From: Kalmusia sp. IMI 367209
Lineage: Eukaryota > Ascomycota > Dothideomycetes > Pleosporales > Didymosphaeriaceae
Length of the DNA stretch: 64,000 bases
Direction of reading: 5' to 3'
NCBI GenBank assembly: GCA_027946365.1
Contig: JAPEUQ010000004.1
Location: 2,852,001-2,916,000, forward strand
Shown here: positions 1-64,000 of the stretch, one piece after another
Layout of the letters: each line of letters starts with the position of its first letter
Numbering within the stretch: position 1 is the stretch's first letter
Program-made: the position numbers and the translations under genes
The notes under the pieces: model-generated
Told to the model about the DNA's origin: nothing
Database searches by the model: none
What the model saw: the letters and a program-made list of their open reading frames with translations, nothing else

Positions 1-699
1 CTAGTCCTTGATCATCGCAGTCTGCATAATTACCATTGTTAGGATCCAGAGGCTCTCTGTAAGATGTCTTGGCCAGGAATTTAGGAAGATTCCAGTTTGG
101 TACTATCATGTGATGTGTCCTGCATAGTCGTCAGCAAGAACAGTCTAAGACAATACAATGCCTGGAGTATCTGACCCGCTCAGGACTGTTAGAGACACAT
201 AGCTCTCTGGTTTCCCAAGCTCAAGAGAGAACTCGGTGGCTTTCCAACGGTCCTCGCCCATTTCTTCTATAATATTGAAACAGACAAGAATGCGAAGAAA
301 GCGCCCTTTTAATTATGGTTAGAGTAGGACCGGGGTTTCAGCAATGCAGATGCTATATTATGAGGACATACTTAGCACATTTGGCCCACACTTCGCATTG
401 CAAAGCGACAAAAGGTCATCGAGCGTTGACTCTTTACCGTCCAGCTTCGTCCACCGTTCGAAGACACCGAGATCGAGGAGGACACTCGTCGCAGCGAAAA
501 CGGCAGGTACCTCCAAAGCCAGCTCCCATGCCCGCTCCCAAGGAGTCTGCATTCGGTTGAGAAGCCGCCGCGCTGCTTCTTTGACTTGATAACGAGCTGC
601 TTCATTGTTCTTACCACATGTTCCAGGGTTAATAGCATTGAGAGAATCGATAATGTCTTTCACGTTGTCGGTCATGGTTATGCTTGTCGTGTGCGACAT
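1..699 (-). CDS. Fungal O-methyltransferase, N-terminal part (cut by left window edge)
   Basis: Predicted SAM-dependent small-molecule O-methyltransferase of the fungal plant-COMT-like type; only the N-terminal dimerisation/winged-helix half is inside the window, so the SAM-binding domain is not seen. Exon 1 is 699..372, starting MSHTTSITM, and contains AATSVLLDLGVFERW, typical of the family. A GTATGT donor leads to an acceptor at 306, and exon 2 continues from 305 with RRFLRILVCFNIIEEMGED and FSLELGKP, as expected (LLRRxLRxLxxxGIxEE then ATxFSxxLG). A second intron is needed near 140-180; its donor is uncertain (GTCTTA keeps the frame). After it comes PNWNLPKFLAKTSY, matching the family's PxFLAKTGY. 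An in-frame ATG also lies nine codons in. The substrate cannot be told. The gene runs toward the left edge and its promoter faces the MFS gene's 3' end. Confidence 0.85.
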
Positions 700-1204
700 A
701 GATCGATAATGAATACGGGTGACAACTTAGGTGTAGGAAAGATAAATAAAAGCTCATTTGTTGGGGGTTTTTCGCAATACGGCCCATGCCGGGCGGGGTT
801 CGTCCAACCAACAATCATCGGCAGGCTGGCTTGCAATTGCCGGTTTGGTCGCTTCCAATCAACAATCATCGGACAATCAACTTCCCACCTGTGCAGTAAT
901 ACTGGCTTTACGCTAGTCTACATTTTACTTACGGAGAATGCTCAGAGTTAGGCTGATGCGGGATCTACTGAGTATCTATCATTTCTAGCGATCTCTCCAA
1001 GTCGCTTACATCTCTCGCTGATTCGTACCAATCATGGAAGCTCAAGCACCACCCACTTGCACTAGTTCAATAAAATAGCATCTGATCAACGTATCATAGA
1101 GGTGGTAGAATTTGTTCGTTATCATTTACATATCCGTCAAAGCTGGCGTAACCGTCAAACCATCGTGTGTCACGTAACCAATTCCAGGCCAATAAATTTG
1201 GAAC
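700..1204. other. Intergenic: O-methyltransferase promoter and MFS 3' flank
   Basis: About 500 bp between the methyltransferase start and the stop of the MFS gene. Apart from the paired repeat at 804-872 I see no gene. The short ORFs here have no recognisable protein features. Confidence 0.5.
804..872. promoter_or_regulatory. Pair of 18-bp direct repeats upstream of the O-methyltransferase
   Basis: Two near-identical 18-mers, CCAACCAACAATCATCGG at 804-821 and CCAATCAACAATCATCGG at 855-872, differ at one base and start 51 bp apart. They lie 105-173 bp upstream of the methyltransferase ATG. The second contains CCAAT. Read on the gene's strand they give CCGATGATTGTTG. Placement and spacing fit a paired transcription-factor site, but no specific factor is recognised. 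Confidence 0.35.
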
Positions 1205-2877
1205 CTAGTAAACGTAGAATACGGTCGCCTCATCATCCGACTCCCTCAATGCCTTGTTCCTCTTGATCATTATGATTTTTGCCACCCAAGCCAGTGCCGC
1301 AGTCGCTACGGAGAAGCCAGCTGACGCACCTAATGCGATCGCGTAACGCGGCGAGTCGCTCTTAGGCCAAAGATACGGAGTCCTAGGTCCCAAAGTTATT
1401 TTCGGAACGGGAAGTGAGCAAAGTATGTATAATTGACTTACCAAATAAAGGATGCGTTCATCACTGTCGTCACAATACCGATAGCGACAGCCTTCTTCTC
1501 CTTGGTTTGCCCGCACGTGCTACCGCACCATCCAAGGATGAGGGAGTTGACACCATATGTGCCAATCGTAAAGATAACCATCGATGCATAGCGTCCGCCC
1601 ATGTCCATAGTTAAGCATGCAGCTATGAATCCAACCGTCGCTACAGCTTTCGAGATGGTGATGTGCCATGTACGTTCATTGAACTTGCCACTACTCCAAG
1701 ACACCGCAATCGTAACAGCACCTGCAATGAGGTAGGGCGGGCATGTAAGAACCAAGGTGACAGTCTCATTAAAGCCAAGCGTCTCGACAACCGTAGGGAA
1801 GAAATTCTTGAAACCGTTGGCTGCGAGATGCATGTGGGCCATGAGCGCAAAGATCCAGACCATAGGGTCTTTGGCAGCTTGCTTGAATCCTTTGAAGGTC
1901 GAAGTCTCGCCCTGGTTCCCAACAGTGTCAAGCTCCATGCGATTGGTTGCAAGGGCGCGCTCGTCCGGGGTAAGCCACTTGGTATCGTGAGGAAAGTCAG
2001 GCAGTATGAAGAACCCCACGATGGCAATAACAAAGGTGACAGCTCCTTGGAGAATAAAAAGCCAACGCCATCCAGACAGGCCACCAGCATCATCCATGCC
2101 GTGGAAGATGCCTGCCGCAATAAGGCCGGCGAAAGCAGTGGCAAGGATGTTGCCTGTGTATAGGATAGCGATGCGGGTTGCAACTTCTTTACGCGTGTAG
2201 AAGATTGAAAGTAGGTAAACAGCCCCAGGATAGTAAGGCGCTTCAGTCACTCCTAGGAAGAAGCGAGTCAAGAGAAGACCCGTGAAGTTCTTGGACACGG
2301 CGGTCAGAGCGCTGACAACTGCCCAGAGCATCATAGCGATAGCCATATATCGGCCTGGGTAGAATATTGTCAGTCTCGATATACCGTCAAATAGAAATAA
2401 AAAACATACTAGGGCGTGTTCTTGTCAAGAACATGTTCGATGGGATCTGTCCGAGTAGGTAACCAACAAAAAGAATTGACACACAGGTTTGATACTGTGT
2501 GCTATCAAGCCCAAGATCCTCCTCAAGGTCGTTGATTCTCGCGAGGGCAATCGCGTTGCGATCGAGGTAGTTAAGCCAATACATTGACCACAGCATAGGC
2601 TATAGCTATTAGTCCATAATCCCTACCAAGAAAAATGTTCATACCATGATCCATCGATCTAATTTCTTGACCAGTGCGATTTCACGAGGATCGGTTTTCT
2701 TTGCAAAAGCGTCAATGAGTTGCAAAATCGCGAGCTAGTGATATGTAAGAGACAAACCTCATGAGCACCCGAGTAATCCTGCTTCTCGACGATAGGTATA
2801 GGCTTCTCGAAATCGTTGGTCTGCTGTTGCTCTAACATGTAGACCTCAGTCTTCTCATTCGGTGAGGTTTTAGCCAT
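1205..2877 (-). CDS. MFS transporter, anion:cation symporter (Dal5/allantoate permease-like)
   Basis: Predicted plasma-membrane major facilitator of the ACS family, which moves small organic anions or vitamins (allantoate, nicotinate, pantothenate and similar) with protons; substrate unknown. Five exons, 2877..2758, 2698..2645, 2599..2410, 2354..1442 and 1382..1205, sum to 484 aa, the usual size. Family marks: cytosolic N-terminus ending KKLDRWIM, then MYWLNYLDRNAIALARI in TM1, LGQIPSNMFLTR in TM2-3, TRFFLGVTEAPYYPG in TM4-5, GWRWLFILQG in TM6, and the central loop with WLTPDERALATNRM. The start MAKTSPNEK was chosen because upstream in-frame codons would add a non-family extension. It lies between an O-methyltransferase and a short-chain dehydrogenase, which would suit export or import for a small pathway, but Dal5-like genes are also common singletons. 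Confidence 0.92.
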
Positions 2878-4397
2878 CTTGAACCCTTCGATCGCAGATG
2901 CGAATATTAAATAAGCAATCAAGCCAAACCACTGTCAAAGGCTGCTCTGGGCGCTCCAGATCAGGTCCAGAGAGGGTTCATTTATATACACTACCCCATA
3001 GTTGGACCCTATGCTCCAGGGTGGCCAACACGCATCATAAATGACCAAGCTTAATCGCGAAAACGCCCGTCTCGAAGACACCTTACCAGTGTGCGATTGG
3101 GTGCTCGGTGGTTCCGAGAATACCAAGAAGCCGTCCAAGAATTCATAAGGCCGTGGAACAGTAAGCCACTAGTTGCCTGAGGCCCTACCCGGTAGCTTAG
3201 AGCCTCCTAGGTTCGGAACGAAACGGTTTGTGGTGTAGATGCTGCGGCATTTGTTCCCAACCGTGGAGATATGTGTAGGAGCGTATCTACGAGTGGAGCA
3301 GTCTGGGGTCTGGGGTTGAGGCTCGTGACGTCTCCAGCGCAATGTCCTCGAGTAGCAGGTGGTCGAGCGCATGACCCCCCTTTCACCGGGGACACTCTTT
3401 TTTCGCTCTGCGTCTGCAATTGCGCATCCTCTATCATGCAAATCTCATCTTACGATGTTGTCGTGATATATCGGCCGACAAAACACGGCCGAGAAGATAT
3501 CGGATGAGGGCCTCAACCGCCAGAAAGCCACAGCCACCAAGCTCTTCACGCCTCCCCTCGATACGAAGCTTCCTTCCAGCCTTGCTCACCGCCCAAGTGC
3601 TTCCCCGCCCGATCGCGTCTTGGTCGTTCGCGCGGCGCGTCTTGAAGGCGGACGAGTTGGGGTTCGACTCAGAATTGGCAAGCCACAATCGCGGCGCCAA
3701 TATCTTGTGGGCGCGAAGTTGCCAGGTTCTAGGCGCATGGTGTTGAGTGGAGACGGGGCAAAACGGGGCGCGGGGAACGCTTGCGTTTTGACACGCGGGG
3801 AAAACCCCGTTAGCGTGGGATGATTCTCGACATTGCATGACGCTTGCGCGATCCAAGACGATCCGTTGTCTTCATCGCTACCAAGACAGCTCGAAATGTA
3901 GAATCGCCCGAGAAGTGGAGATCATACAGAGCACGTGCTGCAGCAGAGGTCGACATAGTCATAGAACGATCTTGTCTTGGTGTATATAGTGCGTGTGGAG
4001 GGTGGGTCTGCAACTGGTCTTGGTGATACGAAGCAACTTGGTTTTCGCTGGCCTGATATTTCCAGTACCTCACACAACAAGCAGAGTAATGGTGGCTATT
4101 CCAATGTCCCCACGGTCGGGCGATTGCTGTGGAATAGCTCAACTGCAATCGGTCCGACATGGTCAGGCCAAGACGCCGAAGATCCCTGTAGGGTGAGCGC
4201 ATGCCATGTTCAATACGATCATGAAGAACGACGTATGGTGTAAAGTCTACTTCTATATATCTAATCACCCTCGACCTGGTTGTGTTATTCAGCGTCTCTA
4301 CAATACATATCAAGCGCCTTAATATTACAACTTCAACCCTTAACATCATTTGTATACGGATACCATGAGGTAGGCCATTCCAACAACTCATTACATC
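2878..4397. other. 1.5-kb gap between MFS promoter and dehydrogenase 3' end
   Basis: No supported gene. The stretch 3480-3850 is noticeably GC-rich and open in several frames on both strands (for example a 140-codon ORF at 3434-3856, minus), which is what GC-rich non-coding DNA does by chance. None of the translations has recognisable family motifs. The remainder is the probable MFS promoter and the SDR 3' flank. Confidence 0.45.
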
Positions 4398-5543
4398 TCA
4401 AAATCTCTGCAAGACATCCTGTGTCCAGTTCCACAATCTTCCTGCCAAATCCTTATCGTTCGCAGTCTTATCCAGCTTACTCAACTTCTCGACACCAACA
4501 GGGTAGTAGAACCCTCCGTTCACAAGCTCTTTCTTCTTTGCCACCGTCGCACACCACACTTGGTTCCAAGCCCCCTGCTGCGGGGTTAAGTACTTGATGC
4601 CCTGCATCCAACATGTTATATGTATAAACCAGCGAACTTGCCAGGTTTGATTATACATCAGATCTGTTGCCACAACACCAGGATGAACCGACACAGATGT
4701 AATTTGAGGGTAGCGGCGTGCGAGTTCGGACGGGTAGAGAATATTTGCGAGCTTCGAGTGGCCGTAACGGATCCAGCCACCTAACATGAGACGGCTCATG
4801 GGGCTGCGGTTGTCGAGTTCTGCAAATGAGATACCGTTGCTGGGGTGGAAACCATAGCCCATTGATGTTGTGACTAGGATTCGTACGTCTGAGTTTGGCA
4901 GATCTGCGGTGCGGAGGAGTGTGGGAAGAAGACAGTCGATTACCATAGAGTTGCCGAGGTGGTTGACAGCGAAGTGGATCTCTGCGCAAAGATCAGCATT
5001 TGCCTGAACTTGAGGGATACGGTGAAATTCTAGATGAGAAGTGTGAATCGCATATAGTTGTAGCAGAATTGCTTACTATGCCTAAGTTAGCAGTCTTTCG
5101 AAGTACCTTTGAGTATGTGACTTTACCCGTAGCCGTCTCTGCTAAGAACAGGAGGCTGTGTCATTACTCCAGCCGTGCACATCAGAATATCCAGTCTATC
5201 GTGCTTGAATCCTGTTTTGATACCTTCCTTCACCGAAGCCAGGGATGTGAAGTCGACCTGAACGAATGTCATGCCGACTGATGGATGTTTGGACTCCACC
5301 TCAGCGATTAGAGCCTCCGCCGCTCGATGGTTGCGACCGGTAATGTATATATGCGAAGGTCCATGAGCGGCCAAAGTTCGAGCAGTCTCTGCGCCTATTC
5401 CAGCAGTACCTTCAGACATGTCAGCGCATCTCCCGTCAAAGAGAACACAACCTCCTACCGCCGGTGATGAAGAGCACTTTGCCTCCCAACGAAGGGACTT
5501 CTTTCTCGGGATCGAAATCGTTTCGCGCCTCGATGTTCTTCAT
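4398..5543 (-). CDS. Short-chain dehydrogenase/reductase (retinol-dehydrogenase/WWOX-like)
   Basis: Predicted NAD(P)-dependent oxidoreductase of the classical SDR fold; substrate unknown. Four exons, 5543..5459, 5409..5127, 5081..5077 and 4981..4398, give 318 aa, a normal length. The cofactor motif TGGTAGIGAET lies at residues 27-37 and is split by intron 1. DILMCTAGVM is the NNAG-like strand-4 segment. IHFAVNHLGN follows, and the catalytic pair Y197xxxK201 is in RYGHSKLAN, with a VHPGVVATD loop after it. The 5-nt third exon (5077-5081) is inferred: direct splicing of exon 2 (ending in phase 2 at GGGTAAAG) to the CAG acceptor before IHFAVNHLG breaks the frame, while the micro-exon has an AG acceptor, a GTAAGC donor and restores it. 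The start MKNIEARND precedes a normal SDR N-terminus. It is transcribed divergently from the bZIP gene. Confidence 0.88.
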
Positions 5544-6100
5544 CTTGGAGAGCTCTATCTAAATTTGGTGGAGAGAAATTGAGGTGGTAGCCAACGGAAT
5601 CTTGTTGTACCTTCTTGTATCTGCGCCTGCAGCTGGTCTCTATATACCTCCTGTAAGCCTGGTCACTGCCATCAGCGGACCAACCTCGCGGCCGAATACA
5701 TTTCTTTCCCCTACCCAACCCCCAATAGCATCGGAATTTACGATTCTAAAAATGCTCAAAATTGCACATTGACAAGGAGGACAACGCGTCCTAGTTTAAA
5801 TCCGATTCGCGAATAACGGCAGGCCTTTCCCTAAACGGGGTAAGTGCAAATGCTAGACCGAATGAAGCACTAGCGCGTAAGCAGTCCGCATATATGCATC
5901 GTTGCGTATCGGATCATTCAATTCTCCTCGTTCTTTTGAGGCTTAGTCGGATAAGCAGTCTGCATACAAAAGGACTTGGTCCCTTCCTAAACCCATGACT
6001 GTGGCCTCGAAGCGTAATTCCAGGACATTTTCTTAGAGCCGCTAATTCGTCCGCTGATTTGCTCCTTCGGACTGTTGGATTCGAATAAGCAATTCGCATA
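5544..6100. other. Divergent promoter region, SDR and bZIP genes
   Basis: About 560 bp separating two divergently transcribed genes. A TATATAG-like element on the minus strand near 5640-5648 lies about 100 bp upstream of the SDR start and could be its TATA box. No coding sequence seen. Confidence 0.4.
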
Positions 6101-7241
6101 ATGCAGGCGAGGACAGAAAACAATATCTCGGTAGCAACAAAACCTCAGCTCAAGGAGGTAGGTATCAACTGGTGCTCCGTTCATCTGAAGAAGATTCATT
6201 AAGAGAAGCATAGGCGAGGAATGCGGATGACGACTGGACGGGCATAGCCTCGGCCAAAGAGAGGAGAAAGTTGCAGAATAAATTGCATCAAAGAGCATGG
6301 AGTGAGACGAGCCACTTTCAAGGGACGAAGGCGTAGTTTTATCCAGGCTAACCATCCGTGCAGGACGGCGCAAAATTCAAGAGTCCATACGTGCAAATAC
6401 ACCATACTCAATTCCAACACCCCACGTTGAAGACGCACGTCTTGACGCCGCCTTCGCCGCAGCTTCTGCAATTATACCCCAACCTAAAAATTCAGGGCCC
6501 CAACATCTGCACCTCCTCCCTGCACGCCCCTCTACAACAACTCCCGTCACCTCTCTCGACCTCCATCCTTCCGTACCCACAAAGCCCTTCACCCTCCAAA
6601 CCCTCAAGGACCTCCATGTCCGCACACGCTCACCCCGTAAAGCTCAACTTATTCCCCCGGTAATATCCTACATCAACCCCTCCTCCTCAACACCCCATGT
6701 CTCCGCCTACCCTTCTTTCCACTTCCCTCTCGCTCCAGACCACTACCTGATAACCCTCATCCAATACAACGTGCTCCGAGCAGTAATGACAAACTTCCTC
6801 CTCGTCAACCTCGATCTGCCCCCTGAATGCCAGAACGCATTTCGGATCCCGCTCCTGCACCATCCGCCCTCCTCCCCTCCTCCGACCTTCGCGCCGACAT
6901 CCGTGCAGCGCAGCATCCGGCATGAAGCCTGGATAGACAGTGTGCCCTGCCCGCGGTTCCGCGACAATCTGATCCATGCGAGTACGGATGCGGGGGGGCG
7001 GTTTGACGACGAAGACCTTTGCGATGATGTATGTGGGGGACTGTACGAGGGCTTCGACGAGTGCGAGACGAGGGGTTTGCTTGTCTGGGGTGATCCATGG
7101 TTAGTGGAGAGCTGGGAGATTTCGCCTGGGTTTGCAGCAAAGTGGGGGATGCTTTTGAGGGGGTGTGGAGAGATGATGGTGTATACGAACCGCTGGCGGG
7201 AGGCGAGGGGCGAGGAGCCGATAGCATTAGAGATTGATTGA
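6101..7241 (+). CDS. bZIP transcription factor with C-terminal DUF3425 domain
   Basis: Predicted fungus-specific nuclear transcription factor. Three exons, 6101..6157, 6214..6301 and 6364..7241, give 340 aa with consistent phases. Exons 2 and 3 join to make the basic region: ERRKLQNKLHQRAW then RRRKIQES. This contains the bZIP signature N-x7-R (N of QNK to the first R after the W), with intron 2 (GTGAGA donor, GTGCAG acceptor) splitting it. The C-terminal half is DUF3425: DHYLITLIQYNVLRA, then TSVQRSIRHEAWID, then WGDPWLVESWEISPGF and KWGMLLRGC. There is no evident leucine zipper after the basic region, as is common in this subgroup. The ATG at 6101 is the first in-frame start that splices into the basic region; exon 1 is the least certain part. 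It sits next to the SDR, MFS and O-methyltransferase genes and could be their local regulator (inference). Confidence 0.82.
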
Positions 7242-7571
7242 CTGGATGTGATTTGAGGAGTCATTGTTCGGCAATCTTCGCGCTAGATCGAAGCAAGGAT
7301 ACAATTATGACGAATGCAGATATTGCATACCGGTAGATCTGATTCCTGTGCTAATAGTCTTCCTTCTGCCTTTCCGTGCTTTCGTGCCTCGTATTCGCAT
7401 GAAACCAGCACAGAACCAAACCTATATCTAAATTTACATAGAGAGTCCCGCAATGTTGATCTCCGATCACAAATCCTTACATTGCCCGGAACATACCCAC
7501 CAGAGAATACCTCCAATTAACCCGCAAAAGCCCAAGATACATGGAAGAAATCGTGTTGGTTCAAGGCCAAG
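7242..7571. other. Convergent 3' spacer, bZIP and DCP2
   Basis: About 330 bp between two gene ends. It should hold both 3' UTRs and poly(A) signals. No gene seen. Confidence 0.5.
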
Positions 7572-10500
7572 TTATCGACCCTTTCTGGCCACGTCGTTTA
7601 AGAAGCCCAACAAGAAGGTTTTGTCCACCGGGCTCTTGCCACTGCTCTCAGTGCCTATCTTACCCTTGCCCTTGTCGATGCTTAGCTCCGAAAGACCGTT
7701 GGAAGCTGGACTGATCCCAACATCGTCCATGGATCCTCCGAATCCATTCCTCTGCGTAAGCGGCATTTGGGGGAAAGACGTCGGTGCAGTTGTTGGCGGG
7801 ATCACGATACTTGGCGGCATCGTATCCCCAATGCTCGAGATGCGCGATCTGGAGTTCAGTTGCGCAGGGCTGTCGGTCTGACTTCCTGGAAGAGGGCTAA
7901 CAGGGCTAATAACGCCGGACATGAACATCTTAGGTGTCGGTGGCTGCGGCGAACGGGCTGGTGGAAGGGGATTGACAGCCATCGGCGCCAAGGGAGATCT
8001 CGAGTCCTGCGTCGGCGATGCGGTCAGTGGCGCAGATGGTTTGCCGAAAAGCGACAGAAGCGCATTCTTTTGATCTGATGGAAGAGTATCTCTCCGTTCG
8101 AAAGATTGCGGAGCCTGGGTGGCAGGTGCTGGTGATCGAGACAGAGGGGCTCCCGCCGGTACAGTTTGGGGCTGAGGAGAAGTCTGATTCTTAAACAAAT
8201 TCAGCAAGCCCTGCGTATGTGCAGAAGGACTCTGGACTGATTCCTGACTAGTCGACTGCTGAGGTCGCTTTAAGATCTGTGGCTTGAAAGGTGCTGCCGA
8301 GGGTACAGCTGTGGCAGGACTTGTATTTACGCTTCGAGATGGCTCTAGTGCTGCATTCGGTCTTGGGACTGAGCTTTCACGTTTAAGTATCTGCGATGGA
8401 ATGAACATTTTTTGCTCTGGCTTCGTCTGCGAAGGTGACGGCCCGCGAGAGTGTCCATTTAGAGGGTAGTGGGCGTTCTTCTTCACAGTCTCAAAGTCTG
8501 GCGCATTGACCGGTCCACGAACAGTAGCTGATGTCAAACCAGGTTTCTGCTGGATACTGAACGCATTGAGGAGATTTGGTTTGATACTCATATCAGGTAT
8601 GGGCGGACCCGTTTCGGTCCTGTGGTTCGCCTGAAAGTTGCCAGGAGTTGACGGGTACGCTGATAGTTCTGCTGGTTGTTCTGGTGTCATTTGTGGTTCA
8701 GGGGTGGTTGCCGTAGTCGACGGAGATCGGAATAGATTCAACAGAGAATCTTGATGGGCATTTCGCGGCTTCGGCTGTACAGGCTGGAAGTTCGCAACAG
8801 GCGGAGGCGATTGGAAGGCAGGTGGACTTGGCGCGTAAGGACGGATACTATGTAGCGTTGGTGGCGAGACAAATGAGTCAAGTTGTTGAGGTAAGGATGG
8901 CGCCTGCTTCGCAATCGGTGTTGCCTCAGAGCTTTGCGGTGGCTGCATTTGTGCAATGGGTGATGATATCGCAGGCTTTTCGTTCATCTTGAACGCATTC
9001 AACAAGCCAAGCGTATGTGCGGTGAGTTTTGGCGGAGGAAGTTTCGAAGCTGGTGGGATCGTAGGCCCATGCGCGCCAGGGAATTGTGGTGGTTGCGTAA
9101 ATTGTGGATCTCCGGTCCGCTGGTACGGTGGTGGAGCAGGGGCGTTGAAGTTTTGCTGCACGTTAGGCGTGTGTGTTGGAAAGACTGGATCCACATGGCG
9201 AGAAGGTGGAGGTGCGAACTGATGTGGGGGTGGAGGTGGGAACCCGTTGTGGTGTTGAGGGGGAAGATGAGCATGCTGAGGGCCATGGAATGGCACTCCT
9301 TGTGGTTGATGAAAGGGGAACGGAGGCGGAGGTTGCATCTGTCCGAGATGTGGTGGCCTTGGGTGGTGTTGACCGTGTGGGCTTTGGGGAGGCTGAGGAT
9401 GCAATGGCAAGATCTGTTCAAAAGGAGTCCTAGGCAGATGTTCTGGTGGCGGAACAGGTCTGTTGTTTCCGTGTAACATCGCAAGTAACGAATTTGGTGG
9501 TGGGTCCTGAGCTGCTGGTGGGGCCTCGACTGGTTGAGCTTGAGATGGAAAGCCACCACCTACACTCAATAATCTTTTTAGCTCCGCCGCAGGGTCTGCT
9601 ACTTGCTGTGGTTGCGAAAGCATAGATACTTCGGGAAGTGTATCGCTGGGGCGGTGACTTCGCCCTAAATTTGCAACCAAGGCTGCGAAATTGGCGTCCT
9701 CGACCTGCTTCTCGGGAATGGCAACCTCGTCCGCCGTTGTTTCTCCTAAATCTGCTTCTAGGCCTTCCGTGTCTGTAATGCCCCCGGTAGGTGGTGGTGC
9801 CAGACGCGACCCAGCCTGGGCCTTTTGTCTATCCTGCTTCCTCTGCAGCTTGATCCATGCCTTGAGAGGACCAAGGAAAGGCGCCACCATGTAGAAGCTG
9901 TTGTCCTTGAACCCATCTTGGCCTGTGCCTTGCTGGACCTGGTTCTGGTTCTGGATCTGATTTTTACGTTTGAGGGTCGGGAGGTCGCTGAGCTTGTACC
10001 AGTCGATTTTCTATTCGCGTTAGCGGTACACTATGGAGATGTGCGGCTTCCAACATACTGAGATCTCCTTCCTCGTGCGCGGCTCAAAATGTGTGTCCAT
10101 GGGTACACCGCGAAAGACGTATAGCAGCATGCTCTGCTCACGCATGTTGACAGCGATGCTCTTGGTCTCATTCTCCGGTGGGACCAAATCAGCCTCCTTC
10201 AGATCATAACCGGTCTCCTCGTAAACTTCCCGTATGGCGCACTCAAGATCAGGCTCGTCCTTGTTGATCTTTCCCCTGGGAAAACTCCATTTCGCGCCCT
10301 TCTTCCAGCCCTTTACTAGTACAGCATGTGTCATATCTTCGTTCAGCATTATGGCGCCTCGGACGGGTACACGCGTCTTGTACTGGAGGAAGTGCTGGTA
10401 GGCCTCGGCATGGTGATGTTCGGAAAAGCCTGCGAAGAGCGGGCAGTGCTGGAACATGCGCTGGGAGAAGACGCGCAGATTCATGGACGGCAGGCTGGGA

Positions 10501-10658
10501 TCCAGCGGACGGATGAAGTCTTCGTAGAACCATTGCGCCTCCTCGATTTGGAAGCATATGCGCTCAACAGATTGCAGCTCTTCGTGGGGCAGGTTGACGA
10601 TGAAGCGGACGCACAGGTCGTCCAGCCAGTCAAGCAGGCTTAGGTTGGGGGATGTCAT
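7572..10658 (-). CDS. DCP2: mRNA decapping enzyme subunit Dcp2
   Basis: Catalytic subunit of the Dcp1-Dcp2 decapping complex, which removes the m7G cap in 5'-3' mRNA decay, in cytoplasm and P-bodies. Two exons, 10658..10059 and 10010..7572, give 1012 aa. The N-terminal Dcp2 box A domain (about residues 5-95) includes IEEAQWFYEDFIRP. The Nudix domain follows: KWSFPRGKINKDEP and REVYEETGYD supply the GX5EX7REUXEEXGU box with all catalytic glutamates. Box B follows (KIDWYKLSDLP), then FYMVAPFLGPLKAWI. The roughly 770-residue tail is proline/glutamine-rich and disordered and carries at least six short Leu-rich motifs (GLLNAF, SLLNLF, NLLNAF, GLLNLF, ALLSLF, FLLGFL). These are the kind of helical leucine-rich motifs known in fission yeast Dcp2 to bind Edc3 and Pdc1 (family knowledge). 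Start and intron are well supported. Confidence 0.96.
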
Positions 10659-11387
10659 GGTGAATCTGGCCGGTGTCGCGCAGCATGCCGTTTGGGCAGC
10701 GAGGAGGGAAAGTCGTGTGGGGAGCTCTGCGGAGCTCTTGCGCGTCAGGAAGAGAGCGCAAGACAGCGAGTGAGGTGAGGACCTGGGTGCGTGGTCGGCG
10801 GCAGGCTAGAAATGCACAGCCGCGCAAGGAATGTAAGAGAAATAGGCACGTGAAAGCGTGTGGTGTTGGTGGTGGGTGAGGACAGCACACAGCACGCTCG
10901 GAATGAGACCGTTGTGTCGGGTAGCGCGAACTGTGGCGCACTTGTGGCGCAAATGTGTGGCAGTGCGGCGCGCGCATGATGGTGACGTCTGAAGCTGCCC
11001 GGGTCGAGAACAGGGACACGTCCTGGCAATCCACATTGAGCCTGCCGCCAGCACACCGCCAAAGTCTGTGGATAAAACTGCTCGCCGGCCCTTGCCTTCT
11101 CGTCGTTCTTTTGTCCTGCTACGCTGACATTGCCTTCTGTTCGCCCACAGTCTCTCTCGCCAGCTATTCATAGCGGCGACGCGCCCGTTTCAGAAATTCT
11201 GAGGAGAAGAGCCGCCCGCCAACCACAGCTCGGCATCGCATTGAGACAGCCGCGCAACGAGGCGCTCCACAGACACTTGACCAAGTGCTTGTCTCTATAA
11301 GACCTGCTCGAAGACTTTGTTTGCTACTCATCACATTCAATTGCAAAACACGCCGTCGCGTTCCAGGAGAACGACAACACCGCAATC
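10659..11387. other. Divergent promoter region, DCP2 and DUF4112 genes
   Basis: About 730 bp of GC-rich sequence between two divergently transcribed genes. Long overlapping ORFs on both strands have Arg/Cys/His-rich, non-family translations and I do not call them. CT-rich tracts near 11090-11290 look like fungal promoter/5' UTR sequence. Confidence 0.45.
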
Positions 11388-12255
11388 ATGACGCAGGTCA
11401 TCGCAAAATACGCAGCGAAGAAGATGCTGTCGAGCGAGATGAACAAATACAAGAACAAGGCGCCCGCCGGTCAATATGTAAGCATTCTCTTGTAGCCTTG
11501 AGCTCGTCCAGCTCAAGATGATGCACTCCCGAAAAGCAAGCTAACCGCATTAGGATCCCTTCTATGAGATGATCGAGCATCCTAAGAAGCCAGGGAAGAT
11601 GAAGAAGGTCAAAAAACAAATCCCTTACTACATTCCGGAGCACGATGCCAACATCCTTGCCCGCTCTCGCAAAACAGCTTACAGGCTCGACTGCTGTCTC
11701 TTCAACTTCCTCGGTGTTCGCTTTGGCTGGTCATCTGTCATAGGCATCGTCCCAGCTGCTGGCGATGCCCTGGACAGTGCTATCGCCCTCAAACTTTTCA
11801 AAAACATGACGAAAGTTGAGGGTGGTCTACCTAAAAGTGTCTGGTTATGGATGGTCATCAATATCCTTCTCGACTTTCTCGTAGGTCTCGTTCCCTTCGT
11901 GGGCGACTTGGCCGATGCGAGTTTCCGGGCCAATTCTAGAAACGTACGACTTTTGGAGGAACATCTCGACAAGAAGTACAAACCTAAGCAGCTCGTTGAT
12001 GCCGACAGGAAGGCTGAGAAGGATGGGAAGAGGCGTCCACGTCCTGCTACTGTTTATGAGGACTTCTCAGATGAAGAAGCGGAGCGTCGTAATACCTTTG
12101 ATGATCGCCACGACGATGTCCGCCAACCGACCCGCGCATACTCAGGCCGTCGCGATAGGATTCCCGATGAAGAGATGGGATACTCTCGGCATGACACTCA
12201 GAGGTCGCACAACGACAGACCTAGCCGCAACAACACGCAAGGAAGCCGTCGTTGA
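11388..12255 (+). CDS. DUF4112 family membrane protein
   Basis: Uncharacterised conserved fungal protein with a DUF4112 domain; function unknown. Two exons, 11388..11477 and 11554..12255, give 263 aa; the intron has a GTAAGC donor, a GCTAAC branch site and a TAG acceptor. The N-terminus MTQVIAKYAAKKML is amphipathic. DUF4112 spans roughly residues 70-165: AYRLDCCLFNFLGVRFGWSS, then GIVPAAGDALDSAIAL, then WMVINILLDFLVGLVPFVGD and LADASFRANSRNVRLLE. The paired (I/V)VPxxGDxxD motifs flank hydrophobic segments. The C-terminal 85 residues are charged and low in complexity (DFSDEEAERRN, repeated RHD/RSHND), probably disordered and cytosolic. Neighbours give no functional clue. Confidence 0.9.
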
Positions 12256-12688
12256 TGACAGTCATCTCTACATTTGTCTCCTCTTTCCACATCGACTGTG
12301 CAATACTGTAATTGTTTCCTTGATTCCCCAGTACTAGTTATAAAATCTCGATTTGGACGTGGTTTTGGTTGACCAGGCGTCCACGCTTTTCATTGAAAGA
12401 AATTCAATGAACCGTTTACTCAAGTTCGATGTTATAATATTTAATGGACATTAGTTGCACATCCCGCCTCCCAGTAAATTCCAATATCCATTGTGAAATG
12501 CCTTTTTTTCTTAGTCCTTCGTTCGCAAAGATTGATCTGAGGCACTGATTGCCATCAACTATGATAAAGTTATGCACACCCACAACGTGGGCGCCTATTG
12601 GCGTTTTTCACCTCAACTAGGCGCGTAATCCCAGTACACGAAACAAATGGAGTAGAGTAGCACATCGATCAATATGGACGGGCATTAG
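12256..12688. other. Intergenic, AT-rich
   Basis: About 430 bp holding the 3' flank of the DUF4112 gene and sequence leading into the decayed fragment at 12689. No gene seen. Confidence 0.4.
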
Positions 12689-13336
12689 GATCGCTGTTCC
12701 TGAGGTGGTACTTTGGTGTGTCTGGGAACAGTCGTGGGCCACCAGGGAGTTAAGGAAGAAGGTAACTACATTCGCGCTGAAGAGTAGTGACGGTCTTGAA
12801 GAGGGGCAGAATGATATCCAATGTTCTGTCTGTGAAGAAAAGCTCGAAATCGATCAAGAATTGAAGGCGGCCGATACGCATGAACTCGACACCGTGGCCA
12901 CAGATCACCTAGATGGGCGCCCGCATCTGGTGGACAGTGTCTCACCCCCAGCTACTCCACCTGCCACTTACGAGCCATCAAGAAGATGCAGCTCTGTTCC
13001 CCATCCTTGCCACCTCCAGATCACTTTGACTCCATCTCTCTCCTCCGTTCTAGTCTCCTTCCAAAAATCTTTCCCTCCGCCATTTCCGACATATCCAAAG
13101 CCGACACGATAGCCAAAGTACTTGTGTGCCTGCAGGCCGGCTGGTTCATCGTGCAAATGATTGCCCGTGCGAATTCAAAAATCCCAATTATGACATTGGA
13201 GACACATGTTTTAGCACATGTACTTTATGCGTTCGCTATCTACGCGATGTCTAAAGGCAATGGGATAAGCGGGTTTATGAGAATTTACAGTGGACAGGTT
13301 TATTCCACACTTCCACATTGGTTGATCCTAGGGTAA
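12689..13336 (+). pseudogene. Decayed fragment of a fungal multi-pass membrane protein family
   Basis: Two pieces in different frames resemble consecutive parts of a large ascomycete family of integral membrane proteins of unknown function. Piece 1 (about 12689-12770) reads IRIAVPEVVLWCVWEQSWAT then RELRKKV, like the family's APExxL..A..Q...AR.L.K segment. Piece 2 (about 13085-13300) reads ISDISKADTIAKVLVCLQA, GWFIVQMIARA and TLETHVLAHVLYAFAIYAM, matching the family's I.D.SKAD...K.L...Q..WF..Q.I.R......TLEl.tlah....l.iY core. The N-terminal transmembrane segments, the conserved histidine/phenylalanine stretch between the pieces and the C-terminal domain are missing, and a stop follows 36 residues after the core. 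I read it as a relic. A short spliced gene cannot be excluded. Confidence 0.5.
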
Positions 13337-13411
13337 AGCTAATCGGATATCAAATATAATATATAGACATGAAATGAAAATCTAGCTAGTGTCGCACGTT
13401 GAAGTATCACA

Positions 13412-14587
13412 TCATCCCGTCGCCTGACTCTTGCTCTCTATTTTTCCCCCACTGCCGGTCTTTGTCTCTCTTACGTTCCGCCTTTGCTTCTCCCTCTCTT
13501 CAATTCCAATATTGATGTTAAAGTGCTTACTTCGAATCTCCTCATACAATTTACCCGCTGTCACACCCTTCACGCTCTCCGCCCACTTCCCTGTGATCCC
13601 CGTCTCTAGCGCATCAGAGTCCACAACGACCGGCTCATGCGCCCTCAACACAAACACGATACTATGCCTATACCTCTTCTCTTCCTCTGCTTCTTCAGTA
13701 TTTTTCTGCGCTTCCCGCTGCGGCTTCCCATACGACACAACCCGATGCCCACCGGCCGGATACCTCCCATTCGAAAACTTCTCCAACTGCCTCCCCACCA
13801 GCACAGACGCCTGCCTGCCCTCATATCGCCTTTCGACATCAAACCATCCCCTTCCATCCCAGACCTCTAAACCAGCCACATCCCCTACCACCGCGCTCAA
13901 AAGTCCCAAATCCGCATGCGCCTCAGCCACAACTTTAGCGTCCCACCCCTCGTACCGAAAAATCCTCAGCATGCTCGCCGTCTTGTCGCTTTCTTCCTGC
14001 CCCATGCGTCCACACGTTCCCACGAAACGCCGCAGGCCCTCGTCCTCGCCATCCGGAAGGCCCAAGGTCGTGCTGATGCGTCCGAGGGTGGAGGACAGGT
14101 GTGCGCCCATCAGGTCCCAGTATCGCTTCGCTGGCGCCTTGAGGACATCGGGCGTGTAGCTCAGCGTGCGTAGCGTGATGAATTCTTTTTCACCGGGGAT
14201 TTTCGACCAGCCCTCCTCACTACCGAGGCGGTGCTTCCATCGAATTTTGTCATCGTCGGGGGAGTCGAAGAAAGCCTGTGCTGCGCGGAAAAGGTCTTCG
14301 TAGGCGGATTGGAGGGGGTGTGGGCCTGGTGAAGAAGAGTTGAGATCGGGAGATGTGGAGTCTTGTTTGGGCTCGGGGAGGGTGATGGTTGTCCATCCTA
14401 AACGTGAGAGGGCATGCTGGTGTTCTGGGAGGACAAGTGGAAGGGGCGATGGAGCGAGTGGTGATCGCAGATCTTGTGGGATAGACAATTGGTCTTTTGA
14501 TTTGGAGTCTCGCTTTGTCCGGAGTTTGTAGATTAATTTGGAAAGGGAAGATCGGTTGGGTGACTTTGTTGTTGTGGACACCGCCAT
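13412..14587 (-). CDS. 2-oxoglutarate/Fe(II)-dependent dioxygenase, isopenicillin-N-synthase-like
   Basis: Predicted non-haem iron oxygenase of the 2OG-Fe(II) superfamily; substrate unknown. Single exon. I take the ATG at 14587 (MAVSTTTKSPNR, 391 aa); the frame stays open upstream to 14800 but that extension has no conserved features. The N-terminal half has the DIOX_N-like LFRAAQAFFDSPDDDKIRW. The jelly-roll core has the metal motif HxD in EAHADLGLLSAVVGD, a distal His in YPAGGHRVVSYG, and the 2OG-binding RxS in YRHSIVFVLRAHEP. These are the expected H-D...H...R-x-S ligands in order. An acidic EEAEEEK insertion sits before the RxS strand. It is a member of the fungal clade with a weak N-terminal domain. 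Its 5' end faces the IBA57 gene 3' end. Confidence 0.85.
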   Translation of the reverse strand: MAVSTTTKSPNRSSLSKLIYKLRTKRDSKSKDQLSIPQDLRSPLAPSPLPLVLPEHQHALSRLGWTTITLPEPKQDSTSPDLNSSSPGPHPLQSAYEDLFRAAQAFFDSPDDDKIRWKHRLGSEEGWSKIPGEKEFITLRTLSYTPDVLKAPAKRYWDLMGAHLSSTLGRISTTLGLPDGEDEGLRRFVGTCGRMGQEESDKTASMLRIFRYEGWDAKVVAEAHADLGLLSAVVGDVAGLEVWDGRGWFDVERRYEGRQASVLVGRQLEKFSNGRYPAGGHRVVSYGKPQREAQKNTEEAEEEKRYRHSIVFVLRAHEPVVVDSDALETGITGKWAESVKGVTAGKLYEEIRSKHFNINIGIEEREKQRRNVRETKTGSGGKIESKSQATG

Positions 14588-14822
14588 ATCGGGTGCTATA
14601 ATGTGACTAAAAGAGATCCTTCTACAGCGCGTCGGATGTGGTATGTCCGCTTCCCAGAGCGCGTTATGTGTATCTGTACATATGAGAGCAATATGTTGTC
14701 GAAGCGCTGAGATGCTATCGATTAAAGTACAATGTTCAATGACGTCACGTGCACTCAGCCACATTGCACAGCCTACGGCACCATTGCGAACACGAGGCAC
14801 ACTTGGACAATAGTCGCTGTCC

Positions 14823-16172
14823 TTATATCCTCGTGCGATTCTTATCCCACATGTCCCTTACCCTAGTCTGAAAAGCATCTCTCACGAAAGGTCTGACTTT
14901 CACCACTTCTCCACTCTTCTCGTTCTGTACACCGAACTGCATGCCAGGCTTCCAGGTACCACCCTCCGCACTGACTTTCATGCTAGTCATCATTTCTAAC
15001 CTGCACAACGCAAGTCCTACATTGCCCAATGTTGTTATGAGCTTGCCGGCAGCTCTTCCCTTTTTGACGCTCCCTTCTTCATCTAGTTGTTTAATATCCG
15101 CGCCGCCTTCTGTGACGTCCCAAGAGAGGATGCGAGGATTGAACGTAGGAATTTGAGAGGCAGTATCTTGGGATGAATCGGAACGATGAAGTTCGACCGG
15201 TAATATCCGCTTGCGCACCACACCCGTGTGTTTGGTGCGGATCGTGAGCTCTTGACCGACATAGCATCCCTTCTTGAAGTCAATGCCTTGGCTAAGATCT
15301 ATGTTGTACTCCATGGGTAATGCGCTCTCTCTTGGGATCTCGGTGGGTCCCTCTGGGATGCCGTAAAGATAGCGGAAGAGATGGTACTCGGACAAAGACT
15401 CTTCTAGAGGTTTAGCCTGACCCTTGAGAAACTCAGAGTCCTTAGGGCTTTGAGCAGAACTCAGTAGAAAACGCTGAAGCGTCATGCTAGAGCTCAAGAG
15501 CCTTGGGTCGGCGAGCGATGCGCCTCCTTCGGCCAGATCGCCGAGCTTCTCGCGCTCACCCCAGACAGCCCACACACTCATCTCCTCTTCTACCATACTT
15601 ATGTTGATTTTGCTCCTGAGTTTGTGCCTCCGCAGATGCTTCACCAAAGCCTCTATCTCTCCAGCATCCACCTCAATGTAGCAGGCCCAACTGCCATTCC
15701 TGGCTGTCAGGGCAGGGTATGTCCAGATAAACACGTCCCACAGCACTCTACCCCGTGCGTCGAGGAAAGCCGAGTAGAAAGGTGTTTGGCTATCCGGGTC
15801 CACGTTGTTCGTTACGAGTCCCTGCAAAAACTTTGCGGCATCAGGGCCAGAGAGGGCTACGAGGCGCCGATGGGAGAGCTGGGCGTACCCAGGTTTAGGC
15901 GGATGCGGTTCGTGGTAAGGAGGCGGAGTAGAGCTATATCTTCGTAGTTTGGTTTCTATGCTTTTGACGTTCGTAGATGTTCTGGTGTACTGGTGAAGGG
16001 CCCCGTCGCGGACATTGGGAGTGCGGCGCGCTCGTGTTGCGCTCCTGGCGGCAGAGGAAATATAGCGAGGCGAATTGGTTCCAATGTTACGCAACGCGAA
16101 TAGATTGCCTAGGCAAGCTTCACAGATGATCAACGGCTTTCGCGACCTGCTGCGGCAAATGAGCGAGGCCAT
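14823..16172 (-). CDS. IBA57: Mitochondrial Fe-S cluster assembly factor IBA57/CAF17
   Basis: Folate-binding, GcvT-like protein that acts with ISA1/ISA2 in maturation of mitochondrial [4Fe-4S] proteins (aconitase, lipoate synthase and others). Single exon, 449 aa, in the usual fungal range of about 400-500. The N-terminus (MASLICRSRSRKP, Arg/Ser-rich, acid-poor through about residue 80) is a matrix targeting presequence. The GcvT-like core starts at YAQLSHRRLVALSGPDAAKF, with LQGLVTNNVD and FYSAFLDARGRVLWDVFI. The diagnostic IBA57/YgfZ signature KGCYVGQE lies near residue 300 with the conserved cysteine intact, followed by LTIRTKHTGVVRKR. The C-terminal barrel ends with RPFVRDAFQ. Single-copy orthologue expected. 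Confidence 0.96.
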   Translation of the reverse strand: MASLICRSRSRKPLIICEACLGNLFALRNIGTNSPRYISSAARSATRARRTPNVRDGALHQYTRTSTNVKSIETKLRRYSSTPPPYHEPHPPKPGYAQLSHRRLVALSGPDAAKFLQGLVTNNVDPDSQTPFYSAFLDARGRVLWDVFIWTYPALTARNGSWACYIEVDAGEIEALVKHLRRHKLRSKINISMVEEEMSVWAVWGEREKLGDLAEGGASLADPRLLSSSMTLQRFLLSSAQSPKDSEFLKGQAKPLEESLSEYHLFRYLYGIPEGPTEIPRESALPMEYNIDLSQGIDFKKGCYVGQELTIRTKHTGVVRKRILPVELHRSDSSQDTASQIPTFNPRILSWDVTEGGADIKQLDEEGSVKKGRAAGKLITTLGNVGLALCRLEMMTSMKVSAEGGTWKPGMQFGVQNEKSGEVVKVRPFVRDAFQTRVRDMWDKNRTRI

Positions 16173-16649
16173 GGCGGAAGTGTCAAGAGTGACGCCGAGG
16201 CTCTGACGAAAAGTTAGGGCAGGTAGGCGGCGTTTAGGCGCTTAGCGACGGAGTTAGTGCAACCCTGTGCTACGGTCAATGATTGACTTGACGCGCGAAA
16301 CAGTAAAACTACCTTTAGCGAAAAGGTTCCGGGCCCTAGAGGTCTTTGTAGATCCCCGAGGCACATTACGGAGGCATTGCGCCTTGTTGTTTGCGCTCAC
16401 CAGATGCCAGGAGTCAATGTACCACTTACTAATGGACAGCCACTTCTAAAACTTGGTCGCTATGCAAATACAAGATGGAGTGTCAAAATATCCAAATAGG
16501 TAGCTCTAGAACGTGGTTCATATTTTGGAAGACATATCCATCTCAATGGTACTTCTCCGTAAATAAAACTATGTCTGTAACAAAACCCTCTCATAGTTGG
16601 TAACGTATAAACGTACTCACCACAAATACTGCCACGGCCAAGCTTCCAC
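16173..16649. other. Intergenic between IBA57 promoter and the 366-aa gene's 3' end
   Basis: About 480 bp; promoter side of IBA57 and 3' flank of the next gene. Nothing else recognised. Confidence 0.45.
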
Positions 16650-17975
16650 CTACTTCAAGCCACCATTCTTGAGCAAGCCCATCATAAACTTCACCATATC
16701 CTCATCGTTAAGTTCTTCAACAGGTGCGCTGAATTTTCCATGCTCATTGAGGCGATCTCTCGCAGCTTGATTGGAACACCATTGCTTGATCGTGACACCG
16801 CTGGGCGGATCAAGGGCTTCATTGATCTCGGCCGCCTTGTCTTCCTTCACTATGCTGGCCTTAGCTGCCTCTAAGGCTGCCTGCTCTGCTGCAGTCTGAT
16901 TCAGGCCAGCGACACCATCTCCAGTGGCGAAGACATTACTGATGTTTGCACCTTTGTTGGACGTGGCGCCTTTTGCCTTTGCAGCCTCGTTATCGAGATA
17001 CATCCTCATAGTGGAGATTATAACTGCGTTATTAGGGACGTTAAGGCCTTGAGACGGTGAGCATTTGACGTAGCCTAGCTAGACATTGCTTACGCTCATT
17101 CTTGCCCAGACACGTCATCATCTTCTGGTCCAGCGTCTTACTGCTCAATTTGAGCGGTTTGCCATTTTCATATCCGAACACCGCCATCTTGGCTTGATCG
17201 ATCCGCTCATACATGAAGAGACAAGCGTTCCAGTTTGTTTTCATCCAGCGACGGTGCTTCCTCGAAAGCGTACAACCGAGCTGCATGGCGAGGAGACCGA
17301 GGAGGAAGATGTAGTACCGCGGTGAATCGATCATCTCGCCCTTCGCGCGTACCGCCTTGATATCGATAATCTTGTAGTCTTCCAGCATGCCGTAGTACTT
17401 CTTGAAGACTTTCTCGAGTTCGCGGTTCTCTTGGAGATGTTTAATGACAAATGCGGGATCATTGGGATTGAGTAGCGAGTCGCGCATTTGAGGGTCTAGG
17501 CTGTCAGTAGGCACTTGGGCTTGATAACACATGTAGTACTCACTTGGATTGTACTTGCAAATGCCCATGTCTGTATTTTTCAAGTCATTTCCAGAAGCCC
17601 AGGCGTAAGAATATAACAGGGTAGCGCACCTGCCCCAAGATGGGCCACGATATCGTAGTCATGATCGCTCTCGAAGAATTTCCAACCCCAAGCACCTATC
17701 ATGAACCCAGGGCGATCTTCGAAAGACACGCTGGCTATTGAAGTTAGTATGTTTAGCAACTACATGGCTCGTATGCACTTACACCCCATGTTGCTGGTGA
17801 CAACCTGCTTGGTGATCCGATCACAATACCAACGATGCCGCAGGCGAAGCAGCAGCTTTAGGCAGTAAGTTCCGGAAACGTATATAGAGAGCAACACAAG
17901 GCTGAGGCTGGAGTACGTTAAGATTATATAGAGCACCGTGAACGACAATGCGAGGTGGAGGGGAAAGGGCGTCAT
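16650..17975 (-). CDS. Hypothetical membrane-anchored protein, 366 aa
   Basis: I do not recognise a characterised family. Five exons, 17975..17783, 17734..17630, 17570..17544, 17495..17094 and 17023..16650, have consistent phases and canonical splice sites; exon 3 is only 27 nt. Residues 5-40 are strongly hydrophobic (signal anchor or two short membrane helices) followed by basic residues RLRHRWY. Next comes FMIGAWGWKFFESDHDYDIV, reminiscent of the GxWGxxxFDxDxxxD opening of the DUF4259-like group found in several fungal hypothetical proteins (tentative). The middle is alpha-helical and charged, with NWNACLFMYERIDQAK and MMTCLGKNE. The C-terminal 100 residues are Ala/Glu-rich and end KFMMGLLKNGGLK. 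In the second exon window the acceptor TAG at 17496-17498 was chosen because the nearer CAG would give a stop. Confidence 0.75.
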
Positions 17976-18379
17976 GTTGGACGCATGTGTAAACGATTAG
18001 TGAGGTCGTTGACGCGTCTATAGAGAGAGGAAGGCACGCGTGATATGCGCGCGTTCATGTGGGTGGATTCATAGTGCGCGGAAAGCACGGCGGACACCGC
18101 CTGTCAGCTCGTTGTCTTCCGGAAGGGCCGTTCTTGTTTAGTAGTGACATTAGTAACAATATGCACTGAATAGTGAGGGTGGAGTTAAGAGATCGAATGA
18201 GATTTGATAACGCCACAAATGCCTCCTGATTAGGATATAACAACATACCACGGGCACCTACATAGTACAGACACTCATGTCAAATGCATATATCCTAACG
18301 CCGTTACTGGCCGACTCAGCCAATCCAAACACAACCGTATCCTCAGTAATGCACACAAAGCTCTTTTCCCACTTGATTC
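17976..18379. other. Intergenic, 366-aa gene promoter and PTM1 3' flank
   Basis: About 400 bp. No gene seen. Confidence 0.45.
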
Positions 18380-20184
18380 TTAATCGTTCTTTCTAGTCGT
18401 GGACGTCAACCTTTCTCTCTCATCATCTCCGCTTCCGGGCTCCATATCCTCGTCGTCACTCCACTTGTCGTCCTCCCCAACCGCAAAGATTGTGTCTCCG
18501 TCTAGGCTTTCCCTAGGCGGCACTACAGGTTTCTGCGGCTTGGGTGCGGGTAACGGTGAGACATCGCGATTAAAAGGAGGAGGACTACGATGCCTGGGTG
18601 CTGGGTCGTACGCGGCTGGCCCATTGCCCTCTTCTTCGTCAAGTGAATCGCGTAGTGAAGCAATCTCAAAACCTTCGTCATCTTGTGCAATCTACGAAAA
18701 TATCAGTCAATGTCATGTGTTAAAGTCAAAGGATGACTTACCTCGTCACTCATAGCGAATCTCCTGTTGTTCGCAGTGGGTCTCCACATGTATGCCACGA
18801 AGCAAACGTCGGCGAAATACACCAGGTTGAGCCAGCCATCTAGGACAAACCACCTAGTCTGCCAATGCGACGGCGCAAAGTCTGGGTTCGAGACACCAGC
18901 GAAGGTGAAGCTGTTGATGAAGAAAAAGCCGAATATGACGACGATGCTGGTCAAGATACACCACCACAGCTTCTTGTACATGTCGGCCTTGACATGCTGT
19001 TTGCGTTCCATGAGGTCCTTCATTGTGAGGTTCAAAGAGTTGAGGGTCCAGATGTAGAAGGCTGTAAGAGTCGCGGAGAGCGGGAGAATGACTAGGAGAA
19101 CAAGTGGGCCTGCATCATCCGGTCGAATGGTGAGAGAGGCAACAGCATAGACAACACCGAAGACAAAGTGCGCCACGGCTAGCCATCGAACAACAATCAT
19201 CGTCTTACCTAAGGTGTGCTTGACGACTCCGTATCCCATGCACACAATCAGGAGCAAGAAGAACGAGAAGGAGTTTCGAAAGGCGTTCAGGACTGCGACG
19301 ACAATCATCAGGACTTTGGCGCCCAGGTTGTTACCATGACGATTTTGGTAATCGTAGAAGCCCCACGTCATCAACATTTCCAGGACCAGGAATACCAAGA
19401 TCGCTGTGATGTAGTTCTGTACCGCGAGGATATCGTGCCGGTGCTGAAAGTATAGGAAACCCCAGAATATGCTAATGACGAAGTATGCGATTGTGATACC
19501 GCCATAAAAGGGTAGTTTTGGGATCTGGGCGGCCGGTAGCTCTCCGTAAGCGTTGCGGAAGGTTACAATAGCCTCGTATTGAACGCCCTCTGTGTATGGG
19601 TAGGTGGCCACGCAGTAATAACCGGTCTTGAGTGGTGGATTCTTGTCCGCGCCCTCCTTGACAGGGTATTTGATAGGTTTCTTCTCGTTGAGATTGATTC
19701 CGGCGGTGCGAATGTAGTTCTTCGAGTCCGCTTCATAGTCGTCGGCGAGTATCCATTCCCCTATATGCGTCGCGTTGCAGAGGTTCGCGTTGATGGTCTC
19801 GTCGTTGCAAATGTACTCGAGCTATGCCATGGTCAGTTTGTCCGAGAAGAGGGCGCGATGCGACGAACCTTCTCGCCAGATGGCTTTCCAAGCAATGATG
19901 AGTCCTTCCACTCCCATATGATGACGCTGACTGTAGGATCCTTGAGATCCTTGTTTTTATCGCTGTCGATGAAGTTCACGAGGATGAAGGGATCGATCGG
20001 GCCGCCCCAGGACTTCTTGCTGTACATGCCCGAGCATTTCTGCTGATCATCTTGCGTCTACGAACTGTCAGCTAAGCATGTGCGAGCGGTGTAAAAGACA
20101 ACGCACCAGAACTACATCTATGGCAGCCACTGCTGTGACTGTCGACAGCAGCAGCAGCCCGGCGGTCCGCGACCATAGCTTCAT
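18380..20184 (-). CDS. PTM1: PTM1-type lung seven-transmembrane (Lung_7-TM_R) family protein
   Basis: Conserved seven-helix membrane protein of the yeast Ptm1/human GPR107-108 family, found in Golgi/endosomal membranes; molecular role unclear. Four exons, 20184..20107, 20057..19869, 19821..18742 and 18691..18380, give 552 aa, close to yeast Ptm1. A clear signal peptide (MKLWSRTAGLLLLSTVTAVA) precedes a lumenal domain with paired cysteines (EYICNDETINANLC, YYCVATYPYTEG). The 7TM block starts at LPFYGGITIAYFVISIFWGF and includes LVLEMLMTWGFYDYQNRHG and RNSFSFFLLLIVCMGYGVVK, family hallmarks. It ends WFVLDGWLNLVYFADVCFVA, YMWRPTANNRRFAMSDE. The cytosolic tail is acidic and proline-rich (DDEDMEPGSGDDERE). 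The stop TAA is at 18380-18382. Confidence 0.93.
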
Positions 20185-20504
20185 GGTGCCTCGGAGCCTT
20201 GAGGCCAGCTGGCGGAAAGGGCGGAACCACGGCGGAGCTTCTTTCGGGACGAGCGGTGCAGCTTTGCGAGGCGACGAGACGCTATGTGGGAGACGGCATA
20301 GGACAGTGTGCGATTGTCGTGGTTGTGGAAATCAATCAGATCGCGCTGGGCAGCTTGACGCGGCCTGGTAGCCCTAGATCCACCCAACTTTGGCGTCGGG
20401 TGGCTCGCACTTGGCCGGTGTGGCGCAGCCCTAAATTTTGCGCACAGGCATCAGGCTCATCACCATCCTGCGTGTCTCGCCGCCCTACCAGCAGCACCAC
20501 AATC
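20185..20504. other. Short divergent promoter, PTM1 and CTU2
   Basis: A 320-bp bidirectional promoter region. Overlapping ORFs on both strands are GC-driven and unsupported. Confidence 0.45.
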
Positions 20505-21712
20505 ATGCCAGGCAAGATTTCAGATAGTGCAGATCAGCCTTGCAGGCGATGCAAGGATCACACCGCCCTACTCGTTGTGCGCAAAGACCCTCTCTGTCGG
20601 TGAGTTCGCCATCCAGGGTAGTACAAGTCCTATCTTGCTGACTACAGCATAGCGACTGCTTCATTAGATATGTCCATACCAAGGTCATCAAGCGTATGGA
20701 ATTATTTCGCGTCCGGAACGCTGCGCCAGATCATCAGCGGAAGCTTTTGCTGGCTCTTTCATTTGGAGTCTCTTCCGTGACACTGCTCCATATATTAGAC
20801 CACTATCTCAAAACGCAAACAAGCAAGACTGGCCGAACCGGATTTGCTCTGAGCGTGGTCATTATTGAGACTACAAGTTATAATGACCCTTTATCAAGTC
20901 ATCATCTAGCCGCGAGTGCACAAGAAGCATATCCTGGATACGATTTTGCGTCGTTGCCACTTCATGATGTTTTCCGTTTAGTGCCAGCCAATGATAGGCT
21001 GGCCGGCTTAGTTCCTGTTCCAACCGCAGAGGATCAATCATCTCCTGAGGAGAAACTCGCACGTTTGCTCGATTCGCTTACCTCTGCTACAGCACGTGCA
21101 GACGTTGTCTCTACGCTAAGTACCAGGCTTGTCGTCGAATATGCCAAGTCAACCGGCTGCGAAGGGATTCTCTGGGGCGACAGCACGACCAAACTCGCGG
21201 AAAAGACCTTGGCCGAGACAGCTAAAGGACGAGGATTTTCACTTCCTTGGCATGTGGCAGATGGAGAATCACCCTTCGGTGTCACATTCAATTATCCCCT
21301 CCGAGACCTCTTGAAGAAAGAATTGGCCTCTTACGTGGACATAGTCGGGGGTTCTCTCCCATCATTGGTGCGCGAATCCGCCCCTACCCAAGCCTCCATG
21401 AGTTCAAAGAATACGACCATCGACGACCTCATGAAACAGTACTTTGAGTCTGTCGAGGAGAATTTTCCCAGTATCGTTTCAAATGTTGTCAGAACTACCG
21501 GCAAGCTGGAAGCAACGCCTTCATCTGCCGGGACGCCGAGGTGTGACCTCTGCAGTATGCCCGTAAGTGACCAACGCTTCGGAATTAATGGGTGGGGAGG
21601 CGACCAGCATAGCAGTGACAATGTTCCCGGAACTAACGGAGGGACCAAGCTGTGCTATGGCTGTACGAGGTCTATTCCACCTACTACGACCTCGACAAGC
21701 GGAAGTACGTAA
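20505..21712 (+). CDS. CTU2: Cytoplasmic tRNA 2-thiolation protein 2 (Ncs2/Ctu2)
   Basis: Partner of Ncs6/Ctu1 in the Urm1-dependent 2-thiolation of wobble U34 in tRNA Lys/Glu/Gln. Two exons, 20505..20599 and 20653..21712, give 384 aa, somewhat shorter than yeast Ncs2. The N-terminal zinc-binding pair is CRRCKDHTALLVVRKDPLCR then DCFIRYVHTKVIKRME, with the second CxxC made across the intron. The PP-loop site is degenerate (LALSFGVSSVTLLHIL instead of SGGxDS), as expected for Ncs2, the non-catalytic paralogue. CEGILWGDSTTKLAEKTLAE and FNYPLRDLLKKELASYV are conserved core segments. The C-terminal cysteine pairs are CDLC and LCYGC. The acceptor at 20652 was chosen because it gives CRDCF. Confidence 0.95.
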
Positions 21713-22985
21713 TTCGAAGCCATGGCCTCATTACCGCCTCTTGAACAAAAAGTCCTATCCGAATGGTGGCAAGATCGATACACGTCACGAACAATCTTAT
21801 TTGGATACTACCTAAGGTCATTAATGGGACTTCCTGAAGTTCGTGTCCTTTGACAACTCGCGATCTTGTCAAGGAAGCTTCAAGTATTGCTCTATCCCAT
21901 GTGTAAGCTAGTCTTTGCTCGCAGGGAACATATCGATCGACCATCATCAGTGGTCCATTACGCGAATCTGCGCAAAGCGCTCATCTCATCAACCTCCGAG
22001 ACCAATGGTCCGAACGGGGCTTCTGATTACACATTTCCTACGCCAACAAGGAAGTCACTGCCAAGCGGTATCATACGTAAACAGATACATGCGACGTTTA
22101 TGTCGAAGTAATTATATGTGCACTAGTTGCAGTCTCTCCAGATACAGCCTCAGACGATGATGGATATGATCTTCTTGGAGATTGCCTCTGGATCGTACTG
22201 ACGACGCTTCTGGGTCGACAGAGTGTTTGTTGCTACAAAGATCATCGTTATGCACTGCGGTCACAATCATAGAGCTAATAGATCACGAGACGTATTTTCC
22301 GGCATTTTTAGTCTATACGATGGGCTTCAAAGTCGACTGGACTATCAACTCTCGCGTTGTTATGTCTTGTAATTCTCTATCGATAGAAAGCGTTCACGGT
22401 GTAAGCATATGTCTTTAATAGTCCAGACAAGCTTGTGATTACCAGCGAGGCTGGGCTATGCGAAGACGTCCCGTTTGATGTCATACAAGCGTTTACAGCA
22501 AATCTCTGAGCCTAAAAATATCTTCTAGATGTATAGAGCGGTAAATCAACTCCATTGTCTCACTCCCTTACTCCCTTAATCTGCGAAAACAACATATACA
22601 ATTTGCTAGTAATTCAATTGTTGCACAATATTTATCGAATTCGTATTCATGGGTATGGGTTATATATCTGTCCAACCTTGTGATGTACCATGGTTAGTCG
22701 GTCGAGAATTTCTCATACTTTTACGCACAACTATCCTACTATCGCTAGCGTTTTGCATCATCCCAAGAGCACGCTACGATACATTATGCTACGATATTCG
22801 AAAGGAGGGCGTAGATTTCATCTAGTACAGGTATCTCATAGGTGTTTTTGACGCAAAGAGGAAACGATCATACGTTACAAAAAAGTACGATAAACAAGGA
22901 TTATGACTGAGGAACAGTACATCAGGAGTCGAGTCGTGTACAAATCCACGATCGGACGCATCCTCTCCTGCTCAAACACATGACA
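21713..22985. other. 1.3-kb gap, CTU2 and AAA ATPase 3' flanks
   Basis: Convergent intergenic region, AT-rich toward 22400-22900. Around 22120-22260 the plus strand reads ICALVAVSPDTASDDDGYDL then LGDCLWIVLTTLLG without an ATG and with flanking stops. This looks protein-like and may be a relic exon, but I cannot name a family. Confidence 0.35.
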
Positions 22986-25152
22986 CTAACCAAGTCTCTT
23001 TCTCTTCTGTGCATTTCTAGAAGCCGGATGGCCCTCGTAGCCATGTGCATCAAGTCTATTGTCAGCGGTCAGGCTCTCCTGCACAGCCTCTGCAAAATCT
23101 TTTTCAAAGTCTTCCATCGCCTTCAAGCTTGTATGGATGTCTCGTGGCTCCAGCTCTCGTTCCGCCGCGACAGCCAGAGACATTGCTATGTGCACGACGT
23201 TTTTAATCTGACGTCCGTTCAGCTTCCTAGACGCCAGATCATTTAGTAGGGTCTCGCCGAGCCAGTAGGGTTGTGGACGCTGAAACTGGTTCGTGATAAA
23301 GGTTGTCCACAATTGGCGCTGCGAGGATTCGGAGAGACCTGGGTACTTGATGGCCAAGTGAATGCGGGACTTGAACGCTGTGTCGAAATTCATGATACGG
23401 TTGGTGGTGAGAAACATGATGCCTTCAAAGTACTCGAGAAGTCGGAGAAACACTGGCCCTCGAGTAAGTAGTCTGGCTGGACATGATCTGGCGAACAACA
23501 GTGAAGATGTTACCTGCTACAACGCCATTTCTGACCAGATCGTGTAAGCCACGTTGCTCTAAGAAGACATCTGCTTCGTCAATGAGGAGCACTGCATTCC
23601 AACCCGTCGCTAAGTCGAGAATTTCGACAAGTGCCTTCTCACACTCCATTGCTGTGGTGCCAAGATCACCGCAACTTATGGAGTACAGTGGGCGGCCCGT
23701 GTAATCACTCAAACTCTCTATTGAAGCCATCAGTATGTTACTGATCTGTGGGATGCCGAGGGATTCTTACCGGCTGTCAACGTTTTCCCAACCCCTGGTT
23801 CACCATGGAGCAGGAAGATCAGTCCTCTCCCTTTGCCTTTCACAAGGTCGTCAAATTGCAGCTCCGTTGTGTGCGCCCTGACCAGCGACGATAACATCGC
23901 CTTTTGCTCGAGAGGTAGTGCGAGAGAGTCAAAAGCTCTGGTGTTATACTCGAACTCGGTCATCCGGTCAATTTCAAAGAAGCACCACCTTTTGGCGGAA
24001 AGAGAGAAGCCAGGCACTTGGGAATCGAACAAGCACCATTCCTCATCGCTTATGAGCGGATCTCCACTTAGACCAATTTTTACAACGTTCGATGGCGCGA
24101 TGTACTGTTTGTACGTCGACCTGACCAAGCCAAATTTCTTGACGTCGACGATGATTCGTCCACTGATCTGAGGCAACTAAGCGTAGTCTACGAACGCGAT
24201 TGTGATCGTGACTTACCTTGATAGATTGTATGGAATACTCCTCATCCCCATCGATATTAGTGGTGCGATAGGGCGACAGGGAATCCGCTACCCCAGAATA
24301 GAACCGGTGGCTCAATTCTTTGAATAGAATATACTTGCGGCCTCGTGCGACAAGCGCTTCGTAGATCTCAGACTCGCTGGGGTGGTAACGGAGTGGATAC
24401 ACCTTCAGCTCTTGTAGAGGTCTGTATCCGTCATACCACGGGATGCTGATAACCACGTTGACCCGCCCGAGCTCATCTCCGTTGTACGCAAGCTTTTCTG
24501 CATAAACGTGCCACGTCCCGTAGCGTCCTTTTAGCATTGAACGCAAGCGGAGGATTTTCTTAATACCCTTGCTGGTGTGAAAAAGTAGACTACCTGGCTT
24601 GAACGCCATCCAAAGAAAGTCGTGCTCGATGCCAGGTGCGGCCGTGGATGATTCCATGAAGGTGTAGTAGCTCGATATCTCCCGACTGAGCGAGGTATAC
24701 ATGTAGTTCAGGAAGTACACAAGATGTTGTACCGCGGTCTGATCCTCGAGGCCCAATCCATGATCACGAAGCTCTTCGCGGTAGTGAAAGATACATCGCG
24801 GTTCGTCTCGGATGAGGATGCTTCCAGTATCAAACGTCAAACCGGGATACTCTTTGATAACTGCACGAAGAGCTGCCCTGATGTAAGGAGATCTGACTTC
24901 CATCTGGGTATATTCAAGCTCCTTGTCATGATCGTAGAATCTTGTGACTAGAAGCGCAGATTCTGGATGCTTTTCTAGATCTGCCGAAGGCACGGTTCCT
25001 CGCTTAGTGCCTGCGCTTAAGGTAATGCGCGTTCCTGTGGAGTTATAACGAGCTTCATACATTTTGATTTCCAGCTTCTGGCCTCTCTTTGGATCGGTGT
25101 CATCGGGCTCGTCTCTGGCGGTCGCAAAGACCTGTGGGGTTGCGAAATCCAT
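22986..25152 (-). CDS. AAA+ ATPase with N-terminal DUF7025-type domain
   Basis: Fungal AAA ATPase of the large expanded family with a DUF7025-like N-terminal region; cellular substrate unknown. Four exons, 25152..24217, 24167..23771, 23717..23514 and 23458..22986, give 669 aa. Residues 1-310 hold the N-terminal domain (LEYTQMEVRSPYIRAALRAV, PGLTFDTGSILIRDEPRCIF). The AAA core has Walker A GEPGVGKT near residue 436, immediately before intron 2, and Walker B VLLIDEADVFL near 490. The sensor-1 segment GIMFLTTNR and arginine-finger region AFKSRIHLAIKYP are complete, so an active ATPase is expected. LNGRQIKNVVHIAMSLA is the sensor-2 helix. The C-terminus is basic (NAQKRKRLG). Introns interrupt the core at typical places for this family. 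Confidence 0.93.
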
Positions 25153-25720
25153 TGCCGATTCCGCTCGCGTCGAACACTAGTCTCGAGTGTGCAATGTAAA
25201 TGTCCCTTTGGGTTTCTCGAGTCTTGCTGATGGCTTAAGGTCTCGAGCACAATGCATTCATATCTTAGAAATCGAGATTTCCGTTCTGCTTGAGGCTGGA
25301 GGAAGACATGCCAAGCACTTGGGCAGAAAAACACTTCAGTGTGTGGTGAGAACACTCCAGAACGCAAATGCTGGCAAACTGTTCGATATGAGCAGAGCGG
25401 CTTTTATGGCTCTCCTCGAAGCTGGGTGGGAAGCTCAAGCGCACTGGTAGCTGCCTTCTGCTGTTGTGAAACAAGCAAGCCTATCCCGGCCTGCATGCGC
25501 CACTCGGCCCGGCCAGCTCCACCTGGGCAGACGGCATACCTAGTACACAACGCACTAACCAAAACGCATAATGGAGATCTCTGTGGATGCTTTCAGAGGG
25601 GTTCGGAATTTCGCCTTTAATAATGCTACATAGACATGCAAACAGAGTATCTGGATAGCAGAAGGGTGCATCCGGGCGTGCTAGGCTCTCGAAAAATGTA
25701 ACCTTGAAAGGCTTGCCAAA
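25153..25720. other. Intergenic, AAA ATPase promoter
   Basis: About 570 bp, no supported gene. It lies between the ATPase start and the 3' end of the small cysteine-containing candidate. Confidence 0.4.
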
Positions 25721-26352
25721 TTAGGCCTGTTTACAGCACCTGGAACATGTCCCACCACTACAGCTGACGCTACACAAGACAGCACCTATATTATGGTATG
25801 GTTGCTCCCGCATATACTCTCCTTGCCAACGATCAAGCGCATACATCTTAGAATCCGTCCCTTTGTCTACCGTAGATGAGAGCACATTCAAAGCAAAGTT
25901 GTTCTTGTCTGCTTGGGGACCGTTCCATTTGCGTTGCACTTGGACGTAAGAAACACAAGTGCTTGAGGGAGCTTCTAGGGATTCCTGGCCCTGATATCGT
26001 CGCTTCGTCAGTCCATGATCTTAATTAGCCTTAACCGGCACGCTCACGAGACGTTTCTCCACATCTTCACCATCTTTAGTAGGGGCATGTATGGACTGAA
26101 CATGGTGTCCTTTGTCGCTGAATCGTTGTGAATTTTGTCGAGATAGACCCATTAGGAAAACAACAGCGGTAGAAAAGATAGACAAGAAAAATTCTCGAAT
26201 AGTTTAATATAAGACAGAACGAATGGTTCGGGGGCTGGGCTCGATATTCGAATGACTTGTATCAAGACGAAGGACATGTGGTATGCGAGCTTTATACCTG
26301 AACAATTGCCCGGAAAGACATCAGTGCCTTCCAACTCCTCGCGACACCACAT
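25721..26352 (-). CDS. Candidate small cysteine-containing membrane-anchored or secreted protein
   Basis: No known family. The model was assembled by eye. Exon 1 is 26352..26298 (MWCREELEG), exon 2 is 26193..26048, and exon 3 runs from 25990 (or 26002) to 25721, giving 156 (or 160) aa; all phases agree. Exon 2 encodes a hydrophobic stretch FFLSIFSTAVVFLMG followed by a polar segment ending DVEKRL. Exon 3 encodes a hydrophilic domain (VQRKWNGPQADKNNFALN) and a C-terminal cysteine cluster with CSVSCSGG and CSRCC. The GTGAGC donor and the two nested acceptors for intron 2 (45 or 54 nt) are canonical; intron 1 (104 nt) is less certain. A secreted protein starting at a different upstream exon, or a relic, are alternatives. 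Confidence 0.38.
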
Positions 26353-27095
26353 CAAGTGGCTAAGTTGGCCATGTTGAAGTGCCAATGTCAGAAGCACTTT
26401 TGCAGAAGAGGCCTAAAGGTCTGTGCGGCCTGGGAAACGAGCCTCATTGCGTGGTCAAGCTAGATTGCGCTAATAGGGGGAGAAAACACTGTCGAGCACT
26501 TTCTGGAGCTCTTTGCGGAACTTTGGAAACCGAAGGATGCAAGTTCCAGACCAATGGTGATGTAACAAAAGCGCTGTGGACAATATCAAGGTACCATGGG
26601 GAGCGTGCTTCAGACTAACAGTCCCGAAACGAACAAGCAGCACGGCCAGGACCTACGGAGGCTTGTTTCTACGCGATGAGGGGTTGTAACCAATGGTAGA
26701 GAAGCTGAAGTTGAGCGCACTTTGGGAGCACCTCTGGCGATCGAAAGTGCCAGTTGCCTGCGTGGCGTAATTAGTAGGCTGACGTGGGGTCGTCGTTGAA
26801 ACGATCCATGGAAGTCAGGTGTCCTATGCAGGCGAATCATCCGCACTTTCGTCTGGCCCCTGTCAGCTCTTTCGTGCGCACTTTTGGGGCACTTCAAACA
26901 GCAAATCAGCGGAGGCACCTCATTTCAGGGCTATCCCGCAACAGGCCCTGGCACCAACACACACCAGCGCCTGACAGTGCAAAGGCTCTTCAGCTTGCAT
27001 CGCCAGTGTCATGAGGCAAAACGAAGGCGTCTACTTACCTGCCAAAATGACAACAACAAGCGCCACGGTACCTGTTCGTTCGTTGCAGCCACATC
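26353..27095. other. Intergenic upstream of the Clr5-TPR gene
   Basis: About 740 bp between two divergent genes. No recognisable coding sequence; ORFs such as the minus-strand one at 26610-26918 have no family features. Confidence 0.4.
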
Positions 27096-29337
27096 ATGCA
27101 GCCCAGCGGCGTGCATAGCCCTTTTGCTGCGCCTTCAGCACCGGGTTCACATTCGCTCTGTCTCGCATCCGCTCCGCATCCTCAACCTGAACCACGCTTC
27201 CCACAGCAATCTACAATGGAGCTCCCCTATCATGAATTTCTGTTGAGCAGTTCTCAAAATGTATTTACACCTCCATCTCGGCCAGCAGCGACACAACATC
27301 AAAGCGGTTATGTTCGGCAAATTTATCCTCCACATTACGTCGGCGGAGACCTGCATTCAACATCCAATTTCTATGCAGGCTCTGTGAACCACCCATGGCA
27401 TCCTCCGGGAGACGCATTGACTGTACGTTCTTCGCCGCCAAGGGTGGACTTTGCAGATGCCGCAGAAGGCTCCAACCAACCTGTTCGTTCGTCTATGCAC
27501 GCACAAAACACCTCTGGGCGTACGAAGAGCATCACTGCTACTGATTGGATCAAACACAAAGCTACTATTCACAAGCTTTGGATTGAAGAGGACAGGGCGC
27601 TTCCAGAAACCATTGCGATCATGTCGGAAAAACATCAATTCCACGCATCGTACGTCTTTGTGCTACCTGCTAAGCCTGAAACCTATAGTATACAAGGTAC
27701 TGATGATGATTGAAGTGTAGATCAATACAAAAAGCAGTTTGCAAAATGGAAGTGGTCGAAATACGTCCCAGCCAAGGCTGGTAATTGGATGCTTCAAAAG
27801 GCTGATCAAAGGAAGAGAGATGAGGGAAAAGACACGGAGTTTGAATTTCGCGGTCGACTATTGACTGGAACCAGTATTCAACGCCGGATCGAGCAGAAGA
27901 AAGGCGGGCTACATTCTCAAGGGCCTTTAGGTATACTACCCTATTCGTACTCTGATCTTGTCGTACTGATGAAACTCCATAGATGCAGAAACGCCGAGTG
28001 ATATCAAGTATGCGACGCCAAGCAACCCTTTGAGTTCTCCGCAAGAATATCGTTCGGCTGCGATGCGAATAGCTCAGCCGACTTGGGCTCCCCCTGCCAA
28101 ATTCGACCGCCGGACTCAACCGCAGGTGAGACTAGTATGGAACGGCCGCACCAAGGCGGACTATCAAGCGCAGTACGAGGAAGCTCTTGGAGAAGAGCGG
28201 TCGGGGCGGCCAGACGAGGCTGAAGCAAAATTTCGAAGCGCATTAGAAGGGCTTGACCATCTACTCTCAACAACTCACCCAGAAACTGTCGCCGTCGCCT
28301 ACAGGCTTGCATCGTTCTTCGCAGAACACGTTCGCATGCAGGACGCGGACACTGTGCTCGACTGGCTCAACCAATCACATTTGGAAGATTTCGGCTTAAA
28401 TCATACACGAACGTTAGACCACATCCTCAATGTCTGCGATATGTTTCGTAACTGGGGTCGACCAGAACAGGCTGCCGATTTACTGCAGCAAGTTCTCCGT
28501 GAGGCCGATAAAGAACCGGCTAGGCCTGACAGCACTTATCCATTGACAGCAAACACAAGCCAATATACGAATGAAACGAATTCTCAGGAAACGGCTAACT
28601 TCCACGGAGAGGAACATAACCTGCGATTCTCCATGCCTTCAGAAGGTCCAGTGGCGCCCTCCACGCTACAGACGCGAATCAGCCAATTGACCAGGGGTAG
28701 TGAGGTGGGCGAGGACACTGAAGCCGTTCTACTCCGTCTCATCAAACACTGCGAGCAGTATCCAGATAAACTCCTAGTGCACTCGCTTCTTTGCTATCCC
28801 ATTCTCCTCTCCCTCTATGAAGATAGTGATGATGTGGTCAAAAAATCGGTTGCTCTTGAGCAAGCTGAGAAGGCCGTTTGGACTGTTCTCCAATCGGAAA
28901 ACAAAAGGACAAGAGACGATCTTGTCGCATGTCTACAATTATCGAAACATCTTGTCCGAGCTGCACGATACGAAAGCGCAGACGAAATCTTCTCCCAGAT
29001 CGAGTGCGACGCTCAGGAAACATTCGGCTCGAATCATCTCACAACAATCTGGTTCCTCGAGAATATTGGTACCTTCTACCAAAACGAGGGCCGATGGCAA
29101 GATGCTGTGTCGCGATTTGAACATGCATTGGCGGCGCGACTCTCGCATTATGATGAACGCCATGAGAGTGTAAGACGCTTGGAAGACGCTCTCGAGAACC
29201 ACCATTTTGAAACTTACGTACCTTCGAGCGACAAGGAGACGTTTGAATACGCCGAGCCTCAGCGTCCAATCCGTAGGGTCATAGTGCCAGAATTCGTCGT
29301 CTTGGGCCCACGGCCCCGTGGCAGACAGTTGGACTAG
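27096..29337 (+). CDS. Clr5-domain protein with TPR-like repeats
   Basis: Fungal protein with an N-terminal Clr5 domain (found in S. pombe Clr5, linked to heterochromatic silencing, and in many uncharacterised ascomycete proteins) followed by helical repeats; specific function unknown. Three exons, 27096..27649, 27716..27930 and 27983..29337, give 707 aa. Residues 1-145 are Pro/Ser-rich. Clr5 spans about 148-205: DWIKHKATIHKLWIEEDRAL, then IAIMSEKHQFHAS, joined across intron 1 to VDQYKKQFAKWKWSKYV. The GAAG acceptor at 27715 was chosen because it gives this join. Residues about 320-440 and 530-670 contain TPR-like helices such as EEALGEERSGRPDEAEAKF, NWGRPEQAADLLQQVLREA, and GTFYQNEGRWQDAVSRFEHA with LTTIWFLENI before it. 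The last repeat resembles the TPR_10/12 kind used in fungal NLR-type proteins. Confidence 0.88.
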
Positions 29338-30942
29338 CGAAGCACAAAATACTGCTTGATAGTGCTTATACGCACCCGCCAGCGGCGAAGCACCAGTGTG
29401 ACTGTGCACCTTCGACGTAACTTCAAGCAAGTCATAGGCAACATGAATGCAATTAGAAATGCCGAATTCATCACTTCATTGTTAACCCGAGTTGTGGATG
29501 TCCTCCATGAGACTATAGTAGTTGCTAGTAAGAAATCTGATGTGAATCGTCAATTAAGTATTACGAGAGAGCGAGAATATCTAAATCGCTTGCTGCGTGT
29601 GACTACCTACATACGGTCCGCCGCCTCCACGCTCACTGCCATAAATAAAAAACAAATCGTCGCAAAACTTCGCGACTAGACGGAATGTATTAGCCGACTA
29701 CAGGCAGTATCACGTAACCTAACCATGACTGATTGATGTGGTGATGTAACAAGGACTGTCACAAACGTCACGGATGGTTCGGAGAATAGTCCATACTCTA
29801 TCCCACATAGAGTCGTTCGCTCTCATACGTTCAATAGTCTTTTATAAGATGTGCGAGATGAATTATAGAATCATAGAATCACAACTTATACGAGTTATAA
29901 CACATTAATAAAACGAAATAGTATGCAGGGTCCACTTCTGTCCACACGACATGAGCGATGCGGAAGATGCCATTCACTGTAAAGGATACATTGAAGCCAC
30001 TAGCCCAACTATACTATTTTTGATAGTTCAGTGAGTAATTATAGTACATGGGTAAGAGAAAGTCATAATTGTCTTTTGTGGATCGCACGGGTGAAACTTC
30101 GAAAATCGACATAAGTTCCTTTGCAATCTAACTTGATAGTAAGATCTATAAGGCCATGCTCTACAGTAATCAGGACAGCTCTAGTATTGTTCGCAGCCAA
30201 TATGTTTTGACGCTGAGCCTTCTTTGTCAGCGGTAGCGAGTGACGCAAAACTGTTTCGCTAACAAAAGGCATGCCTTAAAAAAGCAAGTTGTCTCAACGT
30301 CAACTGGTTCCAATACTCAAGTCGCGCACCGCCGATTCACCAAATTAGGCCTAGCCCGTCATCGGTATATTGTGTTAATCCCGGTTACGGTCCCTCTATA
30401 GGCGGCGGAGTGGACAGGGATATCTGTTCTCAAGCTTCTATAGCATATGTGACGTAAATTGGAAAAAGTTCGGAGCCTATAGCAACACACATGCCTCAGC
30501 CAGCAGCACTTCGTCCGTTTCCGACACCTTCCAATTCGTTAGTAGTGGAGGATTGACTATCACCCCAATAGACACGTAAATCACGACAAGAATCACGACA
30601 AGTGTTTAGAGCCAATAAGCCCAAATTCCACTTGAACACGATGTCGATGCGTTGTTCAGAGGAGCTTATCCATGCTATGGTGGTGTAGCCTAGCCAAGTA
30701 TGCCCGAGAATTCGGTACCGCTTAGGAGCTTCCGTTCTAAACATCGGACGGTGCCGAAGGGGCAGGCATAAATGGAACCTCCTAATAAGGAAGTGTCCGT
30801 TGTGGATACTTGTACGACGTGAGTGTGCAGCTTTGAAGATATTCGGGTATAAAGAGAAGGGCTCTGCAGCAACAGAAGCACGAATTATCCAGGTACGCGG
30901 CTCTACTGTAGCAACTTCCGTTTTCTTATTCAGACCCGGGAC
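29338..30942. other. 1.6-kb AT-rich gap
   Basis: No supported gene. It contains a perfect tandem 12-mer (AATCACGACAAG twice, 30579-30602). The minus-strand frame 30496-31176 is long but overlaps the hydratase exon 1 antisense and has no family features. The sequence is AT-rich with many stops, as in decayed DNA. Confidence 0.4.
30579..30602. repeat. Tandem 12-mer duplication
   Basis: AATCACGACAAG occurs twice in a row in a gene-free AT-rich gap. No function is apparent. Confidence 0.8.
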
Positions 30943-32079
30943 ATGGATACAAACAAGGACAAGCGCCGGCACGTTATCTTGTCGATCAGGGAAGCGGGTG
31001 TTGCGATCTGCGAGCTGAACCGTCCACTTAAACGAAACGCACTCTCCCAGGACCTGATCAATGAATTGACAGGGGCCCTGGCCCAGCTCGAGCGAGATTC
31101 GAAGGTGCACGCCGTTGTCCTCACCAGTGTGGGGGACTCTCCGTTCTGTGGTGAGTGGGGATGAAAATCGCGGCATGTTGCGTCATTTTCGAAACTGACA
31201 GGGGACAACAGCCGGAGCAGACCTCAAAGAACTATCTCAAATATCTACGGCCGAAGCATTTACTAGAGGCTGGTTGAAGGATCTCGAGGATGCCTTCGCG
31301 TCCTTTCGCAAGCCCATCATTGCAGCGGTGCGTGGGTTCGCAGTGAGTTTGCCGTCCTTATGAGCAGGGTTATTCGGATGTAACCGAGTATATTAGTTCG
31401 GCGGCGGCTTCGAAATTGCGCTCATGGTAAGTACATGGAAGCTTCCCCAGATTCCACAATATTGGAACAAGAAACACTCGCTAATTAGCTGCATGTGACA
31501 GTGCGATATGATTTTTGCCTCGGCCGATGCCCGGTTTGGGTTTCCCGAGATCAAACTGGGTACGATTCCCGGGGCTGGAGGAACGCAGCGCCTAAGTAAG
31601 AGCCTAGGAAAGCAAAAGGTACATCCCAACTGTTGCCTCAACCATACTCTAAGTTTGGTGTCCTCATCATTTTTTCCGAGTGGGCTTCGCTAACCCATTA
31701 GGCGATGGAGATGATATTAACCGGCTTGTCAGTGACAGCATCGGAAATGGAGCGATGGGGCTTGGTGAACAGCGTCTGCGCTGCTGATCAGAACGTTGTC
31801 GACGAAGCATTGAAAGTCGCCAACGTGATTGCAACTTTCTCACAGCCGGCCGTTGGGTTAGCGAAGCAAGCCATCAAAGCGGGTAAGTAACGCAACCACG
31901 GTCCAACCGCCGGAGAATTAGGCGCTGATACGATGTGTAATGAAGCTGAGGCCACGACACTGAATGCGGGGTTGGATATCGAGCGGTCGCTCTATTATAG
32001 CAGCTTTTCCCTCGAGGACTGTCGGGAAGGTGTTGCAGCATTCCTTCAGAAGCGTGCTCCGCACTTTCAGCACCGCTGA
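30943..32079 (+). CDS. Enoyl-CoA hydratase/isomerase family protein
   Basis: Predicted crotonase-fold enzyme, hydrating enoyl-CoA thioesters in fatty- or amino-acid catabolism. Six exons, 30943..31150, 31212..31342, 31397..31426, 31502..31618, 31702..31882 and 31946..32079, give 266 aa, the usual length. Motifs: [18 protein letters not shown], oxyanion-hole [31 protein letters not shown] (exon 3, only 30 nt), [20 protein letters not shown] and PGAGGTQRL, which supplies the second oxyanion glycine. The first catalytic glutamate is present in the FGFPEIKLG segment; the position of the other (usually E in GGGxEL) is filled by FGGGFEIAL. The C-terminal [20 protein letters not shown] is typical. 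There is no clear mitochondrial presequence and no PTS1 (it ends FQHR), so the compartment is open. Confidence 0.92.
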
Positions 32080-33699
32080 GGTACGTGGAAACGTGGGAAC
32101 CCGTGCACACCGGAGGAAAGCACGTAGACCATGCATAGCCTTGCTAGCGCTGGAACCGTTTGTTTTTCTGGAATCGGTCCTTTAGTGGTGAACAATATAT
32201 TAGTCTTCAAGCGAACTGTCAGTGCGTACATGGTTATGGTATAGGATCTACGTTATACGCTTTGCATTGCTGGACTAGCTAAGAAGTACTGCACAGACTG
32301 ACCACCATTATGGGTATAGCGTGATACACCACGCCAGCCTTTTCCAGGGCTTCAAAACCTGCTCTCGAAAATATGTACCTCAAAAGAGAGCTTATTCGAG
32401 GATAAATGGTAGCAAAATTTAAAATTAGCTAGAAAAGTGGCCTTATAGGCCAAGGTGCACAGATTGAAGCATCAAAACACACGAAGGTCACATGACCTGC
32501 AGCGAACGGTTGTGAAGACTTGTAGCCAATCGGCCTTAGGTAGCTCAGAGACGGCGGCCACCTGCAGCATCGACTGGAGAAATGTTGTGTCATTACTGAC
32601 TCTACACTGTTTGGATGCCTGTGACGATCGGGGACAGTTACCCCGTCTGTACGCATCCGACAATTTAATATTCGTACGATTTTCTGCTTTGACCATCTGC
32701 TGCCTCCACTACATGCGCTAACTGTATACGGCAGGATGTATCCAAGTCCCTGCCGAGTATTGCTAGCATTTGTTATCACCCCTACCCACTGAAGCCTCTT
32801 GCCTATTATTCTGGAGCCTTTATGCAATCCTCAACAGTTTTTCAACATTTCCAATCCTTTACTCAGCATTGCATAGAAGATGCCTTGTGTGTCCTGCTCT
32901 CTTGGTCGTGATGTACGTCAAGCAGTTAATCTATCTCGCAAGCACATTGCATAGTCCAGACATTATCAATTAATTGATTTCGCTGTTAGTATGTCGTAAT
33001 GCATACAGCACCGCTTCGTGCATCTGTTATGTGTTTGCACATTCTGATGCAAATAGTCCGAGCCACTATGTTTTGGTCCGTCGGCTAACTCTTGTCTCCA
33101 GGTCTTGGTGGCCTTAACCTCTGGGCAGCAACATCATTCCATATGACAAGTGCCAAAGAACTCGTCTACTTGCATTTCTGTGGGCAATTCGGCCCACCAA
33201 TGTTCTAGAAAAGAGTGGCTAAATGCATAGAAGCTTAGACGAGGACCGGCGTCTGCCATGGGTGAATAGATACGGATTGCCATGGCATGGAGTGGGCCCG
33301 GGGTAACGACAGAAAACGGCAGCTATACCGTATCCCCGGGAATATTAACCTCTAGTTCCACTACCTGCTTCATCTGAGCGGCAAAACAACTGCAAACGTG
33401 CCCAAGAAAGAAGAAACGTCCAGTGCAATATGCCCAGCCGTGTGTGTGTATTCCCACCCACACACCTGTGACAAGTGGGTGATCGTTGACTTGGCCGACC
33501 CTATCGGTAAAAGCACTGCATCGGCGAGAACACTACTAATCTGTCTTGCGTGGGGTGGTGGCAAAACGCTCCACGTGAACAAGCCTGGTGTGGGCTCATC
33601 AGTCATGTATATAAGGCTGTAAACTCTCTGAGAAAGGACGATACCAAATCTACGCATCGAGCCGGTCTCTAGTACAGCATTTTGGCTGCAACTTGCGAG
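32080..33699. other. 1.6-kb gap and TmpL-like gene promoter
   Basis: No supported gene. The first kilobase is AT-rich and stop-rich. The last 100 bp hold a probable TATA box (33608-33615). Confidence 0.45.
33608..33615 (+). promoter_or_regulatory. Probable TATA box of the TmpL-like gene
   Basis: TATATAAG lies 85-92 bp upstream of the ATG at 33700 in the right orientation. It is the only good TATA match in the proximal promoter. Confidence 0.45.
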
Positions 33700-36600
33700 A
33701 TGGAATCCCCCAATCTTTTCGAAGGACTTTCATGCCTTCAACGCGCGGATCAAATCCTCTTATCTCGTTTTGGACGTGGTCCGGTACTGAACGTTCCTCA
33801 TGAGACAGTCCCTGAGGCCTTTGAGAGCATGGCCGACTCTCATCCTCATCAGATTGCGGCGACTTTTAAAGACGAAAGTATTACATATCGTGAGTTAGAT
33901 CTTGCTGCAAATCGACTGGCAAACTACCTCATTACCTCTGGACTACAGCCACGACAACGGGTCTGTGTCGTAGTTCAAAGGTCAATCACGATGTTGGTAG
34001 GAATCCTTGCCATTCTGAAGGCCGGATGCCAATACGTTCCGGTGGATGGTGGAGTTTGTTCCGAAGAAGCGATGAGGCATATTTTCCAGGATACAGGAGC
34101 CCAGTTCATTCTGTGTCTCCCCAAACTGGAGGAAAAAGTTAGGCGTAATGCCTTGCACACGAACTTTATTGTTCCTTTGGGGGAGAAAGTCGAGGCGTCC
34201 TGCACTCAAGAAAGACCGCGAGTCTCTGTAACCTCAAAAGATGGGGCATACGCCATCTACACGTCTGGTAAGCTTTTCATCATCGATGAATGAATTACGC
34301 TGATGGGATCACAGGCACAACAGGCAAGCCCAAAGGAGTGGATGTTTCGCATGGCAACGTCACGAATGAACTGTTGCTAGATCCTGGCAAACTCGGTATT
34401 ACTCTCGGCTCCAAAGTTGCGCAAGTCCTAAACATTGCTTTTGACATGGGTATGTATCTCGATCCACGGGTCCCTTGTTAGCGGCTCACACTAGCGGGTA
34501 GGTGCCTGGGAGATTCTCGCTTGTCTCATGAACGGGGGTACTTTGTACCTTAGGGGCTCGGACTGGACGGAGACCCTTAAAAAGGTTGGCTTCCGTCTTT
34601 TCAATGTTTCGCGAAAGCTAATTTCGGCATAGGTTGATACACTCATCTCCACACCATCAATCTTGTCTAAGTACCGGCGCGATGATTTCCGAAATATCAA
34701 GACAATTGTAACTGGTGGCGAGCCATGTCCGCAAGCGTAAGTACCGAAAAAGTGACATTACACACAATAACTCACCAAATAGTCTGGCCGATGAATGGGC
34801 CCAATCCTCGACATACTACAACATCTGCGGCCCAACCGAAATTACCATTCTCAATACTGCGCATCGACACACCCCAGGACAGCCTCTTTCGATTGGGCGA
34901 CCCCTCCCAAACACCACTTTGTATGTGCTTGATGAAGATGAAAACCCGGTTGCGGTCGGTTCAAAAGGCACCATGTGGGTGGGTGGTGCAGGTGTTTCGC
35001 GAGGCTATATTAACCTGCCGGAATTGACGGCCAGAAGATACAAACTTGACAAGTTCGCCAACGATGGGTACGTCGATTCAAGTGAGAAAACAGCTTATTC
35101 TAATCGTTTCGTAGCTCTATGATGTTCAATACCGGGGACATTGTGCAATGGAGAGAAGATGGATCTCTGAATACGTTTGGAAGGGCTGATGATCAAGTCA
35201 AGCTCAAGGTAATTTAGTACACGCCTTCAGAAGTGACGTTGGTAGAGCTGACCTTTGAAAGGGCTTCCGCGTTGAACTTGATGGAGTGACCGCAGTCGTG
35301 GAGGTATGCAAGACCAACGATGGCTATTGCCCCCCAACGGAAGACTGATTTTTGTGTAGAAATACCAGGGTATCACACGCGCCTGTGCTACAGTGATCGA
35401 AGGGATATTGTATGCTTTTTATACGGCATCCACGTCCATTTCCGAGCATGATCTGGACGAATTTGTTAAACGACACCTTCCTTACTACTCTGTTCCGGAG
35501 CGCTGGGTCATTCTCGCCGCAATTCCCCTGACCTCAAACGGGAAAGTCAATAAGAAAGAACTGGCTTCGCTAGCTCTTCAACCCATTCTTTTTGTCCCGC
35601 AAATCCAGGAAACCAGCAATTCTACGAGTCTTGTATCAAGCGAAAGCGAAACAAGCTCTTCGGTAGATATCGAGAAAGATGGGGGCAGCCTTACTGATTT
35701 CTCTACGGAGAACTTGGATCTCTCAACGACGGTTGTCGAAAAGCCAGAGTCGCTTCCTTCCAAGAATGGCTTCCACGGACAAAGATGGCTTCGTCATCGC
35801 GCATTCATTGTGTATCGGAAATTCTTCAGCGTGATAGTCATGGCAAATTTTGCTGCCGCTGTGGTGATTCTGTACCTTCGGGTGCAGAAAGACAGACGCA
35901 TGCTCGCCGATCTTGCAACAGCTACGGCAACAAACCTTTGCGTGGCAGTACTTATGCGCTGCGAACCAGTCATCAACTCCCTCTTTACGCTGTTCTGTTC
36001 CGTTCCATTGTTCGTTCCACTGTCGATTCGAAAACACTGCGCACGCATTTTTCATATTGGCGGAATCCACAGTGGGTGCGCCCTTTCTGCCACTATGTGG
36101 TTCGGAATACTCGCCATCGGTGTGAGCCTCGACTATACCAAGGGTCCTGGTGAACGGTGTATCAGCCTCGCTTCCATCGTTCTTACCTACCTTGTTCTTC
36201 TACTTCTTGTGATCATGGCATCTTTGTCACATCCAAAGTTCCGGGCCAAGTACCACAACACTTGGGAAATGACACATCGGTTTGGTGGTTGGACTGCTCT
36301 CATTCTACTCTGGATCCAGGCTTTTTTCACAACGAAGGATCTAAATGTCGGCGTGGCACCAAGCAAAGCCTACCTGAACTCGCCTCCCATCTGGTTGCTC
36401 ACTGTTGCGACAATGGCAATCATCTTCCCCTGGCTTCACCTTCGCAAAGTTCCCGTTCGCTCTGAAGTGCTTTCAAGCCACGCGATCCGTCTTCATTTCG
36501 ATTACACCACCCCAGTAGTTGGTACTGCTGTGCGCCTCGCTGAGCGGCCGCTAATGGATTGGCACGGCTTTGCGACCATCACAAATGCAAACGGAAAAGG

Positions 36601-37063
36601 CTTCTCCCTCATTGTCAGCAACGCAGGCGATTTCACCAAGCGCACAATTGAGAGAGCCCCTTCCCATATCTGGGTTCGTGGCATCCCGGCATGTGGCGTA
36701 CTCCGCATCTGCACAGTCTTCAAGTCTGTTGTACTCGTCGCAACAGGCTCAGGCATTGGCCCTTGTCTTGCGGTCATTCTGGCGAAGAAGACACCTGCAC
36801 GCATCCTTTGGACGGCTCCCAACCCGGAACAGACCTTTGGAAAAGATATCATCAACGCAGTGTTAGACAAGGATCCAAAAGCCGTCATCCACAATACGCG
36901 GACTATGGGGAAGCCTAATATGAGCCTTATGGCATATCAGCTCTGGAAAGAAAGTGGGGCCGAGGCCGTTTGCGTGATCAGCAATAAGACCTTTACCACG
37001 AAGATCGTGTATGCCTTGGAAGCAAGGGGAATCCCAGCATATGGGGCAATTTTCGATTCGTAA
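33700..37063 (+). CDS. TmpL-like fusion: adenylation domain plus ferric-reductase-like membrane and FAD/NAD(P) region
   Basis: A 1004-aa protein from eight exons (33700..34267, 34315..34449, 34502..34584, 34633..34736, 34783..35067, 35115..35208, 35262..35303, 35360..37063). Residues 1 to about 510 form an NRPS-type adenylation domain: core ITYRELDLAANRLA, TSGTTGKPKGV (A3, made across intron 1), YNICGPTEITI (A5), GEPCPQ, NTGDIVQWREDG (A7), GRADDQVKLKGFRVEL (A8) and NGKVNKKEL (A10). No condensation domain and no LGxDS carrier motif follow. A Ser/Thr-rich linker (510-580) leads to about six membrane helices (585-760) with HIGGIHSG and HRFGGWTALILLW histidines. A diverged flavin region (PLMDWHGFATI) and an NAD(P) motif VVLVATGSGIGP follow. 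This architecture matches TmpL, a redox-homeostasis and virulence factor described in Alternaria brassicicola and Aspergillus fumigatus (from memory). It could be the orthologue or a paralogue. Confidence 0.87.
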
Positions 37064-38407
37064 AGTCTCAATGGTTTTTGGCTTTCTTTTGCTTCTTATT
37101 CAGAATGCCGAGATAATATCTGTTTCTATCTCATTTGTTCGTACGCTACACTTGATGAATTTTAATGACCCTTATTTCTTTAGATAGCTTTCAAATACAT
37201 AGACCTATCTCATTAACTTACCCTGTCTAAGGCCTAGTGAATCAAGCGAGGCAATAGGGTACACATGCTATATAGCTCTACCTCGATCTTTCAGAGTCAC
37301 AACAATCAAGCAACAGCATTAGGAGGGTAATTGTAGTAATGACTAGTAATAGTCTATAATGGAAGCACAAAGTGAACATTCTCGCAAAGTAGATTGCGGT
37401 AGTAATACGAGGATGTAAAAATTTCAGAGTCTCTCGTGTGCGGCCATGCGGGGAGATCCAGTGAGCTTGCGACAAAGCTTTGCTTCACTTTTCAATATTA
37501 CACAGGCACAATAGGTTGGCCCTACTCAATATACCAAGAGGATTGAAACTATGGAAATTATACGGTACCTTTTCAATACGACAGCAATGAAGACCAACAA
37601 GTTCGCAATAGCGAACAGAAGGCTAATACAATACAGACATTACAAAATATTGCTAGGAGAAGGATGACAATGCCCTTTCTTGACGCACAGAATGGCTAAT
37701 GAGGGCAGCTTTCAGGTTGGCTTGAATACAACTCTACTAATGGACTCCCTAAAGCACGCATGCAAGTAAGAATTCGACAAGCGCTTCAACTGCCATATAT
37801 ATGACCTTCAGGATTTGATAGCTGAGAATCCCGAGGACTTTTGGCGCCACTCATTTCGGGCACGGGATCGATCGAGTATGAAAGAATATTTTATATTGCC
37901 TCCAAAAAGGCAGACAGGCTGACTGACTAGCAAGACGTCGTTGCACACGCAGAGACCGCGAGGAGGGGTGGGACGTGATGGAGATAACTATGGAGGATAT
38001 ACCGCATCGCAAGCGTTGAAGAAGAATCCGGGAGCCTACTAGGATATAGTTGAGCGCATGTGGAAGGTAGGGAACCTTTGAGTATAATTTGCTCCGCAGA
38101 CACAGGTGATGGATGGGTTTGTAGTCTACTGCTATAGTGGGTAAGGTCCGACCCTTTACATATCCTGTTCTGCAAAATACGCCTTGAATAATCTCCACTT
38201 CAACTTCTATTTCATTATTTATAGCTAACATAACTAAGCACCCAGAAGCTTAGATGTAAGTGTGACAGACATTCGTTTCTGGTGAGCAGGGTGGTAACAC
38301 AGCATGACTAGGCTGCATAAGCTCCCTAACCCCGCCATTTGACCCGCAGTTCAGAAAGCACAGCTTTTACATCAGAACAGCTCAAGTGAATCGATTCACC
38401 ACACAGC
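37064..38407. other. 1.3-kb AT-rich gap
   Basis: No supported gene. Minus-strand ORFs (for example 37851-38231) have no recognisable features. It separates the TmpL-like gene from the protease island. Confidence 0.42.
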
Positions 38408-40471
38408 ATGACGCACTGGGTGATTTTAGTGGGCGTGCTCTATCACGGTCAACACCGTCCTGCCGACAATAATCTCAAAGGCTGCGTAGCGGATGTTGAA
38501 GACATCGAGGAATTCCTTGGCCTCCAGATCCCGGTTCCTACTATCTTCAAATTGACATCAAGCCTTCCTCTTGATGGCTCTCATGAGCCTCCAGAACCAG
38601 GCGATGAACGGGCAACGGCTCGCAACTTCCTATCGCGTTTAGATCACGTCATTGAATATGGGAAAGAGGGGGACAATGTGTACATTCATTATTCTGGACA
38701 TGGCAGTAGAAGTACAGATGATGTGAGGTTGAATTTCTTCACTGCATCTAAAGGGGCCGCTCAGTTGCCTGGGTCGCGCTTAGCGGGAAAGCTGAAAGAA
38801 ATGGTGACGCAGAAGATGCTCGTTACAGTCGTCTTCGATTGCTGTTTTTCTGCAGCTACTAAACGACATAACAAAACGTCTTTGATTCGATACAGCGAGT
38901 ATAGCTCATCGTTAGATGATAGCGAAGCCTCTCATTCCCTACTTGATGAGGGTGGCAATTTGGGAACGAAGTTCTCTCTGTATCGTAATGCTCAAGCACT
39001 TCCAGAGTGGATAGTGGACCCTAAAGGATATACCATCTTCTGTGCTTGCACATCGTCTCAAGAAGCGAAGGAAATAACGAAAATTGAGGAAAAAGTGGAA
39101 CTCGATGCGAACGAGTCCCCACGAGAGATTTTACTATACGACCAACCACCGGCATCGAGGAGACCTCTTGAACGCGGTGCACTATCCTACCTGTTGCTTG
39201 AAGCACTCAAGCAACTAAAGAAAGCTGGAACGGCCATATATGATCAATCACTGCACGAGCACCTGCGTGCTCGCTTTCATGCGCGAATACCGGCTCAAAC
39301 CCCAGTTCTATACGGCAGCAAAGACACGTCTTTTTTCGCTAGCTACATCTCATTTCCGGATACCAAGATTGCATCTGTATTTCTAGACAACGAACGATGG
39401 ATCTTACGTAAAGGCGCTGCTCATGGTGTCCGCCCTGGAGATCAATTTGTCCTTTTCGCGCTGAAAGACAGCGCTGTAGTCGCTGAGAAGGAACAACGTC
39501 AGAGGCAAAAGCGATATACTGAAAGTGGAATGGATTCTCAAAAAGGAGAGGAAAGCAACGAATACGATATCATATTCATGGTGAAGAAAGTACGAGGTCT
39601 CACATCAGAGTTGCAAGCAACTGCGGAAAGGACATCCGTAAGCGATGTCTATCAAGGATGGATGGCACGCCCACTTACGCAACTGCCTCCACAAGTATTC
39701 ACAGCACAGCTCCATACATCGGACCGATCTGATGATGAATGGCTAAGGGTTTCAGCTGAGCTTCATTATATGCAACTATCCATCGGAGATCCTAATGTGA
39801 TAGATTGTCTCTACAACATCACCTTGGACGCAAATGGGCATTACGAAATCTGTGACTCGTTACTTCAACCAATACGAGCCATTCCGTCTGTCCCATCAAG
39901 TCAGATAGATGCGAAACTCCGCGTTGTAGACATCCTAGAGCACATTGCAACATACAAGTACATCGAAGACATTACAAATCGAATGCCTGAACCATCCTTG
40001 GCAAACTCCTTCCACGCACAATTTCGACACGGAAATGAGGGTGACACTATAAAAAGTGCCATTATTCAAGTGAAAGAAGGCGAACATTTCTTCTTCGAGT
40101 TTGAGAACCGAAGCAACGATATGCTATATCTCTACCTTTACGCGCTGGGCCCAGATTGGTCGATCGAGGACCAAATGACGGTATTCAAAGGAGGAGAGAT
40201 GGTAGAGGCAAAGCCCCATGATCCAGTGACTATCGAATTCGAGGCCGCGCTGCCGGACTATTTTCATGATCTCACGATCGAAAACGGAGACGAAGTCTTC
40301 AAAGTATTCGTCACGCGGAGACCAGACTCATTCGCCTCTCTTAAGATGCGTCCACTTTCGAGCTCTCCAAAACGAGGCGCTCTCAATCGCTTGCAAGACT
40401 TTTTAGCCAGTAGGAAGCAAAAAACGCCGGGGGAAGCACGACGAAGAGCCGGAAGAAGAATGGTACACTAA
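38408..40471 (+). CDS. Caspase-like peptidase (C14) with C-terminal extension
   Basis: Predicted cysteine protease of the caspase/metacaspase clan, a single exon of 687 aa. The domain begins at the start codon (MTHWVILVGVLYHG, then LKGCVADVEDIEEFL), so there is no prodomain. The catalytic histidine is H98 in YIHYSGHGS and the cysteine is C146 in VVFDCCFSA (metacaspases usually have DSCHSG). TIFCACTSSQEAKE and RGALSYLLLEAL are later elements of the p20/p10 fold, ending near residue 310 (PVLYGSKDTSFF). A roughly 370-residue C-terminal part follows: a VRPGDQFVLFAL barrel segment, charged linkers, then EFENRSNDMLYLYLYALGPD, which resembles DUF4384-like sensor domains attached to bacterial caspases. 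The tail is very basic (SRKQKTPGEARRRAGRRMVH). It is convergent with the 90-aa gene and 2.1 kb from a TPR-CHAT protease gene end. Confidence 0.9.
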   Translation: MTHWVILVGVLYHGQHRPADNNLKGCVADVEDIEEFLGLQIPVPTIFKLTSSLPLDGSHEPPEPGDERATARNFLSRLDHVIEYGKEGDNVYIHYSGHGSRSTDDVRLNFFTASKGAAQLPGSRLAGKLKEMVTQKMLVTVVFDCCFSAATKRHNKTSLIRYSEYSSSLDDSEASHSLLDEGGNLGTKFSLYRNAQALPEWIVDPKGYTIFCACTSSQEAKEITKIEEKVELDANESPREILLYDQPPASRRPLERGALSYLLLEALKQLKKAGTAIYDQSLHEHLRARFHARIPAQTPVLYGSKDTSFFASYISFPDTKIASVFLDNERWILRKGAAHGVRPGDQFVLFALKDSAVVAEKEQRQRQKRYTESGMDSQKGEESNEYDIIFMVKKVRGLTSELQATAERTSVSDVYQGWMARPLTQLPPQVFTAQLHTSDRSDDEWLRVSAELHYMQLSIGDPNVIDCLYNITLDANGHYEICDSLLQPIRAIPSVPSSQIDAKLRVVDILEHIATYKYIEDITNRMPEPSLANSFHAQFRHGNEGDTIKSAIIQVKEGEHFFFEFENRSNDMLYLYLYALGPDWSIEDQMTVFKGGEMVEAKPHDPVTIEFEAALPDYFHDLTIENGDEVFKVFVTRRPDSFASLKMRPLSSSPKRGALNRLQDFLASRKQKTPGEARRRAGRRMVH

Positions 40472-40545
40472 GAACTTGATTGTGACAACAATAGCTGTAC
40501 CCAAATGATCTTGGAAAGTACGTATTTGATCAATATCTATTCGTA

Positions 40546-40930
40546 TCATCCTGGGACTTTTTCAAGATCTATCTCCCTGACCCCCTGCAACACTACCCTA
40601 TCGTCCGCTTCCAAATTGATGGTGTACGTGCCCGTCGCATCATCATAGCTGTCGACTAAGTATGGCCCTCGAGAAATCCCTGGACGGGCATTGATAAACC
40701 TCACTCTATCCTCAGGCCATAAGTTCGGCTCCTGAAAAATTTCAAAAGTTGGTGTTCTAGAAGGTGGAATTGGGGGGAGTATGTTGTCTTACGACTTTTG
40801 ATTGGTTGACGCCTGGGCGCCCGCTTCCTTCGGCAACGCGGAAATCAGAATTCTTGTTGCTAATTTGTCTGCTTAGCAAGCTTCCTTGTTGATTTTTATG
40901 GCGTGATTACTTTTGATTTGCGCTCATCAT
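40546..40930 (-). CDS. Small hypothetical protein with predicted SH3/KOW-like barrel, 90 aa
   Basis: This gene is not visible as a long ORF. Three exons, 40930..40911 (20 nt), 40859..40793 (67 nt) and 40731..40546 (186 nt), give 90 aa with matching phases (2 and 0). Splice sites are GTAATC/TTAG with a TGCTAAG branch, and GTAAGA/TTTTTCAG. The start is MMSANQN. The N-terminal 28 residues are polar (VAEGSGRPGVNQSKV). The rest alternates short beta-like segments and turns: WPEDRVRFI, GPYLVDSYDDATGTYTI, DDRVVLQGVREIDLEKV. This pattern fits a five-strand SH3/KOW-type barrel (inference from the pattern only). Exon 3 is free of stops with protein-like composition, unlike the surrounding DNA. It ends 74 bp from the caspase stop (convergent) and its start faces the DUF6594 gene (divergent, 536 bp). 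Confidence 0.6.
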
Positions 40931-41466
40931 CTAGGGGGACATCCGCACGTTCTTTACTTGTCCTATATGTGTTGAAATCATGCAACGCAGTAATTAAGAA
41001 GTTTCGTGGGGTATATTGGGACTAGAGAAGCAACGATCTCGAATGCTGAATGCGGTTACATATACGTATAGCTTTTAGGTACAGTTCGGCTATATAGTCT
41101 AGCTGCTAGGCTGACAGGACAGTCGTATGACGTATATATCACTTGCTACCTTGTCAAAGCACTCAACCTCTGCAAGGCTCAACAATTGCGCCTTTTCTCC
41201 CATTGGTTACCGTTACACAAAAACCAATATATGTTGCATATGATAGTCGCCTGGTTCATGATATTTGATGCAGATTGTACCGTGTAGCTCAATAATTGGC
41301 TTCTTTCCAAGCCATCAGCAGCTCTCAGCCTAGTTGCCTCATTCAGGCAAAGCCACCTGATAATGTGCTCTCGGGCTTAGCTCGAAGCAGTCTATATCCC
41401 GTTTGCACCCATAATATAGAAATTATACACCTTTAGGTTATTATTTGATCGGCTAGCTCTCTCATT
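40931..41466. other. Divergent promoter between the 90-aa and DUF6594 genes
   Basis: About 540 bp, AT-rich, at the centre of the four-gene island. No coding sequence. It is short enough for the two flanking genes to be co-regulated. Confidence 0.45.
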
Positions 41467-42573
41467 ATGCCGCTGTCACAGACCCTGAAGCAGTGTTTCT
41501 CACTCAAGAAACCTCGTAAACCGAAAATGAAGTCGCGACACAGACATGTGAAACAGAGTACGTGATTTGTTCCAAGAATATCCATAGATTTGACATACTG
41601 AAACTACAATCGTACAAGTTGAGGATTTTCGGCCGGGATATCCTCGGTTTTCCGCGCTTCTTGCAGCGCATAACTCTTTCCACATTTTCCGCAGCTTTCG
41701 TCAATTGCGGACCCGTCTCCTTCTCGTCAAACAAGACAGGCTCTCCGATCTCGAAGAGCAACTAGGAAAACTAGATGATAATGAAATTCGGGGCTTATAT
41801 CTTTCAAGTTCTCGACGCGACAGAAACACGAAAAGAAAAGATTTGATTACTAATATCGACAGAGCCTTGATAGAATATGGTATTGTCGTCGGAGTATAAG
41901 TAGATACGATGAAAGCTCACATATTCTAGACGAGCTAATCGAGAGAAACCATCGCATACTCGCTCTAGATCCAGCCTTGCCCCGGGATGTCTCCAGTGTT
42001 CGGAATTGGTTGAATGGAAACGCATGTATGTCCCGAAACGAAGTGAAATACCTCGATCACTGGAACGAGCTATTGAGTGTGGTTGATTCTCAAGACACGA
42101 CTCTTTCGATGTTTGAAGCGTGGCTGGAGCGTATCCTGCTTCGCATTTGGAAAGGTTTACGGCGGGTACGTAGACTTGATGTACGGCTATGCTCTCTACT
42201 AAAACAGCTAAAATTCATGGCAGCGTTCTTTATTCGACGTCTCGCGTGATCCGGCTGTTCATATTCCTTCGAACTCGGCCTTTCGAAAGGTAGCGAAAGG
42301 GAGCGTAGCCTTAGTCATCATCTTGCTGCTGCTGCTGCCTATATTCATTTGCAACGTGGTGCAACAAGCAAGAGTTCGCATGAGTGTTGTTGCTGTTGCT
42401 GCGATTTTGTTTGTCGCGATGCTCTGCTTGCTCACGCGCGCTAGACCAATTGAGATGTTTGTAGCTGGTGCTACGTAAGTTTAAAGCATAATCTAAACGA
42501 ACAAGACTAACTTGAAAAATATAGGTATACCACTGTGTTGGTAGTATTCGTTTCGGGAGTGAAGGCAGACTAG
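41467..42573 (+). CDS. DUF6594 membrane protein
   Basis: Fungal DUF6594 family protein; function unknown. Five exons, 41467..41557, 41619..41879, 41930..42165, 42224..42474 and 42525..42573, give 295 aa with every phase consistent. The N-terminus is basic (KKPRKPKMKSRHRHVK). The DUF6594 core starts with RPGYPRFSALLAAHNSFHIF then RSFRQLRTRLLLVKQDRLSD and LEEQLGKLDDNE, the family signature (GYPxLAxxIAxDxxFxIFRRF...R.LL..QDEL..LE..L..LD). DELIERNHRILALDPA and RDVSSVRNWLNGNACMSRNE follow. The C-terminus has three hydrophobic helices: VALVIILLLLLPIFICNVV, MSVVAVAAILFVAMLCLL and EMFVAGATYTTVLVVFVSG. The last helix ends five residues from the stop. It is convergent with the TPR-CHAT gene with 45 bp between stop codons. 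Confidence 0.88.
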
Positions 42574-42618
42574 GTGAATCAAACATTTCGAGTAGCCCAA
42601 GAAGTCACAGGTCCTATA

Positions 42619-45210
42619 TTAGGGTCCGACGTGCATAAATGCTCCCCAATGTAGTATTTTTCGAGAGTCTCCCAACTCTCCTCTGTACTCATAAATGGCA
42701 TGGTGCAAAGCATGAGAGACTCCTCCTGTGCCACCATCCTGAAGAAGTTTTGCATAAAACTTGCCCGCCACTTTGACTGCTGCATCATCAAACGTATCCC
42801 AAAGAGTGCCAATGACGTGCCTAAATGCGAGTTGAAAGGCACCTGCTAAGTGGATGCTTTCGTTAATCAAAGCTTGGTCTGAGGAAGTCGCCGTCGAACA
42901 AGCAGACAGGTATGCAATCTGTGCTGACTGGAGGTTGATAGATCGTATGTCATCGACTGACAGTCTTTCTTGTTGCAGTCCAGATCCTAATATAAGATTA
43001 CTTTGGAAAGAGCTTGTTTTACCCAACTCCGCATGACATGCTAGATGGAGGATCGAGCAACCTTGAATCATCTGAAGAGCTTCCGTTTTCCCTGGTGTGA
43101 GTAAGACCTTGATATCAGCTGCCTCTCCGACATGTTGTTTGATAGATCCAATCTCGTTCTTAGTGTTTAGTGGTCCAAGTCCTAGTCCGGGAGTCGTAGG
43201 CATTGCCACAACAACAACTTTTGGCTTTTCGTTTCTTTCGCTTGCTTTGAGCGATGTCCAAGCTTTTTTCCTAGAAAACTGTAACGCCTTTAAAGAAGGC
43301 ATATAAGAAGAGATGACATGACTGAGAGTATTTTCGGTTGAGTTGGCATCGTGAACGCCAGCTGCGTGTATGGGAACAAGACCCAACAGGCCTCCACCAA
43401 CCCACCAAATCGAAGGCAGCTCTGGTGGAGGCTGGTGCTGCCAGAAAAGCCCCAGATCTTGCAATATAGGCTTTACAGCCTCTTTCCAGAGCCAGGCCAT
43501 CTTTGCCTCAATGTTGGATGTTTCAGTTGTTGAGGGTGCTAATTGAGTTATTCCATTTTGTGTGAAGCTTATAGGCTTTGCGCGCGAAGATCCATAGTCA
43601 GAAACAATGGCCTTGATGCATTGATCCACGGTCTTGGGGGTAAGGTCTTTACCAAGCTCTATGGCACGTATTCGAGTGTTGGTGATGATGAACGCATGGC
43701 TACATAAGTAAGTAACATTGAAACACACTATTGGACCTTTACTAGCAAGGTCTAAGAGTTGTTCCTCGCTTGGTATTCTTTCGATTCCTTGGAACTCGGG
43801 AAGTCTTCGCATCTCCATCTGAAGGGATTCGAAAGCATCACACGCGCTTCGCAGTTTAAGAGACTCCGCCGCATATTCTTGTAGAGGTTTCCCATCATTC
43901 GAAGCATTTTCTTCGTCTCTATCGGCCCGTATAGAGCTAATTGATTCCTGGAGCTCTGTATATCTGGAAAGTATTGTTGAGTGATTGCTCCTTGGCAAAG
44001 GCTCGTGCGTCTTAATCTCCATAGCCAAGCCATCTATGAGACTGGTGCCTTTCTCGAGTATCTGTAGAGCTTCTAGGTCACTTTTGCCTGCCTTGATGAA
44101 CACGGATGCTGCAATGGCTCCCAATCCTGAGAACTGTCGAAGTATGCGCTCAAGATCTTCGTCAGAGTGCGTGCGGGGAGTGAGTCTCAAGAGTAATTCT
44201 AACAGATCTTCTAGAATAACAACCGCCTTAGACCACTTCTCAAGTTCAATAGAAGCATCCATAGCTTGTCGCCCAGCTCGCATACGATGAAATGTCGGAC
44301 TTTTGTTGTGAGTCAAAGCTTCTTCGTGCAATTTAGCTGCTTCTTCAAGGTCACTCGTGTTTGATTTTCTTGACCAGAGATATGCATCCTGGTAGCTCAG
44401 AGCTAGATTATAGAGACGTTCTGCTCGAGAATGATGACTAAGCGGCGTGTTATCGAGTGCGGATCTGGCCAATGTGAGACAACGTCGAGCAATGTAGGAG
44501 AGTCCTGGCTCGGCCCCCGCTTCAAGTTTGATAGCTTGCCCAAGATCGCCCAAAACACTTGCCAGCTTGTTTTCAAGCATCGCTAGGACATTGCGGCGAT
44601 CTGAAGTTTGCGGTACATTGCTCAAAGCTTCTTCAAAATAGGATATTGAAGAGTGAAGATTCGAAATCCCAGCAGAGTCCTTCCATTTCACCGTCTCATG
44701 ATAACGATCACGATGTAGGATTCCCAAGTCGTCGAGAACGTCACAACGGAAGTCTTCGTCTTCATCTAACGCTTCAATTGCATCAGTGAAGTGATCTCGC
44801 GCAGCAATAAAGTCAGCATCGAAGTTCCCATGGCCCTTGATAGCTTCCTGGTAACGCCAGCCATAAGCCCTGCCTGTTCCCGCCATACGCCTAGATCGTA
44901 CGGATGCGCTTGTGTCCGGTGGCATAATTTCCAAGCTGTGCTGCTTATATTGAATCGCTGCATCGATGTCCTTCATTGATCCAGATCCGGTATCAAGATA
45001 TCTGAGTTGAAGGCCATGCCCGAGACCATACCATCTTGTAGCCTGTATGGCAGCGCTCCTGTTTCCACATTGATCTACAGCCTCTTTTCCTAACCTAATA
45101 CTCTCTTCCAACGCTTCCCTATTGTTTGACTTGTCATTTCGATATTGTTTACGTAAAGCTGTAGAACGATTATATGGTGAAATCGTAACTTTACCCTTTC
45201 CTGGTGCCAT
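42619..45210 (-). CDS. TPR-CHAT protease-like protein
   Basis: Predicted caspase-clan (CHAT, separase-related) peptidase with an N-terminal TPR array; single exon, 863 aa. The N-terminal roughly 450 residues form helical repeats, for example ATRWYGLGHGLQLRYLDTGS, DAAIQYKQHSLEI, LNLALSYQDAYLWSRKS-like helices and DLEEAAKLHEEALTHN. The C-terminal CHAT domain (about 500-863) has VCFNVTYLCSHAFIITNTRI, IWWVGGGLLGLVPIHAAGVH, and the catalytic dyad H726 (ILHLACHAELG) and C771 (IAYLSACSTAT). VIGTLWDTFDDAA and ILHWGAFMHVGP close the fold as in other fungal CHAT proteins. Both catalytic residues are intact. In fungi CHAT-TPR proteins are numerous and often found near, or fused to, NLR-type genes; bacterial TPR-CHAT proteases activate cell-death or signalling effectors (family knowledge). 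A TATATAAA element near 45328 could be promoter sequence. Confidence 0.92.
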   Translation of the reverse strand: MAPGKGKVTISPYNRSTALRKQYRNDKSNNREALEESIRLGKEAVDQCGNRSAAIQATRWYGLGHGLQLRYLDTGSGSMKDIDAAIQYKQHSLEIMPPDTSASVRSRRMAGTGRAYGWRYQEAIKGHGNFDADFIAARDHFTDAIEALDEDEDFRCDVLDDLGILHRDRYHETVKWKDSAGISNLHSSISYFEEALSNVPQTSDRRNVLAMLENKLASVLGDLGQAIKLEAGAEPGLSYIARRCLTLARSALDNTPLSHHSRAERLYNLALSYQDAYLWSRKSNTSDLEEAAKLHEEALTHNKSPTFHRMRAGRQAMDASIELEKWSKAVVILEDLLELLLRLTPRTHSDEDLERILRQFSGLGAIAASVFIKAGKSDLEALQILEKGTSLIDGLAMEIKTHEPLPRSNHSTILSRYTELQESISSIRADRDEENASNDGKPLQEYAAESLKLRSACDAFESLQMEMRRLPEFQGIERIPSEEQLLDLASKGPIVCFNVTYLCSHAFIITNTRIRAIELGKDLTPKTVDQCIKAIVSDYGSSRAKPISFTQNGITQLAPSTTETSNIEAKMAWLWKEAVKPILQDLGLFWQHQPPPELPSIWWVGGGLLGLVPIHAAGVHDANSTENTLSHVISSYMPSLKALQFSRKKAWTSLKASERNEKPKVVVVAMPTTPGLGLGPLNTKNEIGSIKQHVGEAADIKVLLTPGKTEALQMIQGCSILHLACHAELGKTSSFQSNLILGSGLQQERLSVDDIRSINLQSAQIAYLSACSTATSSDQALINESIHLAGAFQLAFRHVIGTLWDTFDDAAVKVAGKFYAKLLQDGGTGGVSHALHHAIYEYRGELGDSRKILHWGAFMHVGP

Positions 45211-45715
45211 GGGCGCTAATCTGTTTTTCTTGATCAGTAGAACAATCTAAATTCGACTTTAAGATAATCCCAACCTGCTACCAGTCGCTCAAGAGCTATT
45301 CATTGAAAGCTGTCGACCGCTCGAGTGTATATAAAGGCGAGGAGGCACACGTGTGGCCTGCCTATAGCAGCCTAATTACCCGCTATTCTAATTGGGGGTT
45401 AGTGCCGTCAGCCATGCAACATAACTGGTGATTAATCAGCCAACTCTCGGTCGAAGCCAAAGTAAGATGCCTCCAAGATTCAGCATATGAGGATATGTAA
45501 TGACTTGCCACCATAATCATGATAATTTGTGAATCAGCAAGTCACCAGCTTTCGGTATCACATGGTCGTAATTGACATAGGACGATAGCTCGTACAATTA
45601 GCCATACTACACATATCTATTTCTTGTATGTAGATGAAGGTAATGATATCGAGATATTAACTCTTGTGATTGAAATCTACTCTTTGCTATTCCAATGCGC
45701 TAGATGGTATCGTCC
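45211..45715. other. Intergenic, TPR-CHAT promoter and Nudix 3' flank
   Basis: About 500 bp. A TATATAAA run at 45328-45335 lies about 120 bp upstream of the TPR-CHAT ATG. No gene seen. Confidence 0.42.
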
Positions 45716-46994
45716 TTATAATTTCCCTGATCTCTTACGGCCCAAGATCTCGTCTCTCTCCCAAACATTCACATCCCTCGGGCCCTCCTTTTTGAATTTC
45801 GTCGTGATGACCCATCTCTTCATACTACCTCTGATTCCTTCCCGCGAGAGCTCGGGCCCCGGGCTATCTAGCACTAATACCGCGGTGTCCTTGTCCACTT
45901 TACCAACACCGTCTTGTTTCGACTCGCCGTAGTCACCCTTCCCAAGGACTACGGGGCTGACAACTGCCTCCCCAAACGTATCTACGGCCTCGCTATTATG
46001 AACTCCCTTCTTACTAAGGAACCCAACGAGGCGAGACCTTTCATGCTGTAGTTCTTCGATAGAAGGAATTGGAGAACTGGGGCTGGTGACGGTCGGGGAT
46101 AGGTACTCCGACAGGATATATGTGAGGAAGAATTGGGGTGGATAGAGGATGATTCGGTTCTGCCGCGCGAGATCAATCCACTTGTTAGGTGGTAGGAACC
46201 GCGCTGCTGTATGCTCGATGCCGCCGTCGTGAGTGGGGTTCGGTATCACGATCTCGTCTTCCTCGCCTAGGCCGGAGGATGGCGGCGTGCCAATCGAGGT
46301 CGCAGCGCGCTTTGTTGGCGAGACAGATCCTAGCGGCAGGAAATAGAGGTACATTTGCGTCGTGAAGCGCTTTGGTACGTTGCGCGGTGTGATCCATCTC
46401 GTGAAAAGCAGGAGGGAGTCTGTATCTGCCTCGCAGCCCCATTTCTCTAGCAGGTCTGGAAATAATATAGTCCCTGCGTGTACGGCTTTGCGGCCCTCTT
46501 CTCGCTCCTCGTCACTTATTTCGGTGAATAGTTTGCCGGTTCTGAGGTTTTTCGCGAGTAGTATTCCACTTTCTTCAAAGGTCTCTCTTATGGCTGCCAT
46601 TCGATACGCAAGCGTATCTTGATGACTTTGTGGGTGGACCGCGTCGGGTACTTCGCCGTCATGCTCGGGCGATACTGCGCCGCCGGGGAAGACATGTGCT
46701 GGGATCTCATCAGTATTTCAGCTCCGCTTCCTCGGCTCGTGCTTCGTATAGGATTCGCATACCGGACGAGAACGCGGAAGCCGTGCGTACGCGATGCAGA
46801 AGGAGGATTTGGTTTGTCGGCGAGATAACAAGGACACTACATGCACTTTAGAATATATCTTCCGCTAATAAACACGATACTCTACCATTTTAGAGATGTA
46901 TTGCAAGGATAGGCACGTACGAGGAGCTGGGTATCGGTGTCGCAGGTGTCTTTGGCGCCTTCTTCACCGGAGTGTGGTCCGCTGGATTTGACAT
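45716..46994 (-). CDS. Nudix hydrolase, NUDT19/RP2-type
   Basis: Predicted Nudix pyrophosphatase of the NUDT19 group, whose characterised members cleave CoA and acyl-CoA (family knowledge). Three exons, 46994..46921, 46836..46763 and 46698..45716, give 376 aa. The start MSNPADHTPVKK comes from exon 1. The fold begins VLVISPTNQILLLHRVR, followed by HVFPGGAVSPEHDGEVPDA and, after a family-typical insertion, MAAIRETFEESGILLA. This gives the split Nudix box (GG...E...RETFEESG) seen in NUDT19. LLLFTRWITPRNVPKRFTTQ and MYLYFLPLG are further family segments. The C-terminus RKRSGKL ends in GKL, which falls off the usual PTS1 consensus, so peroxisomal location is doubtful. The third exon alone looks like a complete ORF; the first two exons are required for the Nudix fold. 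Confidence 0.9.
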
Positions 46995-47696
46995 TTCTCT
47001 CCTTTGTAAGTAAATCCTTCCCTCTAATCTCCTCTTTATCGTCTGGGTATTGTTCCTCCTATCGAGCCCCTTCGCTGTAGCTAGTACGCGCGATCGGGTA
47101 TGTGTTTGTCGCCGCGGAGCTCTTTGTGCGAGCACAGTGGTCGTGCGCGGCCAAAGTGCAGTACAAAAATCAAGTCTAAGTAAATCAGGGAGGCGGAGGG
47201 ATGGCGGACGAGGGAGACCTAGCATGGTGAGCTATAATCAATGCGCGGTGTAGATGCGCCATGATGCGTTGGAGGTGATTAGTGGCTGCTGCGCGGGGAA
47301 TTTGGGGTAGATGCCGAGGTTGGATGATTACATCCCGAATTATGACAACCAGCGAGCAATGGGAAACCGGATACATTTGCATGTGGATTCAATTACCACG
47401 CAAGATACACGAATAGCTGCATAACGCTATGTTATTGTTTCTTGTCCAACATACTCTAGCTAAATAGTTAAATGTCAACCTACCATAACACAATAAAATC
47501 CAAAAAAGAAGCCTTGCAACCGACATGCACTCTGTTCATGTGGTAAATCTGAAAGTGAAAGGCGCATTGATTTGAGAGAGAACATCATTCATGGTATCAT
47601 TGCTTTTGTCCCTAACCTAAACATAAGCCATCAATCGTCTCCGTGTACCTATAAATAAACCATCAAACGCCCTCCGATGCATGCAACTGTAAGTGT
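46995..47696. other. Intergenic, Nudix promoter and IMPDH 3' flank
   Basis: About 700 bp. The Nudix side is GC-rich, the IMPDH side AT-rich. No gene seen. Confidence 0.45.
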
Positions 47697-49563
47697 CTAC
47701 GAGTAGAGCTTCTTGTCAAAGCTATGTAGGCCATGGACATTGCCTTCAGCCTGCGCGCTTGCAGTCCTCAGCTCGAACCTTACAGTACCGTCAACAACAC
47801 CTTTTTGGAGCTCTTTCAAGCTCTTGATACCAATATCCTGGAGAGAATGCTGCACACCGGCCATGAGGTAGGGCACAAACTTGGTGATAGAGCCACGATC
47901 ACGGACAGAGCCTGACACGCCTTGCGCGACAAGCACACGATCACCCTCGGAGAAATAGCGTGCTGTTCCAGCATTGCTAGCCTTCGCATCCTTGCTACCG
48001 GCTCCGGCCTTCTTGTCCTCCATGGCGTCAATGCTACCCATGCCACGGTAGGCCTTGACGAGCTGGCCGTCGTTGCTAACATAGTACTGACCCGGTGATT
48101 CTGTCGTACCAGCGAGCAGGCCGCCCATCATGACCGTTGTGGCACCGAGAGCAAGACCTTTGACGATGTGGCCTACATTCTGGATGCCTCCATCAGCAAT
48201 GCAGGGAACACCGAAGCGCTTTGCAAACTGAGTGACATTGTAAACTGAAGTAGCTTGAGGACGTCCTACAGCCATGACCTCCTGGGTGATGCACGCGCTG
48301 CCACTGCCCATACCGATACGGAGACCATCGACACCAGCAGCAATCAAAGCGGCTGCCTGGTCACGAGTGACGACGTTTCCGCCAATCACGTCGAGGCCTG
48401 GATATTTCTCCTTGATGTACTTGATCATATCAATCTGGTACATGCTATTGCCTTGGGAGCTGTCCAGCACAACGATGTCGAGGCCTGCATCGACGAGCTT
48501 CTGGAGACGGATTCTGTCCTCTGGTCGAGTTCCAATGGCAGCTGCCGCGATGAGCTGCTTAGAATGTGGCAACTTCGAAGCGAGCGGATAGTGGAGGTTC
48601 TTCATCAAATCGGAGCGCGAGAGTAAGGCAATGAGGTTGAAGTCCTCATCGACAATGGGAAGCTTTCCTTTCTTAGACTTGCTGAGGATGTCGTTTGCCT
48701 GCCGCAGATCAATGCCCGTCTTCGCAGTGACCAGATCTATGGACATGACAGCGGAGACTGGGTCGTCCAAATTATCGTGAAATTGAACATCGCGGGGAGT
48801 GATGATACCGACTAGCTTTGATCGGAGCTTGCCACTCTCTGTATTTTTTGTCAGCGACTACTAGGATTACGCAGAGTAAATCAAGGACGTAGATATTGGG
48901 CGATCAGGTAAACACTTTTCCACAGTTGGCGGAACCGTTGCGGATGAACGAAAGTTATAAATAAAAATGGGATCATCATAACGCAGGAACATAAAAGGTT
49001 GTTGAGAACTTACCAGTAACTGGAAAGCCACCGAACCCCCAAGTCTCCTTCAGTGCCTTTGCCTCGCGGACCGTGGTCTTTGGCGAGATGACGACGGGGT
49101 CGAGAATGAAACCGTTCTCGAATCGCTTGACCTTGCGCACCATCTCGGCCTGGTCATCCTGAGAGCAGTTGTGGTGGATTATGCCCAAGCCGCCCAGGAG
49201 TGCGATGTGAATAGCCATGTTATGTTCCGTCACGGTATCCATGGGCGAGGAGACGAAGGGAGTCTTGAGGGTAATCCTCTTCGTAACGGGAGTATCGAGG
49301 GTGACATCGGCCGCGGGGAAGCCTTGGGCGCATCATCAGCATGAAGCGTGCTGGGAGATGGTGAGACTGGACATACCGATGTAGCCAGGAAGCATAAGGA
49401 AGTCGTTGTAGGTAAGGCCGCCGTTCCTCTTGGAGTCAATAAGCGTCTTGACGTCGATTCCATCGCGCTCGGGATACTCGTTCTTGAGCACCTCGAGGGC
49501 CTTGGAGAAGTCCATGGCGTCGGCAGCACCTTTGGCCATGGCGTCACCGTTCGTGATGGGCAT
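47697..49563 (-). CDS. Inosine-5'-monophosphate dehydrogenase
   Basis: IMP dehydrogenase, converting IMP to XMP with NAD+, the rate-limiting step of guanine nucleotide synthesis (cytosol, homotetramer). Three exons, 49563..49377, 49322..49014 and 48838..47697, give 545 aa, the usual size. The N-terminal barrel begins [15 protein letters not shown], then [26 protein letters not shown]. The CBS pair (Bateman module, about residues 120-245) contains [16 protein letters not shown] and [12 protein letters not shown]. The catalytic part has [28 protein letters not shown], and the catalytic cysteine near residue 348 in [33 protein letters not shown] and [17 protein letters not shown] bind phosphate, followed by [11 protein letters not shown] and the flap [17 protein letters not shown]. 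The start MPITNGDAM was preferred over an upstream in-frame ATG with no conserved sequence. Confidence 0.97.
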
Positions 49564-50500
49564 AATCGGGACAAAAAAAGACTTGTCTGGAACTGAGAAG
49601 TGCAGGAAATACAACGAATGAAGGAGATAGACCGCAGTTCGTGTGTGAGACTATGGCCGGGCAAACACTTTTGGTGTTCCCAAGGTAAAACCCGACTTTG
49701 GAAAAAGTCTGTACGAAATTCTACCGTGGCGGCGCACGGGTGGGGAGTCACGTGCGGGTTATTCTTATCTTATCTTAGCGCGTTTTCCTGTTCGGGACCG
49801 AGAAACCCTCGCCTTTGCAACACGTAGAAAGACGCGAACTTCATCGCGTGTCCAATCTGTATGTATGCGTTGCGGAAGCTTGCGACCTGACTGCAGGTGA
49901 AGCGGAGGCGTGCGGGTACTCGCGGCATGACCAAGCAAGCAGGCCGTGCCTAGTCGAGAGGGATGAAAAGAGGGCGACCAGCTTGCAGCCAGGCACATTG
50001 GGAGGGCCAACCTTGTTGAGCAGAGCAGGTTGACTAGCCGCAAGAATCGTGTGATCAGTGGCTTGTTTCGCGCCGACTGACGTGTGACGCCGGGCGGAGA
50101 GATTTTGCGGCTGGCGATCTCTCGAGGCGTTGCTAAGGGCAACGGCGCCAGACCCCAGCGCGGTAAACAAGAACTTCACTGCCGGCCCGTCCAATGCCAG
50201 CCTCCACGCCGCTGCGATCACAGCTCCAGCTACCATTCTCACCCTCTCCATTGCTTTCTTCGGCTGCGCAGAAGGTGTCTCTGTCGTAAGCCCGGTCCAT
50301 CGACCCTTTAAGCGCATTATTCACAAGCGTGCTAGGCTTGTTGTGCAGGCAGGCGCCTCCATCCGGCTGGGAATATCACGGCCGCGAGAACGGCCTCTGG
50401 AGCTCGCTCGACTGCGACCAACACTCAAAACCCGCTGCGCTGTACGACGCATGCCTCGCCGCTATATTCCTGACGATTCCTCCCGACATATGCGCTCGCC
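49564..50500. other. Divergent promoter region, IMPDH and IQGAP
   Basis: About 940 bp between two divergently transcribed housekeeping genes. Several long GC-rich ORFs (for example 50130-50504, plus, which overlaps the IQGAP start by 4 nt) have no family features. One could act as an upstream ORF, but there is no evidence beyond position. Confidence 0.42.
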
Positions 50501-53500
50501 ATGAGCTACACCTACGCCCCGCGCACCCGCCTCGGCCACCAGGCGACATCGCCATCGCCCCTCCGCCAGACGTCTACGGCCTCCAATGGCTCCTCCGCAT
50601 ACTCGGGCGATTCAGATCGATACCCACCCAGCCGGTCGAGCACGCTCTCCAGCAATGGGTCGACAACATTTCAACCGGTGACGCTGGGACACCGCCGCGG
50701 CAAGAGTGAAGGCATGGCTCTCACTCAGCCACGCACAGACTACTTTTCCTCTGAAGAGAAACAAGTCAATCCCAATGATACATATGCAAGCATGCGGAAG
50801 GCTCTACGACCGCTCCCCCAGCCATCGCAAAGTTCGCCTATGCTCGAAAAGCCAGCTCGTGCGACAAACAATTCTGCACAGACACGTAACCGGGCACAAA
50901 GTGTCGATCCTGCGCGAAAGAATTCCTATGATGCATCCGCATCGCCTATACGCGAAATACCTATTCGTACGACAAACAGTCCGACACAAACACATACGCG
51001 GTCGCAGAGCGTCGACCCTGCACGGTACACGACCGCCGACGGCTCTATATCGCCTATTCGCGAAAAATCAGCTCGCACCGCAAACAGTCCAACCCACGCG
51101 CATACACGAGCACAAAGTGTCGACCCTATGCGGTATAACTCGTTCGATGGCTCTGTTTCCCCTCCTGCCAAACCACGTCCACTCTCCATGGCCATCTCGC
51201 GCTCTGATTCGATACGAGCCCCTACTCGCGACCACTCGTCCCGACCTCTCAGCAACGCCCATCTTGACCGACCGGATCTCCAACGTTTCCAAAAATCTTC
51301 GACTGGACACCTCCGAACACTCTCGAAATTCGCTGAGACGGCTTCCGAAGATGATTTTACGATAAAGTCGCCTGAACAAGAGGTGGTGGGCTTGCATGGG
51401 CGGAGGAGGCTACAGCGCACTGATTCCGCCCGTGGGAAGAAGACGACATCGAGCTGGGCGAGTCGGAATTGGATGGATCAACAACGGCAATTTCTGCAAG
51501 CATACGAATACCTTTGCCACATCGGAGAAGCCAAGGAGTGGATAGAGGACATCATCCATAAAGATATCCCGCCTATAGTGGAGCTGGAGGAAGCGCTGAG
51601 AGATGGAGTAACTCTGGCCGAAGTCGTTCAGTCTGTACAAGGACGAGCACTCCGTATATTCCGTGACCCCAAGCTGCAATGGAGGCACTCTAACAACTAT
51701 GCCCATTTTTTCAAATTTCTAGCAGACGTGGAACTGCCGGACCTTTTCCGATTCGAGTTGGTCGATTTGTATGAGAAAAAGAATATACCCAAGGTCATTT
51801 ACTGCATACATGCGCTTTCGTGGCTTTTGTTCCGGAAAGGCATGGTAGATTTTCGAATAGGGAATCTGGTGGGCAAGCTGCAATTCGAAGATCATGAACT
51901 AGAAGCAATGCAGAAAGGTCTCGACAAGGCTGGGGTTAGCATGCCCAACTTTTCGGGCATGTCAGCCAAGTTTGCTGTTGAGCCAGAGCCCGAACCCGAA
52001 CCCGAACCTGTGGAGTCAGAGGAAGATCGTATCGACCGCGAGCTCTCTGAGAACGAGGCCATCATCCTGGACCTGCAGGCCCAAATTCGGGGTGCACTGC
52101 TACGGATACGACTTGGAAACCTAATGCAACAACTCTGGGATAGTGAAGAGCTGATTGTCGACCTCCAGTCACGTATCCGAGGGGACTGGGCACGTCAAAT
52201 TGCTTACTACCGAATGGATATGCGGCGCTTCGCGATAAACCTACAAAGTGCTGCTCGAGGTTACCTTATCCGATCACAGTTACGAGGCGAGGAGGAGTAC
52301 TGGCGTAATAAGCAACCGCAAGTACTCCAAGTTCAAAATTTGTTCCGTGGTCGTAAGGCACGTGCAGAAGTCCAGTACATGAAGTCGAAGATACAACGAC
52401 ACGAAAACGGCATTCGGGAGTTCCAAGCCGCTATCCGAGGCGCGCTACAACGACTACGTGTTTGTGACCGATATGAGCAGACTCGTGATGCAGAGCCCGC
52501 TGTTCTGCATATTCAATCAATGATTCGTGGTGCAATGCTTCGACACCAAGTTGATCGAGACTATGCTGAACTCAAAGAGAACGAAGGGCACATCACCCAA
52601 ATACAGGCTGCTTCCCGAGCCATGATTATCCGACAATCCATGCGCGCAGACCAGGAAAACCTCCGCCAGCAAGAGTCGATAATCACCCTACTACAAGCCG
52701 CTGCCAGAGGTGCAATTGCAAGAAAGCAAAATGCGGAAGTGCAGGAGAAGCTGGTAAGCACTGATGTCAATTGGTTCGACTTTCAATCAAAAGCTCGAGG
52801 CAACGCTTTGAGAAGCTCCATCGTGCAACTGCGCGAAGCTCTTCTAGCTGAATCGTCTCAAATCATTGATCTACAGGCTGTTGCTAGGGGAAGTCAGCTC
52901 CGCTCTGAAGTGACGGACACCCTCGCGCAGCTCAATGATCAACAGCCCATCATTACTTCTCTTCAATCCTATATGCGCGGGTTTCTATCGCGACGGAGGC
53001 ATTTCTCTGATCTTAAGGCTTTACAGGCTCAAACCCCGACTATACTTGATCTTCAGTCAGCATGTCGGGGTTTCATCCAGCGACAACGTACGTACGAAAT
53101 ACTGTGCGAACTGAACAACCAAGAAACCGAGATCGTACAACTACAGGCCCTGGCCCGCGCAATGAGCTTACGAATGCACATTGGTAATCTTCTTGCCAAG
53201 GTGGAGGAGCACGAAGACGCCATCATTGAGCTCCAAGCCCTAGCTCGCGGCATGATCATACGGCGAAAATTTGTAGAGAAGAAAAAGTTCTACAAGGAGA
53301 ACATGGAGAAGGTTATCAAAATTCAAAGCTTTGTACGCGGACGTCAGCAGGGCGAAGCATACAAGAGCTTGACCAGCGGAAAGAATCCGCCCGTGTCGAC
53401 AGTAAAGAATTTCGTGCACCTCTTGAACGACAGCGACATCGATTTCGATGAGGAAATCGGTATGTAAAGACTCATCTGCCCATGGAGCCAGAGCTAACAA

Positions 53501-55996
53501 TAACAGAATTCGAACGTCTCCGCAAAACCGTGGTGCAACACGTGCGACAAAATGAGCTTGCTGAACAGTATATTGACCAGCTCGATATCAAAATCGCTCT
53601 GCTTGTGAAGAACAAGATCACGTTGGACGAAGTTGTAAAGCACCAAAAGCACTTCGGCGGCCACGTCGGAACACTCCTCAGCAGCAAAGACATTTCCTCG
53701 AAAGACCCCTTTGATCTCAAAGCGCTCAACAAGAACTCACGTAGGAAATTGGAGCACTACCAAGAACTGTTTTTCATCCTCCAAACACAGCCTCAATACA
53801 TGGCGCGCCTCTTCAAACGTCTACGTGAACAAGGGCTTGCTGACAAAGACACGAAGCGCATCGAACAGCTCACTATGAGCCTGTTCGGCTTGGCACAAAA
53901 ACGGAGGGAGGAGTATTATCTGCTGAAATTGATGTCTCGGTCATTAAAAGAAGAGATCGATGGCTGCGCGACTATCCAAGAATACACTCGTGGCAGCTTC
54001 TTCTGGGCTAAGCTTTTCAATAGCTATGTCCGTTCTCCACGGGATCGCAAATTTTTGAAAGACTTGTTCGGCCCATTGATCAAGGAGAACATCATCGACA
54101 ACGAGCACCTCGACCTAGAAAGTGATCCTATGCAGATCTACCGCTCTTCCATCAACAACGAGGAACTCTCTACAGGCCAGCGAAGTCGTCGTGATCCGAA
54201 TGTTTCGCGTGATCAAGCAATCAAAGACCCGGAAACCAGGGAAACTTTCATTCATCATCTTCAGGATCTTCGCGACATAGCCGATCAATTCTTCTCCATC
54301 ACTGAAGAGGTCTTGCACAGGATGCCTTTCGGTGTTCGCTACCTTGCCCAGCAGATGTTCGAGGAGCTCCATCAAAAATTCCCTTACGAACCACAAGAGC
54401 AATTACTTCAGATTACGGGCCACTGGGTATGGAAATCATACATGCAGCCAGCTTTACTACAACCTCAACACTGGGGTGTTGTCGACCGAGGCTTGTCACC
54501 CCTCATGAATAGAAACCTCAGTGAAGTCGCCAAGGTTCTAGGGCAGGTAGCAGCTGGACGACTCTTTGGTGGAGACAATGTCTATCTGCAGCCGCTCAAC
54601 AGCTACATCACAGAAGCTATTGACCGGCTCCAGGATGTATGGTCGAACTGTATGTTTCCCCAAATCTCCTAATATATAGCGTCAGCTAATGAGTACTAGT
54701 AATCAATGTTCGCGATGCGGAAGCTCACTTCGAGATCGACGAGTTTAACGATCTATTCGCGCGCGTCAAGCCGACCCTATACATCAAGCTCACTGACATT
54801 TTCGCCATCCATAACCTCGTTGTCGATGACTTGTCTACGCTTTGTCCTAGCCAGGACGACCCTCTCCGTGAAGTCATTCGTGAACTCGGTAGCGCTAAGA
54901 ACAATGAGAACGAGCTTTTGCACGTCAGCTCAACTGAAATTACGTTGACTCTTAATCCGAAGTTCCATGAACAAGAGGGTAAGTCGATCGGATTGGCATT
55001 GCTCATCTTTCGCTAATTCCTGTAGATCCCGAAGCCGACATCAAGGCGCTATTTATGGAAACCAAGCGATACATACTATACATTATCCGCATTCAAACCG
55101 GCGCCAACCTGACGGAAATAATGTGCAAGCCCGTCACCCCCGACGATGAAGACAGATGGGATGCTCTCGTACGCGATGAGATGGCAGCTCAAATGAAGGA
55201 CCGTAATCGCAAGCTCCGCTCTTCCGCCGCCTCCACCTATACCACCGATATGACCTCTACCACCGTGCTCGATCTCGACTACCCGAGCCTTAAACGGCAC
55301 GCCCTTGAGAACATCCTCCAGTTACAGCGTGCTAGTCGGATCTCCCCAAACAACCACTATCAGGACTTGCTCAATGCAATTGCTGTTGACATTCGAACTA
55401 AGCATCGCAGACGCATACAGCGCACCAAAGAGCTTGAAGGTGTGCGCGCAACGTTGTCTGCTCTTGACGACAAAGCACACTTCCTCGATAGCCAATTAAA
55501 GTCGTACAACGACTATATCGAGCAAGCAATGGTAACTCTCCAGAACAAGCGAGGCAAAAAGAAGTTCCTGCTCCCATTCACCCGCCAATACAACCACATG
55601 CGCGAACTCCAACGCTCCGGTCGCGAATACCGATTCGGGTCTTTCAAGTACTCTGCCCGCAACCTCGCCGAGAAGGGCATCCTCGTGTCCTGGAATGGGT
55701 ATCCCGAGCGCCAATGGGACCGCCTTGACGTTACCATCTCATCGAACTCGACCGGTATCTTTGAGATCCAGGGTAGCCAAGGCAGCATGATGATTCCAGG
55801 TGCATTTGCCGAGGTGCCACTCGACGGACTGCTGCAGGCACAGTTCGACAACCATCAGTTCATGAACCTGTTCTGTGGCGAGAATGCGGTACACGGAAAG
55901 AAGGCGAGAGACGGACCAGGGGGCGAGGGCGTGGCAAGGGTTAATGTTAATTTGTTTCTGCACTTGATTTTCAAGAAGTTCTACCGCGACGAATAA
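50501..55996 (+). CDS. IQG1: IQGAP-family Ras GTPase-activating-like protein
   Basis: Scaffold of the contractile actin ring and septation (Rng2/Iqg1 family), binding F-actin, calmodulin/myosin light chain and formin-pathway factors. Four exons, 50501..53459, 53507..54649, 54700..54978 and 55026..55996, give 1783 aa. Order of parts: a disordered Ser/Thr-rich N-terminus with three 36-residue repeats; a calponin-homology domain at about 325-450 (YLCHIGEAKEWIEDII, SNNYAHFFKFL, ALSWLLFRKGM); an EP-rich linker; about 15 IQ-like repeats at about 520-960 (LQxxxRGxxxR pattern, for example IIELQALARGMIIRRKF, LHIQSMIRGAMLRHQ); the GAP-related domain from about residue 1050 (IQEYTRGSFFWAKLFNSYVR, ISEVAKVL-like NLSEVAKVLGQVA); and the RasGAP C-terminal domain (LPFTRQYNHMREL, GSFKYSARNLAEKGIL). 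The GAP domain is of the IQGAP kind that usually binds Cdc42/Rac without stimulating hydrolysis. Splice phases all agree. Confidence 0.96.
50846..51169 (+). repeat. Three tandem 108-bp (36-codon) repeats in IQGAP N-terminus
   Basis: Units start at 50846, 50954 and 51062. Each encodes a P/A-R-T-N-S-x-Q/H-T/A core followed by AQSVDPAR or SQSVDPAR and an SISPIR-like end. Units differ at several positions per copy, so the duplication is not recent. They probably form repeated phosphorylation sites (S-x-S-P, R-x-Q-S) in a disordered tail (inference). Confidence 0.7.
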
Positions 55997-57095
55997 TGGT
56001 CATGATGGGACTATGGGAATTGGTGTTGAACACTGGGCTAGGAACGGATACTTAGGGTCGGCTAGGATTGGGAGACGAACGGAGTGTGTGAGATGGAACC
56101 GGACCAGATACCTTTGTTCTTTGCATAGCTTGGTTGGGTGCTGGAGTTGTTTGCTGGGCTGCTTACTGCGCGGATCTTTATGGCATTCTTGATGACCTTT
56201 TACGCTTCTACTCTATTCTCTTCTCTTATATTCTCTTCTGACCCATGATATCTCAAATGAAACGAGTAGCTATAAGAGGGGGGGAAGGCGGTGCGAGGGT
56301 GCGTTGCGGGTGCATTGTTAGAGAAGTATCTACACAGAATACGACGTAATGGCAGTACAATATGATCCAACGTGATTGGTCCAGACCATAACATAAAATC
56401 TTGAGTCATGTGTGCAGTGTTCGATGATGTCTGAAAGAGCCGGTGATTACTTATTTCCTTGGTGCGAACGAAGTCGATCACTATGGGGAATGGGTAAGAC
56501 TTCCCAGTCGAATCATTCTCTCTGAAAACAGTCTGTCTTTGAGTGAATTGACATTGCTTAAGCAAACTTTTCACGAATTTTTGTGTCAGTCTTGAGGGGG
56601 GCCAAACATTTGTTCGCACAAAGAAGTGTTTCACAAAGAAGTGTTTATCAAGATCAAAAGATGTGCTTTCCCGATCCCTTTCCGGGAATTTGGTTTTGAA
56701 GAAGCTGTCACCTGCTCCTTTGTTTGCGCATTGACCCAACGTGATAGTCATCAGAATCATATGGGTGGTCTGCGTGGTTTGACGCACGGATAAGGATCTG
56801 ATTGGAGTATGGTAAAGGGCACAATTTAACTATGAAAATCCCTGAAACGAAAAAAGGATAATGGGAAAAGAAACCAGTTCATAGCCCTATTTTCGCCCGT
56901 CATCCACTGATCCATCTTGTTGAGCTGGCCGATTTTTTTCCATCCATTGTCAAAGATAATACCGCTCGAATTTGTGATCCTCGGAAAGGTTTCAAGACTC
57001 ATACAAACATAGCCCACCCCCCATTCTGAGTAAACTAGGAAAAAATGACGTTCACGGTTCATCTCTGAACTGCTGGAGTAGTGCCGTACAAAGAC
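55997..57095. other. 1.1-kb gap, IQGAP and F-box 3' flanks
   Basis: Convergent intergenic region. A 195-codon minus-strand ORF at 56200-56787 is open but has no recognisable family. It contains the tandem 15-mer at 56617-56646. Another minus-strand ORF at 56826-57062 abuts the F-box gene end. I do not call either as a gene. Confidence 0.4.
56617..56646. repeat. Perfect tandem 15-bp duplication
   Basis: CACAAAGAAGTGTTT occurs twice in a row. It is frame-preserving in the unsupported 195-codon minus-strand ORF. It looks like a recent slippage event. Confidence 0.85.
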
Positions 57096-59241
57096 TCAAT
57101 CATCGTGGAAGCGTCCAGGTATGCGGTACATCCATTTACAGTTCTTGTGCCAGTTAGAATTCCAGTCCAAAATCTCGGTGTAGGGATTTTCGCTTCGAAG
57201 CAGGTAAGATTCCACCAAGGTACCCTTGACGCTCGGGATACCATGATAGGCTGGTATATATGAATTAGTGAATCTGGATGGACTTTTAGGTGTGCTACTG
57301 GTAACGTACTGGTCTGGTCCGTTCTGAGATAGCAGTGCAGAGGGGTATAATGGTGATAAACAGCCTCGTCTTGCGGCCTTGGTGGCAACATTTTTTGGCC
57401 GATGGCCAGAGCCTCCAAGCGACTCTTGCTGCCCGCTTTGAATATCCACCTGAATATGAAATCCGCGATTTGTTGGAGGTGAAATGTTCTTAGTGTGGCA
57501 ATGTGTTGTTGGCGCAAGGAGATCGGCTCCTCGAACGTGTGCCGCAGATGAAGCACCCTGAGATCGCGCAATCGGGAGATGGTATCCTGAAAAATTTCAG
57601 CAGATATAGAGATACATGATGGCGGCTTGCACAGCTCTTACCAGAGGGTGGGGTCCGTCGTCTAGTTTTGCTAGTAATTCGATTTGATCAAGGCCGCGCA
57701 TCTGAAATCCAAGCTGCTGCAGCTTTGGGCACCTCTCGCAAACGATCGCCAAGTCACTGGATTTCAACGTAGAAAATCTCGGATTTTGGTTTGCTTCGAA
57801 GTCTTTGTAATGAAGAGAAAGAAGTCTCAGGTTGGAGCCAATCTGGATGATTGCGTCCCTGACCAGTGTGACATCACTTATACCATGCCATTTGAGGCAT
57901 AGGCTCTCTAGACTTGTGCAGAGGATAAGAAAAGAGTGAAGAGGTTGGTTGCATTGCATTGCAGCATCGTTGAGGTTCCGGGCATTGATGTTATCTTCCA
58001 TTCTCCAAGAAAAAGCGAAGTGTTTCAGCTTGATAGGATTGGCGGCCGAGTAGTTGCTGGTAAGACGATCGAGGTCTTTTGTTCTCAAACAGTCCCAGAG
58101 TGTAAGGCGGGTAAGAAAATCAAGGTTGATGCTTTGTAACAGGCCAGCAGTGAACTTCGGTTCGTTGACCTCGATACCGTTTATAGTCAATTCTTTTAGC
58201 GTATCGTTGAATTTTCGTGGCCCGCCAGGTCCCTGCGTGAGAGCACTGTACAGAGTACTCATATAATAGTAACTCAGATTCGCTATGCAAAGCCGTTCAA
58301 GATTCGGGTTGTTGAGTGTGTTTTTGAGAAGATTCATTACTTTACGAAGATCGCCCTCATGATGGGTCATGACTAAGTCTAACGTACGCACTTTATCAAA
58401 GAGCTGTGTATACTCTGCGTCACCGACCGAGATATGTAGGTGCTTCAAAGATTGGGAATGATTATCGTAAAGAGTTGACATGGCGCTCCGATTTGGGGCA
58501 AACAGCGAAAGATACCTGAAAACTATTAGCATCTGCGATCCACTCAGAGGCCTGCAGACATATTGTGGGCCAAATCATCGCTAAACAGATAGCATACGTT
58601 AGAACTATGCCCGAACATTCTACCTGCAAATTTTCTAATCCTTGCCTTTCCGACTATGTTCGTTTCCACAACCTGTAAAATAAGCATAGAACGTACCGGA
58701 AAGTTTCTAAACAATTCTTAGGGAATAGATTGATCAACAGATACATAGATCTCGCAAGTTCTAGATCGGTTTCCGGGGACTCTGAATTTATTAAAGGCTC
58801 CCAGGAGGCTGGTTCTATAATTGCGCCGAAAGAGGGGTTAAAATAAAGCCTTTCCGATGATGGAATAGACGGCTCATGAGGCAAGATATTGTCCGTGAGG
58901 GTTAAACTCCTGGTGTATTTTAGGTTGGAGCTACCTCCAAGAAACATACCGGCGATGAAGCACTCGACTTCGTGTTGTTCATTCACATTGATGATAATCT
59001 TCCTATAAAGTCGAGGAGTAGCTAGCGCCTGCAGACGCTTGCTTGTTGAACATATGTTGTTAAAATCAGACTGAAGTGAGATCTGTCGATATCGATTAGT
59101 TTTAAGGCAACTTGGTGACCACACTTTGAAAAGTAGCAAGATACGACTTACGAAGTCGAGAATGTAGTGAAGAATGTCATCGGATAACTCCAGAAAACTG
59201 AGGGTAGCTATGGCTACATCGCCAAATCTCGTCTTCTCCAT
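57096..59241 (-). CDS. F-box protein with LRR-like C-terminal region
   Basis: Predicted F-box substrate adaptor of an SCF ubiquitin ligase, of an expanded fungal group; target unknown. Five exons, 59241..59152, 59082..58697, 58515..57642, 57586..57310 and 57250..57096, give 593 aa with consistent phases. The F-box is split by intron 1: LELSDDILHYILDF joined to ISLQSDFNNICSTSKRLQAL and ATPRLYRKIIINV. The remainder has leucine-rich-repeat-like spacing: SLKHLHISVGDAEYT, VRTLDLVMTHHEGDL, NLERLCIANLSYY, DTLKELTINGIEV, LTRLTLWDCLRTKDL, SLESLCLKWHGI, LRLLSLHYKDFE, CPKLQQLGFQMRGLDQIELL. The 3' end is the least certain: splicing out 57251-57309 gives an ending ILDWNSNWHKNCKWMYRI, while reading through would end at 57059. 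I prefer the spliced form because its sequence is more protein-like. Intron 2 (181 nt) is long for this window and could hide a small exon. Confidence 0.82.
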
Positions 59242-60577
59242 GTTGGTGCGTTACGCCCCAGAGGGGCTCCGTACGATATCCTACACCCCCTCACCAAAAT
59301 GACGAGACGCTGGTACAGAGATCTTGGCAGTAAACAAGGTACCGGTCTAAATAACGAATCTCTCTTCGTGACTGGGTGTCAGAAGGTAGTTTGTTTCTCC
59401 CTAGCAGCGGGACGTGGTCGCTAAGCAGAGGAGAAGAGTAAAATGTGGAGAGAACGAACGGCGCAGAGAGAGGGCGGGGAGCGCGATTACCAATGCCAAA
59501 AGCAACGCACGGCAGCATTGGCAGTCACACGAAGCGCCCCCTGATTGGTTCATAATCTTCGTATCCCTCGCAGCGGGACGCTCTGCTGATCCATCTCCGG
59601 TGCCCCGCTATGCACGAAGAGTGGAATGAGGAAACGGCTATTTCGTTGACCCCAGCGACAAACCTTGCCGGCATGAGCGAAATCATCGAACTGCATCTGC
59701 GCTGCTTCGTTCTTACGCGTCAAGTCGCTCTGCAATATGAGAGGCGTCATGCCATTGGTCTCGAAACGTCGCACAGCGCACTGACATCGGTCCACGGCTT
59801 CGTACTACGTCAAACTCTCCGTCGCGTATCTGGAGATTGCGGTCTCGTACTGTTTCCTCTGCAACTGGTCTTTATTTATTTCTTTCAGAGCACTCTATTA
59901 CATTTCTCGATTGTATTCTAACGTGACATAGAACCGATAATACTGATCGATCTATATTTTGTTTCTTGGTATTTAATAATTCATCGTAGTTCAACGACCA
60001 GTAATGATCTCGTCGTGTTGTAACGTGATCCACGTGCAGCTTACACAGAACTATATAATCATATTGTCGATTACATCATCGCAATACATGATCCGAAGGA
60101 CACAATCTGGGGAACACAAATTTATGAGGATATACAATCTTAGTACCTGTGATTAATATATCCTGTCCCAAAGCGGACGTATTATTCCAACCAGTCTGTC
60201 CAAGATTGAAGCGATCTAGATAAATAAACCTTCCATGCAAACCTGCAAAGAAGAGTCAGGTCTGAGTACACTAAGAACTAAGCAGAGAAACGCAAGTGAT
60301 AACCTCGGATTTTCCATTCGCTGGGTAGATAACTGGGCTGATTTTTCTTTTCACGCATACTCGTCTTTAGGCCTGGTCCTTACGTGTGAATTTCGACGGT
60401 ATTGCGATACCACATGTTCGAAAAATTCATAGCGTTTCATCACGCCAGACTAGACACTCACAATCGTCCGGCCTGACGCTTACGTCTGAGTTTGAAGGTA
60501 TCACGATAACACATGTTCGAAAAAGTCATAGCATTTCATTACCCCAAACTAGATACTCTTGAATCAATACTTCAACC
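59242..60577. other. 1.3-kb gap with a diverged tandem duplication
   Basis: No supported gene. The F-box promoter side is GC-rich; 59890-60240 is AT-rich. The right end holds the diverged tandem repeat at 60371-60558. Confidence 0.45.
60371..60558. repeat. Two diverged tandem copies of about 88 bp, period 100 bp
   Basis: Copy 1 is 60371-60459 and copy 2 is 60471-60558. They share GCCTG, TTACGT, CACATGTTCGAAAAA, TCATAGC, TTTCAT and ACTAGA in order. Many differences are transitions (C/T, G/A), as expected after repeat-induced point mutation or CpG decay. It lies just downstream of the S28 peptidase gene stop. Confidence 0.7.
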
Positions 60578-62393
60578 TCACGCGCCCCCCTTCTTCGGCT
60601 TGAAGCACTTCAACCAGCGATCCAAGGCGGTGTAAAAGTACCCCCTACTCACGGCGCCCAACTCGACCGTGGTGCGGAAATCATAGCAATGCTGGGCATT
60701 CGCGAGGACGTAGCCGAAAATGTCCTTCTCGTCCTGCTCCTGGCCGCAGGCGGGGGGGCTGGTGAAAGCGCGCGGGTGGGGCGCCCAGGGCTCGCCGGAC
60801 AGCGGGGAGAGGGTGCGCCAGGGGTCGAACTCGCCGCCGGACCAGTAAAGCTGCGAGGGGCGGATGTCCCAGCCGCCGAAGATGGCGTTGGTCTGGTCGG
60901 TGCGCGGCCACTCGGGGAAGAGGGGCGCTTTGGCGGTGGGGAATTGACGGTGGCAGATGTCCTTTTGGTGCGTGAGGGAGTTGTATTTGGAGACGAGTTG
61001 GTTGGGGCCTAGGTTGGCGGATTGGAAGAATCCTGCTTGGACGTTAGTGTGGGAAGTCTTTTTAAGGGGTGGTTGGAAGGGAGAAGAGCTGTACCCCATT
61101 GTGTGCAGTATTGCCATGTCCATGATACGCTGGACGGGTCCGTAAACGGCAGGTTCAGGTTGCACTCAGCTGTTACGTTCTTGTTGCCAGAGCAGGTGGT
61201 CTCAAAAGAATCGCTGACGAGCCCAGCGAACTTTGGATTCGTGGCCCACCTGTCCACAACCCACTTCGCGCCCTTCGTCTTGGCCCAGCCGTCTGCACCG
61301 GCTGTCTGATTAGTTGCCGGATCCGTCTCGATCCAGTTGCAGAACTCGCCGAGACTCCAGGGGGAACCATCCATACCGTACGACTGCCAGTACCAGAAAA
61401 TGGCACTGAGCGCATCGGCGAAGGTGGCGTGAGAGTTCTTTTCCGCTCCGGCGCCGAGGAATTGCTGCTTGAGGGCCTTGGCGGCGGAGGGCTTTTCGAG
61501 CTCCTTGTCGATGTAAAGAATGGCGGCGTGGATATCCTTGGAGCAGTTACCGGCGCCGTAGCGTGGCATGCCACGGGCAATCGGCTCAAAGTACACGGAC
61601 ATGTCTATCTTGGCCTCAGTGGGTGCGGAGGAAGCGAATCCAGCGAAGATGGTCTCCGGGTACTGGTCACGCATGAATGCAGTTCGCATGGCTGGGTAGG
61701 AGCCGCCAATCATGATCCAGGGGGTCTTCTTAGGCGTGAGGTTGTAGCTGATGTTCGGCCTGCTGAATTTCTCCGCGAAGACGACAATATCTTTCAGGGA
61801 CTGCTCCGTGTTGAGCCACCTGAAAACTTCAGGCTTGGTGTCCACGGTGATGGGTACGTTTCCAGGAGTCGAGTTTCCATCTGTTCAGTTGCATTAGCTT
61901 GAGAAATTTCCAACCCGGAGGATGATAACAACTCACAGTATCGATGCTCCCACACAATTCCAATGCCCTGATACTTGTCGACCAAGCCTCGGAACATGTT
62001 GGTCGTAGTAACATTTCGTCTCAACCGACTGTCTACATAGTTCTCGCCATCCGCCTCGCCCACATCATACAAGAAGATGGGCGCACCAGGCTTGTACGCA
62101 TCCGTACTGACCCAGAAACGGTTGTAAAAGGTGCCGTCTCCGTAGCCTCCCTTCTTTCCGAAGTGGTTTAACGGCAGCTCAACGTACTCGGGCACAATGA
62201 CCTCGGGGTCGGACGGCGGATCAGGCCCCACAGCCAAAGACTGCATGACCTCCTCCGAGTGCATGGGCGTACCGTCGACGTACAGACCCAGCTCCGCCAT
62301 CTGATCGCTCTGGCGCATGCGAGCAAGGTCCAAGGCGGAGGCACCCTGCAGCAGCGCGAGGGCGAGTGCCTTGACAGACATGGAGGAACGCAT
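60578..62393 (-). CDS. Secreted serine peptidase, S28 family
   Basis: Predicted extracellular or vacuolar prolyl-type carboxypeptidase/dipeptidyl peptidase of family S28. Three exons, 62393..61937, 61880..61095 and 61032..60578, give 565 aa. The signal peptide starts MRSSMSVKALALALLQGASA; upstream in-frame codons were rejected because they would bury it. The N-terminal core reads VELPLNHFGKKGGYGDGTFY, then RFWVSTDAYKPGAPIFLYDV. YQGIGIVWEHRY joined to YGNSTP is the family's EHRxYG(x)S motif across intron 1. The triad is S213 in MIGGSYPAM, D484 in WSGGEFDPW and H529 in LANAQHCYDF. Several NxS/T sites fit a glycosylated secreted protein. GGSYPA replaces the commoner GGSYxG, as in a fungal sub-branch. 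The C-terminus is lysine-rich (KCFKPKKGGA). Confidence 0.93.
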
Positions 62394-63822
62394 ATTGGAT
62401 GGACGGTCCAGTAAGTATACCAATTGACGAGAAGATGAGCTGGCGGAAAAAAAACCAAGAGAGCGCAGGACCACAGCCAGACGACGACGACGACCCAAGT
62501 ATCCCCCTTAGTGGAAGCAGGACACGCAGCCGTGAGCTCTCCAGAAAAAAGCGGCGCAGAGCTCATATATGCCAGCACCCAGCCCATGGCCTCGCTAATC
62601 ATATCACCCGCACGGTAGACCCATGTCTCAGCGCACGAGACTGTCGTAGGCCAATTGATTGACGGTGGCCGGCCGCTCCACCTGGTATCTGCGGGTTACT
62701 CACAGATGCTGTGAGAGGAAGGTAATACGTGCGTAGGGGGAACAGATGTACGGGTGGGACTGGGGTCTCTACCCGCGTACCGCACAAGTCTCTCTGCATC
62801 CTCATGCAAAGCCTAGGAACCGAGAGCCCCAAAGGTGTTTTCGTTTCTGCACGAGTGCCGGGAGGGTGCCTCTGCTCGTCTCTTCAGACTCTCTCCCCCC
62901 CCTGATCCAGCTCGACTCACCGCAATGGCTGGCGACGCCCAACCATGCTGTCTCGTCCCAGCAGCATCAGCATCAGCATCGACAAGGCGTATCTGAAGGC
63001 GAAGCTTTACTTGGAAGGTCCGTCAAGTGGCACGACTTCAAGGTTCGTCCGCTTATCACCGCCTGCCATTCGCGGGGGTTGTACCTGCCAAGCCGTCCGG
63101 CGCCTTCTTGATTTAGCCTAGGCACGACGAGCCCCACAGGCGCAATATGGGCGGCGGCGGCCATACAGCGTTTGGAACAGCCGCGGTCCCGTCCAACGGT
63201 AAATAGAGATTGACATGCAGCCTTCTAGACGGCCCTTTGTGGCTCATGCCAAAGTGCTCCGTGGCGACGGGGAGACACGGTGTGCCCATGATTCAAACGA
63301 GTAAAAGAGTCCTTGGCCATCGGGTGCTCACATGTGCGCACGCACTGTCGTCCCACGTGCACAGCAGCAGAAACCCGGGCCGGCACCTGCACGCATTCTC
63401 GTCGTACGTCTTCGTTATCCCACGTTTTGTTCGTCTGTGCCAACACTACACGGAAAGCTAGCTGGTAGCAGTTTTGAATACCCATCCCTCTCCGATTCAT
63501 CACATGTGCCCCCTCGAATCTCGTCTCCCTCTCAATCCGTCCATGGATCGAGCCCCTAGTAACAGACCCATCATCTATATATACCTCAGAATAGAATATA
63601 GTACAGCCGAGCCTCAAAGAAGCTTGGCGACAGAGCCGCATCGTATTCTTTTAAAGACCCATATTGCATCTCGAACATTGTGGCTTCCTTTCATATCCGG
63701 CTCCAAGAAACGCCCTGTAAACCCCGACTCCATTTGGTCAGACGCCTTCGCTATTACCCATGAAAACAAATCGTCAAGATGAATACGTGGTCTCAAGACC
63801 ACGTCACAACCACCAGTACTCG
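62394..63822. other. 1.4-kb gap upstream of the S28 gene
   Basis: No supported gene. It is GC-rich in the first 800 bp with overlapping ORFs in several frames that lack family features. It should contain the S28 promoter and the 3' UTR of the gene entering from the right. Confidence 0.42.
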
Positions 63823-64000
63823 CTACTGCTGACCGCCGTAACCGTTGCTGTGAGAAACGAATTGCATCTCAGGCCAGTTGTTCGAAGCAAGCGTCTGCAG
63901 GACCGACGCATCGCCCGTCATCTGGCCACCTTGGCCTGCGCTCTGGAAAGCACCTTCTCGGCCGCCCAGCGTCCTGAGTGTTGTTGCTGTGTTCAGGAAA
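63823..64000 (-). CDS. C-terminal end of an unidentified protein (cut by right window edge)
   Basis: An open minus-strand frame enters from the right edge and stops with TAG at 63823-63825, giving the last 58 residues or so. The sequence is low-complexity and polar (FLNTATTLRTLGGREGAF, QSAGQGGQMTG, SNNWPEMQFVSHSNGYGGQQ). Gln/Gly/Asn-rich tails like this are common at the C-termini of fungal transcription factors, but I see no domain and do not assign a function. It could be non-coding chance, since only 59 codons are visible; the ending composition argues for a real C-terminus. Confidence 0.5.
   Translation of the reverse strand, partial: FLNTATTLRTLGGREGAFQSAGQGGQMTGDASVLQTLASNNWPEMQFVSHSNGYGGQQ

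Follow-up and report, generated by a model that had tools for sequence, protein, structure and literature searches.

A four-gene island with a proposed CHAT-DUF6594 core

We propose, tentatively and at somewhat less than an even chance, that a CHAT protease gene and a DUF6594 gene lying tail to tail in the genome of Kalmusia sp. IMI 367209 form the co-inherited core of a four-gene island and may act together in the manner of the fungal CHAT protease-gasdermin pairs, with a caspase-like protease (C14) encoded in the same island as an optional component. Graded separately, the CHAT-DUF6594 pair is probably a unit, and C14 is a possible member of it.

The host, a member of the Pleosporales (Didymosphaeriaceae), has a genome of 42.8 Mb in 30 contigs, and the window that we analyzed is a stretch of 64,000 nucleotides from one of these (JAPEUQ010000004.1, positions 2,852,001 to 2,916,000); all positions below are those of the window. 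A reading of the open reading frames and splice sites gave four genes in the orientations +,-,+,-. The first is an intronless ORF on the plus strand (38408-40471) that encodes the 687-aa C14 protease. It converges, across a gap of 74 bp (40472-40545), on a small minus-strand gene of three GT-AG exons (40911-40930, 40793-40868 and 40546-40731), the product of which is 93 aa long, or 92 if counted from the second ATG. A divergent intergenic region of 536 bp (40931-41466), presumably a two-way promoter, separates the small gene from the DUF6594 gene, which encodes 295 aa on the plus strand in five GT-AG exons (41467-41557, 41619-41879, 41930-42165, 42224-42474 and 42525-42573). The DUF6594 gene in turn converges, across 45 bp (42574-42618), on the CHAT gene, an intronless minus-strand ORF (42619-45210) that encodes an 863-aa protease with a long N-terminal region. 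The models of the small gene and the DUF6594 gene are predictions, with introns read from splice sites alone.

The original prediction, made from the sequence of the window, had placed four genes in this alternating order with spacings of 74, 536 and 45 bp; all four genes were found in those orientations and the spacings agree exactly with the coordinates, while the length of 90 aa claimed for the small protein gives way to 93 (or 92) in the splice-site reading. The alternating orientation rules out an operon, and the four gene models, with open frames and introns that have GT-AG ends, rule out a mere artefact.

On the right-hand side, the public gene model N0V90_005003 (P0069; 1,133 aa; 42619-46717) joins the CHAT gene to a neighboring ORF (45716-46717) that has no Pfam match and carries what we take to be a Nudix-box-like motif. 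Because the CHAT gene is an intronless ORF of 863 codons, and because its 864-aa metagenomic relative P0070 matches it over 99% of its length, we argue that this fusion is probably an annotation error. On the left-hand side are an AMP-binding (NRPS-like) ORF (33673-34293) and, at 35360-37063, a second ORF that is long, looks hydrophobic and has no match in Pfam; the two are possibly parts of one adenylate-forming multidomain gene.

The CHAT, DUF6594 and small proteins

The CHAT protein matches PF12770 with 109.5 bits (cut-off 24) over positions 4-288 of the 289 in the profile, which places the domain at residues 571-862. Residues H726 and C771, which we take to be catalytic, are invariant in two alignments of relatives (A2, with 12 rows, and A6, with 5 rows). 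The claim that both proteases of the island have intact His/Cys dyads thus holds, since in C14 the corresponding C146 is invariant among relatives and H98 nearly so. One of the relatives in A2, the Plenodomus lingam protein P0073 (LEMA_P093170.1), stops early in comparison with the others, at a point past the catalytic residues, and its early end may reflect either an annotation error or decay.

The original prediction also gave the CHAT protein tetratricopeptide repeats (TPRs), and here the result is divided. In the window protein itself Pfam detects no TPR, even at an E value of 0.1, and the entries of the four relatives closest to it (P0070-P0073) list none either. Among more distant relatives the repeats are present: TPR_10 is matched by 8 of the 12 members of A2, mostly relatives outside the clade of the window protein, and the A2 family profile matches TPR structures and the solved structures of Csx29/TPR-CHAT, with a signal that comes largely from those same outer relatives. 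A TPR-like N-terminal region is therefore a fair guess for the window protein rather than a demonstrated feature.

The DUF6594 protein, in a hand-spliced version of 298 aa, matches the entire PF20237 profile (187.7 bits, cut-off 30, positions 1-238 of 238); the family itself has no described function. Hydropathy analysis of this version gives three hydrophobic segments at the C terminus, and the same number appears in both Plenodomus relatives, with two in the Lentithecium relative at the threshold used. In a structural model of the P. tracheiphilus relative (P0106; mean pLDDT 80.2, pTM 0.59), three C-terminal helices come after a long helical hairpin; both this model and the hydropathy agree with the three membrane helices originally claimed for the end of the window protein. 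Fold comparison returned no significant match, pore formers included, a result that in this comparison excludes nothing. DUF6594 is named in no paper that we found in the literature searched, which did not extend to preprints and most subscription journals.

The 93-aa protein, for which a barrel-like fold was originally suggested, has no match in Pfam or NCBIfam, and its matches in the PDB are at E values of 0.13 or worse. A six-frame search found no second copy of its gene in the Kalmusia genome.

CHAT and DUF6594 occur together in related fungi

Outside Kalmusia, the best relatives of the CHAT protein are the metagenomic P0070 (50% identity) and proteins of Lentithecium fluviatile (48%), Plenodomus tracheiphilus (47%) and P. 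lingam (45%), and the next relative by score, from Talaromyces, falls to 34%. For the DUF6594 protein the best relatives are 69% (P. tracheiphilus), 65% (P. lingam) and 58% (Lentithecium) identical to it; a Zopfia protein at 49% follows by score, and two fragments, which cover 58% and 30% of the query, have identities of 50% and 53%. The closest named relatives of both proteins are thus in the same three species.

In two of these species the relatives of both proteins are listed on scaffolds of identical size, which is 505,431 for P. tracheiphilus and 1,715,727 for Lentithecium. These are the two exact scaffold-size matches among 1,296 (36 x 36) CHAT-DUF6594 pairs, self matches excluded, where 0.0074 would be expected by chance. 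Scaffold identity is read here from equal values for the longest scaffold rather than from sequence, and the distance between the two genes could be as much as 1.7 Mb. We conclude that CHAT and DUF6594 very probably lie on one scaffold in P. tracheiphilus and in Lentithecium. The P. lingam proteins are listed from scaffolds of different size (1,560,629 and 2,754,474), and this species is uninformative on linkage.

Phylogenetic trees of the two proteins agree with this distribution. In the DUF6594 tree (32 proteins) the window protein, the two Plenodomus proteins and that of Lentithecium form one clade with support of 100/100, within which the window protein joins Plenodomus at 93/83. The CHAT tree (14 proteins) contains a clade of the same species together with P0070, again at 100/100, in which the window protein joins Plenodomus at 94/96, and a CHAT paralogue from contig C1 of the Kalmusia genome falls outside that clade. 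Support for the joins between the window and Plenodomus is moderate, and the two topologies agree. These trees support co-inheritance of the two genes rather than their joint function, because two linked genes that are simply passed on vertically would produce the same pattern.

Conserved linkage had been set beforehand as the test of the island, and it was found in part. In its favor are the equal scaffolds for CHAT and DUF6594 in two of the three other named species, the agreeing trees, and an association of C14 with CHAT in a metagenome and in bacteria (described below). Against it, among the relatives searched no second genome turned up with all four genes, and no C14 relative from Lentithecium or either Plenodomus appeared in a protein search that reached about 22% identity (the 7,997 candidates sharing most words with the query were scored, at 0.55-1.75 times its length).

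Copy number and surroundings in the Kalmusia genome

A six-frame search of the Kalmusia genome found at least 4 CHAT, at least 3 C14 and at least 20 DUF6594 loci. Random placement in this genome would give 0.011 pairs of CHAT and DUF6594 loci at a distance of 3 kb or less and 0.003 pairs of C14 and CHAT loci at 5 kb or less, figures that are post hoc since the locus was chosen for looking odd. Neither CHAT nor C14 is matched within 10 kb of any of the other 19 DUF6594 loci, and a stretch of 9.9 kb around each of the three other CHAT loci contains no match to DUF6594 or C14.

These counts bear on the explanation that the four genes are neutral neighbors, that is, unrelated accessory genes in a gene-poor stretch, with CHAT and DUF6594 sharing a chromosome by ancestry and lost together by chance. 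DUF6594 is a common family, and its loci elsewhere in the genome do without a CHAT neighbor; scaffold identity is no proof that the two genes are close in the other species; the alternating orientation speaks for no operon; and the full set is confined to Kalmusia among the genomes found. Set against these points are the occurrence of the same four named species in the CHAT and DUF6594 clades, the two exact scaffold-size matches where about 0.007 were expected, and a bacterial C14-CHAT association that exceeds the expectation at mean CHAT density. We regard neutral neighbors as unlikely, though as a serious competitor to the co-inherited unit that we prefer.

The surroundings of the island are mildly AT-rich, as originally claimed, with a GC content of 42-48% at 37-46 kb of the window compared with about 50% elsewhere. 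The left spacer of the island has no second copy in the Kalmusia genome and the surroundings have no RIP signature, and both observations count against a recent repeat-borne insertion.

C14 and its association with CHAT

The C14 protein matches PF00656 with 31.8 bits (cut-off 21.4), and the caspase/metacaspase domain occupies approximately residues 1-313. A family profile built from 43 sequences, the window protein included, matches metacaspase structures, and metacaspases are also the best fold matches of its AlphaFold model (mean pLDDT 76.2). By profile, predicted fold and His-Cys dyad, C14 is assigned to the caspases/metacaspases, with proteolytic activity as a prediction. It shares with metacaspases and bacterial orthocaspases the caspase fold, the dyad and a relatedness over nearly the full length: alignments with many relatives from fungi and some from cyanobacteria span 92-99% of the query. 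It differs from them in a long C-terminal half (from about residue 315), which belongs to no Pfam family yet is conserved. When the Kalmusia genome is searched with C14, only C14 itself is returned, and it is distinct from the two other C14 loci. Viral contigs were considered as a source of C14 relatives and set aside, as their 17 matches are weak, partial and limited to the caspase domain.

The best C14 relative, P0002 (45% identity), and the best CHAT relative, P0070, have the same contig size of 8,294 bp and the same sources. Exact contig-size matches numbered two among 67 x 36 C14-CHAT pairs, self matches excluded, where 0.074 would be expected by chance; the agreement of P0002 and P0070, which rank first in both searches, is unlikely to have arisen by chance. 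A further C14 relative of 28% identity (P0024) also shows the value 8,294, from fewer sources, either because two C14 genes share that contig or by coincidence.

Bacterial and archaeal relatives provide a second view. We took the best 80 of at least 524 confirmed stretches, mostly from cyanobacteria, and ran a CHAT profile over their flanks, to a maximum of 6 kb on either side. A CHAT ORF lay near the C14 relative in 12 of these 80 loci, and Pfam confirmed CHAT in all 8 of the ORFs from these loci that were re-checked. The expected number is 3.05 with scored matches (P 8e-5) or 3.53 with first-look candidates (P 3e-4), and it rises to 5.5-7.2 (P 0.01-0.06) if all loci are given the highest CHAT density seen. 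These densities come from 30 genomes, chosen to cover all 12 positive loci and 18 others, with several counts being lower bounds, and the Poisson model ignores the clustering of defense genes and kinship. Two of the positives (L109 and L126) are from genomes with a single CHAT match. The C14 relative and CHAT are on the same strand in 8 of the 12, excluding the weaker second CHAT of L130 and the fused ORF of L105. In L105, from a Pyrinomonadaceae MAG, one ORF of 1,764 codons (1-5292, minus strand) contains C14, many TPRs and CHAT. Because of these 12 loci, the L105 fusion among them, we suggest that members of this C14 family are associated with TPR-CHAT proteins outside fungi too.

Taken with its distribution among fungi, C14 appears to be a looser partner of CHAT than DUF6594 is. 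One alternative would divide the island into two separate pieces: CHAT and DUF6594 would form one unit, and a second, made up of C14 alone or of C14 and the small gene, would merely have landed alongside. The protein search returned no C14 relative from Lentithecium or the two Plenodomus species, which do have CHAT and DUF6594, the 536-bp gap parts C14 and the small gene from the other two, and a C14 protein 64% identical to P0002 (P0003) is on a contig of 13,101 bp without a CHAT match. Yet the best non-self relatives of C14 and CHAT have the 8,294 size and source set in common, and bacteria have the two genes as neighbors and, in one case, fused. We consider two unconnected pieces a doubtful explanation, and we retain C14 as an optional member of a unit centered on CHAT and DUF6594.

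Relation to described systems and a proposed mechanism

Two papers on fungal cell death (PMC10197012, PMC12881547) describe two-gene clusters of a CHAT protease and a gasdermin, place fungal CHAT proteases upstream of a membrane executioner, and give regulated cell death in fungi a limited set of executioners, such as HeLo-type proteins, gasdermins and lipases. The original prediction of a cell-death module finds support there for its general idea. The Kalmusia island resembles the published clusters in having a CHAT gene clustered with the gene of a putative membrane-acting partner; it differs in what that partner is, a DUF6594 protein for which membrane helices are predicted at the C terminus, and in the presence of a second protease, C14. 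In the heterokaryon incompatibility of Aspergillus fumigatus (PMC11138114), a CHAT gene is one hetB idiomorph, which sets a gene of this family in fungal self/non-self death; the hetB CHAT protein is larger, with 1,327 residues, and the alternate allele encodes a protein of 149 residues.

A more distant likeness is to Csx29, the TPR-CHAT protease of type III-E CRISPR systems (Craspase). The window CHAT protein matches NF041237 with 31.9 bits over residues 599-810, and its family profile matches the corresponding PDB entries. The likeness has its limits: NCBIfam sets the cut-off at 300, far above this score, Pfam finds no TPRs in the window protein, and the protein is eukaryotic.

We found no description of a CHAT-DUF6594 pair in the literature searched (preprints and most subscription journals were outside its scope), and a text search of that literature with three locus names from P. 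lingam and P. tracheiphilus returned nothing related. The best reading of the pair, by analogy, is as a variant of the published fungal CHAT-gasdermin pairs in which DUF6594 would replace gasdermin. We read it as a candidate protease-controlled membrane effector pair because the layout of the CHAT gene is like that of the published units and DUF6594 is its nearest neighbor.

In the mechanism that we envisage, the N-terminal, possibly TPR-like, region of the CHAT protein would sense a trigger or be engaged by it, after which the CHAT protease would become active and cut the membrane-inserted DUF6594 partner encoded next door. The cut DUF6594 protein, holding the position that gasdermin has in the known pairs, would then damage the membrane or signal there, leading to localized cell death in allorecognition or defense. 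C14, a second protease that the unit could do without, would plausibly form a short cascade with CHAT, something that the bacterial neighborhood suggests. Sensing, cleavage, membrane action and death are steps that we infer by analogy with the published systems. A stronger version, in which the island would encode a gasdermin-free proteolytic death circuit running from caspase to CHAT, with the three-helix DUF6594 membrane protein as executioner, we hold to be improbable.

CHAT, travelling together with DUF6594, provides a family of at least 20 loci in this genome with a specific partner that can be put to the test. If the proposed reading is true, CHAT proteases in fungi control more than gasdermins, and the pairing of C14 with CHAT would be a theme common to bacteria and fungi. 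If, further, DUF6594 is an executioner, the island would represent an effector swap in the CHAT-gasdermin layout, and a large orphan family of membrane proteins in fungi would gain a function.

Other CHAT loci in the Kalmusia genome

Two of the other CHAT loci have neighbors of their own. Near position 1,850,000 of contig C1 (locus L141), a CHAT gene (4580-7549, minus strand) lies tail to tail, at a distance of 91 bp, with an ORF of 288 codons (3622-4488, plus strand). This ORF has no Pfam match over cut-off and no PADLOC/NCBIfam match, its PDB matches are at an E value of 0.88 or worse, and its size is approximately that which we assume for fungal gasdermins. The pair may be a classic CHAT-gasdermin pair, with the gasdermin identity of the ORF a guess; if it is such a pair, the DUF6594 pair of the window would look like an effector swap.

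L141 also bears on where the target of the window CHAT protease might be. It could lie elsewhere, in a fungal gasdermin or C14 itself, for instance, and DUF6594 would then be a bystander with an ordinary membrane role. The published partners of fungal CHAT proteases are gasdermins, and at L141 a CHAT gene of this same genome stands tail to tail with an ORF of no identifiable family. On the other side, a PF04598 search of the Kalmusia genome found no gasdermin, though this model may miss fungal gasdermins; between the island and its neighbors there is no further ORF of at least 150 codons, though a split gene could hide there; and a target elsewhere leaves the co-occurrence of CHAT and DUF6594 unexplained. 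We think this explanation very improbable and keep to DUF6594 as the candidate substrate.

At the second of these loci, near position 279,000 of contig C7 (L142), a third CHAT ORF adjoins, on the same strand, an NPHP3_N ORF and weak TPR matches, an arrangement that suggests an NLR-type CHAT protein.
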